The notes below the pieces were generated by a model, which saw only the letters and a program-made list of their open reading frames with translations, was not told where the DNA came from and ran no database searches. Source: Bacteroides clarus YIT 12056 (GTDB taxonomy: Bacteria > Bacteroidota > Bacteroidia > Bacteroidales > Bacteroidaceae). Taken from it: a DNA stretch of 64,000 nt. Below, piece by piece: positions 1 to 64,000 of this stretch. Positions within the stretch are counted from its first letter, which is position 1, and every line of letters starts with the position of its first letter. The position numbers were made by a program, and so were the translations under genes. The stretch covers positions 62,001-126,000 of the forward strand of contig NZ_FQWK01000001.1 in NCBI RefSeq assembly GCF_900129655.1. The letters run 5' to 3'.

Positions 1-281
1 CCGCCGGGGCCGGCTCCTACAACAATGACTTGCGGCCTGTACGACACATTATGATAGACGGTTTCCTGATACTCCTTCTCTTTCGGCATCTCATTGAGAT
101 AGGTGCGCACGGTCAGGTTTACGAAGATGGTCCGTTGGCGTGCATCGATGCTGCGTTTCAGAATTCGTGTGGCCGTAATGTCGCGCGCGTTCAGCCCTTT
201 CTCTTGTATGAGGTATTCTTTTATGCGTTGTTCGTTGGCTGCGATTTCAGGCAACACGCGTAATTGGTATTCTTGTATCAT
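1..281 (-). CDS. NAD(P)/FAD-dependent oxidoreductase, N-terminal part only
   Basis: This gene is cut by the left window edge; only its first 93 codons are visible. Reading the minus strand from the ATG at 279-281 gives a protein beginning MIQEYQLRVLPEIAANEQ. It has an alpha/beta N-terminal extension of about 80 residues and then enters VIVVGAGPGG, the Rossmann FAD-binding glycine motif. This arrangement matches the FAD-dependent dehydrogenase family that carries an extra N-terminal domain before the dinucleotide fold. The substrate cannot be told from this fragment. It lies 76 bp downstream of radA on the same strand and may be cotranscribed with it. The frame is open to the window end with no stop. 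Confidence 0.75.
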   Translation of the reverse strand, partial: MIQEYQLRVLPEIAANEQRIKEYLIQEKGLNARDITATRILKRSIDARQRTIFVNLTVRTYLNEMPKEKEYQETVYHNVSYRPQVIVVGAGPG

Positions 282-357
282 TGGGTTTCTTTCTGTATAC
301 TATATAATAATGTGTATTAATCCGTATGCCCTGCGGCAAAATCACTCTGGGACGGAT

Positions 358-1725
358 TTAGCCGAACAGTGCCCGGAACGCTTCTTCCACCTTTCTTACC
401 GGTATCAGTTCTATCTTTAATTTGGAGGTATTCAGTCCCTGCAAATTGTATTTTGGCAATATAAACCGTTTGAAACCGAGCTTTTCCGCTTCGCCGATGC
501 GTTGCTCAATCCGGTTTACGGGGCGGATTTCACCGGACAGCCCTATTTCTCCCGCCATACAGATTTCGGGTTCGATGGCGGTATCCATGTTGCTGGACAG
601 AATGGCGCTGATAACGGCCAGGTCGATAGCGGGGTCGTTTACTTTCAGCCCGCCGGCGATATTGAGAAAAACGTCTTTCTGGGCGAGTTTGAAGCCGACG
701 CGCTTCTCCAGTACGGCGAGTAACATATTCATTCTCCGTATGTCGAAACCGGTGGCGGAGCGTTGCGGGTTTCCGTATACGGCGCTGCTGACCAATGCCT
801 GCGTCTCTATCAGGAACGGTCGTACGCCTTCTATGGCTGAGGCGATGGCTATGCCGCTCATCCCTTCATGGTCTTGGCTGAGAAGCAGCTCCGAAGGATT
901 GCTTACCTGCCGCAGACCGTCCTGCCTCATTTCATAGATGCCCAGTTCGGCGGTGCTTCCGAAGCGGTTTTTGATGCTGCGCAAGATGCGGTACATATAA
1001 TGCTGGTCGCCTTCAAATTGAAGTACGGTGTCTACGATATGTTCCAGTACTTTAGGCCCGGCAATGCTTCCTTCTTTGTTGATATGCCCGATGAGGATAA
1101 CCGCCGTATGCGTCTCTTTGGCAAAGCGCAGGATAGATGCGGAGCACTCCCTGACTTGGGCTATGCTGCCCGGAGAGGATTCGAGCGTCTCCGTGGAAAT
1201 GGTCTGTATGGAGTCTATTATGACTAAATCGGGATGTGTGTTCCTGATATGTACATAAATCTGTTCCAACGAGGTTTCACAGACAATCAGGCAGTCGCAG
1301 GACGTACTTGACAGGCGGTCGGCACGCAGTTTTAACTGCCGGGCGCTTTCTTCCCCGGATATGTAAAGGATGCGTTTCTCCGGTATGCGGAGTATGGTTT
1401 GCAGTACCAGGGTGGACTTGCCGATACCCGGTTCGCCGCCTATCAGTACGAGCGAGCCCTGCACCAGCCCGCCGCCCAGCACACGGTTCAGCTCCGCGTC
1501 ATGCAGGTCGATGCGGGGTTCGTCATCGGCGGCAATCTCGTTTAATGTTACGGGTTTTGCTTTGGCTGTTTCTATGCCCGATACCGGACGCTTGTTTACT
1601 GCTTCCTTGCGTACAATCTCTTCTACATAGGTGTTCCACTCTCCGCATGACGGGCATTTACCTACCCATTTGGGCGATTCCTGTCCGCAGTTGCTACATA
1701 CATATACCGTCTTCTCTTTTGCCAT
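358..1725 (-). CDS. radA: DNA repair protein RadA (branch migration helicase)
   Basis: RadA is a RecA-family ATPase that promotes branch migration of recombination intermediates. The 455-residue protein has the full family layout. An N-terminal C4 zinc finger uses C10, C13, C24 and C27. A RecA-like core carries Walker A GGEPGIGKST near residue 96. The RadA-specific KNRFG motif lies near 252, and a C-terminal Lon-protease-like domain starts at about 270. The ATG at 1725 is preceded on its strand by an AAGGAAG-like ribosome site and a TACCTTTG -7 box. Length and motifs are normal for the family. It runs divergently from the carbonic anhydrase gene. Confidence 0.97.
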   Translation of the reverse strand: MAKEKTVYVCSNCGQESPKWVGKCPSCGEWNTYVEEIVRKEAVNKRPVSGIETAKAKPVTLNEIAADDEPRIDLHDAELNRVLGGGLVQGSLVLIGGEPGIGKSTLVLQTILRIPEKRILYISGEESARQLKLRADRLSSTSCDCLIVCETSLEQIYVHIRNTHPDLVIIDSIQTISTETLESSPGSIAQVRECSASILRFAKETHTAVILIGHINKEGSIAGPKVLEHIVDTVLQFEGDQHYMYRILRSIKNRFGSTAELGIYEMRQDGLRQVSNPSELLLSQDHEGMSGIAIASAIEGVRPFLIETQALVSSAVYGNPQRSATGFDIRRMNMLLAVLEKRVGFKLAQKDVFLNIAGGLKVNDPAIDLAVISAILSSNMDTAIEPEICMAGEIGLSGEIRPVNRIEQRIGEAEKLGFKRFILPKYNLQGLNTSKLKIELIPVRKVEEAFRALFG

Positions 1726-1753
1726 AAAAAGAACTTCCTTTAGAATAATTGCC

Positions 1754-1761
1754 CAAAGGTA
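1754..1761 (-). promoter_or_regulatory. radA promoter -7 box
   Basis: Read on the minus strand this is TACCTTTG, a match to the Bacteroides -7 consensus TAnnTTTG. It lies about 30 nt upstream of the radA ATG. I see no convincing -33 element. Confidence 0.55.
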
Positions 1762-1804
1762 CGATTTTTCGTTTCAGAGCCGGCGGTGTGTCACAGAGTT
1801 TTTT

Positions 1805-1812
1805 TATATTTG
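1805..1812 (+). promoter_or_regulatory. carbonic anhydrase promoter -7 box
   Basis: TATATTTG matches the Bacteroides -7 consensus and ends 25 nt before the ATG at 1838. It decides the start, because the open frame extends further upstream but those codons would lie ahead of the transcription start. Confidence 0.55.
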
Positions 1813-1837
1813 TTCTCAGAAATATAAAACGGAAACC

Positions 1838-2383
1838 ATGATAGAAGATATTCTTAAATACAATAAGCAGTTTGTAGAGAACAAGGGATATGAGAAGTAT
1901 ATCACCAACAAATATCCCGATAAGAAAATCGCCATCTTATCTTGTATGGATACCCGTCTGACGGAATTGCTTCCGGCGGCTTTGGGTATCAAGAACGGTG
2001 ATGTCAAGATGATAAAGAATGCGGGCGGAATCATTTCGCATCCTTTCGGCAGTGTCATACGCAGTCTTATGGTGGCTATCTATGAATTGGGGGTGAAAGA
2101 GGTGATGGTCATTGCGCATTCCGATTGCGGTGCATGCCATATGAGCAGCGCCCAAATGATAGAACACATGAAAGTGCGCGGTATCAAGCAGGAGACGATA
2201 GATATGATACGTTTCTGCGGGGTGGATTTCGACTCGTGGCTTTACGGTTTCGGCGATACGGAGAAATCCGTCCGGGAGACGGTAAAAGCTATTCTGGAAC
2301 ACCCGCTGATTCCGGAAGACGTGCATGTTTCCGGGTTTATCATAGACTCGATTACCGGAGCCTTGAGCCCTGTGGTGGAATAA
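1838..2383 (+). CDS. Beta-class carbonic anhydrase
   Basis: This 181-residue enzyme interconverts CO2 and bicarbonate in the cytoplasm. The zinc site of the beta class is visible: C36 in CMDTR with the D38/R40 dyad, then H94 and C97 in AHSDCGAC. The protein is short and has no signal peptide, like the small beta enzymes of Bacteroidales and Firmicutes. I start it at the ATG at 1838, which follows a -7 box at 1805; the upstream open frame reads through the radA 5' region and is not family-like. The gene is monocistronic and converges on the asparaginase gene, with a palindromic region between the two. Carbonic anhydrase would support CO2-dependent steps of fermentation and biosynthesis, which is an inference. 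Confidence 0.93.
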   Translation: MIEDILKYNKQFVENKGYEKYITNKYPDKKIAILSCMDTRLTELLPAALGIKNGDVKMIKNAGGIISHPFGSVIRSLMVAIYELGVKEVMVIAHSDCGACHMSSAQMIEHMKVRGIKQETIDMIRFCGVDFDSWLYGFGDTEKSVRETVKAILEHPLIPEDVHVSGFIIDSITGALSPVVE

Positions 2384-2489
2384 ACGGTTATGATTATCCG
2401 TATGGATGTATACCTTTGACCGGATATTGGCGGGAGCCGTCTTTTTTCTTTCACTGTATCTGCCGCCCTCTTCCCTATGATGAGATAGT

Positions 2490-2550
2490 ATTAAAAGCCT
2501 TATAATATAGCATTAAAAGGCTTTTAATACCATATTATAAGGCTTTTAAT
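2490..2550. terminator. Nested palindrome, probable bidirectional terminator
   Basis: The arms at 2490-2508 and 2532-2550 are a perfect 19-bp inverted repeat. The spacer contains a second palindrome (2512-2528) built from the same word, ATTAAAAG/CTTTTAAT. The word therefore occurs four times and several alternative hairpins can form. It lies between two convergent genes (carbonic anhydrase and asparaginase), which fits a shared terminator. The stem is AT-rich. Confidence 0.6.
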
Positions 2551-2599
2551 CATAACTCACCGGTACTCTCATCCCGGCTTGCTTATACAGGCATCCCTG

Positions 2600-3637
2600 T
2601 TATATCGTAATCTCACCTGCAATGGGGCGGTTCATCAGTTCGCGTACCTCTGCGGGAGAGTAGTTGTGTCCTAACAAAAACATCAGTTTGGTCACGGCGG
2701 ATTCCGTGGTGCTGTCATATCCGCATACTACGCCTGCCTGCATCAGCCGGTAACCTGTTTCATAACGTTCCATTTCCACCGTACCGGCATTGCACTGGGT
2801 AACGTTTACGATGACAACGCCCTGTTCGCAAGCGTCATGAAGGCGGCGAAGGAACCATTCCTTCCGGGGAGCGTTCCCTGAACCGTATGTTTCCAGAACC
2901 ACGGCTTTCAGACCTTTTATGGCAAGAATGGCATCTACCACGCTCTCCTGAATGCCGGGGAAGAGTTTCAGTATGGCAATATCGGTGTCAAGCAGATAAT
3001 GCGGCCGCAGTTGTCCGTGTGTATTTTCCGTATGTATCTGTACATTGTTATATTTAATATGTATGCCGGCGGAAGCAAGTACCGGATAATTGTACGAGCG
3101 GAAAGCGTTGAAGTTTTCCGCATTTATTTTGGTAGTGCGGTTGCCGCGCATCAGGTGATTTTCAAAAAAGATACATACTTCCGGTACGATAGGCCGTCCG
3201 CCGGAATGACGGGCGGTAGCTATTTCAATACTCGTCAGCAGGTTTTCCTTACCGTCGGTACGAAGCACACCGATGGGAAGCTGTGAGCCGGTAAGAATGA
3301 CGGGCTTGTTAAGACCTTCGAGCATGAAGCTGAGGGCGGATGCCGTGTAGGCCATGGTGTCCGTGCCGTGAAGAATGACGAAGCCTGTATATCGATTGTA
3401 GTTGTCGCTGATGATGCGTACGAGTTTGCGCCAGGCATCCGGGTCCATATCCGAAGAATCCATAGGCGGGTCGAACTGATAGGTATCGATGCGGAACGTA
3501 AAATTCTGAAGTTCGGGCACATGCTTCTGTAAATGTTCGAAGTTGAAGTTCTCCAAAGCTCCGGTTTCCGCATTCTCTATCATGCCGATAGTGCCACCGG
3601 TGTAAATTAACAAAACGGAAGTGTTATCTGGGGACAT
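2600..3637 (-). CDS. ansA: Type I L-asparaginase
   Basis: This cytoplasmic enzyme hydrolyses L-asparagine to aspartate and ammonia. The 345-residue protein carries both family signatures: TGGTIGM at residues 13-19, with the catalytic threonine region, and HGTDTMAYT from residue 90. There is no signal peptide, consistent with the low-affinity type I enzyme rather than the periplasmic type II. I chose the ATG at 3637. An in-frame TTG ten codons upstream overlaps a TATCTTTG -7-like box (minus strand, about 3663-3670), so it probably lies ahead of the transcription start. The gene runs divergently from the threonine operon, which draws on the same aspartate pool. Confidence 0.93.
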   Translation of the reverse strand: MSPDNTSVLLIYTGGTIGMIENAETGALENFNFEHLQKHVPELQNFTFRIDTYQFDPPMDSSDMDPDAWRKLVRIISDNYNRYTGFVILHGTDTMAYTASALSFMLEGLNKPVILTGSQLPIGVLRTDGKENLLTSIEIATARHSGGRPIVPEVCIFFENHLMRGNRTTKINAENFNAFRSYNYPVLASAGIHIKYNNVQIHTENTHGQLRPHYLLDTDIAILKLFPGIQESVVDAILAIKGLKAVVLETYGSGNAPRKEWFLRRLHDACEQGVVIVNVTQCNAGTVEMERYETGYRLMQAGVVCGYDSTTESAVTKLMFLLGHNYSPAEVRELMNRPIAGEITI

Positions 3638-3854
3638 ACGTTCGATTCTTACATGGTTACTATGCAAAGATAGTAATATATCTCTAAAATAATAGCAAAG
3701 TGTTATAAAACTGCGTTCGTATTTTTGCCTTTCCGCTGTGAAAAGTGTGAATCTGTCGGCCGTGATATATACATATTTCTGTCCTTTATGAGGTGAAATT
3801 GTATTTTTATCGCAAAAAAGTCATAAAACGTGATAGTTTGAATATTTTTATTGT

Positions 3855-3862
3855 TACTTTTG
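3855..3862 (+). promoter_or_regulatory. Threonine operon promoter -7 box
   Basis: TACTTTTG matches the -7 consensus. A TTTG at 3837-3840 is too close to be an ideal -33 element. Transcription from here would begin near 3868, giving a leader of about 220 nt before thrA that includes the short peptide at 3897. Confidence 0.5.
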
Positions 3863-3896
3863 CAACACTTATCATAAACGATAGCAGTAAGAGACA

Positions 3897-3962
3897 ATGA
3901 ACAAGTACTATCAACATACAGTCACATCCATGTGTACCATGACCCTTAGGGGTTGGGGATAG
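3897..3962 (+). CDS. Putative threonine operon leader peptide
   Basis: This 21-codon frame runs from ATG at 3897 to TAG at 3960-3962, between the operon promoter and thrA. It encodes MNKYYQHTVTSMCTMTLRGW followed by a glycine. Four threonines fall within nine residues (8-16), interspersed with two methionines, as expected of an attenuator peptide that senses charged tRNA-Thr. A weak hairpin (ACCC-TTAG-GGGT, 3942-3953) overlaps its 3' end, but I could not identify a clear terminator/antiterminator pair between 3963 and 4086. It is too short for normal gene calling. The assignment rests on composition and position only. Confidence 0.5.
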   Translation: MNKYYQHTVTSMCTMTLRGWG

Positions 3963-4086
3963 TATTTTGTGTTTCTACGTGTTACACCGATTTTCAGCAG
4001 TTTTTCTTATTTAGTTAAAGTCTATACGGGCTATGGCAGCTTGTTTTTGACACATTGTATCAACCGTTTCAATCCGATAAAAAGAA

Positions 4087-6519
4087 ATGAAAGTAATAAA
4101 ATTCGGCGGAACATCCGTAGGTTCCGCGAACAGTATTTTAAGCGTTAAGAGAATTGTAGAGGCTATAAACGAACCCTTAATAGTGGTAGTATCCGCATTG
4201 GGCGGTATTACGGACAAACTGATTAATACTTCGAAAATGGCGGCGGCCGGTGACTCCTCTTATGAAAACGAGTTTCGTGAGATTGTCTATCGTCATGTGG
4301 AAATGATAAAGGAAGTAATTCCGGCAGGTGAAGCGCAAGTATCGCTGCAACGCCAGGTGGGAGAGTTGCTTAACGAATTGAAGGACATCTTCCAGGGAAT
4401 TTATCTGATAAAAGACCTTTCGCAAAAGACATCCGATACGATTGTGAGTTACGGCGAACGCCTTTCATCTATTATTGCGGCGCAACTGACGGGCGCTGAA
4501 TGGTTTGATTCGCGCCGGTTCATCAAAACGGAGAAGAAACATTCCAAGCATGTATTGGATACGGAACTTACCACCTCTTTGGTACGTGAAACGTTCAAGG
4601 ATATGCCTAAACGCGTATTGGTTCCGGGATTTATCTCTACGGACAAGATTACGGGCGAGGTGACTAACCTCGGTCGCGGTGGTTCCGACTATACGGCTGC
4701 CATTATAGCCGCGGCATTGGATGCCGATGCGCTGGAAATCTGGACGGATGTGGATGGTTTCATGACCGCCGACCCGCGTGTGATTTCCACTGCCTACACT
4801 ATTAATGAGCTGAGCTATGTAGAGGCTACGGAGCTTTGTAATTTCGGGGCTAAAGTGGTGTATCCGCCTACCATTTATCCGGTTTGCCATAAGAACATAC
4901 CTATTATAATAAAGAATACTTTCAATCCCGAAGGAGCGGGAACCGTTATCAAGCAAGAGGTTTCCAATCCGCAGAGCAAAGCCATTAAAGGTATTTCGTC
5001 CATTAACGATACGAGCCTGATAACGGTACAGGGGCTCGGTATGGTGGGTGTGATTGGTGTGAACTACCGTATCTTCAAGGCTTTGGCAAAGAATGGTATC
5101 AGCGTGTTCCTCGTATCACAGGCATCTTCGGAGAACTCTACTTCTATCGGTGTGCGTAATGCGGATGCGGACCTGGCTTGCGAAGTGCTGAACGAGGAGT
5201 TTGCCAAAGAGATTGAGATGGGAGAGATTTCGCCCATACAGGCGGAAAAGGATTTGGCTACGGTGGCTATCGTTGGCGAGAACATGAAGCATACACCGGG
5301 TATTGCCGGTAAGCTGTTCGGTACGCTGGGACGTAACGGTATCAATGTGATAGCCTGTGCACAGGGCGCTTCGGAAACGAATATTTCGTTTGTGGTGGAC
5401 AGCAAGTCTCTGCGCAAGTCCCTGAATGTTATCCATGATTCTTTCTTCCTGTCGGAATATCAGGTGTTGAACCTCTTTATATGCGGTGTTGGCACGGTAG
5501 GCGGCAGTTTGATAGAACAGATTCACAGCCAGCGTCAGAAGTTGATGCAGGAGAACGGTTTGCAACTGAATGTGGTAGGCATTGCCGATGCGTCCAAAGC
5601 CATGTTCGGTCGTGAGGGCTTTGACTTGGGACGTTTCCGTGAAGAGTTGGCGGAGAAAGGCAAGGACAGTTCTTTGAATACGCTCCGTGACGAGATTATC
5701 GGCATGAACATCTTTAACTCCGTATTCGTGGATTGTACGGCGAGCGCGGGAGTGGCTTCCCTGTATAAAGACCTTCTGATGCACAACGTATCGGTAGTTG
5801 CCGCCAATAAGATTGCCGCTTCTTCGGAATACGAAAACTATCGTGAGTTGAAGCAGATAGCCCGCCAGCGCGGTGTGAAATATTTGTTTGAGACAAACGT
5901 CGGCGCAGGTCTGCCCATCATCAATACCATTAACGACCTTATCCATAGCGGCGACAAGATACTGAAGATTGAAGCCGTGCTGAGCGGTACACTGAATTAT
6001 ATCTTCAACAAGATAAGCGCGGATATTCCTTTCAGCAAGACCATTAAGATGGCTCAGGAGGAACGTTATTCCGAACCAGACCCGCGTATCGACCTTAGCG
6101 GCAAGGATGTAATCCGCAAACTGGTAATTCTGGCGCGTGAAGCCGGTTATCGCATCGAACAAAGCGATGTGGAAAAGAACCTCTTTGTACCCGATGACTT
6201 CTTTGAAGGTTCTTTGGATGATTTCTGGAAGAAAGTGCCGAGCCTTGACGCCGGCTTTGAAGCACGCCGCGAGGTGTTGGAAGCGGAAAACAAGCACTGG
6301 CGTTTCGTTGCCAAGCTGGAGAACGGCAAGGCATCCGTAGGACTGCAGGAGGTCGGTGTCAACCATCCGTTCTACGGTCTGGAAGGCAGCAACAACATTA
6401 TCTTGCTGACCACAGAGCGTTATAAGGAATATCCTATGATGATACAGGGTTACGGAGCCGGTGCGGGTGTAACGGCTGCGGGGGTATTTGCCGATATTAT
6501 GAGTATTGCGAACGTTTAA
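4087..6519 (+). CDS. thrA: Bifunctional aspartokinase / homoserine dehydrogenase
   Basis: This 810-residue fusion catalyses the first step (aspartate to aspartyl phosphate) and the third step (aspartate semialdehyde to homoserine) of the threonine and methionine branch. The aspartokinase part starts with KFGGTSVGS at residues 5-13. Tandem ACT regulatory domains span roughly 310-455, around the stretch ending in GINVIACAQGASE. The dehydrogenase part begins near 463 with the NAD(P) motif GVGTVGGSL and includes the AANKIA segment. Length matches ThrA/MetL fusions. It heads an operon with a proposed homoserine kinase and threonine synthase and is preceded by a possible threonine leader peptide. 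Feedback inhibition through the ACT domains is expected from the family. Confidence 0.97.
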   Translation: MKVIKFGGTSVGSANSILSVKRIVEAINEPLIVVVSALGGITDKLINTSKMAAAGDSSYENEFREIVYRHVEMIKEVIPAGEAQVSLQRQVGELLNELKDIFQGIYLIKDLSQKTSDTIVSYGERLSSIIAAQLTGAEWFDSRRFIKTEKKHSKHVLDTELTTSLVRETFKDMPKRVLVPGFISTDKITGEVTNLGRGGSDYTAAIIAAALDADALEIWTDVDGFMTADPRVISTAYTINELSYVEATELCNFGAKVVYPPTIYPVCHKNIPIIIKNTFNPEGAGTVIKQEVSNPQSKAIKGISSINDTSLITVQGLGMVGVIGVNYRIFKALAKNGISVFLVSQASSENSTSIGVRNADADLACEVLNEEFAKEIEMGEISPIQAEKDLATVAIVGENMKHTPGIAGKLFGTLGRNGINVIACAQGASETNISFVVDSKSLRKSLNVIHDSFFLSEYQVLNLFICGVGTVGGSLIEQIHSQRQKLMQENGLQLNVVGIADASKAMFGREGFDLGRFREELAEKGKDSSLNTLRDEIIGMNIFNSVFVDCTASAGVASLYKDLLMHNVSVVAANKIAASSEYENYRELKQIARQRGVKYLFETNVGAGLPIINTINDLIHSGDKILKIEAVLSGTLNYIFNKISADIPFSKTIKMAQEERYSEPDPRIDLSGKDVIRKLVILAREAGYRIEQSDVEKNLFVPDDFFEGSLDDFWKKVPSLDAGFEARREVLEAENKHWRFVAKLENGKASVGLQEVGVNHPFYGLEGSNNIILLTTERYKEYPMMIQGYGAGAGVTAAGVFADIMSIANV

Positions 6520-6522
6520 TTA

Positions 6523-6621
6523 AATGAAGAACGAAGAATTAAGAATGAAGAATTCGGGCTGCGCGGTGGTTCTTAATTTATCATTTTTAATTCATCATTC
6601 TTCATCCTTAATTCTTCATTT
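6523..6621. repeat. REP-like intergenic repeat (arms of AATGAAGAATTAAG words)
   Basis: The gap between thrA and the next gene is filled by an imperfect inverted repeat. The left arm is a run of GAAGAATTAAGAATGAAG-like words. The right arm carries their complement, ending in TTAATTCTTCATT. A short GC-rich core near 6555-6572 separates them. On the minus strand the core-to-arm boundary (GCGCAGCC followed by ATTCTTCATTCTTAATTC) is nearly identical to the element at 47959-48060, so the two are the same family in opposite orientation. Confidence 0.75.
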
Positions 6622-6627
6622 ACAAAG

Positions 6628-7881
6628 ATGAAACACATTATTATATTGGGCGACGGTATGGCCGACTGGCCTGTAAAGTCTTTGGGAAACAAGACTTTGT
6701 TGCAGGCTGCCAAAACGCCCTATATGGATAAACTCGCAGGGATGGGACGTGTAGGCAGGCTGAAGACTGTTGCCGATGGTTTTCATCCGGGTAGCGAGGT
6801 GGCCAATATGTCTGTTTTGGGCTATGACTTGCCGAAAGTATACGAGGGACGCGGTCCGTTGGAAGCGGCGAGTATCGGAGTAGACCTGAAGCCGGGTGAA
6901 ATGGCGATGCGCTGTAATATTATCTGTATTGAAGGGGATGATATAAAGAATCATTCGGCGGGACATATCACGACCGAAGAAGCCGATGTACTGGTGAAGT
7001 ATCTGCAGGAACATTTGGGCAGTGAGCGTGTGCGCTTCCACACAGGTGTGCAATACCGGCATTTGCTGGTAATAAAAGGCGGAGACAAGCGGATAGACTG
7101 TACTCCCCCGCATGATGTTCCCCTGAAACCCTATCGGCCGTTGCTGGTGAAGCCTATGCCCGGTACGGAGGGTATCACTGTTCCCGAAGGACAAGCCGAT
7201 TTAACCCCGCAGCAAACCGCCGACCTGATTAACGACTTAATCATGCGGTCGCAGGAGCTGCTGAAAGAGCATCCCGTGAACAGGAAACGTGCGGCCGAAG
7301 GTAAAGACCCGGCTAACAGTATTTGGCCGTGGAGTCCGGGGTATCGTCCGCAGATGGAGAAACTCTCGGATAAGTTTCCTCAAGTGAAGAAAGGCGCTGT
7401 TATCTCTGCCGTAGACTTGATTAACGGTATCGGCTATTATGCCGGACTGCGCCGTCTGACGGTGGAAGGTGCGACCGGACTGTACGATACCAACTACGAG
7501 AATAAAGTAGCTGCCGCCCTTGATGCCTTGAAAACGGATGATTTCGTTTATCTGCATATCGAGGCCAGCGATGAGGCCGGGCACGAAGGAGATGTTCCCT
7601 TGAAGATGCTGACCATTGAGAACTTGGACAGCCGTGCCGTAGGTCCTATCTATGAAGCAGTGAAAGGTTGGGAAGAGCCTGTCGCAATAGCCGTTTTACC
7701 AGACCATCCCACTCCTTGCGAACTGCGTACGCACACCAACGAACCGATACCTTTCTTTATCTGGTATCCGGGCATCGAGCCGGACGAAGTGCAGACTTTC
7801 GATGAGGTTGCCGCTTGCAGCGGCAGCTACGGCCTGATGAAAGAAGATGAGTTTATAAACGAATTTATGAAAGAGTTATGA
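6628..7881 (+). CDS. Phosphoglycerate-mutase-like proposed homoserine kinase
   Basis: The 417-residue protein belongs to the cofactor-independent phosphoglycerate mutase (archaeal ApgM type) branch of the alkaline phosphatase superfamily. Metal-site motifs include ILGDGMADWP at residues 4-13, GSEVANMSVLGYD near 52-64, HIEASDEAGHEGD near 311-323 and LPDHPTP near 355. Its position between thrA and thrC, overlapping thrC by 4 bp, and the absence of a GHMP-type thrB in the operon make it the likely homoserine kinase. A family definition (proposed homoserine kinase, TIGR02535) exists for just this arrangement. A residual mutase role cannot be excluded from sequence. Confidence 0.85.
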   Translation: MKHIIILGDGMADWPVKSLGNKTLLQAAKTPYMDKLAGMGRVGRLKTVADGFHPGSEVANMSVLGYDLPKVYEGRGPLEAASIGVDLKPGEMAMRCNIICIEGDDIKNHSAGHITTEEADVLVKYLQEHLGSERVRFHTGVQYRHLLVIKGGDKRIDCTPPHDVPLKPYRPLLVKPMPGTEGITVPEGQADLTPQQTADLINDLIMRSQELLKEHPVNRKRAAEGKDPANSIWPWSPGYRPQMEKLSDKFPQVKKGAVISAVDLINGIGYYAGLRRLTVEGATGLYDTNYENKVAAALDALKTDDFVYLHIEASDEAGHEGDVPLKMLTIENLDSRAVGPIYEAVKGWEEPVAIAVLPDHPTPCELRTHTNEPIPFFIWYPGIEPDEVQTFDEVAACSGSYGLMKEDEFINEFMKEL

Positions 7882-9179
7882 AATATTACAGTACCAACAA
7901 ACAAGCCCCCGACGTTACCCTCGAAGAAGCCGTAGTGAAAGGGCTTGCCGCAGACAAAGGGCTTTTCATGCCCTTTACCATCAAACCGTTGCCGCAGGAA
8001 TTCTACGACAGCATCGATACGCTCGGTTTTCAGGAGATAGCTTATCGGGTAGCGGATGCTTTCTTTGGCGAAGATGTTCCGGCAGACACATTGAAGCAGA
8101 TAGTATATGATACATTGAGTTTCGACGTTCCTTTGGTGAAGGTGACGGAAAACATCTACTCCCTCGAATTGTTCCATGGACCCACACTTGCCTTTAAGGA
8201 TGTAGGCGGTCGTTTTATGGCGCGTTTGCTGGGCTATTTCATCAGAAAAGAGGGTAAGAAGCAGGTGAATGTACTGGTTGCCACCTCGGGCGATACGGGC
8301 AGTGCCGTAGCCAATGGTTTCCTCGGCGTGGAAGGTATCCATGTTTATGTGCTTTATCCGAAAGGCAAGGTCAGTGAAATTCAGGAAAAGCAATTCACTA
8401 CACTGGGACAGAATATCACGGCTCTTGAAGTGGACGGTACGTTCGACGACTGTCAGGCATTGGTGAAAGCGGCTTTCATGGACAAGGAACTTAACAGCCG
8501 TCTGCAACTGACCAGCGCCAACTCCATTAATGTGGCGCGTTTCCTGCCGCAGGCTTTCTACTATTTCTATGCTTATGCGCAGTTGAAGCGGGCGGGAAAG
8601 GCCGCTGATGCCGTAATCTGCGTGCCAAGCGGTAACTTCGGTAATATAACGGCAGGTTTGTTCGGCAAACGTATGGGACTGCCGGTGAAGCGTTTCATAG
8701 CATCCAATAACCGTAACGACATATTCTATCAATATTTGCAGACGGGTGCTTATACGCCGCGCCCCAGTATCGCTACGATTGCCAATGCCATGGATGTGGG
8801 CGACCCGAGCAACTTTGCGCGTGTCCTCGACCTCTATGGCGGTAACCATGCGGCTATCTCGGCAGAGATAAGCGGCGCTACTTATACGGACGAACAGATT
8901 GCCGAAACCATGAAAGATGTTTGGAAGAATGAGCGTTATTTGCTCGATCCTCATGGCGCATGCGGTTTCCGTGCATTGCAAGAGGGCTTGCAACCGGGCG
9001 AGACGGGAGTCTTCCTGGAAACGGCTCACCCTGCCAAGTTCAAAGACACGGTGGAGAATATTATCGGTGAAGCGGTACGGATACCGGAGAAGCTGCAAGC
9101 CTTTATGCGTGGCGAAAAGAAAAGTCTGCCCATGTCGAAAGACTTTGCGGACTTCAAGCGTTATTTGATGAGTATCTGA
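7878..9179 (+). CDS. thrC: Threonine synthase
   Basis: This PLP enzyme converts O-phosphohomoserine to threonine, the last step of the pathway. In the 433-residue protein the PLP lysine is K107 in FHGPTLAFKDVGGRF. The phosphate-binding SGDTGSAVANG segment follows near residue 138, and an N-terminal cap (YYSTNKQAPDVTLEEA) is typical of the longer class II enzymes. Its ATG overlaps the stop region of the upstream kinase-like gene by 4 bp, implying translational coupling. It is the last gene of the operon and is followed by a long inverted-repeat element. Length and motifs are normal. Confidence 0.97.
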   Translation: MKYYSTNKQAPDVTLEEAVVKGLAADKGLFMPFTIKPLPQEFYDSIDTLGFQEIAYRVADAFFGEDVPADTLKQIVYDTLSFDVPLVKVTENIYSLELFHGPTLAFKDVGGRFMARLLGYFIRKEGKKQVNVLVATSGDTGSAVANGFLGVEGIHVYVLYPKGKVSEIQEKQFTTLGQNITALEVDGTFDDCQALVKAAFMDKELNSRLQLTSANSINVARFLPQAFYYFYAYAQLKRAGKAADAVICVPSGNFGNITAGLFGKRMGLPVKRFIASNNRNDIFYQYLQTGAYTPRPSIATIANAMDVGDPSNFARVLDLYGGNHAAISAEISGATYTDEQIAETMKDVWKNERYLLDPHGACGFRALQEGLQPGETGVFLETAHPAKFKDTVENIIGEAVRIPEKLQAFMRGEKKSLPMSKDFADFKRYLMSI

Positions 9180-9213
9180 TTACTCACTCTTTCTAATAAG
9201 ATGGCGATACGCC

Positions 9214-9342
9214 AAAACGAGTATTAGTTCTCATCCCGTCATTCGGAACGAAGTGAAGAATCCCTTCTCCTTGCATACAAGAGAGGGAATTCTTCGCCGC
9301 AAGGTTCCTCTGAATGACGGGATGAGAACTAATACTCGTTTT
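9214..9342. repeat. 129-bp inverted-repeat element with 31-bp perfect ends
   Basis: The outer 31 nt (9214-9244) recur perfectly in inverted orientation at 9312-9342. Inside, looser complementarity continues through GAAGTGAAGAATCCC and its partner GGGAATTCTTCGCC. The inner part resembles the CATTCNGAACGAAGTGAAG repeat seen in many Bacteroidetes genomes, as far as I recall. The element fills the gap between thrC and the convergent toxin gene, and its right end overlaps the toxin stop codon (9341-9343). It could act as a bidirectional terminator or be a non-autonomous mobile element. Confidence 0.8.
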
Positions 9343-9661
9343 AACACTTTGGGTTTTCTTTAAGAATGGTCTTTATCTTTCCGGCTTTGTGGCTGTTGTT
9401 CCAGAGCACCAGTACTTCTATTTTCAGAAGGCTGTGGCGGTAGAATAGCGTATAGTCGGGGTGGGGAGTGATATATCGTATATTATCCGCTTCCGTGGCT
9501 TGTCCGATAAAAGGATTTAGAGTAATGCGGTGGAGCGCATTTTGAAAGAGCGAATATATGACCTTTCCCTGCTCTTTATTCCCGTGCTTTTGCAGGGAGG
9601 ACAGCAACAGATTTCTGAGCTCTTCTTTGGCGAGTGGCGACCAATTTATTTGTTTAACCAT
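9341..9661 (-). CDS. RelE/ParE-family toxin
   Basis: The 106-residue basic protein begins MVKQINWSPLAKEELRNLL, the standard opening of the RelE/ParE fold. A central segment NPFIGQATEADNIRYI and an RxxxxPHPDYTLFYR-like strand follow. The C-terminal strand LKIEVLVLWNNSHKAGK matches the family's final beta strands. It would act either as a ribosome-dependent nuclease or as a gyrase poison; sequence alone does not decide. Its ATG lies within the end of an upstream 55-codon frame, so the two are translationally coupled like an antitoxin-toxin pair. The stop codon falls inside the terminal repeat of the neighbouring inverted-repeat element. Confidence 0.8.
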   Translation of the reverse strand: MVKQINWSPLAKEELRNLLLSSLQKHGNKEQGKVIYSLFQNALHRITLNPFIGQATEADNIRYITPHPDYTLFYRHSLLKIEVLVLWNNSHKAGKIKTILKENPKC

Positions 9662-9813
9662 GACTCAGCCTCCTTATTGATGGTTATATTTTCTTGTCCT
9701 TCTCCGTTCTCCAGTTGCCGGCAGGCGGTTTGAATGTCTTGGCGTAAGCGGGTGGAGAACACGAGTACCTGTTTGGCGGGTTGTGACGTTTGTTTCGGTT
9801 CTGTTTCTTTCAT
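9646..9813 (-). CDS. Putative antitoxin, 55 residues
   Basis: A short frame starts at the ATG at 9813, has an AGGAGA ribosome site upstream, and ends in TAA at 9646-9648, overlapping the toxin start by 16 nt. The product begins MKETEPKQTSQPAKQVLVFS and ends KEAESWLNK. It is small and hydrophilic, with no DNA-binding motif I recognise. It may form a strand plus helix that wraps the toxin, as antitoxin C-terminal halves do. The call rests on size, gene order and overlap. Confidence 0.65.
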   Translation of the reverse strand: MKETEPKQTSQPAKQVLVFSTRLRQDIQTACRQLENGEGQENITINKEAESWLNK

Positions 9814-9941
9814 TTTTCAGTCTCCTGTTTCCCTTAAAACGTTGTAAAGTTATGAATTGTTTAAGATAAGGCTCCGCTTGTTTCCGAACATTTTCCGGTA
9901 CCGTACGTTCTCAATACCTCAAACTCAATGTAGATAGTCTC

Positions 9942-10883
9942 ATGAAAGATAAAAAGCTGGAAGCCAATCTCAGTATGGTTGCATCCCGTGTCATGGCGGG
10001 TCTGAACATGAACGGATTGAAGTATTTGTTGCCTTTGTGGTTGGGAGCTTTAACGGGTGTCACCATACGGTGCGTGTTTGCGGCGGTGGCTTTTTGGGTG
10101 ACGGGATGCTTCATAAAAGAAGCGGCGGTTACAAAAAAACAACGCCTCATGCTGTTCTGCCTGGGAGCGTTCGGGCTTTACGGATTTATGTTCTGCTATC
10201 TGCTGGGCATCAGCAAAACCACTCCGGTGTCGAGTGCCATATTCAATTCGATGCAGCCTATCTGGGTGTTTCTTATTTCGGTATTCTTTCTGCATGAGAA
10301 AGCTACGGTGATGAAGATTATCGGTATCGCTTTGGGTTTTGGCGGTGCGATGCTGTGTATCCTGACGCAGGGCAGCGATGATTTGGCACACGATGCGTTC
10401 ACCGGCAATCTGCTTTGTATGATTAGCTCGTTTGTTTTTGCGATTTACCTGATTGTGAGCAAGAAGTTGTTGGAGAAGGTAGGAGTAGTGACGATGATGA
10501 AATACATCTTTGGCGGTGCGGCTGTTTCCGGAATAATCGTTTCATCCGTGATGGGGTGGGATGCGCTGATGTTTACAGATGCCTGGAGAGGCGAGTGGCA
10601 CTGGACGGCATGGGCGGTACTTGCGTTTGTGCTTATTTTCCCTACTTATCTCAGCTATTTTCTGGTTCCTATCGGATTGAAGTACCTGAAGACTACCGTT
10701 GTCGCTATTTACAGTTATCTGATATTGGTAGTGACCACGGTTGTCTCCCTTGCTTTGGGACAAGACCGGTTCAGTTGGACGCAGGCCGTCGCCATTGCCA
10801 TGATTTGTATCAGCGTGTACTTTGTGGAAGTGGCTGAGGGAAATTCAAAAAGACCAAATACTCCCCTTCAGCCTCAATCGTAA
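9942..10883 (+). CDS. EamA/DMT-family transporter
   Basis: The 313-residue integral membrane protein has about ten hydrophobic segments and two EamA repeats. The first half includes FCYLLGISKTTPVSSAIFNSMQPIWVFL, split here by the usual short loops. The second half includes PTYLSYFLVPIGLKYLKTT followed by IYSYLILVVTT. Members export amino acids, drugs or metabolites; no substrate can be inferred here. The start at 9942 gives the common short cytoplasmic N-terminus (MKDKKLEANLSMV). The gene converges on the thiamine pyrophosphokinase gene, and the two coding regions overlap by 74 bp (10810-10883). Confidence 0.9.
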   Translation: MKDKKLEANLSMVASRVMAGLNMNGLKYLLPLWLGALTGVTIRCVFAAVAFWVTGCFIKEAAVTKKQRLMLFCLGAFGLYGFMFCYLLGISKTTPVSSAIFNSMQPIWVFLISVFFLHEKATVMKIIGIALGFGGAMLCILTQGSDDLAHDAFTGNLLCMISSFVFAIYLIVSKKLLEKVGVVTMMKYIFGGAAVSGIIVSSVMGWDALMFTDAWRGEWHWTAWAVLAFVLIFPTYLSYFLVPIGLKYLKTTVVAIYSYLILVVTTVVSLALGQDRFSWTQAVAIAMICISVYFVEVAEGNSKRPNTPLQPQS

Positions 10884-11445
10884 ATTCTGTCCCGGTACAT
10901 TCGTTGAGAGTGCCCTGCCACCAGTTGGTGAAGTCGCTGAGAGGATATACCAAACCAAGCCCATGCAGGTTGCGGGCATTGAAGTTGATGATGGATACTT
11001 GCTGCCCCGGCTGGCAGGCAAAGGTACGTGTGTCCCGGCAAGGGATAAAGACGCCATGGTCTGTGTAGGTACGAACATCGGCTCCTGCACGCATATAGTC
11101 CATGAGCAGGCTGATGTTTCCCAAGGTGTGGTCTTCGCGTTTGCCGGTGGCGCCTACGATGGCTATCCGGCGTTTGCCTTGTGATAACAGATAGTTGACG
11201 GCTTTCGTCTGGTCGTTCGTATCTTGTTCGGAAATGCGGTGGAGCAGATATCCGTACTTCTTGCGATTCTCCTCGCTGATGGAGTCGCCGTCACCTATAA
11301 TAAGATTGGGGATATGTCCGTTCCGGATATATTCGTCCGCGCCGCCGTCGCAGCAGATTACGTAGGGAGCGTCCGCCAATATTTGTAAAGGCGGGGCGGC
11401 GGCAGGGTATTCTCCGTTGGCTAAAACTACAGCATCCACTTTCAT
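10810..11445 (-). CDS. Thiamine pyrophosphokinase
   Basis: This 211-residue enzyme transfers pyrophosphate from ATP to thiamine. The catalytic region includes CCDGGADEYI near residue 34 and IIGDGDSIS near 49, followed by the thiamine-site segment EQDTNDQTKAVNYL near 73 and GATGKREDHTLGN near 98. A beta-rich thiamine-binding domain follows (about 135-205). It is the last gene of a TonB receptor - PnuC-family permease - kinase operon under a TPP riboswitch. The set therefore imports thiamine and traps it as TPP. Its 3' end overlaps the convergent transporter gene by 74 bp. Confidence 0.95.
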   Translation of the reverse strand: MKVDAVVLANGEYPAAAPPLQILADAPYVICCDGGADEYIRNGHIPNLIIGDGDSISEENRKKYGYLLHRISEQDTNDQTKAVNYLLSQGKRRIAIVGATGKREDHTLGNISLLMDYMRAGADVRTYTDHGVFIPCRDTRTFACQPGQQVSIINFNARNLHGLGLVYPLSDFTNWWQGTLNECTGTEFTIEAEGEYLVFLNFPQPLPQSTR

Positions 11446-11476
11446 AGTCGATAATTGATAAATCGGAATTTATAAA

Positions 11477-12094
11477 TCATAAATCAGCCTCTTGCTTCAC
11501 CATCTTCTTCCATTTGAAGTAGCCAAAGATAGCGATTATTGTGTAAAGGCCGTATAGTGCGGCGGTAAAATCAAGTCCTTTATAAATGTACAGACCTGTG
11601 CTTACAGCGTCTACGCCTATCCATGCCCACCATTGCTCCACGTATTTGCGTGCCAGCATCCACATGCCGACAATGCTGAGCGCGGTGGTAAAGGAGTCAA
11701 GCCACGGAACATTGCTGTCTGTAAAGTTGATAAGTATCCAGGCAATGCCCGCAAGAGTGACGGCAAATACCGCAACGAGCGGTAGCAGATACCGCAGCGG
11801 CATGCGGGTGATGGGTAACTCCTGTTGCCGGTTTTCCGCTTCCGAGGCTTTTCTTTTCAGGATGGTACGCCGCAGGAATGCTCCGTACTTCCACATCGTC
11901 CAGCCGTATATGGCGGCTCCGAGATAGTAGATGTTGATGCCGAAATCCGCGTACAGCCCCGCGTTGTAGTACACGAAGATGTAGATGGCGGGCATGATGA
12001 TGCCCGCTATCCAAAGATAGATGCTTGCCCGATATTCCAGCCAGAGGTAGAGAAGTCCGACAAGTGTTCCGATAATTTCGAGTGTCTGCTCCAT
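11477..12094 (-). CDS. pnuT: PnuC-family thiamine permease (PnuT)
   Basis: The 205-residue inner-membrane protein has about seven hydrophobic helices and PnuC signatures: YLWLEYRASIYLW near the N-terminus, GINIYYLGAAIYGWTMW, and the C-terminal WWAWIGVDAVSTGLYIYKGL. PnuC relatives take up nicotinamide riboside or thiamine by facilitated diffusion. Position under a TPP riboswitch, between a TonB receptor and thiamine pyrophosphokinase, points to thiamine. I start at the ATG at 12094; an in-frame TTG two codons earlier is less likely. The gap to the receptor stop is 8 nt, and 31 nt separate it from the kinase. Confidence 0.9.
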   Translation of the reverse strand: MEQTLEIIGTLVGLLYLWLEYRASIYLWIAGIIMPAIYIFVYYNAGLYADFGINIYYLGAAIYGWTMWKYGAFLRRTILKRKASEAENRQQELPITRMPLRYLLPLVAVFAVTLAGIAWILINFTDSNVPWLDSFTTALSIVGMWMLARKYVEQWWAWIGVDAVSTGLYIYKGLDFTAALYGLYTIIAIFGYFKWKKMVKQEADL

Positions 12095-12102
12095 AATCAA
12101 GT

Positions 12103-14337
12103 TCAGAAACGCAAAGAGATATGTCCTAATACATTGGTACCGGCCTGCGCCGCATATCCTGCATAATTGTAGCGTACTTTCTGCCCGCCCTCGTAATAGA
12201 AACCGCTGCCTGCGTAGCCGTTGTTTTCGTACTCTTCATTGAAGAGGTTGTAGACGGTACAGCCTATGGTTACCGACTTTATTTTGGGTAACGTAAACGT
12301 GTATGATAAGTTCAGGTTGCTGACGAAATAGGCATCCAGAATATGGTCTTTACAGTCCAGGTTGCTCATGTATTGCTTGCTGACGTATTGTGATTGCAAA
12401 GCTGCTTCAAAGCCTTTGTAAGTATAGCCGAAGCGGTTGTTCAGCAGGAAGTCGGGAGAGAAGGCGATGTGAGTGTCGCCCAGATAGGTGCTCCACTTTT
12501 CGCCCGCCGGGTCTTCGTTCTCGTAAAGGGTTTCGGTGAAGTTCTCTACGCGGTTACGGCTCAAAGTGGCGTTGATGTCCCATTGGAAGCCGTAAGGCAG
12601 CTTTAAGCCTGCCATCAGTTCGATACCCATGCGATAGCTGTCGGGCACATTGGCGGCTACGGCTTCACCGATTTCATTCAGTTCGCCGGTCAGCACCAAC
12701 TGGTCTTTGTAATCCATGTAGTATAGGTTGGCACCGAATGTCAGCCATGAATCGGCAAAGGTGTAACCCAGCTCGTAGTCGAACAAACGCTCTGCTTTGG
12801 GATGCTCGGTGAACTTGCCGTCCGTATAGTTGTTGCGCGTCGGCTCTTTGTGGGCTACGCTGAACGAACCGTATATCCGGTTGTTACGGTTGAGCTGCCA
12901 CGACAGTCCGGCTTTGGGATTGAAGAAGTCGAACTTCTCGTGAATGGCGAGTTGCTGCAAGCCGTCATTGGTAACGCTGTTCCACTTGTCGTTCTGTCCA
13001 TACATCTTATAAGAGATGTGGCGGTACTGCAAATCCGCATAGACATTGAGACCGTTGCGCAACTCGTAGTCGGCTTTCAGGTAGAGGTTACCGTCATTCT
13101 TGGTGGCATTGTTGCGGTAGTAGTCTTTGTCGGGGTCGAGGTTGCCGATGTAGTTCTTCACCCACAACACTTTGCCGAAGTGGTCGCCGTCATAGCGGTT
13201 CAGCCCGCCGCCGAGGGATGCGTGAAGGCGGTCACCCTTATAATTAACGGAGAAGATACCGCCGCCGAAGCGGTTGTCCATTGCTTTTTTGCGGATAAGG
13301 TCGCTCTCGTTTACGGTTTCACCGTCGTGTTCGTACGGAAGCAGGCCGTATTCCACCAGCTCGCGTCCGTCTTTGTACTCTTGATAGTAGCCGTCTCCTT
13401 TGGTGTAGTGCAGACCTGCGTTTACATTCCAGGCGGAAGTGAAGTTGTGGTTGAAAAGCAGCTGATAATTCTTCTGTACGTAATTGTCAGTCTGGTCTTC
13501 GTAGAAGTGGTCTATGCCGTTGTCGTCGGTGTACATATACCCGCAGGAGTTGTAGCGGCGGCCGTATTTTTCCATTTCTTCTTTGCTGGCGTAATTCCAG
13601 GCATGGTAAGTGCGTTCTTTACCGCCGAACGTTATCAGTTTGACAGAGGTGTTGTCGTTGTAATACCCGCCTTGCAGGTAGTAAGAGTTCAGCCCGACCG
13701 ATGCGCGGTCGATATATCCGTCCGAACTGATATTGGACAGGCGGGCGTCGAAAGACCAATGCCCGTTGATAAGTCCCGTACCCGCTTTTACCGTTTCTTT
13801 GTGCGTATTGAACGAGCCGTACGAACCGTTCAGCTCGGCATACGGTTTCAGCGAGAAGTCTCCGGTCTGCATGTTGATGCTGGCTCCGAAAGCTCCTGCG
13901 CCATTGGTGGAAGTTCCTGCGCCGCGTTGTATCTGCATGTCTTTGACGGACGATGCGAAGTCGGGCAGGTTCACCCAGAATACATTATGGCTTTCGGCAT
14001 CGTTGATGGGAATGCCGTTAGCGGTGACGTTAATGCGGGTTCCGTCTGTGCCGCGAACTCTTAACGTAGTGTAGCCGATACCGGCTCCGGCATCGCTGGT
14101 GGTGATGGCGGAAGGTGTCATGCTCAACAGATACGGCAAGTCCTGACCGAAGTTCTGCTTTTTAAGTTGTTCTTTGTTGATGTTGGTAAACGCCATCGGA
14201 GTGGTTCCTGTGGCACGTGTGGAGATAATCTCTACCTCCTGCAAGTCTATCACTCGCAGACTGTCTTTTTCCTTTGTCTGTGCACAGACATTCAGCGCTG
14301 CCATAAACAGACATGCCGCCATTGCATACTTTCTCAT
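12103..14337 (-). CDS. TonB-dependent outer-membrane thiamine receptor
   Basis: The 744-residue protein has a signal peptide (MRKYAMAACLFMAALNVCA). A TonB-box-like start (VIDLQEVEIISTRA) and a plug domain with TPSAITTSDAGAGIGYTTLR and IQRGAGTSTNGAGAF follow, and then a 22-strand barrel ends in a terminal phenylalanine (HISLRF). It lacks the extra N-terminal domain and SusD partner of SusC proteins. As first gene after a TPP riboswitch, with a PnuC-type permease and thiamine pyrophosphokinase, it is the thiamine or TPP receptor known as OMR1 in comparative studies of Bacteroidetes. I chose the ATG at 14337 over an in-frame TTG two codons upstream. Confidence 0.93.
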   Translation of the reverse strand: MRKYAMAACLFMAALNVCAQTKEKDSLRVIDLQEVEIISTRATGTTPMAFTNINKEQLKKQNFGQDLPYLLSMTPSAITTSDAGAGIGYTTLRVRGTDGTRINVTANGIPINDAESHNVFWVNLPDFASSVKDMQIQRGAGTSTNGAGAFGASINMQTGDFSLKPYAELNGSYGSFNTHKETVKAGTGLINGHWSFDARLSNISSDGYIDRASVGLNSYYLQGGYYNDNTSVKLITFGGKERTYHAWNYASKEEMEKYGRRYNSCGYMYTDDNGIDHFYEDQTDNYVQKNYQLLFNHNFTSAWNVNAGLHYTKGDGYYQEYKDGRELVEYGLLPYEHDGETVNESDLIRKKAMDNRFGGGIFSVNYKGDRLHASLGGGLNRYDGDHFGKVLWVKNYIGNLDPDKDYYRNNATKNDGNLYLKADYELRNGLNVYADLQYRHISYKMYGQNDKWNSVTNDGLQQLAIHEKFDFFNPKAGLSWQLNRNNRIYGSFSVAHKEPTRNNYTDGKFTEHPKAERLFDYELGYTFADSWLTFGANLYYMDYKDQLVLTGELNEIGEAVAANVPDSYRMGIELMAGLKLPYGFQWDINATLSRNRVENFTETLYENEDPAGEKWSTYLGDTHIAFSPDFLLNNRFGYTYKGFEAALQSQYVSKQYMSNLDCKDHILDAYFVSNLNLSYTFTLPKIKSVTIGCTVYNLFNEEYENNGYAGSGFYYEGGQKVRYNYAGYAAQAGTNVLGHISLRF

Positions 14338-14370
14338 TTGCAATTTAAACTATTAAAGATGAATACAGAA

Positions 14371-14463
14371 AAGGGGAACTTTTCTTCTTTTCCCTCCGCC
14401 GGCACTACCCGGATCAGGTCAATGGGTATGTTCTCAGCCCGTCATATTAGGGCACCCCTTAGT
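14371..14463 (-). promoter_or_regulatory. TPP riboswitch (THI element)
   Basis: On the minus strand the sequence runs AAGGGGTGCCC, CGGGCTGAGAACATACCC, TTGACCTGATCCGGGTAGTG and CCGGCGGAGGGAAAAG. These are the conserved CUGAGA and CCUGAUC...GG...CCGGCG...GGGA segments of the thiamine pyrophosphate aptamer. The AAGGGG at the 5' side can pair with CCCCTT near 14371-14376 to close stem P1. The aptamer ends about 35 nt before the receptor ATG, so control of translation start or early termination are both possible. TPP binding should repress the operon. Confidence 0.96.
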
Positions 14464-14475
14464 TGAAATCGGGTG

Positions 14476-14507
14476 CAAAAGTATCTCTTTTGGCCGAAAG
14501 GTACAAA
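14476..14507 (-). promoter_or_regulatory. Thiamine operon promoter
   Basis: On the minus strand a TTTG (14507-14504) is followed after 20 nt by TACTTTTG (14483-14476), a good Bacteroides -33/-7 pair. Transcription would start just upstream of the riboswitch aptamer, as required. Confidence 0.65.
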
Positions 14508-14536
14508 TAATGTGAACGGAAAATAGATTTATTTGT

Positions 14537-14544
14537 TAATTTTG
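14537..14544 (+). promoter_or_regulatory. mscS promoter -7 box
   Basis: TAATTTTG matches TAnnTTTG and lies 30 nt before the ATG at 14575. It is divergent from the thiamine promoter. Confidence 0.5.
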
Positions 14545-14574
14545 CATTCAGTAATTTATAAACTATAAATCATT

Positions 14575-15444
14575 ATGTTATCATCTTTATTAATGGCGGT
14601 GTTTGTCGTCCAGGCTTCTGAAGAGGGCTTCAGCAAACTTCAGATTTTTATGCAGCAACTGATAGACTGGGGAGTGGGAGCCGGCGGCCGTATCATAGGA
14701 GCGGCTATCATCTTTGTGGTGGGACGTTTCCTTATTTCTTTCATCAAAAAGCTGGTGTCCAAACTTCTTGTGAAGCGGAATATCGATGCAAGTATTCAGA
14801 GCTTCGTCAAGAGCCTTGTGAACATACTGCTGACAATTCTGCTGATTATAGCCGTTATCGGTAAGTTGGGGGTCGAGACGACTTCGTTTGCCGCTTTGCT
14901 GGCGTCTGCCGGTGTGGCGATAGGTATGGCGCTGTCCGGTAATCTGCAGAATTTTGCCGGCGGACTTATCGTTTTGTTATTCCGTCCGTTCAAGGTGGGC
15001 GACTGGATTGAAAGTCAGGGTGTATCCGGTACGGTGCGCGAAATCCAGATATTCCATACCATCCTTACTACGTCCGACAATAAGGTGATTTATATTCCCA
15101 ACGGCGCTTTAAGCAGTGGAACCGTGATTAATTACAGTCGGGAAGACACCCGTCGCGTGGAATGGATTATCGGTGTGGAGTACGGCGAGAATTACGACAA
15201 GGTGGAAAGTACCGTGCGCCGTGTACTTGCGGCAGACAGCCGCGTATTGGATACTCCGGAACCTTTTGTGGCCCTGCATGCTTTGGATGCCAGCAGCGTG
15301 AACGTCGTTATCCGTGTTTGGGTGAAGAGCAGTGATTACTGGGGAGTTTATTTTGATATGAACAAGACCATTTATACTGTATTCAACGAGGAAGGAATCG
15401 GTTTCCCGTTCCCGCAGTTGACGGTACATCAGGCAAAGGATTGA
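14575..15444 (+). CDS. Small-conductance mechanosensitive channel (MscS family)
   Basis: The 289-residue inner-membrane channel opens under membrane tension to release solutes after osmotic downshock. Three N-terminal hydrophobic helices are visible (about 20-45, 65-90 and 95-125). The pore helix and following beta domain carry the family core ASAGVAIGMALSGNLQNFAGG, then LLFRPFKVGDWIE and IFHTILTTSDNKVIYIPNG. Size and layout equal the E. coli MscS type. It is probably monocistronic: its own -7 box precedes it and a strong hairpin follows the stop. Confidence 0.96.
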   Translation: MLSSLLMAVFVVQASEEGFSKLQIFMQQLIDWGVGAGGRIIGAAIIFVVGRFLISFIKKLVSKLLVKRNIDASIQSFVKSLVNILLTILLIIAVIGKLGVETTSFAALLASAGVAIGMALSGNLQNFAGGLIVLLFRPFKVGDWIESQGVSGTVREIQIFHTILTTSDNKVIYIPNGALSSGTVINYSREDTRRVEWIIGVEYGENYDKVESTVRRVLAADSRVLDTPEPFVALHALDASSVNVVIRVWVKSSDYWGVYFDMNKTIYTVFNEEGIGFPFPQLTVHQAKD

Positions 15445-15471
15445 TAAGGAATCCGAATACGGAAGAAATAT

Positions 15472-15519
15472 GATACAAAAAGGAAGCTGCATTTTTTGAT
15501 GCAGCTTCCTTTTTGTATC
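15472..15519. terminator. Bidirectional terminator hairpin
   Basis: A perfect 21-bp inverted repeat (15472-15492 and 15499-15519) with a 6-nt TTTTTG loop. The lower stem carries A5 and T5 runs, so either strand ends in a T tract. It lies between convergent genes, mscS and the 82-residue gene. Confidence 0.9.
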
Positions 15520-15536
15520 GATGTACATACATTGTT

Positions 15537-15785
15537 TTACATTTCGTATACTCCGAGTTCTTCTTCCACTTCTTCGCAAATATTTTGCTCAAGATGGAGC
15601 AAACGATTTATTTCCCTTCGTTTGTCCAAGTCGGTGAAATAGCTCTCTACTACTGCATACAGATTGAATCCTGTTGTGGACCCTGCGGCCAGCTCCAATG
15701 ACTCAACCAGCTGCTCTACTGCCCGGTGAATGCGTTTCTTGTCAATGAAATGCAATTCATTACTATGAATCAAGTTTTTTTCCAT
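15537..15785 (-). CDS. Small acidic protein of unknown function
   Basis: I do not recognise this 82-residue protein. It starts MEKNLIHSNELHFIDKKRIH and ends in an acidic tail (CEEVEEELGVYEM). No signal peptide, membrane segment or metal motif is visible; most of it should be helical. Its ATG at 15785 is not overlapped by another gene, and the shared terminator just beyond its stop supports it as a real transcription unit. Function is unknown. Confidence 0.65.
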   Translation of the reverse strand: MEKNLIHSNELHFIDKKRIHRAVEQLVESLELAAGSTTGFNLYAVVESYFTDLDKRREINRLLHLEQNICEEVEEELGVYEM

Positions 15786-15886
15786 GATGGTTGCTTCTTT
15801 AAGTTAGTATGGTTATAACGTTCCGTCGGGTAAGTTAGTTCATGCGGAATGCGGTACGGGAGAATTTGTTATGTCGCTTTTATTTT

Positions 15887-15894
15887 TATATTTG
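15887..15894 (+). promoter_or_regulatory. -7 box of the 15917 gene
   Basis: TATATTTG with a TTTG 18 nt upstream (15865-15868) makes a good -33/-7 pair. Transcription from here supports the ATG at 15917 over the in-frame ATG at 15842, which would lie upstream of the promoter. Confidence 0.6.
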
Positions 15895-15916
15895 CAGGAA
15901 AATACAAATTGAAGCG

Positions 15917-16459
15917 ATGGGAACTCTGTTTATTAAAATATTACGCATTTTTGTTGTCTTGGTTGTGTTGTTTTCGGGCGCTATGGGATATGTGATTTCC
16001 GAGAAAACGTTGGCAGCCTGGTGGATACCCGTTGGCGTAGCATTGGCGGCGGGCATGCTGACGCTTCCTCTCTACCGGAAATGGATATGGCTGACGACTA
16101 TGGAGAACAGAATTGTGAATGTGCTCTGCCATTTGGTATGCGTAGGTTCCGTCTGCTATGTATTGTTCCTTGCCGGCAACTACCTGTCGGCGGATGCCGC
16201 TTCCGAGCATGAGGCAACAGTAACCGTACTCGATAAACGTATGGAGCAGCATGAAAAAAGGCGTAGGGTAGGAAAACACCGCTATGTGTCCGATGGCATG
16301 CGCTATGAATATTATCTGGAAGTTGCCTTTGATAATGGTAAGGTGGAGACATTGCATGTTTCTCGTGCCGTCTACCGGAAAGCACGGAAAGGGAAGCCGA
16401 AAGTGCTGTCTTTAATTCGGGGCGGATTTGGACTTCCGGTCATAAAGAAGGGAATATAG
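15917..16459 (+). CDS. Membrane protein of unknown function
   Basis: The 180-residue protein has three hydrophobic segments in its first 95 residues (about 8-27, 33-50 and 66-90). A soluble, basic domain follows (about 95-180) that looks beta-rich: ATVTVLDKRMEQHEKRR, then YEYYLEVAFDNGKVETLHV. The layout suggests a short membrane anchor with a cytoplasmic or periplasmic sensor-like domain, but I recognise no family. I start it at the ATG at 15917 because a good promoter sits between it and the earlier in-frame ATG. Neighbours give no functional hint. Confidence 0.7.
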   Translation: MGTLFIKILRIFVVLVVLFSGAMGYVISEKTLAAWWIPVGVALAAGMLTLPLYRKWIWLTTMENRIVNVLCHLVCVGSVCYVLFLAGNYLSADAASEHEATVTVLDKRMEQHEKRRRVGKHRYVSDGMRYEYYLEVAFDNGKVETLHVSRAVYRKARKGKPKVLSLIRGGFGLPVIKKGI

Positions 16460-16493
16460 TAACGGACAAAGCTTTGTTAATGGCGGCTGGTTT

Positions 16494-16603
16494 TGTCCCG
16501 TGAGCTGAATAATTTCGTCTTGCGGGACGAAATAAATCCTCCCGCGGGATGAAATAATTTGGCTCGTGAGACGGATTTATTCGTTCCGTAGGACGGATTT
16601 GTT
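16494..16603 (+). repeat. Five degenerate 21-23-bp tandem units
   Basis: Five consecutive units follow the pattern CCG(T/C)GGGA(C/T)GAAATAATTT, with starts near 16494, 16515, 16537, 16561 and 16582. Each contains a small palindrome (for example CCCGCGGG or CGTGAG) followed by an AT-rich tail. Units diverge from each other by about a quarter to a third of positions. They lie between the unknown membrane protein gene and the terminator of tRNA-Lys. There are no unique spacers, so this is not a CRISPR array. Confidence 0.6.
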
Positions 16604-16616
16604 ATTGGTATGTGAT

Positions 16617-16651
16617 AAAAAAAGAGGAAGCCATGTGGTAGCTTCCTCTTT
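16617..16651 (-). terminator. tRNA-Lys terminator
   Basis: An 11-bp perfect stem (16621-16631 with 16641-16651) and a 9-nt loop, followed on the minus strand by a T run. It begins right at the encoded CCA end of the tRNA, so it is the intrinsic terminator of that gene. Confidence 0.85.
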
Positions 16652-16726
16652 GGTGATCCGCTTGGGGCTCGAACCCAAGACCCCAACATTAAAAGTGTTG
16701 TGCTCTACCTGCTGAGCTAGCGAATC
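16651..16726 (-). tRNA. tRNA-Lys (anticodon TTT)
   Basis: On the minus strand the acceptor GATTCGC pairs with GCGGATC, with one G-T wobble. The D arm holds AGCTCAGCAGGTAGAGC and the anticodon loop is ACTTTTAAT with TTT in the centre. The T arm contains GGGTTCGAGCCC. A discriminator A and an encoded CCA end the molecule at 16651. All stems can form, so the gene looks functional. Confidence 0.97.
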
Positions 16727-16751
16727 AATCCTTATTGCTGTTAAGCGGGTG

Positions 16752-16781
16752 CAAAGATAGGTACTTTTATTGAATATGCAA
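16752..16781 (-). promoter_or_regulatory. tRNA-Lys promoter
   Basis: On the minus strand TTG (16781-16779) is followed after 19 nt by TATCTTTG (16759-16752), matching Bacteroides -33/-7 spacing. It lies 26 nt upstream of the tRNA 5' end. Confidence 0.65.
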
Positions 16782-16805
16782 GGCTTGTGACGAAAAAAGT
16801 TTGCA

Positions 16806-17936
16806 TTATTCTTGCTGTTCGCTTTCTTGTGTTTGATTATCAGATGGTTCTGTCTTATGAATATTTTCTCTGTTGATAATGAAACGTTGGTAATAGGAAA
16901 GCATTAACGTCGTAAGCGGGAGCGCGATAATCATTCCCAACATCCCCATTAATGAGCCCCATATAGAAAGTGACAATAGAATGATAGCGGGATTTAGTCC
17001 AGTAATTTTTCCCATGACGCGCGGTACGATGAATCCGTCTTGAATAGCTTGCACTACAATGAATACCGCCATGGCCGAGGCGATGATTATCCAGAAATTC
17101 CCACCCGTGTCGGACGCTTTCAGGATTGCCAGTATGATGGTAGGAACAAAACCTATGATTTGAAGATAAGGCACCATATTCAATGCTCCGATGAACAGCC
17201 CGAGACCTATGGCCAGCGGGAAGTCTATGATGAGGAAGCCTATACTGAATAAAATACCGACGCATAAAGCTACGAATGCTTGCCCGCGGAAGTATCTGTT
17301 CATACCTACTTTTACGTCGTTCAGTATGCCCACTACGAAAGAACGGTATTTCAGGGGCACGAGATGTGTCCAGCCTTCAGCGATACTTTCATAGTCCAAT
17401 AAGATGAAGATGATGTATAGCAGGATGATGAATATAGTGAATACGCTGAATAATAGGTCGATGGAATCCGATAGTAAAGACCATAGACGGGGAACGGCCT
17501 CTTTGAGCGCATCCAGCAGGTTCTCTTTATTGAATAGTTCGGTTATGAATTTGACATCGATATTATCCCGTAAGAATTCGGAAAGAGAGGTTGGCACATT
17601 GCTGTTGTATGTTCCGTGCGAAAAGTATTGAACCAATAAGGCCTGTACTCTGCCGCACTCCTGTATCATGGGGGGAACTAACAGATAGAAAGTTCCGGCA
17701 CCTACAATCAGGAGCGCCAATAATGCGCAGAATATGGATACGATCCTGTTCTTTAACTTTAGCCTGTACTGGAAGAATGTGACCAGCGGATATATCAGAT
17801 AGGCAATAAGCCAGGCGATAAAGAAAGGCAATAGAACGCTGCTTAAACGCTTCAGAAGCATCAATATGCCGATAATGATAACTCCTAAAATGACACCGCG
17901 GATAAAACTGTCGAATGTAATCTTTTTACGTTCCAT
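16806..17936 (-). CDS. AI-2E family (PerM-like) permease
   Basis: The 376-residue protein has seven to eight hydrophobic segments. Two pairs are near the N-terminus (residues 15-45 and 62-85), a long segment is near 150-185, and a cluster lies at 205-340. The family's conserved C-terminal region is present: QDGFIVPRVMGKITGLNPAIILLSLSIWGSL in adjacent short stretches, then GMLGMIIALPLTT. These permeases are linked to export of small molecules or Na+/H+ exchange in different bacteria; the autoinducer-2 name is historical. It lies 19 bp downstream of tdk on the same strand and is probably cotranscribed. Confidence 0.9.
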   Translation of the reverse strand: MERKKITFDSFIRGVILGVIIIGILMLLKRLSSVLLPFFIAWLIAYLIYPLVTFFQYRLKLKNRIVSIFCALLALLIVGAGTFYLLVPPMIQECGRVQALLVQYFSHGTYNSNVPTSLSEFLRDNIDVKFITELFNKENLLDALKEAVPRLWSLLSDSIDLLFSVFTIFIILLYIIFILLDYESIAEGWTHLVPLKYRSFVVGILNDVKVGMNRYFRGQAFVALCVGILFSIGFLIIDFPLAIGLGLFIGALNMVPYLQIIGFVPTIILAILKASDTGGNFWIIIASAMAVFIVVQAIQDGFIVPRVMGKITGLNPAIILLSLSIWGSLMGMLGMIIALPLTTLMLSYYQRFIINRENIHKTEPSDNQTQESEQQE

Positions 17937-17955
17937 AGACTTCTGTGTTAATTTA

Positions 17956-18561
17956 CTAATCGCTTGCTGCTTGCCGGTCTTCCTTTATCGCTTGTAAATA
18001 GCACTCGCGGCACAAAGGCTCGTATTCGGCTGTTTCACCCAGCAGTACTTGCTTGTCGTTTTTCACGGTACGGTGGGAGAATGAGGCGAGTTGGCCGCAT
18101 TTTACACAAATGGCATGTACTTTGGACACCTCGTCCGCAATGGCGCACAGTCCCGGCATGGGCCCGAAAGGGTTGCCGCGGAAGTCCATGTCCAGTCCGG
18201 CTACGATGACACGTATACCGTTGTTGGCAAGCTGGTTGCATACATCGATCAGACCCTCGTCAAAGAATTGCGCTTCATCAATGCCCACTACGTCTATCTC
18301 GGACGTGAATAACAGAATACTTGCCGATGAGTCTATCGGAGTGGAAGATATGGTGTGGCTGTCGTGCGATACGACATCTGCTTCCGAGTAGCGCGTGTCT
18401 ATTGCAGGTTTATATATTTCGACACGTTGTTTGGCGAACTTGGCACGTTTCAAACGGCGTATAAGCTCTTCAGTCTTGCCGGAGAACATAGAGCCGCATA
18501 TCACTTCGATTCTCCCTCTGCGTTTGGTTTCCTGTATGTGGTCTTCCGAGAATAATACCAT
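17956..18561 (-). CDS. tdk: Thymidine kinase (type II)
   Basis: This 201-residue enzyme phosphorylates thymidine for nucleotide salvage. Walker A is [14 protein letters not shown] near residues 23-36, the Walker B-like segment is [10 protein letters not shown] near 92-101, and the lasso region includes [12 protein letters not shown]. Zinc-binding cysteines appear as C-x2-C near 144-147 and C-x2-C near 179-182. The ATG at 18561 follows a -7 box at 18586-18593; an in-frame TTG further upstream overlaps that box and is rejected. Family length is about 190-200. Confidence 0.97.
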
Positions 18562-18585
18562 GTTTTTAAGTGTTATATTCAGTCG

Positions 18586-18593
18586 CAAAAGTA
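18586..18593 (-). promoter_or_regulatory. tdk promoter -7 box
   Basis: TACTTTTG on the minus strand, 24 nt before the tdk ATG. It fixes the start at 18561. Confidence 0.55.
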
Positions 18594-18635
18594 ATGATTT
18601 TGTTTGCTTCCAGGTATTTTTTCATTATTTATTTC

Positions 18636-18643
18636 TACATTTG
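18636..18643 (+). promoter_or_regulatory. -7 box of the 18671-rsmI unit
   Basis: TACATTTG matches the consensus and ends 27 nt before the ATG at 18671. It is divergent from the tdk promoter. Confidence 0.5.
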
Positions 18644-18670
18644 TACCATTAATACGGACGGGAGAAGGAT

Positions 18671-19219
18671 ATGCAAGCATTATTGAATGATATAGAACTG
18701 GATGTTCAGGAATTGAAATGTTTGATGCAGTCGATATCCGCCGATGCAAATCCTGTGTTGAAGATAGTTGCCAAAAGGAATATCCATCAAATGCAGGAAC
18801 GGCTGGATGCGCTGACCAAATTGCTGGATGCCGCTTTTGTGATAACTCCGGCGGGACAGATCGCTCCTGATACCGTGCAGGACATGACCGAATCGGACGT
18901 TGTTTCCGAACCTGTGGCAGAACCCCCGGTTGAAACGGCTCCCGTTTCGGATATCGCAGCTCCCGCTTCGCCGATTTTGGCCGAACGTATTAAACCGGCT
19001 AAGGACTTACGCCACGCTATCAGCCTGAATGATTCGTTCCGCTTTACCCGCGAACTGTTTAACGGGGATACGGCGCGTATGAATGAAGTGGTACGCCGGT
19101 TGGGTGAGGCTTCTTCTTTGGATGAGGCGATGGCTGTTTTTATATCAACGGTTCGGCCGGACGAGGAGAATGAGGCGACGGCGGATTTTGTGGAACTTCT
19201 CAAGAAGTATTTCAGTTAA
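18671..19219 (+). CDS. Conserved protein of unknown function, upstream of rsmI
   Basis: The 182-residue cytoplasmic protein has three parts. A helical N-terminal part (about 1-55) contains LKCLMQSISADANPVLKIVA. A Pro/Val/Glu-rich linker spans about 68-105. A C-terminal helical domain (about 112-182) contains LRHAISLNDSFRFTRELFNG and a final VELLKKYFS. I do not recognise a named family. It is 12 bp upstream of rsmI and certainly cotranscribed with it, which may hint at a ribosome- or envelope-linked role, but that is speculation. Confidence 0.8.
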   Translation: MQALLNDIELDVQELKCLMQSISADANPVLKIVAKRNIHQMQERLDALTKLLDAAFVITPAGQIAPDTVQDMTESDVVSEPVAEPPVETAPVSDIAAPASPILAERIKPAKDLRHAISLNDSFRFTRELFNGDTARMNEVVRRLGEASSLDEAMAVFISTVRPDEENEATADFVELLKKYFS

Positions 19220-19231
19220 AAAGTAGCGGAT

Positions 19232-19906
19232 ATGGGAAAACTTTATGTGGTGCCTACACCGGTAGGAAATTTGGAAGATATGACTTTCCGTGCGATTCGC
19301 ATTCTGAAAGAAGCGGATTTGGTACTGGCCGAAGATACACGGACTTCCGGAATATTACTGAAGCATTTTGAGATAAAGAATGCGATGCAGTCTCACCATA
19401 AATTTAATGAACATAAAACGGTAGAAAGTGTTGTAAATAGAATAAAGGGCGGTGAAACCGTAGCGCTGATATCGGATGCGGGTACTCCGGGAATCTCCGA
19501 TCCGGGTTTTCTGGTAGTTCGCGAATGTGTCCGCAACGGTATTGAAGTGCAATGCTTGCCGGGGGCTACAGCCTTCGTTCCGGCATTGGTGGCTTCAGGA
19601 TTACCTAACGAGAAGTTCTGCTTTGAGGGCTTTCTCCCTCAGAAAAAAGGTAGGATGACACGGCTGAAAGGGCTGGCGGAAGAACGCCGGACAATGGTCT
19701 TTTATGAATCCCCCCACCGTTTGGTAAAAGCGCTGACGCAGTTTGCGGAATATTTTGGTGCGGAGCGGCAGGCATCCGTCTCTCGTGAAATATCTAAGAT
19801 ACACGAAGAAACGGTACGCGGTACTCTCACCGAATTGATAGAACATTTCACCGCCAACGAACCGCGTGGTGAGATAGTGATTGTAGTAGCAGGAATAGAC
19901 GATTAA
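19232..19906 (+). CDS. rsmI: 16S rRNA (cytidine-1402-2'-O)-methyltransferase
   Basis: This SAM-dependent enzyme methylates the ribose of C1402 in the decoding centre of 16S rRNA. The 224-residue protein opens with KLYVVPTPVGNLEDMTFRA, followed by LAEDTRTSGILLKHF, ALISDAGTPGISDPGF and LPGATAFVPALVASG. These are the tetrapyrrole-methylase-type SAM motifs specific to RsmI. The C-terminal extension of some relatives is absent, as in other Bacteroidales. It follows the unknown gene at 18671 by 12 bp. Confidence 0.96.
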   Translation: MGKLYVVPTPVGNLEDMTFRAIRILKEADLVLAEDTRTSGILLKHFEIKNAMQSHHKFNEHKTVESVVNRIKGGETVALISDAGTPGISDPGFLVVRECVRNGIEVQCLPGATAFVPALVASGLPNEKFCFEGFLPQKKGRMTRLKGLAEERRTMVFYESPHRLVKALTQFAEYFGAERQASVSREISKIHEETVRGTLTELIEHFTANEPRGEIVIVVAGIDD

Positions 19907-19940
19907 ATAACTTCATTAACAAAACGTAAAACAAAAGCGT

Positions 19941-20819
19941 ATGAAAAAGTTAGCTGTTTTAATTGTATGTGCGGCCGTTATGGCTTCATGTGATAGCTTC
20001 TCTGGCGGTAGCAAAGACCAGTTGAAAGCTGAAAACGATTCTCTTTTGATGGAATTGACTCAGCGTAATGCTGAATTGGATGAGATGATGGGTACTTTCA
20101 ATGATATTTCGGAAGGATTTCGCCAAATCAATGCGGCAGAGAGCCGTGTGGACTTGCAGCGTGGTGCGGTTGCAGAGGGTTCTCTGAATGCAAAACAGCA
20201 GATAGCCTCTGATATTGAATTCATTCGCAAGCAGATGGAAGAAAACAAACAGCAGATTGCGAAATTGCAGTCTATGCTGAAAAGTAGCAAAACCAATTCT
20301 TCTCAATTGAAGAAGGCTGTTGAATCTTTGACGCAGGAGTTGAATGCGAAAACTCAGCGTATTGAGGAACTGCAGGCTGAATTGGCTTCCAAGAATATCC
20401 GTATTCAGGAACTGGATGCTGCCGTAACAGATTTGAATGCTGTTAAGAGTGAGCTGACTGCTGAAAATGAGGCAAAAGCTAAGACTGTGGCAGAACAGGA
20501 TAAGGCGCTCAATACCGCTTGGTTTGTATTCGGAACGAAGAAAGAATTGAAAGATCAGAAGATTTTGAGCGGCTCCGGTCTGTTCAAGAAGGGTTCGGTT
20601 TTGAAAGACGGCGATGTCAATAAGGATTATTTTACTCAGGTTGATATTCGTACCACTAAAGAAATCAAATTGTATTCTAAGGATGCTGATATCCTGACTA
20701 CTCATCCTACCGGTTCTTATGCCTTGGAGAAAGATGATAAGGGTCAGTTGACTTTGAAGATTACCAACCCGAAAGAGTTCTGGAGTGTTTCCAAGTATTT
20801 GGTAATTCAAGTGAAATAG
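19941..20819 (+). CDS. Coiled-coil lipoprotein of unknown function
   Basis: The 292-residue protein has a lipoprotein signal (MKKLAVLIVCAAVMASCDS, lipid cysteine C17). A long heptad-rich coiled coil follows from about 28 to 190, with repeated Leu/Glu/Lys/Asn patterns such as ELTQRNAELDEMM and QRIEELQAELASKNIRIQEL. A compact C-terminal beta-rich region (about 195-292) contains LNTAWFVFGTKKELKDQKIL and ends in KYLVIQVK. It is most likely anchored to the inner face of the outer membrane or in the periplasm as a spacer or scaffold. I know no assigned function. It starts 34 bp after rsmI and ends in a clear terminator. Confidence 0.85.
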   Translation: MKKLAVLIVCAAVMASCDSFSGGSKDQLKAENDSLLMELTQRNAELDEMMGTFNDISEGFRQINAAESRVDLQRGAVAEGSLNAKQQIASDIEFIRKQMEENKQQIAKLQSMLKSSKTNSSQLKKAVESLTQELNAKTQRIEELQAELASKNIRIQELDAAVTDLNAVKSELTAENEAKAKTVAEQDKALNTAWFVFGTKKELKDQKILSGSGLFKKGSVLKDGDVNKDYFTQVDIRTTKEIKLYSKDADILTTHPTGSYALEKDDKGQLTLKITNPKEFWSVSKYLVIQVK

Positions 20820-20841
20820 TTACTTGATTGATAATTGATGG

Positions 20842-20890
20842 GGCTGTTTCAAAAGAGCGTTTGTCGGCTTGCTTTTGAAACAGCCTTTTT
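20842..20890 (+). terminator. Intrinsic terminator
   Basis: A perfect 14-bp stem (20842-20855 with 20872-20885) is followed directly by TTTTT. It closes the transcription unit that ends with the coiled-coil lipoprotein. Confidence 0.9.
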
Positions 20891-20902
20891 AGTATTCTCT
20901 TT

Positions 20903-21595
20903 ATGCCTTATAAAAATCTTTTTTTCGATTTGGACGATACGCTTTGGGCGTTCTCTGCCAATGCTCGTGATACATACGAAGAAATGTACCGGAAGTATGA
21001 TTACGACCGTTTCTTTGACTCTTTCGAGCATTATTATTCACTCTATCAGCGTCGTAATCTGGAGTTATGGGCAGAGTATGCCGATGGTAAAGTGACGAAA
21101 GAAGAGCTAAACCGCCAACGCTATCTCTATCCATTGGAGGCTGTGGGAGCAGGTGACTCCGCTTTGGCAGAAGCATACGAAAAAGACGCTCTCGCAACGA
21201 TTCCTACCAAAAGCAAGTTGATGCCTCACGCGCGTGAAGTGTTGGAATATCTTTCGGCGAAATATAATTTGTATATTCTTTCAAACGGATTTAAAGAACT
21301 CCAGTTCCATAAAATGCGTTCGTCGGACATTGATAAATATTTCAGGAAGGTGGTTCTTTCCGATGATATCGGAATCCTGAAACCTTGGCCGGAGATTTTT
21401 CATTTTGCTCTTTCGGCAACCCAGTCCGAACTGAATGATTCGCTGATGATTGGAGATAGTTGGGAAAATGATATTGCAGGAGCTGCCGGCGTGGGAATGC
21501 ATCAGGTGTTTTATAATCTGTCCGGGCGTACGGATTTGCCTTTTACTCCTACCTATCAGATTACGGATTTGAAAGAGTTGTTGGATTTATTGTGA
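20903..21595 (+). CDS. HAD-family nucleotidase (YjjG-like)
   Basis: The 230-residue protein has all HAD motifs: motif I FFDLDDTLW at residues 7-15, motif II LSNGF near 124, a motif III lysine in LKPWPEIFHFAL near 152-163, and motif IV IGDSWENDIAGAAGVGM near 179-195. The helical cap and overall length match the YjjG/5'-nucleotidase subgroup, which dephosphorylates pyrimidine or non-canonical nucleotides. The exact substrate is not determinable. The ATG is just downstream of the preceding terminator. Confidence 0.9.
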   Translation: MPYKNLFFDLDDTLWAFSANARDTYEEMYRKYDYDRFFDSFEHYYSLYQRRNLELWAEYADGKVTKEELNRQRYLYPLEAVGAGDSALAEAYEKDALATIPTKSKLMPHAREVLEYLSAKYNLYILSNGFKELQFHKMRSSDIDKYFRKVVLSDDIGILKPWPEIFHFALSATQSELNDSLMIGDSWENDIAGAAGVGMHQVFYNLSGRTDLPFTPTYQITDLKELLDLL

Positions 21596-21612
21596 CATTG
21601 GGAGATTAGTTG

Positions 21613-21620
21613 TACTTTTG
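21613..21620 (+). promoter_or_regulatory. marC promoter -7 box
   Basis: TACTTTTG, 31 nt before the ATG at 21652. Confidence 0.5.
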
Positions 21621-21651
21621 CTTTCAATGATAACCGTATAAAACTACCATT

Positions 21652-22308
21652 ATGGAAACTCTCATTCCTTTTGCATTGTTGTGTTTCACTTCTTTCTTTA
21701 CATTGACGAATCCTTTAGGTACGATGCCTGTCTTTTTGACGATGACACAGGGAATGACGGAGAAGGAACGCCGTTCTATCGTCAGCCGCGCCACATTGGT
21801 CTCGTTTATAACTTTAATGGTCTTTGTCTTCGCCGGACAATTCCTTTTCAAGTTTTTCGGTATCTCGACGAATGGTTTCCGAATAGCGGGTGGCGTTATC
21901 ATTTTTAAGATTGGATTTGATATGTTGCAGGCACGCTATACGCCGATGAAGTTAAAAGACGAAGAAATTAAGACCTATGCGGATGATATTTCAATTACTC
22001 CCTTAGGTATCCCGATGTTGTGCGGTCCGGGTGCTATTGCCAATGCGATTGTACTGATGCAAGATGCGCATTCTTTTGAGATGAAAGGGGTGCTTATAGG
22101 TACTATTGCCCTTATTTATTTTCTTACATTCTTGATATTGAGAGCTTCCACCCGTTTGGTGAATTTATTGGGTGAGACCGGTAATAATGTGATGATGCGT
22201 CTGATGGGGCTGATTCTGATGGTGATTGCCGTGGAGTGTTTTGTTAGCGGAATGAAGCCGATATTGGTGGATATAATTAAGGAAGGGTATTTGGGGATAG
22301 TTAAATAA
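21652..22308 (+). CDS. MarC-family integral membrane protein
   Basis: The 218-residue protein has six hydrophobic helices. It carries family signatures FFTLTNPLGTMPVFLTMTQGM near residues 14-34 (read in shorter pieces), GGVIIFKIGFDML near 86-98 and ITPLGIPMLCGPGAIANAIV near 117-136. MarC proteins were once linked to antibiotic resistance but their transport role is unsettled; some relatives move amino acids. It appears monocistronic, between its own -7 box and a palindromic terminator region. Confidence 0.92.
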   Translation: METLIPFALLCFTSFFTLTNPLGTMPVFLTMTQGMTEKERRSIVSRATLVSFITLMVFVFAGQFLFKFFGISTNGFRIAGGVIIFKIGFDMLQARYTPMKLKDEEIKTYADDISITPLGIPMLCGPGAIANAIVLMQDAHSFEMKGVLIGTIALIYFLTFLILRASTRLVNLLGETGNNVMMRLMGLILMVIAVECFVSGMKPILVDIIKEGYLGIVK

Positions 22309-22362
22309 GTAGGTTTGGAAGTTGACGTTCTATTATAATGGAGGTGTGTCAAAACTCCCCTT

Positions 22363-22431
22363 GTATCGAAATCACCCCCGCTACGACTATCTGTGGCGAG
22401 GGTGATTTTCTATTTATGAGAGTTTCGATAC
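22363..22431. terminator. Nested inverted repeats between convergent genes
   Basis: An inner stem (22369-22381 with 22396-22408, one mismatch) sits inside an outer pair, GTATCGAAA (22363-22371) and TTTCGATAC (22423-22431). The inner stem is followed by a T-rich stretch on the plus strand. It separates marC from the convergent SusD gene and marks the left edge of the accessory SusC/SusD block. Confidence 0.7.
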
Positions 22432-22449
22432 CCCCTCATCTATTTGGAG

Positions 22450-23928
22450 TTATTTACCTCCGTTTATCCATGTCTTTTCAGAATAGATATAAGAACCGTC
22501 GCCGTAAGCTTCTTTCACATCTGGATTGCCGATGACTGCACTGTTACCATAGGGTAAACGTTCCGGATAGCGATTGATACCGCTTTGGGTATTTCTCGGA
22601 TTAGTCAGTATTACATATTCTTCACCCATTGCTTTCAAACGGCGTAAGTCGTTGTAAGTTTCCACTTGTTCATCCAGTGCTTGCGCCACATACTTCTGTT
22701 CGAAAAGTTTTTGAAGTGTCGGTGTACCCAAAGACATTGCATAGGCTTTTGCTGTTGTTGCGGCAGCAGGCACAGTGGCTTCATCTCCAAACCAAGTCAG
22801 AATTTCCGTAACAGAAGCCTCTACTGCTTTTTGATACGCTGAGGTGGCATCAATGTTTGAACGTAGTTGAACTTCCGCCTGAATGAAATAGAGTTCGGCC
22901 TTACTCATGATATGAACGGGTTGTGAACCAAATAAATACCATGTTGGCTGATATTGCATTACTCTGGCATCATCTACCGTCTTGGCAATAGTTTCATCTC
23001 CCGGAGTATAAGATTCTCCCAAAGCATTCAGGTAATAATCCAAACGAGGATCATTTGTAGCTTTCATCAGATCTGCTACAGTCTTTGAGGGTGCTGTGTA
23101 CTGACGGCTGAAAACATAGGCACTCCATGGATTGTCGCATGTAGAACCATTAAATCCTGTAACCGTAAATCCTTCGAATCCATTGTCTATAGCTTGTTGT
23201 ACCGCTGTCGCTACTTCAGAAAGCACGTTGGGTTCTACTGCCAGTTTATGCAACAGGTAGCGTGCTTTCAGCGCATGAGCAGCTGCGAGCCATTTAGATG
23301 CGACACCTTTGTAGGCAATGTCTTGGTTGCCGGCATTTGTCATACTTTTACCTTTTTCCAAGTTACTGATGGCTTTGTCGAGTGTAGCCAGAACGCCGGT
23401 ATACACATCCTTCTGCGCATCTAATTTGGGTTGCAGATTACCTTGCCCTTGTACAGCTTCGCTGTAAGGGATATCACCGAACATATCGGTCAGAATACCG
23501 AAGTTTACAGCTTCCAATACTTGTGCCATTCCTAGTATATCAGACTGTCCTACATTACCCGGTACTTCATTCTCTATTTTACTCTGCATTTGGCGTATAT
23601 TCTGTAAGTTGCCATAGATGGAGTTCCATACATTATTAAAGGTGGTAGAAGCTGCCCATTCGCTTGAGTTACGCATTTCGGCAAACATTAATTGATTGTT
23701 ACCCATACCTATCTCTTGTTCGTTGAGTGAGGAAAGGTAAAAAGCAAAGTCACCCGATACGGTACTGAAACCTGTGGACATAATGGCATCTGTCAGCTGG
23801 AGTACTGCCGGGACCGCTTCCGGTGAAGGATGTTCATTGTCCTTGTTGATACGGTCAAATGCATCTTCCGTACATGCTGTCAGTCCGAGAAGAACCACCG
23901 TCAAAGTCATGAATATGTATTTTTTCAT
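22450..23928 (-). CDS. SusD/RagB-like lipoprotein, silent cassette A
   Basis: The 492-residue protein has a lipoprotein signal (MKKYIFMTLTVVLLGLTAC). It belongs to the SusD-like group whose N-terminal half is rich in TPR-like helices (SAWAASTTFNNVWNSIYGN-like region near 85-105, then VASKWLAAAHALKARYLLHK). SusD proteins form the lid of a SusC channel and bind nutrient at the cell surface. It starts 25 bp downstream of the truncated SusC A on the same strand and forms a pair with it. It is probably unexpressed while SusC A lacks a promoter. I start at the ATG at 23928 rather than an in-frame TTG two codons earlier. Confidence 0.9.
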   Translation of the reverse strand: MKKYIFMTLTVVLLGLTACTEDAFDRINKDNEHPSPEAVPAVLQLTDAIMSTGFSTVSGDFAFYLSSLNEQEIGMGNNQLMFAEMRNSSEWAASTTFNNVWNSIYGNLQNIRQMQSKIENEVPGNVGQSDILGMAQVLEAVNFGILTDMFGDIPYSEAVQGQGNLQPKLDAQKDVYTGVLATLDKAISNLEKGKSMTNAGNQDIAYKGVASKWLAAAHALKARYLLHKLAVEPNVLSEVATAVQQAIDNGFEGFTVTGFNGSTCDNPWSAYVFSRQYTAPSKTVADLMKATNDPRLDYYLNALGESYTPGDETIAKTVDDARVMQYQPTWYLFGSQPVHIMSKAELYFIQAEVQLRSNIDATSAYQKAVEASVTEILTWFGDEATVPAAATTAKAYAMSLGTPTLQKLFEQKYVAQALDEQVETYNDLRRLKAMGEEYVILTNPRNTQSGINRYPERLPYGNSAVIGNPDVKEAYGDGSYIYSEKTWINGGK

Positions 23929-23952
23929 AATCAAAATCTTTATGTTGTATGT

Positions 23953-26892
23953 TTAAAAATTAATAGTAAGACCACCGCCGAAACTGGATGTATTGGGAAC
24001 TGAGAACCGTTCGAAATATCCACTCATATTGTTATTACCTTGCGAAGACTCTGGGTCGAAGTTTGGCAGGTTGGCCCAAACAAGTACATTACGGGCAAAA
24101 CCGTAAATTGAAATGTCGAAGATACCAAGCTTGGGCAATTGATAAGTCAAGGTTAAGTCGCGTAACTTGATAAAGCTCGTATCATAAACACCGGATTCGG
24201 TGATGTTGTAATAAGCCTGATAGTAATCGGCCTTATTTACTTCAACCGTGTTGGGTTGTCCCGTTGCTTCGTCTATACCTTCAGCAACCATACTCCCTTC
24301 GTGATAAGGAAGCGACTCTTTGGTAGCACCGAAATAATTCAGGGTCATGTTTGTTCCATGATACATCTTTCCACCTTGTTGCCAACTCCATGTAGTAGAG
24401 AGTGAAAGACGTTTATAACGGCCGCCCAGCGTAAAACCGGTAGTGAAGTCTGGAGAGCAGTTCCCCAAGTCTTGGCTATTGCCCGAGGATTGGGGCAGAC
24501 CGTTCAGTAACAGCAAATTGCCTGCTTCATCGCGTTTGAATCCCAAACCATATATATTCGGATAGGTACATCCTGCCTGTGCACGAATTTGTGGCTCTAC
24601 AAATCCGCCCAACATAATGGATTCTACCCCTGGAGCTAGTTCTATAACCTTGTTGTTTACTTTCGTAAAATTGATACCTAAATTTAAGTCGAAATCTTTG
24701 GCTTGCAGAATAGCAGCATTGATAGAAAGTTCGTGAGCATGTGTACGCATCTTTCCGGCGTTGGTTAACATTTCCTGATAACCTGTCGCTCCATCTACGG
24801 GCACATAAAAAATCTGATCTTCTACATTCTGTAAACTGTATGTGTATTCCACTTTCAGACGGCTGCCAAAGAAATGCAAGTCGGCACCCACTTCATAATT
24901 GGTTGTATTCTGCGGTTTCAATCCTTCATCATACACTCGGTAATAGGGTGTGAAAGTGGATACTCCACTAGGTAGAGGATAAGTAACCGGATAGTAAGAA
25001 TACATGCCTCCGCCATAGGTTGGGGTATAATAATAATTGGCATAATAGTTACCGGCCTGGCCTACCTGTGCGAATGAAGCACGGAGTTTACCGTAGTTTA
25101 ATATTTTATTGTTCTGCAAGAAAGGTAATTTGGTGAATTCCCAACCTAACGATACCGAAGGATAGAAGAAGCTGCGACTACCGCGTGGCATTGTCGACAC
25201 ATAGTCGTTACGTCCGGTTACGGTCAGGTACACCTGATCTTGCCATGACATTGAAAGGCTTCCGAAAAAGCCCACTGTACGTTCTTGTCGCTTATATTCA
25301 CTGGATGTCAATGAAGTGGCATTTCCAATATTGGTAAAACCGGGAAAATTGAAGTTACTGCCGTAATAGTCCCAGTTACGAATGCTCTCATGATTGAACT
25401 CATTACCTAATATTACATTCAGCCTCCATTCATCACTTTTGCCGAATTTTCCGTCAAAGTTAACGGTAAATAAGTTATTGAATACATTGTGCTGCGAACC
25501 GTAATTCTCTATGTCTCCACCTTTCAGTGATGACGTGCTACCCATTTCTCGTACGGTGGCATAGTCTGAAGTCCAGATGTCAAGACCGGCTTGTTCTCTA
25601 ATCTTGAGTGAGAAGTTCTCTCCCAAACCCAAATCTGGCTGATACTCCAAATAGGTATTACCAAAGGCACGGTTAGTATGCTGGAGGTATTCGTTATGTT
25701 CCGCCCACCAATAAGGGTTGGTAAATGAGGTAGAACGGAATAGTATTTGGTTCGTCGGATTGCCCGGTTCATGATTAGGGATTCCCTTCAAATCATATTC
25801 GGCGGGAGCCGAGTAAACCACATTCATGATACCATCATTGGCTCCAGGTGCGGATGTGATTTTGGTAGATGAATAGTTTATGGAGAATCCTGTATTCCAC
25901 TGTGGATTGATTTTCCAGTCTACCAATCCGCGTGCTCCCCAACGGTCCATTCCTGTTGAAGGGATGATGCCATTTTGGTGCGAATTATTCACGCCGAACG
26001 AATAATTTATTCCGTTGATACTTTGTGACAGGTTCACATTGGTGTTTTCAGTAAATCCTGTACCTAAGAAGTCACCCACATTATCATAGATTTGCGGTGT
26101 AGTCCAACCGTCCAGACCGGCCTGCGCGCGTTTGGGATTGTAATATTGTCCTTTGTGCATACCATCTGCCGCAGTATATTGATTGCTCATGTTTCCACCA
26201 TATTTAGGATCGTTAGCCAATTCGCTGATTTTCGGTCCCCAGGTCATAGAGGAAGTCGGATCATATCCTGCGGTAATGCTGTTACCCTGCGAATATATAT
26301 CTTGGTGTTCGAATTTGCGTGAAACCCGTTGCGCACTCAGGTTCGTTGAAATCGTTACACTTGGCTTGTTCATATTGTTTTTGGCACCACGTTTGGTCGT
26401 AATGACAATTACACCGTTGGATGCACGGATACCATATAATGCGGATGCCGCTTGTCCTTTTAGTACATTTACAGATTCTATATCTTCAGGATTAATGTCT
26501 ATGCTGCGATCGGCATAGTTGGCACCCGTTACAGAGTTGCCGGTATCAAAATCAGCAGTTGTATTTACTGGCATACCGTCGATTACATATAGTGGCTGGT
26601 TATTACCGTCAAACGAGCGGGCGCCACGAATTATAATTTGGGAAGAAGCACCCGGTGCACCTGATGATTGTCGGATATCTACCCCTGTCAGCTTACCTTG
26701 TATGGCGCTGGCAAGCGATGTTGTTCCCGCTTTATTCAGTTGTTCTGAATTCAAATCCTGTGCCGCATAGCCTAATGCTTTGCGATCGCGTTTGATACCC
26801 ATGGCGGTTACTACCACTTCATCCAATTGTTCGGCATCGGATTTGAGTATTACTCTCACATTCGGCTTGATAGCCACTTCTTGCGTCTGCAT
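23953..26892 (-). CDS. SusC-like TonB receptor, silent cassette A (5'-truncated)
   Basis: This intact 979-codon body of a SusC/RagA outer-membrane channel lacks signal peptide and most of the N-terminal carboxypeptidase-regulatory-like domain. The frame is open back to 26928 (SSAKTLQISFVGMQTQEV) and soon meets a stop, with no start or promoter upstream. Plug and barrel are complete: DEVVVTAMGIKRDRKALGY, a plug with NPEDIESVNVLKGQAASALY, and the end in GGGLTINF. Joined at the shared 53-nt block to the N-terminus at 40556, it would give about 1058 residues, like the complete copy (1059). It is of the MGIKR type, as is the expressed gene. I interpret it as a silent cassette, not a decayed gene. 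Confidence 0.9.
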   Translation of the reverse strand: MQTQEVAIKPNVRVILKSDAEQLDEVVVTAMGIKRDRKALGYAAQDLNSEQLNKAGTTSLASAIQGKLTGVDIRQSSGAPGASSQIIIRGARSFDGNNQPLYVIDGMPVNTTADFDTGNSVTGANYADRSIDINPEDIESVNVLKGQAASALYGIRASNGVIVITTKRGAKNNMNKPSVTISTNLSAQRVSRKFEHQDIYSQGNSITAGYDPTSSMTWGPKISELANDPKYGGNMSNQYTAADGMHKGQYYNPKRAQAGLDGWTTPQIYDNVGDFLGTGFTENTNVNLSQSINGINYSFGVNNSHQNGIIPSTGMDRWGARGLVDWKINPQWNTGFSINYSSTKITSAPGANDGIMNVVYSAPAEYDLKGIPNHEPGNPTNQILFRSTSFTNPYWWAEHNEYLQHTNRAFGNTYLEYQPDLGLGENFSLKIREQAGLDIWTSDYATVREMGSTSSLKGGDIENYGSQHNVFNNLFTVNFDGKFGKSDEWRLNVILGNEFNHESIRNWDYYGSNFNFPGFTNIGNATSLTSSEYKRQERTVGFFGSLSMSWQDQVYLTVTGRNDYVSTMPRGSRSFFYPSVSLGWEFTKLPFLQNNKILNYGKLRASFAQVGQAGNYYANYYYTPTYGGGMYSYYPVTYPLPSGVSTFTPYYRVYDEGLKPQNTTNYEVGADLHFFGSRLKVEYTYSLQNVEDQIFYVPVDGATGYQEMLTNAGKMRTHAHELSINAAILQAKDFDLNLGINFTKVNNKVIELAPGVESIMLGGFVEPQIRAQAGCTYPNIYGLGFKRDEAGNLLLLNGLPQSSGNSQDLGNCSPDFTTGFTLGGRYKRLSLSTTWSWQQGGKMYHGTNMTLNYFGATKESLPYHEGSMVAEGIDEATGQPNTVEVNKADYYQAYYNITESGVYDTSFIKLRDLTLTYQLPKLGIFDISIYGFARNVLVWANLPNFDPESSQGNNNMSGYFERFSVPNTSSFGGGLTINF

Positions 26893-26928
26893 ACCTACGA
26901 ACGAAATCTGCAGAGTTTTCGCAGAACT
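26876..26928 (-). other. Recombination block, silent copy A
   Basis: This 53-nt block on the minus strand begins AGTTCTGCGAA and ends CAAGAAGT. It is identical at all 53 positions to block C (38228-38280), differs at 5 positions from block D (40757-40809) and at 6 from block B. Homology to the complete SusC gene stops exactly at its upstream edge. I infer it to be the target of site-specific inversion. Confidence 0.8.
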
Positions 26929-27440
26929 ACAAGCTATGTAATGTATTACAAATTAAGTATTTACATATAGTCTATTTTTCATTGTACTTAGTAAGAGCTT
27001 TACAGAAAGTATCCTATTGTATATTAGCATTATTTTGAAACTACCAATATGCTACCAATATTCATTATATATCACTATTATTTAATGTATTATGTATGAT
27101 AATATGGTTCGTTTTGTAGCTATTAGCATATACTAATTGTTTTTGAGAACCAATCTTTGTCAATAAAAGTATATCAATAATTAATATTGAGAGGAAAGAA
27201 GCTTAAAAGATTTTTTTAAGGGGAAAGAAGTTTTTATGTTAAAATAAAGTCATATATATAACTAAAAAAGTATTCTAGTCAATAGAAGATATCACAAAAA
27301 AAGAGAGATGCACCAATTGTCTTGGAAACATCTCTCTTGGGTTTAGCAGGAATATAATTATATTCCCATATTATTACTCTACTATTTGTAGTTAAATATA
27401 CAATTTATTTCGTATATCGCCCTGCTTCAAACTGGTGTAT
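26929..27440. other. AT-rich silent leader of cassette A, no gene seen
   Basis: This 512-bp gap holds no convincing gene. It is the upstream flank of truncated SusC A and runs to the stop of SusD B. A segment near 27154-27172 (AATCTTTGTCAATAAAAG) resembles the TATCTTTGTAAATAAAAA segment in the leaders of cassettes B and C and may be a plus-strand -7 region. A terminator for SusD B lies at 27301-27338. Confidence 0.5.
27301..27338 (-). terminator. Terminator of the cassette B pair
   Basis: A perfect 10-bp stem (27301-27310 with 27329-27338) with an 18-nt loop is followed on the minus strand by a run of seven T. It lies about 100 bp beyond the SusD B stop. Confidence 0.75.
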
Positions 27441-29093
27441 TTACTTTATTTCAATAGCTGTATTGTAATCACTTTCACGATTTGGAATAATCCATTTCCA
27501 GAATGTTTCATCATAATTACCACTTTTGTCAAAACCGAAAGTTCCACTAACGAACTGACTGTAATTACCACCCTCAGCTATAGAAGGGCGGACTACGGGA
27601 TCTCCCCAACGCTTACAGTCATACCAGCTGAAACCTTCACCCCATAATTCTAAACGGCGATACATTTTGATTTCTTTCAACAAATCTTCGCCCGTAGCCG
27701 TACAAGTATATTGTGGGTCACGACCACTGGCAAGATTCAATTCTTCCAGACTATTTTGCGCAGCAGTCGGATCTGTACTCAGATGATAATTAGCTTCTGC
27801 TTCGATTAATAACATTTCTGAAGCTCTAAAAATAGGTTGGCAACCAACAGCGGGTTGAGCCGTAGCTTGGAACTTCAAACTTGCATAAGCATAAGATTGA
27901 GTTGCAGCTGATGCAACGACTCCTTTAGCATATTGATTAGCTTTTACATAGGCCGTTTCATCTGTAAAAGCATTTATATCGTCATCATCTGTATAGATAA
28001 CATCTGTAAAAGCTTTACCTGCTGGTAAGAATGTAGATTCTGTAAGAAACAAGCCTTTACGAATATCCGTATCTGGAAATGACTCTGCTAATTCGCGATT
28101 GATACACACATCAATTCCTTGTTGTGCATAATAACCATTACAGGTCATGAAAAGCTGCCAGCCAAAGTACCAAATTGTTTCAGACGCATCATTGTACACG
28201 CCCCAAATCCATTCGTTATTAGGCTCACAAAAACCTGTACGGTAAGAATTTACATCCATCAAGGCAAAGCCGTCACGTGCTAAAGAGGCATGTGATTTTG
28301 CCGTAGCATAATCCTCACGTGTCAAAGCTGCACGTGCATAAATGGCATGAGCTACTGGTGCGTCCGGGAAACTGACTGTGGAAGCAGCTTCGGAATACAC
28401 ATCATCGCGAGTCAGTCCAGAAGCGTCATATAGTCTGAGTGCTTCATCAAGGTCAGCATAAATTTGCTCATAAGTTTTTGCCAATGTAGCCAAAGCCATA
28501 TCAGTTTCTCCACCAGCATTTGCAACTTCCTTTGTACGCAATACTATACCATCTGCCGCACCATTATTGCTACGTGCCCAAGGAAGACAATAAAACTCCG
28601 ATAAACGGAAAAATGAATAAGCACGGAATGTTAGTGCTTCTGCCTTTAAAAAATCTTTCATTTCCTGTGTACCTTCCGCTTTATCAATTCTATCGATCAC
28701 CGCATTAGCATTGCCAATAATCAAATAATAATAATACCAAGGATAAGAGTCATATATGGAACTACTATTTTGAGTCTGGCTTGATTCATTATTCATGATC
28801 GGTGACCATCCCGGAGACATATAAGGAAAGTTAAGATCCTGTCCTGCATATTCTCCATAAAGAACTTTCATTGTTCCTTCACCGTTAAACATCTGTCCGT
28901 AATAAGCATGTTGCTGTACCATTGTCCGGCAAATACCGTTAATAACAAGTTTGGCATTATCCGTTGTAGAGAAGATGGCATCTCCTTCTGCTGTTTGCGT
29001 AGAATCTGTTTGAAGCCAGCTGTCCGAACAAGAGGTAAGCCCCATAAGACAACCAAGGCCGAATATCATAACTTTTTTGAATGTATATTTCAT
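27441..29093 (-). CDS. SusD/RagB lipoprotein, silent cassette B
   Basis: A 550-residue SusD-family lipoprotein with signal MKYTFKKVMIFGLGCLMGL and lipobox LTSC. It has the classic RagB/SusD layout: an N-terminal SusD-like helical domain, an RAYSFFRLSEFYCLPWA segment near 145, and a C-terminal region with SEMLLIEAEANYHL and the GEGFSWYDCKRWGDP signature near 490. I chose the ATG at 29093; another ATG four codons upstream begins 1 nt after the SusC stop and is possible. It should pair with SusC B, and is probably silent with it in this orientation. Confidence 0.9.
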   Translation of the reverse strand: MKYTFKKVMIFGLGCLMGLTSCSDSWLQTDSTQTAEGDAIFSTTDNAKLVINGICRTMVQQHAYYGQMFNGEGTMKVLYGEYAGQDLNFPYMSPGWSPIMNNESSQTQNSSSIYDSYPWYYYYLIIGNANAVIDRIDKAEGTQEMKDFLKAEALTFRAYSFFRLSEFYCLPWARSNNGAADGIVLRTKEVANAGGETDMALATLAKTYEQIYADLDEALRLYDASGLTRDDVYSEAASTVSFPDAPVAHAIYARAALTREDYATAKSHASLARDGFALMDVNSYRTGFCEPNNEWIWGVYNDASETIWYFGWQLFMTCNGYYAQQGIDVCINRELAESFPDTDIRKGLFLTESTFLPAGKAFTDVIYTDDDDINAFTDETAYVKANQYAKGVVASAATQSYAYASLKFQATAQPAVGCQPIFRASEMLLIEAEANYHLSTDPTAAQNSLEELNLASGRDPQYTCTATGEDLLKEIKMYRRLELWGEGFSWYDCKRWGDPVVRPSIAEGGNYSQFVSGTFGFDKSGNYDETFWKWIIPNRESDYNTAIEIK

Positions 29094-29106
29094 AATTAGT
29101 TTCATT

Positions 29107-32100
29107 TTAGAAGTTTAAATTAAGACCAAGCGTAAATACACGTGCTGCAACGAACGTGTTGTCTTGAGAACCGCTAAAGCTATATTGAGGATTCATACCT
29201 TTACGTGCTGTAAAAGTAGCGGCATTCTCTATTGAGCCATAAACGTTCAAACCACTTAATCCCCATTTGGTAACTACTCTTTTAGGAAATGCGTAATTCA
29301 AGTTGATATTTTTGATGACAAAATAAGAAGCATCCGTCAACCAGCGTGAACTTGCACCATAAGAAGTAGATGCCAAACCTGAAAGGTCGAATTGAGGTGT
29401 ACCGTTTGGATCCAAACGATTAGGAGCATCAGCCGTCATACCTTCCGGAACAGCTTGCCAACCATTCAATACATCCTTATGCAAAGCACTTGGCCCGTTA
29501 GTTGTCGTATACATCAACCCTTGATAGTTATAATCGTACACTTTTCCGCCTAAGGAATACGTACAAAGTACAGAAAGTGTAAGGTCTTTCCAACTTAAAG
29601 AAGTATTGATACTTCCATATACATCAGGTAATGCACTTCCTTGCCAAGCTTTTTCCGCATATGAGGTATTATACACATAGTTCTTATCATTAATAGTAAC
29701 ATAATTGCCACTAGCTTTTAGAGCACTTATAGTATTTTCACTCAGATTTGAATTCGCGGTATAAAGCGCACGTCCATTCATTTGGTCTACTCCAGCATAA
29801 GTATAAGTGTAGAATTCATAAATACTATGTCCTTCACTGTAATTCTGTGTTCCATGCAAAATATCTTTGCCGCCAGGTAGTTTGGTGATTTCATTATGAA
29901 TAGTGGTCAAATTCAAACCAATATTCCACTTCCAATCTTTAGTTCGGATAGCATCTACATCCATAGCAACTTCAAGACCTGTATTACGCACACTACCTAT
30001 ATTAGCAAAATATTGTGACATACCGCTTGGCGTTTCGTCAGAAGTGGCATACCAATCTGTCGCACCAGCAGAAAGTGGATTATATACTGTGAAAAGCAAA
30101 TCTTTAGATGTTTTGTTGAAGAAGTCTAAAGAAAAGTTGAAGCGGTTAAATAGACGACCTTCCAATGCAATATCCAATGAACCGGAAGTTTCCCATTTCA
30201 AATTCTTATTAGGAATCTGGATTTTATAGAAAGCACCGATACCTGCATTTACATCCGAATAGAAAAGCTCTTTATAAGCATAATAGTCAGCACCAGCATC
30301 ATTACCTACCTCGCCATAAGATACACGGAACTTCAAGTTGTCTATCCACGTAAGATTTTTCATAAATTTCTCTTGAGAAATGATCCAGCTTGCACCTAAA
30401 GACCAGAAATTACCCCATGGTTCATAGAAACGTGAAGAACCATCACGACGGAATGAAGCATCTACAAAATATCTCTCAGCAAAATTATAGCGTGCACGAG
30501 AAAGGTAGCTTTCTGTTGTATATTCCTGTGTATAACCATCAATGCTTGTCATCTTGGCAAAATTACTCATTTCTGTGTTACCGCTGACTTTCATTTGTTC
30601 TTTCATCATAAAGTCATAGTTGTAGGAATGCTTGAAAGACTCATGTGCCAATAATACATCTATGTGATGTTGTTTGAAATCATGTCCCCAAGTTAATTCC
30701 TGTGTAAAGCGATATTCGCGAGTACGGGCATGCATTTTAGAAAGACGTCCATTATTGGCAGCTCCATCACCGCAATAAGGATTATTGAAAGCTTTCTCTG
30801 TGTTATTTACATTATAGAGGTCTCCTCTTACTGTTGCCGTAAAATCTTTCAAGAAAGAAACCGTACCATACACCTGACCTGATACAGCATTACGTTCTTT
30901 ACGATTAATATCATTTTTTATTTCATAAATGATATTGCGTCCACTTAAGTATTTATAATTGTTTATATCGTAAGAATTTCCATTCTCGTCAGTAGCAATG
31001 CTTCCATCTTCATTATGGAGCATATAAGGATATACAGGAGCCATTTGCCCTGCTGTATAGAAAGGGTTTGCATAGTATTGGTCGTAGGCATTAGCTTGAT
31101 AATTAGAACCAGACATAGTTCCACTTAAGCTAACCCCTGTTTTAAACCACTTAGTTGGCTGATAGTTTGCTTTTAAGCGAGCTGTAAAACGATCATAGTC
31201 AGAACCTATAATATAGCCTCTTTCGTTTAAGTAGCCAAAAGAAGAGAAAATATCATATTTGTCACCCATAGCATCTGCACTGGCAGTATATTCTTGGCGA
31301 TATCCTGTACGTTCCAGAGCGTCCAACCAATCCAAGTCGTTATACCCAGGTTTTACATTTGCAATGAATTTTCCATTTTCATCGAACATCTCAGCACCAC
31401 TCTTATCGAAAATAGGAGATTTAACGATGGTATTTACATTTTTAGAAGCCTCGAACGCTTGTTCTACAGGCATTCCGCCGTTTTTCTGATAATAACTTTG
31501 CATACCGGAACGCATAGCCTCCATCCATTGATTCACTCCCAGTTTCTCATATTCAGGAATACCACGGGTGTACATACCTTGTTTTACACCTATTCTAAAG
31601 TTCAACTTGTGGCTTTTTCCTTTCTTGGTAGTAATCATAATAACACCGTTAGCAGCTTTATTTCCATAAAGAGCGGCAGAAGATGCATCTTTCAACACAG
31701 AAATAGATTCTATATCTTGAGGATTAATATCATTTAGGCTTCCACCATAAGGGGAACCATCTACAACTATCAATGGGGCATTAGTTCCATTTACAGAGCC
31801 AAATCCACGAATACGAATTTCAGATTTATCGCTACCCGGTTCACCGTAAGAGTTATTCACCTGAATACCAGGAGCAGCACCTTCCAAAGTTCCCGTCACT
31901 TCTGTAACAGGACGCATCTCTAATTTTTTTGAGTCGATAGAAGCTACAGCACCTGTGATAGATTGACGGCTGGCTGTACCATAGGCAACTACCACTACTT
32001 CATCAAGCATCTCACTATCAGATTTTAACGTAACTTTTACATGTGGTTTAATTTCCACTTCTTGTGTCTGCATACCCACGAATGAAACCAACAGAGTTTT

Positions 32101-32157
32101 CGCAGAACTATCAGATGCATAAATATCTCTAAATAAACAACTTATAAATAATAACAT
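29107..32157 (-). CDS. SusC-like TonB receptor, silent cassette B (5'-truncated)
   Basis: This SusC body is complete from the shared block onwards (residues from SSAKTLLVSFVGMQTQEV, at 32109) to the terminal TLGLNLNF. It lacks a proper signal peptide and N-terminal domain. The 16 codons upstream of the block begin with an ATG at 32157 (MLLFISCLFRDIYASD) but are not a SusC leader; they resemble the 15 codons upstream of cassette C. The type is VVVVAYGTA, different from cassettes A and D. The plug has NPQDIESISVLKDASSAALYG. Fusion to the N-terminus at 40556 would give about 1067 residues. I interpret it as a silent cassette awaiting inversion. Confidence 0.9.
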   Translation of the reverse strand: MLLFISCLFRDIYASDSSAKTLLVSFVGMQTQEVEIKPHVKVTLKSDSEMLDEVVVVAYGTASRQSITGAVASIDSKKLEMRPVTEVTGTLEGAAPGIQVNNSYGEPGSDKSEIRIRGFGSVNGTNAPLIVVDGSPYGGSLNDINPQDIESISVLKDASSAALYGNKAANGVIMITTKKGKSHKLNFRIGVKQGMYTRGIPEYEKLGVNQWMEAMRSGMQSYYQKNGGMPVEQAFEASKNVNTIVKSPIFDKSGAEMFDENGKFIANVKPGYNDLDWLDALERTGYRQEYTASADAMGDKYDIFSSFGYLNERGYIIGSDYDRFTARLKANYQPTKWFKTGVSLSGTMSGSNYQANAYDQYYANPFYTAGQMAPVYPYMLHNEDGSIATDENGNSYDINNYKYLSGRNIIYEIKNDINRKERNAVSGQVYGTVSFLKDFTATVRGDLYNVNNTEKAFNNPYCGDGAANNGRLSKMHARTREYRFTQELTWGHDFKQHHIDVLLAHESFKHSYNYDFMMKEQMKVSGNTEMSNFAKMTSIDGYTQEYTTESYLSRARYNFAERYFVDASFRRDGSSRFYEPWGNFWSLGASWIISQEKFMKNLTWIDNLKFRVSYGEVGNDAGADYYAYKELFYSDVNAGIGAFYKIQIPNKNLKWETSGSLDIALEGRLFNRFNFSLDFFNKTSKDLLFTVYNPLSAGATDWYATSDETPSGMSQYFANIGSVRNTGLEVAMDVDAIRTKDWKWNIGLNLTTIHNEITKLPGGKDILHGTQNYSEGHSIYEFYTYTYAGVDQMNGRALYTANSNLSENTISALKASGNYVTINDKNYVYNTSYAEKAWQGSALPDVYGSINTSLSWKDLTLSVLCTYSLGGKVYDYNYQGLMYTTTNGPSALHKDVLNGWQAVPEGMTADAPNRLDPNGTPQFDLSGLASTSYGASSRWLTDASYFVIKNINLNYAFPKRVVTKWGLSGLNVYGSIENAATFTARKGMNPQYSFSGSQDNTFVAARVFTLGLNLNF
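32057..32109 (-). other. Recombination block, silent copy B
   Basis: The 53-nt block equivalent to those in cassettes A, C and D. It keeps AGTTCTGCGAAAACTCTG exactly as in A and C, and differs from them at 6 of 53 positions further on. Upstream homology to the complete SusC gene is lost at its edge. Confidence 0.75.
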
Positions 32158-32589
32158 ATTTATCCTACTTGACTAAAACGTCAACAGAACATATTCAAGA
32201 GGGAATTAACAAGATTATAAAGTTACTCGTGTGTTACCGTACTTCAAAACAAAATGCTGATTCTTAAAATATTACATGCTGTAATATAACTCATATGATA
32301 ACTATTAAAATATACCTTGGTCTTTTATTGCACTATCTTTGTAAATAAAAAGTAATCTAAATATTGGTTGCTATCAAAGATGAGGCATGCTATAATAAAA
32401 GCAGTAGATTTAGATCTCATGTCAAAATAAAACACAGTATTGTAGATGAAAAAACTTTGCATAAGTAGGAAGATAAGAAAGAGAGATTCTTATTTTTTAT
32501 CGTACTTTTGAATTGTTGCTTACAGAAAATCGTTATAAAATTACTATTATAATAAGATTATAATTATCTTTGTATAAAACATGTAATCT
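32110..32589. repeat. Silent leader of cassette B, homologous to leader C
   Basis: Several blocks of this 480-bp gap align in the same order with 38281-38680. These include GACTAAAACGTCAACAGAAC near 32169, CTATTAAAATATACC near 32303, CTATCTTTGTAAATAAAAAG near 32334, TCATGTCAAAATAAA near 32417 and CTATTATAATAAGATTAT near 32544. TATCTTTG near 32335 and ATTATCTTTGTA near 32565 look like plus-strand -7 boxes; the second would drive the ATPase at 32590. No gene is visible in the gap itself. Confidence 0.7.
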
Positions 32590-33717
32590 ATGGCAAAAAT
32601 CAATCCTTTTATAACCAGTGGCTATATTTCGGCAGAGTACTTTTGTGATCGTATCATTGAAACTGCCACATTAACACGCTATATAACCAACGGTAACAAT
32701 GTAGCTTTGATATCTCCCCGCCGTTTAGGAAAAACGGGGCTGATAGAACATTGCTTTCATCAAAAACAAATAAAGGAAGCATATCATACATTCTTAATAG
32801 ATATATATGCGACAAAGAATCTTCAAGAGTTTGTATTTGAACTTGGAAAAGGTATTTTGAACGGTTTAAAGCCACGTGGAAGAAAAGCGTGGGAAGTATT
32901 TCTCAAAAGTTTGTCTTCTCTTCGTACCAGTATTTCTTTTGACTTCAGCGGTAATCCAAGTTGGAATCTGGAGATGGGAGATATAAAGACTCCTACCATT
33001 ACTCTTGATGAAATATTTCATTATTTGGAACAAGCAGATAAACCTTGCTTAATCTCCATTGATGAGTTTCAAGTTATTGCTAAATACCCGGAAAGTGATG
33101 TTGAGGCTACACTACGAACACATATCCAACACTGTTCTAATGCGAAATTTATTTATGCCGGTTCGCAACGACATATGATGGGAGAGATATTTACCAGCCC
33201 ATCACGTCCGTTTTATCAGAGTACGGCTATCATGGAATTATCTCCTATTGATATAGATATTTATACGGAATTTATAAAAAAGCACTTTACGGAGAATAAG
33301 AAAATAATTACTGAGGAAACAGTTCAAGAAGTTTATCAGCGTTTTGAAGGAATAACTTGGTACATTCAATTTCTAGCAAACTCACTTTATGCAATAACTG
33401 CTGAAGGTGAAGAATGTACAGTTGATAAAGTGAATACTGCAGTTGATAATATTTTGGCACAATTGAATTTTACCTATTCTTCGCTTTTGTTTCAACTTCC
33501 ACCTAAGCAAAAAGAAGTTCTTATTGCTATTTGCAAGGAAGGGAAGGCACGGGAGATTACTTCCTCCAAATTCTTGAAAACTTATAAACTCACTGCCAGT
33601 TCTGTACAAGGAGCTATTAAAGGACTTTTGGATAAAGATTTTGTAACTAATGAATTAGGTGTGTATAGCATATATGATAAGTTCTTTGATATTTGGTTGA
33701 AGAAACAGATAAGTTAA
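32590..33717 (+). CDS. AAA/STAND-type ATPase (PF01637-like), passenger of the shufflon
   Basis: The 375-residue protein has a P-loop SPRRLGKTGLIEH near residues 42-54, a Walker B CLISIDEFQVI near 155-165, and a winged-helix-like C-terminus (LPPKQKEVLIAICKEGKARE and LLDKDFVTNELGVYSIYDKF). This is the archaeal-type ATPase family common in Bacteroides, of unsettled role. It is read opposite to the flanking SusC/SusD pairs and lies between silent cassettes B and C. Its promoter region has a homologue next to cassette C, where the ATPase itself is missing. Inversion between blocks B and D would flip this gene too. A regulatory role in switching is possible but unproven. Confidence 0.85.
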   Translation: MAKINPFITSGYISAEYFCDRIIETATLTRYITNGNNVALISPRRLGKTGLIEHCFHQKQIKEAYHTFLIDIYATKNLQEFVFELGKGILNGLKPRGRKAWEVFLKSLSSLRTSISFDFSGNPSWNLEMGDIKTPTITLDEIFHYLEQADKPCLISIDEFQVIAKYPESDVEATLRTHIQHCSNAKFIYAGSQRHMMGEIFTSPSRPFYQSTAIMELSPIDIDIYTEFIKKHFTENKKIITEETVQEVYQRFEGITWYIQFLANSLYAITAEGEECTVDKVNTAVDNILAQLNFTYSSLLFQLPPKQKEVLIAICKEGKAREITSSKFLKTYKLTASSVQGAIKGLLDKDFVTNELGVYSIYDKFFDIWLKKQIS

Positions 33718-33864
33718 AAGGGAAGTAATGATTTGCTTATTAGTAAAAGTAAAAAATGGCACTGTCCATAATTTTGTGTAAATGTAAACGGGATTCAGTT
33801 ATAAGTGGCACTATAAAATACTGCAAAGTATTTATAATTAAGATTGTTCTCTTCGGAGAATACA

Positions 33865-33900
33865 ATAGGCCAACCAGTTTATAATAACTAGTTGGCCTAT
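33865..33900. terminator. Bidirectional terminator hairpin
   Basis: The arms ATAGGCCAACCAGTT (33865-33879) and AACTAGTTGGCCTAT (33886-33900) pair over 15 bp with one mismatch. It lies between the ATPase gene and the convergent SusD C gene. Flanking T runs are weak. Confidence 0.7.
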
Positions 33901-33947
33901 CCTTGTGAAAGAAGAAAATAATCTTCCCCTATGAATATCTTATTCTA

Positions 33948-35384
33948 TTAATTATATTCAGGATTCTGTATCATATTAGTATTAGCATCTATTTCTGCTT
34001 GCGGAATCGGCATGATAGTACGGTAATCATTCCAATTAACCGTAATCAAGTCAGTCGCATTCAAAAAATGATAACCTCCTTGACGTGTCACTTCTCCTCC
34101 TTGGCGTAATATGTCATGCAGGCGGTGTCCTTCCATAACCAACTCTTTCCTACGTTCTTTGCTCACCAAATCTAAAGTAGCAGTAATTTTAACATTTGCT
34201 CGATTTGCACGATTCCTTATAGCAAACAAATAATTATCTGCAACCGTCTGGTCTACTGTGGCCTTTCTCAATGCAGCTTCTGCACCAATCAAGTAAATGT
34301 CAGACAAACGTAACACACGGATATTATTAATTGTTATGGCATCACGTCCAGGATATTTATTAACGGTTTGTTTACTTCCACTCTTATCAGGGATAAGCAA
34401 GCCTAACCGGACATCATTAGGATCCTCATTTAATAAATCCACAAATTCCTTGGTTGCTATAACCGAACCATATTCCGCAGGACTTACAACTGCTCCCCAT
34501 AGTTCACGATCTCCAGAATAAGTTGTGGAAGACAGTGCTAAATCAAATATAGATTCTTTGGTTTCTTCCAGTTGCCATGAAGCTACATATTCTCCGGTTT
34601 CTATCAAACTATACGGGCTGTTTTCCACAACATCAGTGGCGTAAGTGTAAGCGGCGTCATAATCTCCTTTATAAAGATTAACCCGGGCAAGAAGCGCTTT
34701 CACCGCCCATATATTAAAGTGTCCATAGTTCTTGTCTTCACCAATAAAACCCAAAGCCTCAGTCAAATCATCTAGTACAGCTTGATAACCTTCGGCCACC
34801 GTTGAACGAGCAGGCAATTCTGTTGCGGACAACACTTTTTTCACAATAGGAACTCCTAATGATGCCCCATTATCTTTTAAGTAAGGAGCTCCATATGTAA
34901 TTAGTAAGTCAAAATGTGCTAAGGCTCTGATAGCTAAAGCTTCTCCTTTAGAATTCTTGGTTACGTCCGTCATAGGGACCTTACCACTATCTATTGCTTC
35001 CAACAATACGTTAACTCGATTAATAACGGTATAGGGAGGATACCATAAATCCGCCGAGGCGTTTGTCTGGCGATAGGTAAAGCGATAATATTGTTCTGTA
35101 CGGTCACCAGACTTTGAGGTTTGCATATCATCTCCCCCAACTTCTGCCCTTGCCAAGAAATCAGTTCCGTAATAATAATAGTTGTTACCAGCAGCATCCC
35201 GAGCACTGATTAATCCTGCATATGCACCATTCAGCGCAGTTTTGGTATCCTCAGGCGTAGTGATGGCGGTTTCACTTTCCAACGAATCGGAAGGGTATGT
35301 AACTAAATAGTCATTGCAAGAGGCTAAGCACACCAAGCCTGCTATTAGAGCTGTTTTAGATATTATATTTATTGTTTTCATCAT
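33948..35384 (-). CDS. SusD/RagB lipoprotein, silent cassette C
   Basis: The 478-residue lipoprotein begins MMKTINIISKTALIAGLVCL with lipobox LASC. Its domains match RagB/SusD: an N-terminal SusD-like region (LESETAITTPEDTKTALNGA), central TPR-like helices (ALAIRALAHFDLLITYGAPY), and a C-terminal RKELVMEGHRLHDILRQGGE signature. It starts 16 bp after SusC C stops. I chose the tandem ATG at 35384, since an upstream in-frame TTG lies inside the SusC 3' end. It is presumably silent in this orientation, paired with SusC C. Confidence 0.9.
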   Translation of the reverse strand: MMKTINIISKTALIAGLVCLASCNDYLVTYPSDSLESETAITTPEDTKTALNGAYAGLISARDAAGNNYYYYGTDFLARAEVGGDDMQTSKSGDRTEQYYRFTYRQTNASADLWYPPYTVINRVNVLLEAIDSGKVPMTDVTKNSKGEALAIRALAHFDLLITYGAPYLKDNGASLGVPIVKKVLSATELPARSTVAEGYQAVLDDLTEALGFIGEDKNYGHFNIWAVKALLARVNLYKGDYDAAYTYATDVVENSPYSLIETGEYVASWQLEETKESIFDLALSSTTYSGDRELWGAVVSPAEYGSVIATKEFVDLLNEDPNDVRLGLLIPDKSGSKQTVNKYPGRDAITINNIRVLRLSDIYLIGAEAALRKATVDQTVADNYLFAIRNRANRANVKITATLDLVSKERRKELVMEGHRLHDILRQGGEVTRQGGYHFLNATDLITVNWNDYRTIMPIPQAEIDANTNMIQNPEYN

Positions 35385-35400
35385 ATTCTTTTTTTGTTGA

Positions 35401-38325
35401 TTAGAAGCCAATTTCAATACCGAATGTCACACTCTTCAGAGCCGGCAATGCAAACGTCGGGATACCGTTTATTGGTTGTTCCGGGTCTACATTATCATAA
35501 GAAGTCAACGTTAATAGATTACTTCCGGAAACAAAAACTCTGACATTTTCCATTTGCGCGCGACTTACCCATTGTTTAGGAAGCGTGTATGACAGGCTCA
35601 AACTCTTTAAACGCAGATAATTAAGGTCTTTCATAAAACGTGAGCTACCATAATTACCATAGATATAGTTATTGATGCGTCTGGGTACATCCGTAACATC
35701 ACCCGGCTTTTGCCATCTATTCATTTGGTCTATGGACGTATTATAGTAAATATAGTAACCATCTGTATCTGTTATACTGGTTCGCATTGAATCAAAGAGT
35801 TTACCGCCTAAAGAGAAATTGAACAGCATATTAAGTTCCAAACCCTTCCATGACACACTATTTCTCCAACCACCGGTTAATTTAGGATCCGGTTTCCCGA
35901 TAATTACTCTTTGTGCTTTTGAAGGGTCTTTCGTCAATTCACGATTCAGACTTCCATCCTCATTCTCTGTGTTCAGAACCCACTGTTCTTCACCTGTTGC
36001 AGGGTCTACTCCAGCCCATTCACGACTCCACCATGAATAATATGATTCGCCTTCACGTATGATACTTGTGCCGTCAATGATGTCTTTGCCACCATAAAGT
36101 TTAGATACCTTATTGCTGTTATGAGACAGAGCTAAACCTGTATTCCATTTAACAGGTCCATTCTTAAATACATCAACATTAATATCCAATTCAACCCCCT
36201 TATTTGTCATTTCTCCAACATTTTTCAGCATTGATGTAAAGCCAACAACCATTGAAGTTGGTACATCTTGCAACAAGTCTGTTGTTTTACGAGTGTAATA
36301 GTCAAAGGTAATGCCTAATCTATCAAACAATCTTGCATCGAAACCTATATTAAAGTTGTTATTGCGTTCCCACGACAAATCAGGATTAGGAACAGATGCT
36401 GGTGCCGAGCCTGCTATCGTTTGATAATTATAGCCGTATCCATAAAGACTTAAATGTCCGTAAAGGTCATTGGGTAATGTACCGTTAATACCATATGATG
36501 CTCTAATTTTCAAGTCATTGATAAATGAAACATTCTCCATAAACTTTTCTTGAGTCATTCTCCACGCAGCGGAAACAGACCAGAAATTAGCCCAGCGGTT
36601 GTTTGCTCCTAAACGTGAGCTGCCATCTCTACGATAGTTAGCCGAGAAATAATATTTATTGTCATAATCATAATTGACACGTGAAAGTAAAGACAATAAA
36701 TGGTCTTCTGTATAATATGAAAAACCTTCCAAAGGAGTCGAGGCATTAATAGACTCCGGTAATTTATCATGAGGATATCCCGATGCAGTAGCAAGAACAT
36801 ATTCTTTACGTCTATCATCAATATCCCAACCAATCAAAGCGTCAACGTTATGTTTGTTATTGAAAGTTTTGGTATAATTTAAAGTTGTGGACGAATAAAT
36901 ATTATGTTGCTGTACAGGGTAAGTAGCTCCTAAACCATTGTTCATAACACCATTATTAGAGGAAAGCGGCCAATAAGTGACAGATGTGTTATTGATATAG
37001 TCATAGCTAATACTCTCTTTCAAAGTCAATCCTTCAATGATTTGGTAGGATGCCCATAGATTATTGAAGCTTCTGAAAACCTTTGATTCATTTTTATCCA
37101 GGTTAATATCTTCAACAGGATGAGTATGAGTGAAAACCTGTTGCAATACCGGATGCAAATAATAGTCACCATTTTCGTCATATATAGGCATGTTAGGTGA
37201 ACAAACATAATTCACAAGGAAAAATGGGTTAGCATAAGCTGTTCCTTCACTAGTAACCGAAGAATTTTGTTTAGACAATGAAATGTTTGCACCCATTTGC
37301 CACTTATTATCAGCAGAACGATGCACAGCATTGATACGCCCCATAAATCCATCTAAAGAAGAAGTCTTGGCCTTTCCCTCTTCCTTTTTGTATGCAAGTG
37401 ATGCGAAGAACGAATTACGCTCATCTCCTCCCTGAGCCGAGAATTCATAGTTTTGGCTTGAACCGTGCTTACGGAAGAAAGCATCTTCCCAATCTACGTT
37501 ATAGTTTGCATCAGCGTAATAGTCTGCCATTTCTTGTGCATACGCCTTTGCATCAGCATCAGAAGCGGGTCCATTATAGTTTCCTTCACTATCGGGTATA
37601 CCGTAAATGGTTGCTTCGTTATAACAGGCTTCATAGGTCAGTTCATGTCGCTGCTTTCCATTTACACTTTTGCGATTCTTCATAGCCCAATCCGAGAATC
37701 CCCAATTAGCTTTGAAGTTAATTCTAGTTTTGCCCGCCTTGCCATGTTTGGTGGTGATAAGAATGACACCATTAGCTGCTCTTGAACCATAAAGAGAGGC
37801 TGCAGCGGCATCTTTCAAAACCGTAATATTTTCTATATCACTCGGGTTAATAGATGCCATGACATTGAAAGCCTTAGAGTCATTATTTACGGCAGAGACT
37901 GCAATATCTCCCGAAACAACAGGTACACCGTCGATAACATAAAGAGGTTCGTTAGTCGCGTTCATAGAGCCTGTTCCACGTACGCGAATCTGCAAGCCGG
38001 CTCCCGGTTGCCCACTGGTTGAATTAATCGTAAGTCCCGGAGTAGAACCGGCAAGAGCTTCTTCAAAAGACGAAACGGGTATATCCTTTAAGGTTTTATC
38101 ACCACTAACGGAAGATGCGGCACCTGTAAACGAAGATTTCTTCGCGGTACCATAAGCAACTACCATCACTTCATCAAGCATCTCGCTATCAGACTTCATT
38201 ACAACCTTTACATTCGGCTTAATTGTTACTTCTTGCGTCTGCATACCTACGAACGAAATCTGCAGAGTTTTCGCAGAACTATCATATACATAAATATATA
38301 TAAATGAGCAGTTTACAAATTGCAT
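35401..38325 (-). CDS. SusC-like TonB receptor, silent cassette C (5'-truncated)
   Basis: The body is complete from SSAKTLQISFVGMQTQEV (38280 onwards) to the terminal SVTFGIEIGF. The plug carries NPSDIENITVLKDAAAASLYG, and the type is VMVVAYGTAKKSS. There is no signal peptide or N-terminal domain: the 15 codons before the block (MQFVNCSFIYIYVYD, from an ATG at 38325) resemble those of cassette B rather than a SusC leader. Fusion at the block to the N-terminus at 40556 gives about 1026 residues. It is the silent copy nearest the recombinase, so the shortest inversion (about 2.5 kb) would activate it. Confidence 0.9.
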   Translation of the reverse strand: MQFVNCSFIYIYVYDSSAKTLQISFVGMQTQEVTIKPNVKVVMKSDSEMLDEVMVVAYGTAKKSSFTGAASSVSGDKTLKDIPVSSFEEALAGSTPGLTINSTSGQPGAGLQIRVRGTGSMNATNEPLYVIDGVPVVSGDIAVSAVNNDSKAFNVMASINPSDIENITVLKDAAAASLYGSRAANGVILITTKHGKAGKTRINFKANWGFSDWAMKNRKSVNGKQRHELTYEACYNEATIYGIPDSEGNYNGPASDADAKAYAQEMADYYADANYNVDWEDAFFRKHGSSQNYEFSAQGGDERNSFFASLAYKKEEGKAKTSSLDGFMGRINAVHRSADNKWQMGANISLSKQNSSVTSEGTAYANPFFLVNYVCSPNMPIYDENGDYYLHPVLQQVFTHTHPVEDINLDKNESKVFRSFNNLWASYQIIEGLTLKESISYDYINNTSVTYWPLSSNNGVMNNGLGATYPVQQHNIYSSTTLNYTKTFNNKHNVDALIGWDIDDRRKEYVLATASGYPHDKLPESINASTPLEGFSYYTEDHLLSLLSRVNYDYDNKYYFSANYRRDGSSRLGANNRWANFWSVSAAWRMTQEKFMENVSFINDLKIRASYGINGTLPNDLYGHLSLYGYGYNYQTIAGSAPASVPNPDLSWERNNNFNIGFDARLFDRLGITFDYYTRKTTDLLQDVPTSMVVGFTSMLKNVGEMTNKGVELDINVDVFKNGPVKWNTGLALSHNSNKVSKLYGGKDIIDGTSIIREGESYYSWWSREWAGVDPATGEEQWVLNTENEDGSLNRELTKDPSKAQRVIIGKPDPKLTGGWRNSVSWKGLELNMLFNFSLGGKLFDSMRTSITDTDGYYIYYNTSIDQMNRWQKPGDVTDVPRRINNYIYGNYGSSRFMKDLNYLRLKSLSLSYTLPKQWVSRAQMENVRVFVSGSNLLTLTSYDNVDPEQPINGIPTFALPALKSVTFGIEIGF
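38228..38280 (-). other. Recombination block, silent copy C
   Basis: The 53-nt block, identical throughout to block A although the coding sequence immediately downstream differs. It is inverted relative to block D, 2.5 kb away. The core AGTTCTGCGAAAACT is an imperfect dyad (AGTTnT...AnAACT). Confidence 0.8.
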
Positions 38326-38700
38326 CTATTTTTTGCATTTGATTAAAACATCAATAGAACATGCTCCAACGGACATCAACAAGAGTTTTACGTTACCCTT
38401 ATGTACCCATATTCTATGATAAATTATTGATTTTTAGAGTACTAATAGCAATATGCAGTTTTTATTATGACTATTAAAATATACTTTCAATTTTTACTAA
38501 GATACATTTGTAAATAAAAAAAACGATATAAATAGTGGCAGTGAATGAAAATAAAAAACATATTATTTAGGAAACGGTAAACTAAGATTTCATGTAAAAA
38601 TAAATACAGTAATTCAGAGATATAAAAGAATATTATAATAAGATTATGATATTTCTTCCCAAAAACATATAACGTATGACAACAAACAAATAAAGGATGC
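38281..38700. repeat. Silent leader of cassette C, homologous to leader B
   Basis: It aligns in order with 32110-32589: GATTAAAACATCAATAGAAC near 38341, CTATTAAAATATACTTTC near 38471, GATACATTTGTAAATAAAAA near 38501, TTTCATGTAAAAATAAA near 38588, and ATATTATAATAAGATTATGA near 38631. TACATTTG at 38503-38510 is a plus-strand -7 box. After the last block, where cassette B has the ATPase start ATGGCAAAA, this copy has ATGACAACAAACAAATAA, an immediate stop. The ATPase gene appears to have been lost here. Confidence 0.65.
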
Positions 38701-38763
38701 AAATCCGTAGTAAAACATAATAATTCTATCGTGCTTAACTATCAAGCCACTTAGCAAGTTTTA

Positions 38764-38855
38764 ATTCGTTAGACAGCTGTTTCCCTTTCGTTAGACATCC
38801 GTTATCCTTTCGTTAAACAACTGTCTAACGAAAGGGAAACAGTTGTCTAACGAAT
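38764..38855. repeat. 92-bp near-perfect palindrome next to the recombinase
   Basis: Two 33-nt arms (38764-38796 and 38823-38855) pair with a single mismatch around a 26-nt loop. The word TTCGTTAGACA or a close variant occurs five times in both orientations. It lies 65 bp beyond the recombinase stop, inside the segment that every proposed inversion would flip. It could be a terminator for both sides or a protein-binding site. Confidence 0.7.
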
Positions 38856-38920
38856 CAGAGCCAGCAGCTTGGCTGCTTGTTTTTGGGGTACTTCTTGACT
38901 AAAAAAGCCTTATTCCCCAC

Positions 38921-40102
38921 TTATTTTCCAGCAAACGGTGTTGCTTGTTTCATTTTCTCTAAATCATGAATGATGGTCATATCCATAATATTGGTATAAA
39001 CTTGAGTGGTTTTTACGCTCTTATGCCCGAGTAGCTTTTGCACGGTAGTGATATTTACCCCGTTGTATATCAGCAACGTTGCATTGGTATGACGTGCCGT
39101 ATGGAAAGATATATTCTTTGATAATCCGGCCAACTTTGCGAGGGTCAGCAAGTCTTTGTTGACATTTGAGTTATCTCTCAAACGAAAGAAGCCTTCAAGA
39201 TTATCTCGATATTTATTAAGAATTATAATCCCTTTGCCTGCGAAAAGCAAATAAAGGGGTAAACGTACTTCTGTTCCTGTCTTTACCGATTTATATATAA
39301 GCCATGTTTCCTGATTAATATCCACAATATTCTCGGAAGATAAATTTGTAAAATCAGAGTATCGCATTCCTGCATAGCAACAGAACAGAAAAGCATCCAA
39401 AGATTTTTGTAACTTCATATATCTACCCGACAAATTCAATTTCTCCAACTTTTCCAGTTCTTCCGGCACTAAATGGGTATGTTTATTCTCCACTGTTTTT
39501 ATTTTATATTTTCTGAAAGCATATTTCTGTATTTCAATATATTCCTTATTAATAGCTATATTTACGTGGCGTTTCAAATGTTTCATATGTTTTGCAATAG
39601 TATTTGTATGATACCCTTTTAACTGTAGAAAATACTCAAAAGAGGACACAAACTCAAATGTCAGATCAGAAAACGTTATATCCTTTTTGAACTCTTGCAA
39701 TAACATAAGGGTGGAAAGATGATTGCGCTTAGTGCTATTCTTTAAAGATGAGTTTGTGACTTCTTGCTTGAAAAAGGATATAAACGAAGAATTATTCTCC
39801 TGAGTGGTCAACATATTCTTTAGTAGCTCTAAAGATATACGTTTGCCTTGTTGCCATAATTCCAGCTCTTTTTTCTCTATCGCTGCTACAAATTCATAAA
39901 TCAACCGGTTTAGAGCATCTGCATTAGGGTGGTTCTTAACAACCAGCTTTTTGGTATCCCACTGTTCCGGCTTCAAATAGACTCTGGTGGAAAAGTACTT
40001 TTTTTTTCTGTCTAAATAGGCTTCTACCTGTACTAATGCCATACCTTTTTTGTTCAGACACTTCTTCCTGTTATACACAAGACTGTAAATAATTTTATTC
40101 AT
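38921..40102 (-). CDS. Tyrosine recombinase, probable shufflon invertase
   Basis: This 393-residue site-specific recombinase has all catalytic residues: R247 in CYAGMRYSD, a beta-hairpin lysine (K271 or K274) in KSVKTGTEVRLPL, H334 and R337 in HTARH, H360 in LLGH, and the nucleophile Y369 in QVYTN. The N-terminal third has the arm-binding domain of the Bacteroidetes type (YLDRKKKYFSTRVYLKPEQW), then a SAM-like core-binding domain (about 105-200). It is read divergently from the complete SusC gene and lies between blocks C and D. It is therefore the obvious enzyme for inversion, and every proposed inversion carries it along with the promoter. No integration module or att-flanked element is visible. 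Confidence 0.93.
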   Translation of the reverse strand: MNKIIYSLVYNRKKCLNKKGMALVQVEAYLDRKKKYFSTRVYLKPEQWDTKKLVVKNHPNADALNRLIYEFVAAIEKKELELWQQGKRISLELLKNMLTTQENNSSFISFFKQEVTNSSLKNSTKRNHLSTLMLLQEFKKDITFSDLTFEFVSSFEYFLQLKGYHTNTIAKHMKHLKRHVNIAINKEYIEIQKYAFRKYKIKTVENKHTHLVPEELEKLEKLNLSGRYMKLQKSLDAFLFCCYAGMRYSDFTNLSSENIVDINQETWLIYKSVKTGTEVRLPLYLLFAGKGIIILNKYRDNLEGFFRLRDNSNVNKDLLTLAKLAGLSKNISFHTARHTNATLLIYNGVNITTVQKLLGHKSVKTTQVYTNIMDMTIIHDLEKMKQATPFAGK

Positions 40103-40555
40103 CTCAAGTTGTTTTGATTAATACTATAAACAAATAAGACGATATTCTGTGCAAAACAGGGTTTGAATAAGGATTAATATCTGCAAAAAATGGCTTCTGT
40201 TTTTTTATAGTTCATTCTTTAAAGCCATAAAAAAGACGCAAAATGTCTCTCATAATCCAATCAAATAGCACAAATATGGGAGTTTTTTTAACCATTTTGT
40301 TTTAAAATACGTGTATCCGGATTAATAATTGGGTAAAATGGTTGAAACATAGTGATAGCTAATGATAGTGTTTTGAGGTTCTTTAATTGTATAAAATCTG
40401 CTATTCAGCATAAAATGGCATATTTTGTTAACAGTTTGATAGATTTACAAGGTTTTTTCAATAAAATAGTTGCCCGTTTCATATTTATTAATATATTTGC
40501 ATTTTGTTAGAGTAAAGAAACAATTAATGTAAAGTTAAACTTTAAGAGAGAATTT
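40103..40555. promoter_or_regulatory. Divergent control region of recombinase and complete SusC
   Basis: This 453-bp AT-rich region has no gene. It contains the promoter of the complete SusC gene at its right end (40470-40499) and must contain that of the recombinase at its left. CATATTTGTG near 40266-40275 on the minus strand is a weak -7 candidate for the latter. An imperfect hairpin pairs ATGGCTT (near 40191) with AAGCCAT (near 40223). Confidence 0.5.
40470..40499 (+). promoter_or_regulatory. Promoter of the expressed SusC/SusD operon
   Basis: TTG (40470-40472), a 19-nt spacer and TATATTTG (40492-40499) form a good Bacteroides promoter. The leader to the ATG at 40556 would be about 50 nt. 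It is the only such promoter facing a SusC gene in the block. Confidence 0.7.
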
Positions 40556-43500
40556 ATGAAAAGAAAATTAATGCTGTTATTGGCCTGCCTTTTTGTAGGA
40601 ATAGGCTTAGTAACTGCCCAAACACAGAAGGTTACAGGTGTTGTGATTTCTGAAGAAGATGGGCAGCCAGTTATTGGAGCCTCTGTATTGGTAAAAGGTA
40701 CACAAATTGGTGCTATTACCAATGTAGATGGTGATTTTACATTACTGAACGTACCAAGTTCTGCGAAGACTTTGCAGGTTTCGTTCGTAGGTATGCAGGC
40801 ACAAGAAGTTGCAATCAAGCCTAATTTGAGAGTTGTATTAAAGTCTGATACAGAAGTGCTTGATGAGGTCGTTGTGACAGCAATGGGTATTAAACGTTCA
40901 GAAAAAGCATTGGGATATTCTGCAACCTCTGTGAATAGTGACAAGATTACAGCTACTCGCAATTCAGATGTGATGTCTGCTTTATCCGGAAAAATTGCGG
41001 GTGTACAGATATCAAGTAACTCATCGGATCCGGGTGCGTCTAATTCTGTTGTCGTACGTGGTTTTAGTTCTTTGTCAGGTTCCAATCAGCCGCTTTATAT
41101 TATTGATGGAGTACCGATGAGTAACTCTTCCGCCGGTTCATCTACCAGTGATGCTCTTGATACGAGCTATGACTTTGGTAATGGTGCCAATGCTATTAAT
41201 CCTGATGATGTAGAGAGCATGACAGTATTGAAAGGTGCTGCTGCAACGGCACTTTATGGTAGCCGTGCGGCTAATGGTGTTATCATGATCACTACAAAAA
41301 CTGGTAAGCAGCAAAAGAAAGGTTTGGGAATAGAATATAATGGTGGCTTACAGGCTTCTACTATCTTACGTTACCCGCAATTACAGAATGAATTCGGTAT
41401 GGGTTGGAGCGGTACACATACTGAATTGGAGAATGGTAGTTGGGGACCTCGTTTTGACGGTTCTATGCGTGTTTGGGGTAATGTCTATGATAACTCGCAG
41501 AAAGTAAAGCCTTATGTGGCAATGAAAGATAACATTAAAGATTTCTTTGATACAGGTTTCCGTTACTCAAACAGCCTTTCATTCAATAATGCTAATGAAA
41601 AAAGTAATTACTATGTGTCATTTTCACAAATAAGTGATGATGGAATGTTGCCGGGCAAGGCAGATACGTATGACAAATATACTTTCTCTGCCCGTGGCGG
41701 ACATAAGATTGGAAATTTGACCCTGTCATCTTCTGTAAATTATGCAAGTCAGCGTAATAAGTTTGCTACAACCGGACAGGGACTTTCAATGATTAACTCT
41801 CTGTACCAAACTCCGCGTGATATAAGCATTATTGGTCAAAAGGATTTGAATGATCCATTCAATGGTCCGGGATACTATTATACTCCTTATGGTGTAACCA
41901 ATCCCTATTATATTCTGGATACTTATATGAATACTTATAAGTCAGAGAAGATTTATGGAAAGTTCCAGGTAGATTACGATTTCTTGAAATATTTTAAGTT
42001 TACCTATCGCATCGGTTTAGACGCTACGAACAGCGAACAAAAATATGGTGAGCCTAATTTGGCAGCTTTATTTGCCGGTACTCCTAATGATGATCAGGGA
42101 AACTTTAATGGAAAGAACGGAAAGGTAATGGAAGAAATGTTACGTCGTCGTGAGCTGAATCAAGATGTATTAGTTACTTTCAGCATGCCGGTAAGTGATT
42201 TTGATATCAATGCTTTAGTCGGTGGTAACTTCAATGAGCGTAAATATTCTTCAATGACATCGACTGTTACAGGTTTGGATATCCCTACCTGGTATCATTT
42301 GAGCAATTCGGCCAATACTCCTCTTGCAGAGGAATTAAGCTCCCGCCGTCGTTCCAATGCGGTGTTTGCACAAGTGGACTTGGCATGGAAAAGCATGGTT
42401 TATTTGACTGCCACAGCGCGTAACGACTGGTCATCTACTCTTCCTAAGGGTAAACGCGGTTTCTTCTATCCGGGTGTTACAGGTAGTTTTGTATTCAGCG
42501 AATTGTTTAATGAAGATTTGAAAAGCTGGTTTACATTCGGTAAGATTCGTGCGGCTTATGGTAAGACCGGTAATGATGCCGATCCTTATATGACATTGAC
42601 TTCTTATGGTCAAGCCGTGGCTGATAGCGGTGGCTGGGGTGAAGTGAAGTTTCCGCTGAATGGTACTAATGCTTTTACCAAAGGTAATATACTTGGCAAT
42701 AATGCATTGAAGCCGGAGATGACTACGGAATATGAATTCGGGGCAAATGTAGCGTTCTTTAATGGACGATTGTCAGTAGATGCGGCATATTATAACCGTA
42801 ATTCAGACAATCAGATTATGAGTTTGAATATGGATGCTGCCAGCGGTTATACATATCGTAACGTCAACTTGGGTAAAATTCGTAATCAAGGTTGGGAGTT
42901 GCTTGTTACCGGACGTCCTATTCAGACTAAAGACTTTACTTGGGAATTGACCTGGAACTTTACGAAAAACAATAGTAAGGTAATCAGTTTGCCGGAAGAA
43001 TTGGGCGGCCTTGCTACCATTTTCGGTTTGAGCGGTGGTACAACACTATATGCTATTGTAGGTGAACCTTTGGGTACGTACAAAGCTGAAGTTCCTATGA
43101 CTGATGATAATGGTAATATTGTAGTGAATCCTTCTACCGGTCTGCCGGTGGCTTCAGACCAAATGGCTATTGTAGGTACCATGAACTATAAATATCAGAT
43201 GGGTGTATCTACCATGTTGCAATACAAAGGTATTACTTTAGGTGTAGATTTCGATATTCGTCAGGGTGGTAAAATGTATTCACGTACAAAGGCAATCAAC
43301 TATTTTACAGGTAATGCTATCCAGACTGCCTATAACGACCGTAACCCGTTCATCGTGCCTAACTCGGTTAATCAATTAAGCGATGGCAGTTTCGTGGAAA
43401 ATACCACTCCGGTGAGCTATGCTAAGATTTGTGATTATTGGAATGCAGGTGGAGATATGATGGGCAGCTATGAATTGATTGATAAATCATTTGTTAAGTT

Positions 43501-43735
43501 GCGCAATATCTCTTTAGGATGGGATTTGCCAAAGAGATGGTTATCCAAGACTCCGTTCCAAGATATCAAGGTGTCTGTTTACGGAAGCAACCTTTTTGTA
43601 TGGACTCCGTCAGACAATACCTTTATTGACCCGGAAATGACTTCATTCGGTAATGACCTTGAAGGACAGTACGGTGAATGGACGGCCAACCCGAGCAGCC
43701 GTAAGTTCGGTTTTAACTTAATGGTTAAATTCTAA
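40556..43735 (+). CDS. SusC/RagA-like TonB receptor, complete (expressed cassette D)
   Basis: The 1059-residue outer-membrane channel imports a nutrient together with its SusD lid. It has a signal peptide (MKRKLMLLLACLFVGIGLVTA), and then a carboxypeptidase-regulatory-like domain (about 24-100, VTGVVISEEDGQPVIGASVL). The TonB-box-like DEVVVTAMGIKR follows, then a plug with NPDDVESMTVLKGAAATALYG and a barrel ending FGFNLMVKF. Codons 68-85 are the 53-nt block shared with three silent copies. It is the only one of the four with leader, N-terminal domain and promoter. After inversion its body would become the silent one. Substrate is unknown. Confidence 0.96.
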   Translation: MKRKLMLLLACLFVGIGLVTAQTQKVTGVVISEEDGQPVIGASVLVKGTQIGAITNVDGDFTLLNVPSSAKTLQVSFVGMQAQEVAIKPNLRVVLKSDTEVLDEVVVTAMGIKRSEKALGYSATSVNSDKITATRNSDVMSALSGKIAGVQISSNSSDPGASNSVVVRGFSSLSGSNQPLYIIDGVPMSNSSAGSSTSDALDTSYDFGNGANAINPDDVESMTVLKGAAATALYGSRAANGVIMITTKTGKQQKKGLGIEYNGGLQASTILRYPQLQNEFGMGWSGTHTELENGSWGPRFDGSMRVWGNVYDNSQKVKPYVAMKDNIKDFFDTGFRYSNSLSFNNANEKSNYYVSFSQISDDGMLPGKADTYDKYTFSARGGHKIGNLTLSSSVNYASQRNKFATTGQGLSMINSLYQTPRDISIIGQKDLNDPFNGPGYYYTPYGVTNPYYILDTYMNTYKSEKIYGKFQVDYDFLKYFKFTYRIGLDATNSEQKYGEPNLAALFAGTPNDDQGNFNGKNGKVMEEMLRRRELNQDVLVTFSMPVSDFDINALVGGNFNERKYSSMTSTVTGLDIPTWYHLSNSANTPLAEELSSRRRSNAVFAQVDLAWKSMVYLTATARNDWSSTLPKGKRGFFYPGVTGSFVFSELFNEDLKSWFTFGKIRAAYGKTGNDADPYMTLTSYGQAVADSGGWGEVKFPLNGTNAFTKGNILGNNALKPEMTTEYEFGANVAFFNGRLSVDAAYYNRNSDNQIMSLNMDAASGYTYRNVNLGKIRNQGWELLVTGRPIQTKDFTWELTWNFTKNNSKVISLPEELGGLATIFGLSGGTTLYAIVGEPLGTYKAEVPMTDDNGNIVVNPSTGLPVASDQMAIVGTMNYKYQMGVSTMLQYKGITLGVDFDIRQGGKMYSRTKAINYFTGNAIQTAYNDRNPFIVPNSVNQLSDGSFVENTTPVSYAKICDYWNAGGDMMGSYELIDKSFVKLRNISLGWDLPKRWLSKTPFQDIKVSVYGSNLFVWTPSDNTFIDPEMTSFGNDLEGQYGEWTANPSSRKFGFNLMVKF
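40757..40809 (+). other. Recombination block D (expressed copy)
   Basis: It is inverted relative to blocks A, B and C. It starts with the common AGTTCTGCGAA (40757-40767) and shares TTTCGTTCGTAGGTATGCAG with A and C; 5 of 53 positions differ from A/C. Since the first difference is at position 12, strand exchange most likely falls within or next to the first 11 nt, or the differences arose after the last switch. Confidence 0.75.
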
Positions 43736-43751
43736 AAAAACAGAAACGAAT

Positions 43752-45227
43752 ATGAAAAAGAAACTGATGATATTTGCTTCCTCGTTGCTCATAGGGTTTA
43801 CGAGCTGCAACCTTGATATTAATACGGATCCGGATGCACCGAGTGATGTAACACCGGATATGATACTTCCTGCTGCGGAAAATGTTATTGCATGGACGGT
43901 AGGTAATGCTATGTACAATTATGCCGGTTTCTTTGCTCAGTACTACGAGCAAATGCCGGAAGCTCAGCAATATGATGCATTGATTGAATATGATATAAAT
44001 CCTTCTTCTCAGATTATAGACCGTGCTTATACCCAATTATATGCAGGTGCTTTGGAAGATTTGAAAACTATTAGCGAAAGTGAAGATGTAACTCCGGCCG
44101 ACCGTTTTGCCGTGTCTGTATTGCGTGCATTCAGCTTCCAGTTATTAGTGGATAATATGGATCAGGCTCCTTACAGTGAAGCTTTGATGGGTAGTGAAAA
44201 TCCAATGCCTAAATGGGATGGCGGCCAAGCCATATATGAAGGTGTTTTGGCAGAAATGGAAGAAGCTGAAAAAGAGCTTGGGGAGTCTGCAATGACTTGT
44301 ACGGATTTGCTGCTCAATAAGAATGTATCCCAATGGGTTGGTTTTGCCAATGCTCTTCGTTTGCGTATGTATCTTCGATTTATTGATGCGGGTGTGGATG
44401 TTGCCGGATATACGGAAAAAGTAAAATCTCTCGTTACTGCCAATCAATTCTTTTCCGGTGATGTGAAATTTGATGTGTATGCCAATGAAACATCCAAGTA
44501 TAATCCTTGGTATGGACAGAATAACATCAGTCTGGCTAACAATCATTGTGCTTCATATCCTATCATTGCGTATATGAGTCAGACAAATGATATCGAACGT
44601 TTGGCTTATAGTTTTAAGGAAGCAAAAGCTACCAAGAAGTATGAGGGTGAAATTCCGGGAGTCAAGAATAATCTGAAAGGAAGTAAATTTAATAAAGATT
44701 ATAGCGGTATGCAGTATTATGCTACAAAACCGGTCTATTTCTTTACTCAAAGTGAGCTTCAGTTCTTGATAGCGGAGGTATATATCCGTTTCATCAATGA
44801 TGATGCCAAAGCAAAAGCTGCTTATGAAGCCGGTATCGAAGCCGACTTCGCCGCACGTGGTTTGACCGGAGCGGATGCATTATATACTACTACTGTTAGT
44901 TGGGCTTCGGCTACAACTACTGATGCTAAATTGAAACTTATTTATATGCAAAAGTGGGTTGCTCTTTGCTATATGGATCATATGGAGGCTTGGTCGGAAA
45001 TTCGTCGCACGGATTGTCCGAAACTGTCATCTAAATCGGCTGCCGATATGGCAAGTGGTGATATTTCAGGGTATGAGGCCGGTGATTTAATTGCTCCGAT
45101 GACTAATGCGTTGGGCGGTCAGAATATGATTAAGCGTCTGTATCCTTCTTATAGTGCAAGTCAGCTGAATAAAAATACTCCTACAGGTATGAAGTTGACT
45201 GATCCTGTTTGGTGGGATAAGAATTAA
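43752..45227 (+). CDS. SusD-like lipoprotein of the expressed operon
   Basis: The 491-residue lipoprotein begins MKKKLMIFASSLLIGFTSCN, with the lipid cysteine in FTSC. It belongs to the SusD-like group also represented by cassette A (VTPDMILPAAENVIAWTVGN, LLLNKNVSQWVGFANALRLRMYLRF in shorter conserved stretches). It should cap the SusC channel and bind the same substrate. It follows SusC by 16 bp and is followed by two more lipoprotein genes on the same strand. Confidence 0.93.
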   Translation: MKKKLMIFASSLLIGFTSCNLDINTDPDAPSDVTPDMILPAAENVIAWTVGNAMYNYAGFFAQYYEQMPEAQQYDALIEYDINPSSQIIDRAYTQLYAGALEDLKTISESEDVTPADRFAVSVLRAFSFQLLVDNMDQAPYSEALMGSENPMPKWDGGQAIYEGVLAEMEEAEKELGESAMTCTDLLLNKNVSQWVGFANALRLRMYLRFIDAGVDVAGYTEKVKSLVTANQFFSGDVKFDVYANETSKYNPWYGQNNISLANNHCASYPIIAYMSQTNDIERLAYSFKEAKATKKYEGEIPGVKNNLKGSKFNKDYSGMQYYATKPVYFFTQSELQFLIAEVYIRFINDDAKAKAAYEAGIEADFAARGLTGADALYTTTVSWASATTTDAKLKLIYMQKWVALCYMDHMEAWSEIRRTDCPKLSSKSAADMASGDISGYEAGDLIAPMTNALGGQNMIKRLYPSYSASQLNKNTPTGMKLTDPVWWDKN

Positions 45228-45262
45228 GCGTATCAATCACATATTTATAATAAAAGAAAGAT

Positions 45263-46057
45263 ATGAAAAAGATAATATATAGTTTATTTGTTTGTTTATC
45301 GCTTGTGATGGTTTCTTGCGATGAATCAACACAAGACCCGTCATTCATCACTTACTATGTGGATTTTGAGATGAACGGAGATGAGATTATGACGGTTGAA
45401 TTAGGTACCCCTTATGTAGAGCCGGGTGTAATTGCTAAAGAGCAGGGCAAGGATATTACTTCTACGATTGTAACTACCGGTGCGGATAAAGTAGACGTCA
45501 GCAAGGCCGGTGTATATTTCATTACATATTCAGCTACAAACGTAGATGGGTATAGCAGTGAGATCACAAGAATGGTTGCCGTTTATGACCCTGCCATCAC
45601 TACCGATATATCCGGTACGTATTCTACCAGTTTGGACTCTAATCGCCAAATGCCTCAAACAAACGATGAAGGTGAAGATATGACAGATGACGGTGGTAAT
45701 TATGTGTGGGATACTCCGGAACCTTTCTCAAGTAATTTCTCTGTTGTCATTGAAAAGATTGCTCCGGGTATTTTCCATATCTCGGATATGATGGGCGGTT
45801 ACTACGATCAAGGCCGTGGATACGGTGCTGCGTATGCTATGCCTGCTTATGTCAGCATGAAGAGCAATACTGACCCTGCATTTACTATCGTATCAGGAGG
45901 AACTTCTGCTTTTGGTGGAATGTATGATGAATTATCCGGTATCACTTATAATCCGGATGTAACTCCGGCTGATGATATTTATCCGGGCATATTGAAATGG
46001 TCTATTGAATATCAGGGAATGTTATTTAATATAGTGTTGGATAAACCAGTAGAATAA
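45263..46057 (+). CDS. Surface lipoprotein with Ig-like (DUF5011) and DUF5012-like domains
   Basis: The 264-residue lipoprotein begins MKKIIYSLFVCLSLVMVSCD. An Ig-like domain of the Cry22Aa/DUF5011 type follows at about 30-112, with VELGTPYVEPGVIAKEQGKD and AGVYFITYSATNVDGYSSE. The C-terminal half (about 115-264), with HISDMMGGYYDQGRGYG, resembles DUF5012 regions found beside SusC/SusD genes. It is likely a surface glycan- or ligand-binding accessory of this operon. Only cassette D has such accessory genes, so they would be lost from expression after a switch. Confidence 0.8.
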   Translation: MKKIIYSLFVCLSLVMVSCDESTQDPSFITYYVDFEMNGDEIMTVELGTPYVEPGVIAKEQGKDITSTIVTTGADKVDVSKAGVYFITYSATNVDGYSSEITRMVAVYDPAITTDISGTYSTSLDSNRQMPQTNDEGEDMTDDGGNYVWDTPEPFSSNFSVVIEKIAPGIFHISDMMGGYYDQGRGYGAAYAMPAYVSMKSNTDPAFTIVSGGTSAFGGMYDELSGITYNPDVTPADDIYPGILKWSIEYQGMLFNIVLDKPVE

Positions 46058-46076
46058 ATATAAAAGGAATACGTAT

Positions 46077-46580
46077 ATGAAAAAATATTTGATGTTATTG
46101 TTTGCCGTTCTTTCCTTCTCGCTGACAGGTTGCGAAGAAACGGATGTAGAAGCGGGCGGTACTGCCGTAGAAAAGATGGCAGGAACATGGTATGTAACAT
46201 GGGAGCAGAAAAATGCTCAAGGAGAATGGGAAGATGTATTGGGCGGTACGGTGGAATTGAACACCTATAATACTACCGCTAATGTTCCTACCGAGATGTG
46301 GTTGAAAGAAGGCTATCTGCTGAATACTGCATTGAAAGTTACTACTAACTATGCAGGTCGTACGTTCGAAATGGCAGAAACGTCTATTGCTGTCAATGAA
46401 GCTAATTGGGGAGCGCCCAAGATAACACTGAGCATTACAGACGGTAAGGTTTTGGAAGGCGAGGCCACTACTCCGAGCGGAATGCCGGCGGATAGTATTG
46501 TTTTCTTTGTAAATGTGCAGGGAGACGATACCTATAAAATCGCGGGTTTCCGTCGTACAGGCTTTGCTGAAGATGAGTAA
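46077..46580 (+). CDS. Lipid-binding-type (calycin-like) lipoprotein
   Basis: The 167-residue lipoprotein begins MKKYLMLLFAVLSFSLTGCE. The mature part looks like the beta-barrel lipid-binding putative hydrolase family (PF12888) found in Bacteroides SusC/SusD operons: MAGTWYVTWEQKNAQGEWED, LNTYNTTANVPTEMWL, and a C-terminal PADSIVFFVNVQGDDTYKIA. No catalytic residues are obvious. It is the last gene of the operon, 19 bp after the previous one, and a strong terminator follows. Confidence 0.8.
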   Translation: MKKYLMLLFAVLSFSLTGCEETDVEAGGTAVEKMAGTWYVTWEQKNAQGEWEDVLGGTVELNTYNTTANVPTEMWLKEGYLLNTALKVTTNYAGRTFEMAETSIAVNEANWGAPKITLSITDGKVLEGEATTPSGMPADSIVFFVNVQGDDTYKIAGFRRTGFAEDE

Positions 46581-46605
46581 TTTTGAAACTAGAGAATACG
46601 AAAAG

Positions 46606-46638
46606 GAGGACAACGCAACATTGTCCTCTTTTTTTTTG
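46606..46638 (+). terminator. Terminator of the SusC/SusD D operon
   Basis: GAGGACAA (46606-46613) and TTGTCCTC (46621-46628) form an 8-bp stem with a 7-nt loop, directly followed by a run of T. It marks the right end of the accessory block. Confidence 0.9.
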
Positions 46639-46639
46639 T

Positions 46640-46647
46640 TATATTTG
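46640..46647 (+). promoter_or_regulatory. hflX promoter -7 box
   Basis: TATATTTG, immediately after the preceding terminator and 48 nt before the hflX ATG. Confidence 0.5.
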
Positions 46648-46695
46648 CCGCCACATATAATAAAGGTATACATATATAATAAGGTATAAAATAGA

Positions 46696-47955
46696 ATGAA
46701 AGAATTTGTAATTTCCGAAGCACAGGTCGAAACCGCAGTATTGGTAGGTCTTATCACGAAAACTCAGGATGAGCGCAAGACGAACGAATACCTCGATGAA
46801 CTGGCATTCTTGGCTGAGACAGCCGGGGCGGAAGTGGTGAAACGATTTACTCAGAAGTTAGACCAGGCAAACTCTGTGACATATGTCGGAAAGGGTAAGC
46901 TGGAAGAAATAAAAGAATATATCCGTAACGAAGAAGAAGCCGAACGTGAAATCGGTATGGTGATTTTCGATGATGAGCTCTCGGCAAAGCAGATACGTAA
47001 TATTGAGGCTGAGTTGAAAATAAAGATATTAGACCGTACCTCACTCATTCTCGACATTTTTGCCATGCGTGCACAGACTGCCAATGCGAAAACTCAGGTT
47101 GAACTGGCGCAGTATAAATACATGCTTCCCCGTCTGCAACGTTTGTGGACTCACTTGGAACGTCAGGGAGGTGGTTCAGGTGCGGGTGGCGGTAAAGGTT
47201 CCGTAGGTTTGCGCGGTCCGGGTGAAACACAGTTGGAGATGGACCGTCGTATCATCTTAAACCGCATGTCATTACTGAAAGAACGTTTGGCGGAGATTGA
47301 TAAGCAAAAGGCAACCCAGCGTAAGAATCGCGGTCGTCTTATTCGTGTAGCATTGGTAGGATATACCAATGTAGGCAAATCTACTTTGATGACGTTGCTT
47401 TCCAAGAGCGAAGTATTTGCGGAGAATAAGCTCTTTGCTACGTTGGATACTACGGTACGTAAAGTTATCATCGAGAACCTGCCGTTCCTTTTGTCAGATA
47501 CGGTTGGTTTTATCCGTAAATTGCCGACCGACTTGGTAGATTCTTTTAAATCTACTTTGGACGAAGTGCGCGAAGCCGATTTGTTGCTGCACATCGTAGA
47601 TATTTCACATCCCGACTTTGAAGAGCAGATAGAAGTGGTAAACAAGACATTGGCGGACATCGGTGCATCCGGTAAACCCATGATACTTGTATTTAATAAA
47701 ATAGACGCTTACACCTATGTGGCGAAAGCGGAAGACGACCTTACCCCCAGAACCAAAGAAAACTTAACGCTCGAAGAACTGATGAAGACATGGATGGCAA
47801 AGATGGAAGACAACTGTCTCTTTATCTCTGCCCGTGAACGAGTCAATGTAGAGGAATTGAAGAGTGTGGTTTATCAGCGTGTAAAAGAACTGCACGTGCA
47901 AAAGTACCCCTATAACGATTTTCTTTATCAGACCTACGAAGAAGAAGAGGTTTAA
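46696..47955 (+). CDS. hflX: Ribosome-associated GTPase HflX
   Basis: HflX splits stalled or heat-damaged ribosomes using GTP. The 419-residue protein has an N-terminal HflX domain with VTYVGKGKLEEIKEY and a glycine-rich linker (GGGSGAGGGKGSVGLRGPGE). The GTPase domain follows, with G1 GYTNVGKST near 223, G3 DTVGFIRKLP near 270 and G4 NKID near 341. A short C-terminal domain completes it. Length and motifs are normal. A palindromic repeat separates it from the DUF4954 gene. Confidence 0.96.
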   Translation: MKEFVISEAQVETAVLVGLITKTQDERKTNEYLDELAFLAETAGAEVVKRFTQKLDQANSVTYVGKGKLEEIKEYIRNEEEAEREIGMVIFDDELSAKQIRNIEAELKIKILDRTSLILDIFAMRAQTANAKTQVELAQYKYMLPRLQRLWTHLERQGGGSGAGGGKGSVGLRGPGETQLEMDRRIILNRMSLLKERLAEIDKQKATQRKNRGRLIRVALVGYTNVGKSTLMTLLSKSEVFAENKLFATLDTTVRKVIIENLPFLLSDTVGFIRKLPTDLVDSFKSTLDEVREADLLLHIVDISHPDFEEQIEVVNKTLADIGASGKPMILVFNKIDAYTYVAKAEDDLTPRTKENLTLEELMKTWMAKMEDNCLFISARERVNVEELKSVVYQRVKELHVQKYPYNDFLYQTYEEEEV

Positions 47956-47958
47956 TTT

Positions 47959-48060
47959 AATGAAGAGTTAAGAATGAAGAGTGAAGAATTACCGTGCGGA
48001 ATGATGTCTGCACGACACGGCGCAGCCGGATTCTTCATTCTTAATTCTTCATTCTTAATT
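47959..48060. repeat. REP-like intergenic repeat (GAAGAATTAAG words)
   Basis: Purine-rich left-arm words (AATGAAGAGTTAAGAATGAA) are mirrored by a right arm of TTCTTCATTCTTAATTC words, around a GC-rich core (about 47991-48030). The core start TTACCGTGCGG recurs in inverted form in the element at 60962-61063. The core end GCGCAGCCGG plus right arm recurs in the element at 6523-6621. It fills nearly the whole gap between hflX and the next gene. Confidence 0.75.
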
Positions 48061-48068
48061 TAGGTGTT

Positions 48069-50054
48069 ATGACTTACAGAAACTTGACCGAAGACGAAGT
48101 GCTCCGGTTAAAGAGCCAGTCGTGTCTGGCGGATGATTGGGGGAAGGTAACCGTTGCTGAAGAGTTTTCAACGGAATTTGTGCATCATACCCGCTTCTCG
48201 GGCGAGGTGCGTTTGGGGATATTCCATTCGGAATTTACCTTACCGGGTGGAATAAAGAAACATTCCGGTTTGCGGCATGTAACGCTTCACAATGTAACGG
48301 TGGGCGATAACTGCTGCATTGAGAATATTCAGAACTACATTGCCAATTATGAAATCGGACATGATACTTTCATTGAGAATGTGGATATCATTCTTGTAGA
48401 CGGGTTATCTAAATTTGGTAATGGTGTAGAGGTATCCGTTCTGAACGAAACGGGTGGCCGTGAGGTTCTTATCAGTGATAAACTTTCCGCTCATCAAGCT
48501 TATATCATGGCGCTTTACCGCCATCGTCCGGAGCTGATTGCGCGGATGAAGGAAATAACAGATTTCTATTCCAATAAGCATGCTTCTACTGTCGGTTCTA
48601 TCGGTAATCATGTCATGATACTCAACACCGGTTCTATCAAGAATGTGCGTATCGGTGACTATTGCCACATTTGCGGTACGTGCCGTCTGTACAACGGAAG
48701 CGTCAACAGTAATGAGATAGCTCCTGTACATATCGGTCACGGCGTTATTTGCGATAACTTTATTATATCATCCGGTTCGCGTGTGGACGACGGTGCTATG
48801 CTTACCCGTTGTTTTGTAGGGCAGGCTTGCAAACTGGGGCATAACTATTCTGCTTCGGATTCCTTGTTCTTCAGTAATTGTCAGGGAGAAAACGGTGAAG
48901 CATGTGCCATCTTTGCCGGACCTTATACGGTGACGCACCACAAATCCACTTTGCTTATAGCCGGTATGTTCTCCTTTATGAATGCCGGTTCCGGTTCCAA
49001 TCAGAGTAATCACATGTACAAGCTCGGCCCTATTCACCAGGGAACGTTGGAACGCGGCGCTAAGACCACTTCCGATTCTTATATTCTGTGGCCTGCAAGG
49101 GTGGGGGCTTTCTCTCTCGTTATGGGTCGTCACGTCAACCATTCCGATACTTCCAACTTGCCGTTCTCTTATCTGATAGAGCAGAACAATACGACCTATC
49201 TTGTTCCGGGTGTCAATCTGCGTAGCGTAGGTACTATCCGTGATGCCCAGAAATGGCCTAAGCGTGACCAGCGTACCGATACCAATAAGCTGGACTTCAT
49301 TAACTACAACCTTTTGAGTCCGTATACTGTACAAAAGATGTTCAAGGGGCGGGAGACATTGAAGAACCTGCGTTATGCTTCGGGTGAATTATCCGATATC
49401 TATTCTTTCCATAGTGCCAAGATTCGCAATTCAGCATTGGTAAAAGGTATTCGCTTTTATGAAATCGCTATTCACAAATTCCTTGGTAATTCCGTAATCA
49501 AGCGTTTGGAAGGTATCAATTTCAGAAGTAATGAAGAGATACGCACCCGCCTTAAGCCCGATACCTCTATCGGTAGCGGGGAGTGGGTGGATATTTCCGG
49601 ATTGATAGCTCCTAAAAGCGAAATTGACGCATTAATAGACGGCATTGAGTCCGGGGTGGTCAACCGATTGAAAAACATCAATGCGGAATTTGAACGGATG
49701 CATCAGAACTACTACACTTACGAGTGGACATGGGCGTACGACAAACTGGAAGAATTTTACGGTATCAATCCCGAAAATATTACGGCGGAAGACATTATAC
49801 ACATCGTAGAAAAGTGGAAAGAGTCTGTTGTCGGTCTAGACCGTATGGTCTATGAAGATGCCAAGAAAGAATTTTCTTTGGCTTCTATGACCGGGTTCGG
49901 AGCCGATGGCTCACGTCTTGAAAAAGAACTTGACTTTGAGCAAGTGCGCGGTGATTTTGAAAGTAATCCGTTTGTAACTGCCGTGTTGAAACATATCGAA
50001 GTAAAGACGGCGTTGGGCGATGAATTGATAGGGCGCATGCGACACGTACGTTAA
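48069..50054 (+). CDS. DUF4954 family protein (left-handed beta-helix like)
   Basis: The 661-residue cytoplasmic protein matches the Bacteroidales DUF4954 family. The middle portion (about 70-330) is rich in hexapeptide-like repeats with isoleucine/valine and glycine turns (VTVGDNCCIENIQNYIANYE, IKNVRIGDYCHICGTCRLYN), as in left-handed beta-helix acyl- or nucleotidyl-transferase folds. The C-terminal third (about 450-661) is helical. By fold it may be a sugar-phosphate nucleotidyl- or acyl-transferase, but the reaction is not established. Confidence 0.85.
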   Translation: MTYRNLTEDEVLRLKSQSCLADDWGKVTVAEEFSTEFVHHTRFSGEVRLGIFHSEFTLPGGIKKHSGLRHVTLHNVTVGDNCCIENIQNYIANYEIGHDTFIENVDIILVDGLSKFGNGVEVSVLNETGGREVLISDKLSAHQAYIMALYRHRPELIARMKEITDFYSNKHASTVGSIGNHVMILNTGSIKNVRIGDYCHICGTCRLYNGSVNSNEIAPVHIGHGVICDNFIISSGSRVDDGAMLTRCFVGQACKLGHNYSASDSLFFSNCQGENGEACAIFAGPYTVTHHKSTLLIAGMFSFMNAGSGSNQSNHMYKLGPIHQGTLERGAKTTSDSYILWPARVGAFSLVMGRHVNHSDTSNLPFSYLIEQNNTTYLVPGVNLRSVGTIRDAQKWPKRDQRTDTNKLDFINYNLLSPYTVQKMFKGRETLKNLRYASGELSDIYSFHSAKIRNSALVKGIRFYEIAIHKFLGNSVIKRLEGINFRSNEEIRTRLKPDTSIGSGEWVDISGLIAPKSEIDALIDGIESGVVNRLKNINAEFERMHQNYYTYEWTWAYDKLEEFYGINPENITAEDIIHIVEKWKESVVGLDRMVYEDAKKEFSLASMTGFGADGSRLEKELDFEQVRGDFESNPFVTAVLKHIEVKTALGDELIGRMRHVR

Positions 50055-50121
50055 GTAATGGCAAGATGGTTGTGCCTATAAGTTTTCACCCTAATTAAAG
50101 AAATATTTCAATAATAGTTGT

Positions 50122-50129
50122 TACCTTTG
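50122..50129 (+). promoter_or_regulatory. Fumarase promoter -7 box
   Basis: TACCTTTG, 40 nt before the ATG at 50170; no clear -33. Confidence 0.55.
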
Positions 50130-50169
50130 TGTCACGAATCACTTTTAAATATTAAATGAACAAGTAATT

Positions 50170-51810
50170 ATGGCAACAACACCTCCGTTCAAGTATCAGC
50201 CCATGTTCGAGAAGGGTAAGGATACAACTGAGTATTATCTGCTTACAAAAGACTACGTGTCCGTAAGCGAGTTTGAAGGAAAACCCATCCTGAAGATTGA
50301 AAAAGAGGGTCTGACCGCAATGGCTAATGCGGCTTTCCGTGACGTTTCGTTTATGTTGCGTCGTTCGCACAACGAACAAGTTGCTAAGATTTTGAGTGAC
50401 CCTGAAGCAAGTGACAACGATAAGTATGTGGCTTTGACTTTCCTGCGTAATGCCGAAGTTGCCTCTAAGGGTGTGCTGCCCTTCTGCCAGGATACGGGTA
50501 CGGCTATCATCCACGGTGAAAAAGGACAACAAGTGTGGACGGGCTATTGTGATGAAGAAGCCCTCTCGCTCGGTGTCTATAAAACATATACGGAAGAGAA
50601 TCTGCGTTATTCTCAGAACGCCCCTCTCAATATGTACGACGAAGTGAATACGAAGTGCAATCTTCCGGCGCAGATTGATATTGAAGCTACTGAAGGCATG
50701 GAGTATGAGTTTCTTTGCGTTACTAAGGGTGGCGGTTCTGCCAATAAAACATATCTCTATCAAGAAACGAAAGCTATCCTGAATCCTGAAACGCTGGTTC
50801 CGTTCCTTATCGAAAAGATAAAGACATTGGGTACGGCTGCTTGTCCGCCCTATCACATTGCATTCGTTATCGGTGGTACTTCTGCCGAGAAGAACTTGCT
50901 GACGGTGAAGTTGGCTTCCACTCACTTCTACGATAACCTGCCTACCGCCGGCAATGAGTTCGGTCGTGCTTTCCGTGATGTGGAATTGGAGAAACAGGTA
51001 TTGGCGGAAGCTCACAAGATTGGTCTTGGCGCACAGTTCGGCGGTAAATATCTGGCTCATGATGTACGTATCATTCGTTTACCGCGTCACGGTGCTTCCT
51101 GTCCGGTAGGTCTGGGCGTGTCCTGTTCTGCCGACCGTAACATTAAATGTAAAATCAACAAAGAGGGTATTTGGATTGAAAAACTCGACAGCAATCCGGG
51201 TGAGCTGATTCCTGCCGAACTCCGTAAAGCTGGTGAGGGTGATGTAGTGAAGATCGATTTGAACCAACCGATGGAAAATATCCTGAAGGAGCTGACCAAG
51301 TATCCGGTTTCTACCCGTCTGTCTCTGAACGGTACTATCATCGTAGGTCGTGACATCGCTCATGCCAAGTTGAAAGAACGTTTGGATCGCGGTGAAGATT
51401 TGCCGCAATACATCAAAGACCATCCTATCTACTATGCCGGTCCTGCCAAAACTCCGCAGGGAATGGCGTGTGGTTCAATGGGGCCGACAACTGCCGGACG
51501 TATGGACCCGTATGTGGACCTTTTCCAAAGCCATGGCGGAAGTATGATTATGCTTGCCAAAGGTAATCGTAGCCAGCAGGTTACGGATGCCTGCAAGAAG
51601 TATGGCGGCTTCTATCTCGGTTCTATCGGCGGTCCTGCCGCCATCTTGGCACAGAATAATATCAAGAGTATCGAGTGTGTGGAATATCCCGAACTCGGTA
51701 TGGAGGCTATCTGGAAGATTGAAGTGGAAGATTTCCCCGCATTTATCCTGGTGGATGATAAGGGTAATGACTTCTTTAAACAACTGAAACCCTGGAATTG
51801 CAGTAAATAA
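50170..51810 (+). CDS. Class I fumarate hydratase (iron-sulfur)
   Basis: This 546-residue [4Fe-4S] enzyme interconverts fumarate and malate. In Bacteroides it runs toward fumarate, feeding fumarate reductase and propionate/succinate formation. The N-terminal alpha domain has [14 protein letters not shown] near 108-121, [12 protein letters not shown] near 190 and [18 protein letters not shown] near 226-243. The C-terminal beta domain has [20 protein letters not shown] near 430-449. Cluster cysteines are within these motifs. Both domains are in one chain, as in FumA/FumB. It is monocistronic, with its own -7 box and a terminator. Confidence 0.95.
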
Positions 51811-51831
51811 GTGCCGCAAGATTAAATAAAG

Positions 51832-51870
51832 ACAGAGCCGCCGAGGGAAACTTCAGCGGCTCTGTTTGTG
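51832..51870 (+). terminator. Terminator of the fumarase gene
   Basis: ACAGAGCCGC (51832-51841) pairs with GCGGCTCTGT (51856-51865), with a 14-nt loop and T-rich sequence after it. Confidence 0.8.
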
Positions 51871-51967
51871 TTTGATGAGTTTCCTGTCAAAAATATATAT
51901 GGAAAAAGGCTGCTGTATTTTGGTACATTTTCTATCTTTACGCTTTCAAACACAAATATCTGATAAC

Positions 51968-53125
51968 ATGGAACAAACACTTACACAATCCAAAGCAGGA
52001 CAACACATTGTATGGCTCGATGTAGCCCGATTGGTAGCTATGTTTACCGTAGTTTGCTGCCACAGCGCAGACCCTTTCAATTTCTTTCCGGGTACGTCGC
52101 CCGACATCGAAAGTATTAAGTTTTGGGGAGCCGCCTATGGCGCGGTGCTTCGCCCCTGCGTACCGCTATTCGTAATGATTACCGGCGCGTTGCTGTTGCC
52201 GGTACGTGGAGAAGCATCCGTATTTTATAAGAAACGTATTCCCCGCGTATTCTTCCCGTTTATTATCTGGTCGCTGATATATAATTTCTTTCCTTGGATA
52301 ACGGGACTGTTAGGGCTGAACCCGGAAGTCATTCTTGATTTCTTCCCTTACTCGGGCGAGGATGTCATGCGCCAATCTTTTGCAGTGAGCATGGGATATA
52401 TCGCTCAAATACCCCTTAATTTCTCGCTGCTTGCCGTACATATGTGGTACATATACTTGCTGATCGGCCTTTACTTATATTTGCCGATATTCTCGGCATG
52501 GGTGGAAAAGGCGTCGGAACGTGCCAAACTCTGGTTTCTTGCGGCGTGGGGAGTGACTTTATTACTACCTTATTATAATGAGTACGTATCGGAATATCTT
52601 TGGGGCGGTTGTTCGTGGAATGCGTTCGGAATGTTGTACTACTTTGCCGGTTTCAACGGTTACCTGTTGCTGGGGCATTATTTGCGTAACCATGATTGGA
52701 GCGGAAGACAACTGGCATTTATCGGTATACCGATGTTTGTAGCGGGGTATGCGGTGACCTTCCTGGGGTTTTGTCACATGACTTCGTTACCGGACTTCAC
52801 GGATGAAATGCTGGAATTGTACTTTACATATTGCTCGCTGAATGTAGTCATGATGACTGTTCCCGTATTCGTACTGTGTAAACGGGCAAATATTAAATCG
52901 GAAAGAGTCAGACGAGCGCTGGCCAATCTGACTCTTTGCGGTTTCGGTGTGTATATGATACATTATTTCTTTACCGGACCGAGTGTGGTACTGATGCGCG
53001 CTATCCATATTCCCATTCCTTTGCAGATACCTTGTGCGGCAGTGGTGGCATTCTGTGTATCCTGGTTTCTGGTAGCGATGGCTTATCGCTGTTTCGGGAA
53101 GAATACGAAATGGGTGTTGGGATAG
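51968..53125 (+). CDS. Membrane acyltransferase (acyltransferase 3 family)
   Basis: The 385-residue protein has about ten hydrophobic segments. The family opening is HIVWLDVARLVAMFTVVCCH, with the catalytic histidine near residue 31 (CCHSADPF). Such enzymes O-acetylate polysaccharides, peptidoglycan or lipids; the closest layout is the WecH/OatA-like group without an extracellular esterase domain. I start at the ATG at 51968, whose product begins MEQTLTQSKAGQ; earlier in-frame ATGs lie beside the fumarase terminator. It converges on the pectate lyase gene with only 6 bp between stops. Confidence 0.88.
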   Translation: MEQTLTQSKAGQHIVWLDVARLVAMFTVVCCHSADPFNFFPGTSPDIESIKFWGAAYGAVLRPCVPLFVMITGALLLPVRGEASVFYKKRIPRVFFPFIIWSLIYNFFPWITGLLGLNPEVILDFFPYSGEDVMRQSFAVSMGYIAQIPLNFSLLAVHMWYIYLLIGLYLYLPIFSAWVEKASERAKLWFLAAWGVTLLLPYYNEYVSEYLWGGCSWNAFGMLYYFAGFNGYLLLGHYLRNHDWSGRQLAFIGIPMFVAGYAVTFLGFCHMTSLPDFTDEMLELYFTYCSLNVVMMTVPVFVLCKRANIKSERVRRALANLTLCGFGVYMIHYFFTGPSVVLMRAIHIPIPLQIPCAAVVAFCVSWFLVAMAYRCFGKNTKWVLG

Positions 53126-53131
53126 GTATGC

Positions 53132-54238
53132 TTAATTACCTATCCGCTTTTTCCACTGCTCGTACTTTTTCAGCACTTTCAGTCCGGCATTGTTGTACCA
53201 GCTGTATCCATTACGGCGTTCATAGCCTATCTCGGAGATATCGTACTTCTTCACGCCGTCTCGGTCGCAGAAGAAAGGACGGTTGTCTTCGAGAGTGTAG
53301 AAACGCGCCCAAAGTACGGGACAAGGATAATCGTCCTGCGGGCATGGAATCATCCGGTAGTCTTTTTGGCCTTCGCTATTAGTGAAATTCTCACGCATGA
53401 TACCTGTTATCTTGTTTGCCTTGAACCATGCGATGGCTGCTTCCACGGAAGCGATGATTTCGGGTGACGGATCGGGGATGGACATCAACAGTAGGACGAT
53501 GTTGTCCGATTCGGCCCCGCTGAGTGAGGGAAGTTCGTAGGCACGGGCCTTGGCGGGGGCGAGGGTGTGTTCGTCATGCTGGGCGCACCACACTGTCAGT
53601 TTGCCGTTTTGCTTCACCTGAGTATTAAGGATACACTCCACACCTTTGTCGAATGCGGCACGGGCGCGTTGGCAAAGAGTATCCGGTACATAGGTGTACG
53701 GGGCTTTCTTGTTGTAAACATCACGTAGCAGGTTCATGACGTTTACCATTGCGTTGTCGTTGTAGGTGATGTGGGTATAATAGCCTTTGGGACGCGGCCA
53801 GAATTGAGGCCAACCGCCGTTGGGGTATTGCGCTTTCAGTATGTAACGTATACCTTCTAAAGCGGCCTCTTTGTATTTCTCTATATCGGTGGCCAGATAA
53901 ACCCGGGAAAGGTAACGGATTTCCGTACTCGTGGCATTATTGTCGATGGTACTCTGGTTGACGTTATCTTTCGCGGCGAGGGCTTTCTTATACTCATCGG
54001 CCGTCAGTTCGGCGGGCATATAGATGTTCTTGGGCCAGCCGCCGGTCGTTTGTTGGTAGAGCAGTACATTGTCGGCAATGCGAATGGCTTCGGGAGTGGT
54101 GAAGAAAGCGTCATCCAGTTTGGGAGCTATCTTCACCCAATCCTTGTAGGGATGTTTTTCCTTGTAATCGGTTGTTTCCTGCGCATTGGCTCCGGTGAGA
54201 AGGGCGAGCAATGCGCAGAAGAGAAATGTTCGTTTCAT
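53132..54238 (-). CDS. Pectate lyase, polysaccharide lyase family 10
   Basis: This 368-residue secreted enzyme cleaves polygalacturonate by beta-elimination. It has a signal peptide (MKRTFLFCALLALLTGANA). The PL10 helical-barrel signatures are visible: QQTTGGWPKNIYMP near 61-74, TSTEIRYLSRVY near 104, QYPNGGWPQFWPRPKGYYTH near 138-157 and the C-terminal ARFYTLEDNRPFFCDRDGV near 310-328. It is a lone catabolic gene: no SusC/SusD or regulator for pectin is adjacent. Its -7 box is at 54268-54275. Confidence 0.9.
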   Translation of the reverse strand: MKRTFLFCALLALLTGANAQETTDYKEKHPYKDWVKIAPKLDDAFFTTPEAIRIADNVLLYQQTTGGWPKNIYMPAELTADEYKKALAAKDNVNQSTIDNNATSTEIRYLSRVYLATDIEKYKEAALEGIRYILKAQYPNGGWPQFWPRPKGYYTHITYNDNAMVNVMNLLRDVYNKKAPYTYVPDTLCQRARAAFDKGVECILNTQVKQNGKLTVWCAQHDEHTLAPAKARAYELPSLSGAESDNIVLLLMSIPDPSPEIIASVEAAIAWFKANKITGIMRENFTNSEGQKDYRMIPCPQDDYPCPVLWARFYTLEDNRPFFCDRDGVKKYDISEIGYERRNGYSWYNNAGLKVLKKYEQWKKRIGN

Positions 54239-54267
54239 ACTATTGAAGTTTTGAGTTTCTTTGCGAA

Positions 54268-54275
54268 CAAAAGTA
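54268..54275 (-). promoter_or_regulatory. PL10 gene promoter -7 box
   Basis: TACTTTTG on the minus strand, 29 nt before the ATG at 54238. Confidence 0.5.
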
Positions 54276-54341
54276 GGGAAAACTCTAAAGAGAGAATAGT
54301 AATATTTGTTTTTAAGAGAGTAAATATTGTGATTTATGTAT

Positions 54342-55667
54342 TTACTCTAAATATTGTTCCACTCTTCCACTGATTTGCAGCAAGGATATTTCGCATAGTT
54401 TGGTGTCATATTCCGCCGATAAGATACGTTCTTCGGCATCCAGCAGGCTCTTTTGCGCTTCACGCATTTCAATACCGGAGAGGTTACCGAGCATATATCG
54501 TTCCATGGCAATCTCATGGTTTTCTTTGGCTGCAACAAGGTTCTGACGTTCCAGGTTCAGCATTTGGAGGTTGTTCTGATAGGCTTGCCACAGGTTACTC
54601 AGGTCGGCGCGCAAGGCTTGTTCCAACTGTTCCCGTTCCAGACGGGCGTTTTGCACTGCGATACGTGCATTCCGGAGTTCGCGGCGACGGTTGCCGTCAA
54701 AGAGATTGAAGCCTACGGTGACGCCTACGTTCAGTCCGAGGTTGCTACGACGGCTGTTGGCGGAAATATCATATTTGTTGAGGGTATAGCCGTAGCCGCC
54801 ATTCATCTTCACGTACGGGTAGTCGCGGGAACTGGCTTTTTTATAATCCAGTCGTGCCAAAGTATTGTTCTGTTCAGCTTTCAGTAAAGATGCATTGGCT
54901 TGGAGAGTGGCGTTCCAAAGTTCCTCGAAATTCAGTTTGGCGCTGACATTGATGAGGCTGTCTTCAACGATGAAAGGGCGGTCTACATCTTCGTGTGCCA
55001 TTAATTCGTTCAGCTGGATGCGTGAGGTATGCAATAACTCCTGTTGTTTCATGTATTGCGCACTGTCGGCATTGAAGTCTACTTTAGCCTGCTGGTAGTC
55101 CAGGCGGGAGAAGTTTCCGATATGATAACGCTCCTCTACGATACGCAGACGTTCTTTGGAGAGCGATACGGCATAGCGGAAGTTCTTCAGGCGGATTGTG
55201 TGCTGTACATAATTGTAATATTCGGCTGCAATATTGGCTATCAAATCTTCGATGGCGATACGGGTATTGGTTTCGCCTTGTCGTTCCAGCTCTTTCAGTT
55301 TCTGGTAGTTGGCGGTGATATTGAAGCCGTCGAAGATAGTCCAGCTCAGGTTAATGCCGGCATCGACGGTCTGGTCGAACACACCGTTCTCTTTGGTTGT
55401 TTCACCGGTGGCGCGCAGCTTTGTTTCGGTATTATCCAAAGTACCTTTATAACCGGCAGATAAGTCTAGGGTAGGCAGGTAGCCGGCATTGGCAAGGGTG
55501 GCGTTGTTCTTGCTTACTTGCTGTTCGTTACGGGTGATACGCAGGGAATAGTTGTTCAACAGCCCCTGTTCCAGACAAGACTTCAGGGTATAGATAGGCG
55601 CGGGCTGTGCCTGAACGGCAAGCGTGGCGCACAGAATGATTAAGAAAGATAAAATCGTACGTTTCAT
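54342..55667 (-). CDS. TolC-family outer-membrane efflux protein
   Basis: The 441-residue outer-membrane channel subunit has a signal peptide (MKRTILSFLIILCATLAVQA). Two outer-membrane efflux repeats follow, with long heptad helices. Typical segments are YTLKSCLEQGLLNNYSLRIT near residue 26, YHIGNFSRLDYQQAKVDFNA near 180, and the second-repeat counterpart YMLGNLSGIEMREAQKSLLD near 390. It forms the exit duct for the RND pump encoded just upstream; the two genes overlap by 4 bp. Confidence 0.94.
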   Translation of the reverse strand: MKRTILSFLIILCATLAVQAQPAPIYTLKSCLEQGLLNNYSLRITRNEQQVSKNNATLANAGYLPTLDLSAGYKGTLDNTETKLRATGETTKENGVFDQTVDAGINLSWTIFDGFNITANYQKLKELERQGETNTRIAIEDLIANIAAEYYNYVQHTIRLKNFRYAVSLSKERLRIVEERYHIGNFSRLDYQQAKVDFNADSAQYMKQQELLHTSRIQLNELMAHEDVDRPFIVEDSLINVSAKLNFEELWNATLQANASLLKAEQNNTLARLDYKKASSRDYPYVKMNGGYGYTLNKYDISANSRRSNLGLNVGVTVGFNLFDGNRRRELRNARIAVQNARLEREQLEQALRADLSNLWQAYQNNLQMLNLERQNLVAAKENHEIAMERYMLGNLSGIEMREAQKSLLDAEERILSAEYDTKLCEISLLQISGRVEQYLE

Positions 55668-58600
55668 TCGTTCTTTAGTTTACTTCGGTTGGTAGATACA
55701 TAACTATAAATAGCGGGGACGATATACATCGTGAGCAGTGTGGACACAAGCATACCGCCTACTACGGCCGTACCCATGGCGATACGTTGGTTACATCCTT
55801 CACCTGTGGCGAATGCCAACGGTATCAGTCCCAGTACGGTAGAGGCGCTTGTCATCAAGATGGGGCGTAGGCGTTGCAGAGCGGCATCTTTGATGGCTTG
55901 CATCTTGTCCTCGCCGGTTTCCTGCTTCTGATTGGCGAACTCTACGATAAGGATACCGTTCTTTGCCACCAGACCAATCAGCATGATGATACCGATTTGG
56001 CTGAATATATTCATTGTGATGTCTCCGAAATACATGAATACCAGTGCGCCGGCAATGGCAAGGGGCACCGTCAGCATGATAATCAGCGGGTCTTTGAAAC
56101 TTTCGAACTGGGCGGCCAGAATCAGGTAGATAAGCAGGATTGCCAGAATGAAAGCGAACATCAGACTGGAAGAGCTCTCACGGTACTCTTTTGAGTCACC
56201 GGTGAGGGCGGTGCGGAAAGTGTCGTCCAATGTTTCTTTAGCTATCTTGTCCATTTCGTCCAAACCTTGTCCGATAGTCTTGCCGTCGGCAAGCCCGGCG
56301 GAGATAGTGGCGGATACGAAACGGTTGTAGCGATACAACTTAGGCGGAGCGATGCCGTTTGTCAGTTCTATAAGGTTGTCGAGCTGTACCATATCCCCCT
56401 TGTCGCTACGGATATAAATGCCTTTCAGGTCGGCAGGCTTGTTACGCTGTTGACGGTTGATTTCTCCCAATATCTCGTATTGCTTGCCGTTCATATAGAA
56501 GTAACCCATACGCTGGCCGCTTAAACCGTATTGCAGTGTTTGGGCAATGTTACGGGTGCTGACTCCCATGATACTTGCTTTGTCACGATTGATGTTGATA
56601 CGGGCTTCCGGTTTACTGAACTTCAAGTCCACATCCGCCATTTGGAACACCGGATTCTCGTATACTTTCGCCATGAACTTGGGAAGTACCTCTTGCAATT
56701 TCTCAATGTTGGTAGCTTGCAGTACGTACTGTACGGGCATGCCGCCGCGTCGTCCGCCGAACGAGGAAGACTGCTGCACGAAAGAACGGGCCATCGTTTT
56801 TTTCTGTACCGCTTTCGATAGCTTTTCCGCTACTTCCATTTGCGTATAGTTACGGTCCTGCATGTCTTTCAAAGTAATGCGCACATTACCGCTACCGCTG
56901 GATACACGGGCGGTCACCGCTTCCGCATCGGGCACGATAGAATCGACCAGCTGGTTGATATCTTCTGTGTAGTCACGGATATATTCGTAGGTGACGCCTT
57001 CGGCACCACGCGTATTGATGCTGATTTGCGAACGGTCTTCCAGCGGTGACATTTCCGCGGGGATATAGTTCCAAAGAAAACCGATAATGATAATGGTTAA
57101 CGCCGTGAACGGCAGTGCAATCCAGCGTTTCCGCAGGAAAGCGGCCAAAGAGCGGCTGTAAACGTTGTTCATCCCTTCGAAGAAAGGTTCGGTTTTACGA
57201 TAGAACCAGCTTTGCTTTTCTCTTTTTATCAACAGTTTGGTAGCCAACATCGGTGTAAAAGTCAACGCGGCAAAAGAGGAGATGATAACCGAACCGGATA
57301 CTACGATACTGAATTCACGGAACAGACGTCCTGTCGTACCGTCCATAAATACGATAGGGAAAAACACCGCTACCAGCGTAATGGTGGTGGAGATTACGGC
57401 AAAGAAGATTTCTTTGGCTCCTTCGATACCTGCCTCTTTCGGGGGCATTCCCTTTTCAATACGGACATAGATATTCTCCGTCATTACAATGGCATCGTCC
57501 ACCACAAGTCCCACGGCAAGCACAATGGCCAGCATGGAGAGTACGTTGATGGAAAATCCTGCCAGGTACATCACAAAGAAAGCTCCGATCAATGAGACGG
57601 GAATTACGATACAGGGAACGAGGGTCACACGCCAGTCGCGCAGGAACAGGAAGATGATGATGATTACGAGGATGAACGCCTCGTACACCGTTTGCTTTAC
57701 TTCATTGATGGAGGCGCGGATGAATTTGGTGTTATCGAAACCGTACGAGTAATGCACATCTTCCGGCAGGTCTTTCTGCATCTTCTCCATACGTTCGTAC
57801 ACGGCGTCGGCAATCTGGATATGATTGGCGCCCGGTTGCGGAATCACTACGATACCCACCATAGGCACACCGTTCATCTTCATATAACTTTTGATGTCTG
57901 CCGGGCCAAGTTCGGCGCGGCCTATGTCGCTGAACCGGACGATACGGTTGCCGTCTTCTTTCAGGATGAGGTTATTGAATTCTTCTGCCGTATGCATCAG
58001 GCCGAGCGTGCGAATCGTCAGTTCGATGGTATTTCCTTCGATACTGCCCGAAGGAAGTTCCACATTCTCATTGTCTACCGCATTCTTTACGTCGATAGGA
58101 GTGATACCGTAACCGGACATCTTAATGGGGTCGAGCCACAAACGCATGGAATAACGTTTCTCTCCCCAAATGCTTACGCTGCTTACATCGGAAATGGTTT
58201 GTAACTGTTCTTTGACCGTGAGGTCTGCTATCTCGCTAAGTTCCAGCAACGAACGCTTGTCGCTTTGCAAAGCCACCATGAGGATAGGAGTAGCATCCGC
58301 GTCGGCTTTGGATACGGTTGGCGGGTCGCAGTCGCGGGGTAAATAACGCTGGGCGCGCGAAACTTTGTCACGTACGTCATTGGCGGCCGTTTCCAAGTCG
58401 ACGGAAAGCTCGAACTCTACCGTAATACGTGATGAACCCTGCTGGCTGACGCTGGAGAGGGAACGGATCCCCGGAATACCGTTGATATTCTGTTCCAGCG
58501 GTTCTGTAATCTGATTTTCGATAACGTCGGCGTTTGCTCCGGGATAGGAACAGGATACGGAGATAATAGGATTATCCACTGACGGATACTCGCGGACACC

Positions 58601-58696
58601 GAGGTAGTTGTACCCGATGAAACCGAAAAGCAGGATAATCAGTGTCAATACGGTGGAGAGTACCGGTCTCCGTATGCTTAATTCAGATATATTCAT
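55664..58696 (-). CDS. RND efflux transporter (HAE-1/AcrB-like)
   Basis: The 1010-residue inner-membrane pump exchanges protons for drugs or other hydrophobic compounds. The first helix starts LSIRRPVLSTVLTLIILLFG, and two large periplasmic loops lie at about 35-335 and 545-860. The proton-relay aspartates sit in VGLVVDDAIVMTENI near residue 395. The second half ends with GLVAKNGILIVEFANQ and AIKDAALQRLRPILMTSAST. Substrates are unknown; the sequence resembles multidrug or lipid-type exporters rather than metal pumps. Operon order is fusion protein, pump, channel. Confidence 0.95.
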   Translation of the reverse strand: MNISELSIRRPVLSTVLTLIILLFGFIGYNYLGVREYPSVDNPIISVSCSYPGANADVIENQITEPLEQNINGIPGIRSLSSVSQQGSSRITVEFELSVDLETAANDVRDKVSRAQRYLPRDCDPPTVSKADADATPILMVALQSDKRSLLELSEIADLTVKEQLQTISDVSSVSIWGEKRYSMRLWLDPIKMSGYGITPIDVKNAVDNENVELPSGSIEGNTIELTIRTLGLMHTAEEFNNLILKEDGNRIVRFSDIGRAELGPADIKSYMKMNGVPMVGIVVIPQPGANHIQIADAVYERMEKMQKDLPEDVHYSYGFDNTKFIRASINEVKQTVYEAFILVIIIIFLFLRDWRVTLVPCIVIPVSLIGAFFVMYLAGFSINVLSMLAIVLAVGLVVDDAIVMTENIYVRIEKGMPPKEAGIEGAKEIFFAVISTTITLVAVFFPIVFMDGTTGRLFREFSIVVSGSVIISSFAALTFTPMLATKLLIKREKQSWFYRKTEPFFEGMNNVYSRSLAAFLRKRWIALPFTALTIIIIGFLWNYIPAEMSPLEDRSQISINTRGAEGVTYEYIRDYTEDINQLVDSIVPDAEAVTARVSSGSGNVRITLKDMQDRNYTQMEVAEKLSKAVQKKTMARSFVQQSSSFGGRRGGMPVQYVLQATNIEKLQEVLPKFMAKVYENPVFQMADVDLKFSKPEARININRDKASIMGVSTRNIAQTLQYGLSGQRMGYFYMNGKQYEILGEINRQQRNKPADLKGIYIRSDKGDMVQLDNLIELTNGIAPPKLYRYNRFVSATISAGLADGKTIGQGLDEMDKIAKETLDDTFRTALTGDSKEYRESSSSLMFAFILAILLIYLILAAQFESFKDPLIIMLTVPLAIAGALVFMYFGDITMNIFSQIGIIMLIGLVAKNGILIVEFANQKQETGEDKMQAIKDAALQRLRPILMTSASTVLGLIPLAFATGEGCNQRIAMGTAVVGGMLVSTLLTMYIVPAIYSYVSTNRSKLKNE

Positions 58697-58700
58697 GATA

Positions 58701-58802
58701 AGAAGTATAAGGTATGAATATGAAGTATAAGGTACGAATTATGAATTACTGCTTCCGGCATAAACCTGCCATAGCTCATATTTTATCCTTGATACTTTAT
58801 AC
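58701..58802. repeat. REP-like intergenic repeat (AAGTATAAGGTA words)
   Basis: The gap between fusion protein and pump genes is filled by AAGTATAAGGTATGAATATG-like words, repeated, then a short core (about 58748-58770) and complementary words (TATCCTTGATACTTTATACT). The architecture equals the other three elements but the arm word is different. It lies inside an operon, so it should be transcribed and could fold into a hairpin in the mRNA. Confidence 0.7.
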
Positions 58803-59885
58803 TTAGTTAATGTTGTCTAATGTCACGGGTAATCCTGTGCGGAGTTGCAGGGTTCCTGAAGTGATGATTGTATCGCCTACGTTCAGACCTTGCAATACTT
58901 GCACTTCGGCTTCCGTCCGGATACCGGTGGTAATCTCTGTCGGCTGTGCTTTTCCTGACTTATAGAGGAAAATCTTATCCTTACCCATTTCCGGTACGAT
59001 GGCTTCGGAGGGTACGGCAAGCGCATTCTGTATTTCGTCCTTATTCAGTTTGATACTGGCGTAGCGTCCCGGCAGTACGGCGCTGTTGGCGTTGGGATAG
59101 AGCGCACGGATGGTCAGTGTATGGGTAGTGGGGTCTATCTTTGATTCGCGTGCGTAAACAGTGGCATGGAAAGCGTTCAGCTTTCCTTCGAGCGTAAAGT
59201 CCAGCCCTGCGCCGATTTTTACGTCATTGGCATATCGTTCGGGTACTGCGAACTCTACTTTCAAGGGGGAGAGCTTGGTGAGTTTGGCTACAATGGTAGA
59301 GGGAGAAGCGTATGTTCCTACGCTGACCTGCCGCAGGCCGATAACTCCGTCAAAGGGAGCGCGAAGTTCTGTTTGTGCAATATTGGACTCTATCAGGTCG
59401 ATGTCGGCATTCAAGGTCGCCAGTTCGGTCTTTACCTGTTCGTACGCTTCCTTACTGACCGCATCTCTTTCCAGCAAGGCATTTTGACGGAATACGCGGT
59501 CTTCCGCCAACTTCAACTGCGATACCAGCCTTTGCAATTGCGCCTGAAGAGGACGATCGTTCACTTTAGCGAGCAATTGCCCTTTCTTCACGAAACTGCC
59601 TTCTTCAAAGTTGATTTCGATAATCTTGCCGGATGTCTCGAATGAAAGGTCTACTTCTTCATCGGGCAGCAAACTGCCGCTGATTTGTATTTCGTCTTTT
59701 AGCAGTTGCGGTTTTATTATTTTGGCGTTTACGTTCAGAATCTTTTTGCCTCCACGCTTACCGGTCATTACTTTATCGGCAGCCGCCAATTCCTCGTTTG
59801 TCTTGGGAAGTTGAGAATAAATACCTCCGCCTATCAGTCCGGCACCAATGAATAGGATGATGCCCCATTTTACTTTTTTATTCAT
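58803..59885 (-). CDS. RND membrane fusion protein
   Basis: The 360-residue periplasmic adaptor begins MNKKVKWGIILFIGAGLIGG, a signal anchor. A barrel-sandwich hybrid half-motif (GKIIEINFEEGSFVKKGQLL) is near residue 88, with a helical hairpin at about 110-170. A second lipoyl half (LRAPFDGVIGLRQVSVGTYA) is near 172-191, and beta-barrel and membrane-proximal domains lie at about 195-355. It links the pump to the TolC-type channel encoded downstream. It is the first gene of the operon; a TACCTTTT box about 40 nt upstream may be the -7 element. Confidence 0.94.
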   Translation of the reverse strand: MNKKVKWGIILFIGAGLIGGGIYSQLPKTNEELAAADKVMTGKRGGKKILNVNAKIIKPQLLKDEIQISGSLLPDEEVDLSFETSGKIIEINFEEGSFVKKGQLLAKVNDRPLQAQLQRLVSQLKLAEDRVFRQNALLERDAVSKEAYEQVKTELATLNADIDLIESNIAQTELRAPFDGVIGLRQVSVGTYASPSTIVAKLTKLSPLKVEFAVPERYANDVKIGAGLDFTLEGKLNAFHATVYARESKIDPTTHTLTIRALYPNANSAVLPGRYASIKLNKDEIQNALAVPSEAIVPEMGKDKIFLYKSGKAQPTEITTGIRTEAEVQVLQGLNVGDTIITSGTLQLRTGLPVTLDNIN

Positions 59886-60025
59886 GTCGTAGTATTAGTA
59901 GTATATTTAGCCATAGATTTGGACGGAAAAGGTACGAAAAAGTTTAAAACAAGAAAAGTTAATAAAAGTGATAAGGCAATAAAGCGGTAGAGCGTTAGGG
60001 GCAAGACTGCCACTTTACCGCTTTC

Positions 60026-60958
60026 TTAATAGGCTGCCCTGTATTTACCTTCTTCCTTATCTTCCAGCATGTTCAGGTAAGAGGCATAGCGGGATTCGCT
60101 GATGTAATGTTGCTCTACCGCTTCGCGTACGGCGCAACCCGGTTCATGGCGGTGGGTACAGTTGTTATAGCGGCAGCCGGCGGAAACTTTGAATATTTCC
60201 GGAAAGTAATGTCCTATTTCTTCTTCTTCCATGTCGAATGTTCCAAAACCTTTGATGCCCGGTGTGTCGATGATGTAGCCGTCACCCGGCACGGGAAACA
60301 TTTCGGAGAAAGTGGTGGTGTGCATACCTTTGTTGTGGTAGGTGGAGATAGCGCCGGTCTTGATATCCAGTTCAGGCAGGATAGCATTGATAAGGGTGGA
60401 TTTGCCTACTCCGGAATGTCCGGAGAAGAGAGTTATTCTCCCTTTAAGCTCTTCTTTTATGGTGTCGACGCCTTCACCGGTTTTGGCGGACACCTTGAAA
60501 CAAGGGTAACCGATAGTGGTGTAAAGATTGATAAGCCCGTCCAGATAGCGAAGCTCGTCTTCATCGTAAGCGTCTGTCTTATTGAATATGATATTGACGG
60601 GTACTCGGTATGCCTCGGCTGATGCCAAAAAGCGGTCGATGAATGTAGTGGAGGTTTCCGGATAATTCACTGTTACCACCAGCATGCACTGGTCGAGGTT
60701 GGCGGCAAGGATATGAGATTGTTTGGACAAGTTGGACGAACGTCGGATGATGTAATTCTTCCGGTCTTCGATTTCATTGATGAAAGCCGTGCCTTCCTGG
60801 TTCAATATGATTTGCACGTAGTCGCCTACCGCCACCGGATTGGTGCTACGGATACCTTTCAGACGGAAGTTACCTTTGATTTTACATTCAACGTATGTTC
60901 CTTCGTCGGTCTTTACCAGATACCAACTCCCTGTATTTTTAATTATCAGTCCCCTCAA
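60026..60958 (-). CDS. rsgA: Ribosome small-subunit GTPase RsgA
   Basis: RsgA is a circularly permuted GTPase needed for late 30S assembly. The 310-residue protein has an OB-fold (about 1-70), then the permuted G motifs: G4 NKTD near 123, G1 [12 protein letters not shown] near 174 and G3 DTPGIKGFG near 224. A C-terminal zinc finger uses C-x4-C-x-H-x5-C within [15 protein letters not shown] start at TTG (60958, [15 protein letters not shown]), where family similarity begins. An ATG at 61021 would add 21 residues encoded entirely by the adjacent repeat element. The TTG has no obvious ribosome site, so the start is uncertain. Confidence 0.9.
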
Positions 60959-60961
60959 AAT

Positions 60962-61063
60962 AGTTGAAAGTTGAGAGCCGAAAGCTGAAAGTTGAGTGCC
61001 GGGAGTCGTTGGAACGGTCATGCCGCACGGTAACTCTCAACTCTCAACTTTCAACTTTCAACT
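60962..61063. repeat. REP-like intergenic repeat (AGTTGAAAGTTGA words)
   Basis: Left-arm words AGTTGAAAGTTGAGAG are mirrored by right-arm CTCTCAACTTTCAACTTT words around a GC-rich core (about 60996-61032). Its inverted core reads TTACCGTGCGGCATGA, nearly equal to TTACCGTGCGGAATGA in the element at 47959. It lies between frr and rsgA and supplies the sequence directly upstream of the rsgA start. Confidence 0.75.
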
Positions 61064-61067
61064 ATAT

Positions 61068-61628
61068 TTATACTGTCATAATCTCTTTGTCCTTCGCCGC
61101 CAGCATATCGTCAATCTGCTTGATATACTTGTCGTGAATCTTTTGCAGCTTTTCCTCGCCGCCTTTTTGGGCGTCTTCCGCCAATCCTTCTTTCACAGAT
61201 TTCTTAAAGGCGTCGATAGCGTCGCGGCGTGCGTTACGTACACTTACTTTGGCGGTTTCGCTTTCGTTCTTACACTGTTTGGCAAGTTGTTTACGGCGTT
61301 CCTCTGTCAACGGAGGAATACCGATGCGGATGATTTCGCCGTTGTTTTCGGGCATGATGCCGAGGTCGGAGTCGATGATTGCTTTCTCAATGACACGGAA
61401 CATGCTCTTGTCCCACGGCTTGATAGCGATACTGCGGGCATCCGGGGTGGTTACGGCTGCTACGTTGTTGATGGGCACCATGCTTCCGTAAGAATCGACA
61501 CGGATTCCGTCCAGCAAACGAACGTCGGCTTTTCCGGCACGGATATGGGCTAATGATTCTTCCAGGTACATTACAGCCATATCCATTTTCTCTTGTGCTT
61601 CGTCTAAGATGTCTTTTACGTCTTTCAT
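61068..61628 (-). CDS. frr: Ribosome recycling factor
   Basis: RRF with EF-G separates post-termination ribosomes. The 186-residue protein is of normal length: a three-helix bundle with MKDVKDILDEAQEKMDMAVM at the start, LAHIRAGKADVRLLDGIRVD near 25-44 and the C-terminal RRDAIDAFKKSVKEGLAED and DDMLAAKDKEIMTV. I chose the ATG at 61628, which follows a -7 box at 61668-61675; a GTG at 61685 lies upstream of that box. pyrH is upstream on the same strand, the usual pyrH-frr order. Confidence 0.97.
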   Translation of the reverse strand: MKDVKDILDEAQEKMDMAVMYLEESLAHIRAGKADVRLLDGIRVDSYGSMVPINNVAAVTTPDARSIAIKPWDKSMFRVIEKAIIDSDLGIMPENNGEIIRIGIPPLTEERRKQLAKQCKNESETAKVSVRNARRDAIDAFKKSVKEGLAEDAQKGGEEKLQKIHDKYIKQIDDMLAAKDKEIMTV

Positions 61629-61667
61629 ATTTCTATTGTTTGAAGTAGCTTTTAATTTGAAACTTTG

Positions 61668-61675
61668 CAAATATA
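61668..61675 (-). promoter_or_regulatory. frr promoter -7 box
   Basis: TATATTTG on the minus strand, 39 nt before the frr ATG. It suggests frr has its own promoter besides any read-through from pyrH. Confidence 0.5.
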
Positions 61676-61696
61676 ATTGTTTCACGACAGATTACA

Positions 61697-61741
61697 CAGA
61701 TTTACACAGATTATTTTATTCGGATAATCTGTGTAAATCTG
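61697..61741. terminator. 18-bp perfect inverted repeat between pyrH and frr
   Basis: The arms CAGATTTACACAGATTAT (61697-61714) and its complement (61724-61741) surround a 9-nt loop. The word CAGATTTACACAGATT is, as I recall, a common intergenic repeat in Bacteroides. It could terminate or attenuate pyrH transcription before frr. No clean T run follows on the minus strand, so this is tentative. Confidence 0.55.
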
Positions 61742-61786
61742 AATCCGTATCTGTCATGTAAACCGGCGGATGGGTGCGGATGGATA

Positions 61787-62497
61787 TCAGTTATGTACCA
61801 GCGTTCCTATTTCTTCGCCTTGCATTACTTTTTTCAGATTGCCTACGGTGTCCATATCGAAAACGATGATGGGCAGGTTGTTTTCCTTACACATGCAGGT
61901 AGCCGTAAGGTCCATGACTTTCAGGCCGCGTTTCAGCACTTCGTCGTAAGTGATATCGTGGAACTTCGTTGCCGTAGGGTCTTTTTCCGGGTCGGCGGTG
62001 TAGATGCCGTCGACGCGTGTCCCTTTCAACATGACGTCCGCTTCTATTTCGATGCCGCGGAGGCTGGAACCGGTGTCTGTCGTGAAGAACGGATTACCCG
62101 TTCCGGCAGACATGATAACCACTTCGCCCGCTTCCATGCACTCGATAGCTTTCCATTTGTTGTAGAATTCACCGATAGGTTCCATGCGGACGGCTGTCAG
62201 CACACGGGCTTTTACGCCTGCCGCTACCAGTGCCGAGCTTAGCGCAAGGCTGTTGATAACGGTTGCCAGCATACCCATTTGGTCGCCTTTTACACGGTCG
62301 AAACCTTTGTTGGTGCCGCTCAGCCCGCGGAAGATGTTGCCGCCACCGATAACGATGCCGATTTGTATGCCCAATTCATGGATTTCCTTAATCTGCGCTG
62401 CATATTCGGCCAGACGTTTCTCGTCGATACCGTATTGCTTTTCTCCCATCAGGCTCTCGCCGCTGAGTTTCAATAAGATTCTTTTGTATGTTGCCAT
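61787..62497 (-). CDS. pyrH: UMP kinase
   Basis: The enzyme phosphorylates UMP to UDP, the entry to pyrimidine nucleotides. The 236-residue protein has the amino-acid-kinase fold: KRILLKLSGESLMGEKQYGI at the start, IGIVIGGGNIFRG near 46-58, DQMGMLATVINSLAL near 72-86, and GTGNPFFTTDTGSSLRGIEI near 131-150. All are standard for the bacterial hexameric PyrH. A TATCTTTG -7 box precedes it on the minus strand. It lies upstream of frr. Confidence 0.97.
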   Translation of the reverse strand: MATYKRILLKLSGESLMGEKQYGIDEKRLAEYAAQIKEIHELGIQIGIVIGGGNIFRGLSGTNKGFDRVKGDQMGMLATVINSLALSSALVAAGVKARVLTAVRMEPIGEFYNKWKAIECMEAGEVVIMSAGTGNPFFTTDTGSSLRGIEIEADVMLKGTRVDGIYTADPEKDPTATKFHDITYDEVLKRGLKVMDLTATCMCKENNLPIIVFDMDTVGNLKKVMQGEEIGTLVHN

Positions 62498-62524
62498 AGT
62501 TTATTAATTTATTTCGCTTAGCGG

Positions 62525-62532
62525 CAAAGATA
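62525..62532 (-). promoter_or_regulatory. pyrH promoter -7 box
   Basis: TATCTTTG on the minus strand, 27 nt before the pyrH ATG. Confidence 0.55.
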
Positions 62533-62567
62533 GGAAAATAATGCCAATCGCTATAAACAATTTTCAG

Positions 62568-64000
62568 TTATTCTTTCAGCGTATAGTCACCGGCTTTTGC
62601 GGTTACTGCGGCCTGCAGCTCGTCGAGTGTCTTTTCGCCTTCCGGGAATTCCACGGTCGCCACCGGCGGATTGAGGGTTACGGTGGCGTGTACGCCTTCC
62701 ATGCTGTTCAATGCTTTTTCCACATGCATGCGGCAATGGTTGCACATCATGCCTTCCACTTTAAATTCTTTTCTCATGATTTTTTCTGTTGATGGTTCTA
62801 CTTTATTGTCCGGTTGTCCTGCCGGGTCGATGGCAGGGCTTTCGGCACTCTCTATCTTTTTCCTTTTCAGCCGCAAGCTGTTGGTTACCACGCTGACGCT
62901 GCTGAACGCCATGGCCGCGCCGGCTATCATGGGATTCAGCAGGAAGCCGTTGACGGGGTAGAGTACGCCGGCTGCGACGGGTACACCTATTATATTATAA
63001 ATGAACGCCCAAAACAGGTTCTGACGAATGGTGCGCACGGTCAGTCTGGAGAGCTTCAACGCTTCCGGTATCTTTGTGAGGTCGGAAGAGATGATGGTCA
63101 TCTTGGCTACATCCATGGCGATGTCGCTGCCGCCGCCCATGGCGATGCTTAAATCCGCTTGCGCCAGGGCTGCGCTGTCGTTGATGCCGTCGCCTACCAT
63201 TGCCACTTTCCTGCCGTTTTTCTGCAGGTCACTGATAAAGGCGGCCTTATCCTGCGGCAATACTCCCGCTTTATAATGAAGAATACCCGCTTTGCGTGCA
63301 ATCTCCCGTGCGGTGGCTTCGTTGTCACCCGTCAGCATGCAGACTTCGATGCCGGCGGCTTGCAATTCGCTGACGGCCTGTATGGAGGTCGGTTTGATTT
63401 GGTCTGTAATCCCGGCTATGGCAAGCGCGTTTTCGCTGTCGGCAAACCAGATAACGGTCTGCGTGTCCGCTGTCAGACGGGCGGCTTCGTCGCTTAGCGA
63501 CCGGCTGACGGCAATCCGGTTCTCTTCCAGCAGTTTCCGGTTGCCGGCATAATAGGCTTTTCCGTTCGACTCGCCTTTTACGCCCCTGCCGGTGATACTT
63601 TCAAAATTACCGATGCTTACGCTTCGGGCATCTTGTAAATGGCGGACTACCGCTTCGGCAAGCGGATGTTCCGATAACTTTTCCAGGCTGTAAAAGATGT
63701 TTCCGGTCTCCGCCGTCTGCGTTTCCCAAATCAAATCGCCGACTACCGGCTTCCCTTCGGTTACGGTTCCGGTCTTGTCCAGTACCACCGTATCAATCTT
63801 CTTGGCGGTTTCCAGACTTTCGGCGTCTTTTATCAGAATGCCCCGTTCCGCGCCTTTGCCGATGCCTACCATGATGGCGGTAGGTGTGGCAAGTCCCAGG
63901 GCGCATGGGCAGGCGATGATAAGTACCGTAACCAATGCCAGCAGTCCGTGTGTGAATCCGCTCTGTCCGTCCAGCAACATCCATGCGATGAAGGAGAGCA
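62568..64000 (-). CDS. Copper-type P1B ATPase, C-terminal part with a C-terminal HMA domain
   Basis: The gene is cut by the right window edge; its last 477 codons are present and the frame is open to base 64000. The membrane metal site CPC lies in IIACPCALGLATP, the phosphorylated aspartate in DKTGTVTEGKP. The nucleotide domain has SEHPLAEAVV and GDNEATAREIARKAG, and the hinge has MVGDGINDSAALAQADLSIA. These indicate a Cu(+)-exporting P1B-1 ATPase. After the last helices (NSLRLKRK) comes a linker of about 35 residues. A heavy-metal-associated domain with MMCNHCRMHVEKAL follows and runs to the stop. HMA domains are usually N-terminal, so this C-terminal one is less common. Confidence 0.93.
   Translation of the reverse strand, partial: LSFIAWMLLDGQSGFTHGLLALVTVLIIACPCALGLATPTAIMVGIGKGAERGILIKDAESLETAKKIDTVVLDKTGTVTEGKPVVGDLIWETQTAETGNIFYSLEKLSEHPLAEAVVRHLQDARSVSIGNFESITGRGVKGESNGKAYYAGNRKLLEENRIAVSRSLSDEAARLTADTQTVIWFADSENALAIAGITDQIKPTSIQAVSELQAAGIEVCMLTGDNEATAREIARKAGILHYKAGVLPQDKAAFISDLQKNGRKVAMVGDGINDSAALAQADLSIAMGGGSDIAMDVAKMTIISSDLTKIPEALKLSRLTVRTIRQNLFWAFIYNIIGVPVAAGVLYPVNGFLLNPMIAGAAMAFSSVSVVTNSLRLKRKKIESAESPAIDPAGQPDNKVEPSTEKIMRKEFKVEGMMCNHCRMHVEKALNSMEGVHATVTLNPPVATVEFPEGEKTLDELQAAVTAKAGDYTLKE

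Follow-up and report, generated by a model that had tools for sequence, protein, structure and literature searches.

A sequence block shared by SusC genes of Bacteroides clarus is very probably the recombination site of a SusC/SusD shufflon

Background

The closest described systems are the SusC/SusD shufflons of Bacteroides fragilis, driven by the invertase Tsr0667, of which Nakayama-Imaohji 2009 is reportedly the original account. Such shufflons are reported in the accounts of PMC4747536 and PMC11852207, and the "Region EE intergenic shufflon" of PMC5729914 is likewise a B. fragilis SusC/SusD shufflon. Activity of Tsr0667 has been reported at three SusC/SusD clusters and in nine further regions.

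Here we analyze a window, i.e., a stretch of 64,000 nt from Bacteroides clarus YIT 12056, in which short blocks recur at the starts of otherwise different susC genes. Judged by its sequence, the locus is a SusC/SusD shufflon of the Tsr0667 kind in another Bacteroides, a type of switch described earlier in B. fragilis. It shares with the Tsr0667 type, as far as the accounts of the latter describe it, inversion of several susC/susD pairs, inverted repeats where susC begins, and one promoter serving alternative genes, while it differs in holding other cassettes and in having only four sites in the genome plus one place with two mismatches. The site reads AGTTCTGCGAA in the window vs AGTTCTGCAAA in genome G016, which has the same leader and site and a recombinase 77% identical; G016 is probably B. 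fragilis NCTC 9343, and Tsr0667 itself is matched here by its description.

The R64 shufflon exchanges the C-terminal part of a gene while the N-terminus stays constant. As in the window, a tyrosine recombinase is described as inverting several segments at asymmetric sites of which one side varies (PMC11852207); the same account credits the R64 recombinase Rci with an additional C-terminal domain that related recombinases are said to lack, and proposes that the asymmetry of the sites limits Rci to inversions. The window site resembles the R64 sfx site in having a conserved core and one conserved arm, the other (upstream) arm being variable, while the R64 genes (pil operon) are unrelated; Rci is set beside the window recombinase by description. 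Finally, the Mpi/Tsr19 systems of B. fragilis are also reported to vary the cell surface by site-specific inversion, but these are described as promoter inversions in which gene bodies are not exchanged (PMC4747536).

Results

The locus contains several susC/susD pairs, each with susC followed by susD, of which one has a promoter (by motif) and a signal peptide (by eye), while the others are truncated at the 5' end. Its parts are as follows.

22450-23934, minus strand: SusD-A (Pfam SusD-like_2)
23953-26928, minus strand: silent 5'-truncated SusC-A (Plug and barrel; NCBIfam TIGR04056 from profile position 54)
26876-26928, minus strand: putative recombination site A, 5' end of silent susC-A; 53/53 with C
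27441-29105, minus strand: SusD-B (Pfam SusD_RagB)
29107-32109, minus strand: silent 5'-truncated SusC-B (Plug, without CarbopepD_reg_2)
32057-32109, minus strand: putative recombination site B, 5' end of silent susC-B; 47/53
32590-33717, plus strand: ATPase gene in the B-C segment (ATPase_2 below its cut-off)
33948-35417, minus strand: SusD-C (Pfam SusD_RagB, SusD-like_3)
35401-38280, minus strand: silent 5'-truncated SusC-C (Plug and barrel, without CarbopepD_reg_2)
38228-38280, minus strand: putative recombination site C, 5' end of silent susC-C; 53/53 with A
38281-40756: smallest putative invertible segment, C x D; in genome G009 the part with recombinase and leader has the opposite orientation vs the window
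32110-40756 and 26929-40756: putative larger invertible segments, B x D and A x D
38921-40102, minus strand: tyrosine recombinase (putative invertase), 393 aa (Pfam Phage_integrase, Phage_int_SAM_5, Arm-DNA-bind_5)
40492-40499, plus strand: Bacteroides-type -7 box TATATTTG upstream of the leader, with TTGC 22 nt before the box
40556-40756, plus strand: constant leader, residues 1-67 of the complete SusC (from sequence; signal peptide by eye)
40556-43735, plus strand: SusC-D, 1059 aa, complete, in the expressed position (Pfam CarbopepD_reg_2, Plug, TonB_dep_Rec_b-barrel)
40757-40809, plus strand: putative recombination site D, inverted vs A-C, within the complete susC; 48/53
43752-45227, plus strand: SusD-D (Pfam SusD-like_2)
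45263-46580, plus strand: two genes after SusD-D (45263-46057 BT_2262-like; 46077-46580 Lipid_bd)

Site D splits the CarbopepD_reg_2 domain (residues 26-107) of the complete SusC after residue 67, and Pfam profiles did not find this domain in SusC-A, -B, or -C. A stop codon lies 24 nt upstream of site A in its frame, and B and C extend in frame for a short distance that contains no leader. Within the 330 nt before A, B, C, D, and the recombinase (coding strand of each), TAnnTTTG, which we take as the Bacteroides -7 promoter consensus, occurs solely upstream of the D leader.

Other elements of the window were noted in passing. The ATPase gene is a weak PADLOC candidate (PDC-S27, E 3.5e-9) with homologues within the shufflons of G152, G041, G009, L013, L015, and L023. 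The upstream flanks of B (32294-32603) and C (38463-38689) are homologous to each other, and the C flank retains a stretch matching the start of the ATPase gene, the gene itself being absent, as if derived from a copy of the B flank. A 53-nt imperfect inverted repeat (81%; 38745-38874), possibly a terminator, lies just 3' of the recombinase gene. Outside the larger ORFs, a 34-nt inverted repeat (97%; 9214-9342) with 61 nt between its arms may be a long hairpin or a small mobile or invertible element.

The exact match of A and C extends 1 nt beyond the block (26929/38281), to 54 nt in total. Counted from the start of the site, identity between the two genes is 53/53 at positions 1-53, 0.66 at 54-120, 0.46 at 121-600, and 0.43 at 601-2800. 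At the 5' edge the match is abrupt, beginning where the truncated genes begin, and homology to D starts at the first bases of A, B, and C. The same codon is used at 16/16 shared degenerate residues inside the A/C block vs 73/207 from codon 101 to the end, and with the peptide SSAKTLQISFVGMQTQE kept constant and codons drawn at the usage of the locus's eight susC/susD genes, all 17 would agree with a probability of ~4e-8; the identity of A and C is thus not due to chance. The block is read in the same frame (SSAKTL...) in all four copies, so that the leader and any of the bodies would join in frame. No fifth comparable block was found in the window (next best places ≤28/53), nor were copies beyond A-D found in the whole genome (18 contigs) with a 111-nt query containing the block (E≤0.001), while a genome-wide search with the 18-nt core, allowing ≤2 mismatches, added one two-mismatch place on another contig.

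These results bear on the initial annotation, which had described an island of identity, 53/53, between 26876-26928 and 38228-38280 within diverged genes, and had placed A, B, and C in direct orientation. The match is as described and ends sharply; body identity of 0.43-0.46 past position 120 is not the extended likeness of ordinary paralogs; and the three copies are indeed direct, such that exchange among them would delete DNA. The set was incomplete, however: its three direct copies stand, but the functional partner, the inverted D, was missing from it.

The recombinase lies between C and D and adjoins the promoter and leader of D in divergent orientation, and every D-A, D-B, or D-C invertible segment contains its gene. 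R247, K274, H334, R337, H360, and Y369 are each kept in 30/30 sequences, comprising the window recombinase and 29 homologues drawn from the 95 genomes with a recombinase match. XerA and IntI4, whose structures are solved, align with the catalytic part, and the protein ends 24 residues past the catalytic Tyr369. This recombinase is presumably the enzyme acting at the sites.

This recombinase-leader module is widespread. A recombinase match (E≤1e-60) was obtained in 95/158 genomes of the genus (68/93 of the better genomes), and none at this threshold in the other 63, of which 25 are ≥90% complete with little contamination. Scanning contigs with the recombinase gave 20 loci, i.e., 19 from Bacteroides or close relatives (recombinase identity 62-94% among them) and one short Listeria match (L024), and the leader stands beside the recombinase in 19/19 of the Bacteroides-like loci; L024 was omitted from the comparison, and G152 and G041 were added. 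In a set of 30 loci including the window, the leader is 450-455 nt from the recombinase start in 29, the exception being L071, in whose stretch no leader was found, and AGTTC(T/C)GC(G/A)AA directly follows the leader in 26 of the 29 leader-bearing loci; L054 has a run of N, the leader of L066 was matched only to residue 46, and L074 has other sequence after the leader. A search of IMG/VR for the arrangements of other strains, by recombinase and by site pattern, gave no relative and no match.

Sites were then compared across 21 sequences (the window stretch, G152, G041, and 18 loci, with L006 omitted as a duplicate of G041) using a peptide-based finder. Site positions 1-11 are identical in 41/41 within-genome pairs, while the upstream side agrees only at the level of chance; these pairs derive from 48 of 51 sites, those dropped being that of L009, in an unrelated gene, and two cut sites, from L013 and L022 respectively. 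Apart from the evenness of the likeness among its copies, the block is ordinary for its kind.

Comparisons between species-level genomes provided the evidence for inversion. Where they align, G035 and G154 are 93-95% identical; a 2.8-kb recombinase-leader segment that ends in sites is inverted between them. Their left gene is identical at 120/120 positions from the site on, whereas its upstream flank has changed, matching at 37/70 positions vs 54/70 to the other flank. G016 and G134 (98-99% identical) carry the same four genes in orders explained by two inversions. Between the window and G009 the recombinase-leader part is inverted, such that the G009 leader points to another gene and the relative of D is silent. 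A C-type gene common to G001 and G005 shows two differences over 2800 positions but has different upstream flanks.

For each of the four window genes, a relative in the opposite state exists in another genome. Relatives of the silent genes are fused to the leader in G088 (A, 83% aa), G152 (B, 92-93%), and G007 (C, 86%), and relatives of D lack the leader in G009 and G012 (69-70%), while two further D relatives are leader-fused as in the window (L139, 72%; L143, 67%). No site was found by pattern in five of the 20 loci looked at (L109, L110, L129, L141, and L144). Separately, the B pair (27441-32109), silent in the window, is leader-fused next to hflX in G152 (C1:234263-238946); the homology of the two copies ends at the SusD stop codon, so the 3' end would have been moved by something other than the site.

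Natural rearrangements also locate the crossover. From G016 to G134 three junctions have changed, and polymorphisms from position 27 onward all stay with the gene, so that the comparison places the crossover within site positions 1-26. In G154, the site now beside the exchanged flank differs from position 19 (the left gene matching at 120/120 from position 1), which would narrow the crossover to positions 1-18, AGTTCYGCRAARACTYTG, if the present neighbor was the partner. The crossover thus probably lies within positions 1-18, a limit set by the single pair G035/G154, in which gene content also differs and the history exceeds one step.

Likeness of sites within and between genomes was compared for 65 sites (starting at AGTT, with 60 nt before and 230 nt after) in 23 of 25 sequences, L007 and L022 being out as they lacked two full sites; L009, L013, L021, G035, and G134 were not in the set. 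Mean identities, and label shuffles that do not model the kinship of genomes, were as follows.

Upstream 60 nt: 0.352 within vs 0.344 between; 644/2000 shuffles; no within-genome excess
Positions 1-18: 0.964 vs 0.861; 0/2000 shuffles; 22/23 genomes
Positions 19-53: 0.885 vs 0.715; 0/2000 shuffles; 23/23 genomes
Positions 54-80: 0.698 vs 0.601; 0/2000 shuffles; 18/23 genomes
Positions 81-110: 0.698 vs 0.633; 0/2000 shuffles; 20/23 genomes
Positions 111-230: 0.467 vs 0.459; 550/2000 shuffles; no within-genome excess

The lack of excess at positions 111-230 argues against shared codon usage. Site A differs from its orthologues at 9/53 positions in G009 and 7/53 in G152, vs none from C in the window, and G009 shows the same island between its own A and D genes, with sites matching at 53/53.

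Discussion

With high confidence, we read the block as the recombination site of a SusC/SusD shufflon. The recombinase would join D, in the single complete susC, to the inverted A, B, or C; the DNA between the joined sites would flip; promoter, signal peptide, and first 67 residues would become fused in frame to another SusC body accompanied by its SusD; and the gene expressed before would turn silent. Of the site pairs in the present state of the window, three are inverted and three direct, and in a simple model inversions alone would reach 12 arrangements within at most four steps, with all four genes expressed at some point and no deletion, A, B, or C being expressed after a single inversion. 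The shufflon is presumably active in this strain.

Inversion does not account for everything. Because the crossover is confined to positions 1-18 or 1-26, one inversion cannot transfer the remaining positions of the block between A and C, and the identity at later positions needs either a slower homogenizing process or coevolution with the recombinase. The identity of A and C beyond the crossover appears best explained by within-genome homogenization of the first ~110 nt of the genes, probably through homologous gene conversion between the repeats. A orthologues share 0.80-0.83 at positions 19-53 vs 0.87-0.91 in the gene body, so divergence is slightly greater at 19-53, a gap too small to resolve sharply when A and C were copied. 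The initial annotation had favored site-specific exchange or gene conversion over common descent of the genes: both site-specific recombination and homogenization fit, the latter with the within-genome excess at positions 1-110, but the working exchange would be that of the inverted D with A, B, or C.

Selection for recombinase binding, with sites coevolving with their own recombinase, could instead have kept the identity from the crossover to position 53. We consider this possible but somewhat unlikely, although it is a live rival up to that position: site variants are genome-specific and the recombinase itself diverges over the 62-94% range given above, but a B. gallinarum recombinase 94% identical goes with six differences from A/C between positions 21 and 31, many of the changes fall at third codon positions, and the excess reaches positions 81-110, past a plausible binding site. 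Homologous conversion fits best. We also propose, tentatively, that besides inversion a second, one-sided process that copies sequence from cassette to cassette within a genome, across the initial ~110 nt of the susC bodies, may keep the sites of new cassettes compatible with the resident recombinase; if so, sites would be domesticated after a cassette arrives. Judged by title and the opening of the abstract, none of the papers listed by a literature search dealt with gene conversion or concerted evolution at the inversion sites of SusC genes, which is no proof of absence.

Less probable is that direct-site exchange among A, B, and C regularly loses or gains whole cassettes, a process we regard as doubtful. 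The flank-plus-ATPase segment, joined to B in the window, is joined to gene A in G009 and G152, and the flank-plus-B unit that parts A from this segment in the window, where it lies between two direct sites, is missing from both genomes; direct-site excision or insertion would fit this but does not prove it. The same junction could, however, arise from inversion permutations with gene loss elsewhere, B in G152 stands at the place of D with homology that stops at the SusD end rather than at a site, and the site asymmetry of the R64 shufflon is held to block direct exchange (PMC11852207).

It is very improbable that the block is a conserved SusC domain motif (a CarboxypepD_reg-like strand, SSAKTLxxSFVGM) kept by selection on the protein in the absence of recombination. 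The SusC proteins compared do conserve the peptide, SFVGM/SYIGM recur, and the block lies within the CarbopepD_reg_2 domain of D, but the degenerate codons agree at 16/16 in A and C, the 5' edge is abrupt at the starts of truncated genes, and genomes 93-99% identical differ by inversions ending at the block. Conservation at the protein level alone is refuted by the inverted segments together with the synonymous identity. Scarcely credible at all is a recent duplication of one cassette followed by fast divergence of the bodies under diversifying selection, for although A and C are both SusC genes in direct orientation, they share 43-46% of nucleotides beyond position 120 and agree in codon at 35% of the degenerate residues they have in common, and A has its own orthologues (98%; G009, G152) as does C (86-87%; G001, G005, G007), making both old separate genes; simple duplication or plain paralogy is rejected as the identity does not extend over the genes.

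Conclusions

Read as the site of a SusC/SusD shufflon, the identical block is resolved to a defined recombination site whose crossover natural rearrangements map to 18-26 nt, and the same recombinase-leader module recurs across Bacteroides with exchangeable receptor cassettes. The locus and its relatives offer a set of natural junctions for asking why the array survives with direct repeats of the site, and by what means a cassette gains a working site after its acquisition. SusC/SusD switching is reported to bear on the use of nutrients, on sensitivity to phages, and on host immunity (PMC12548429, PMC10939037).
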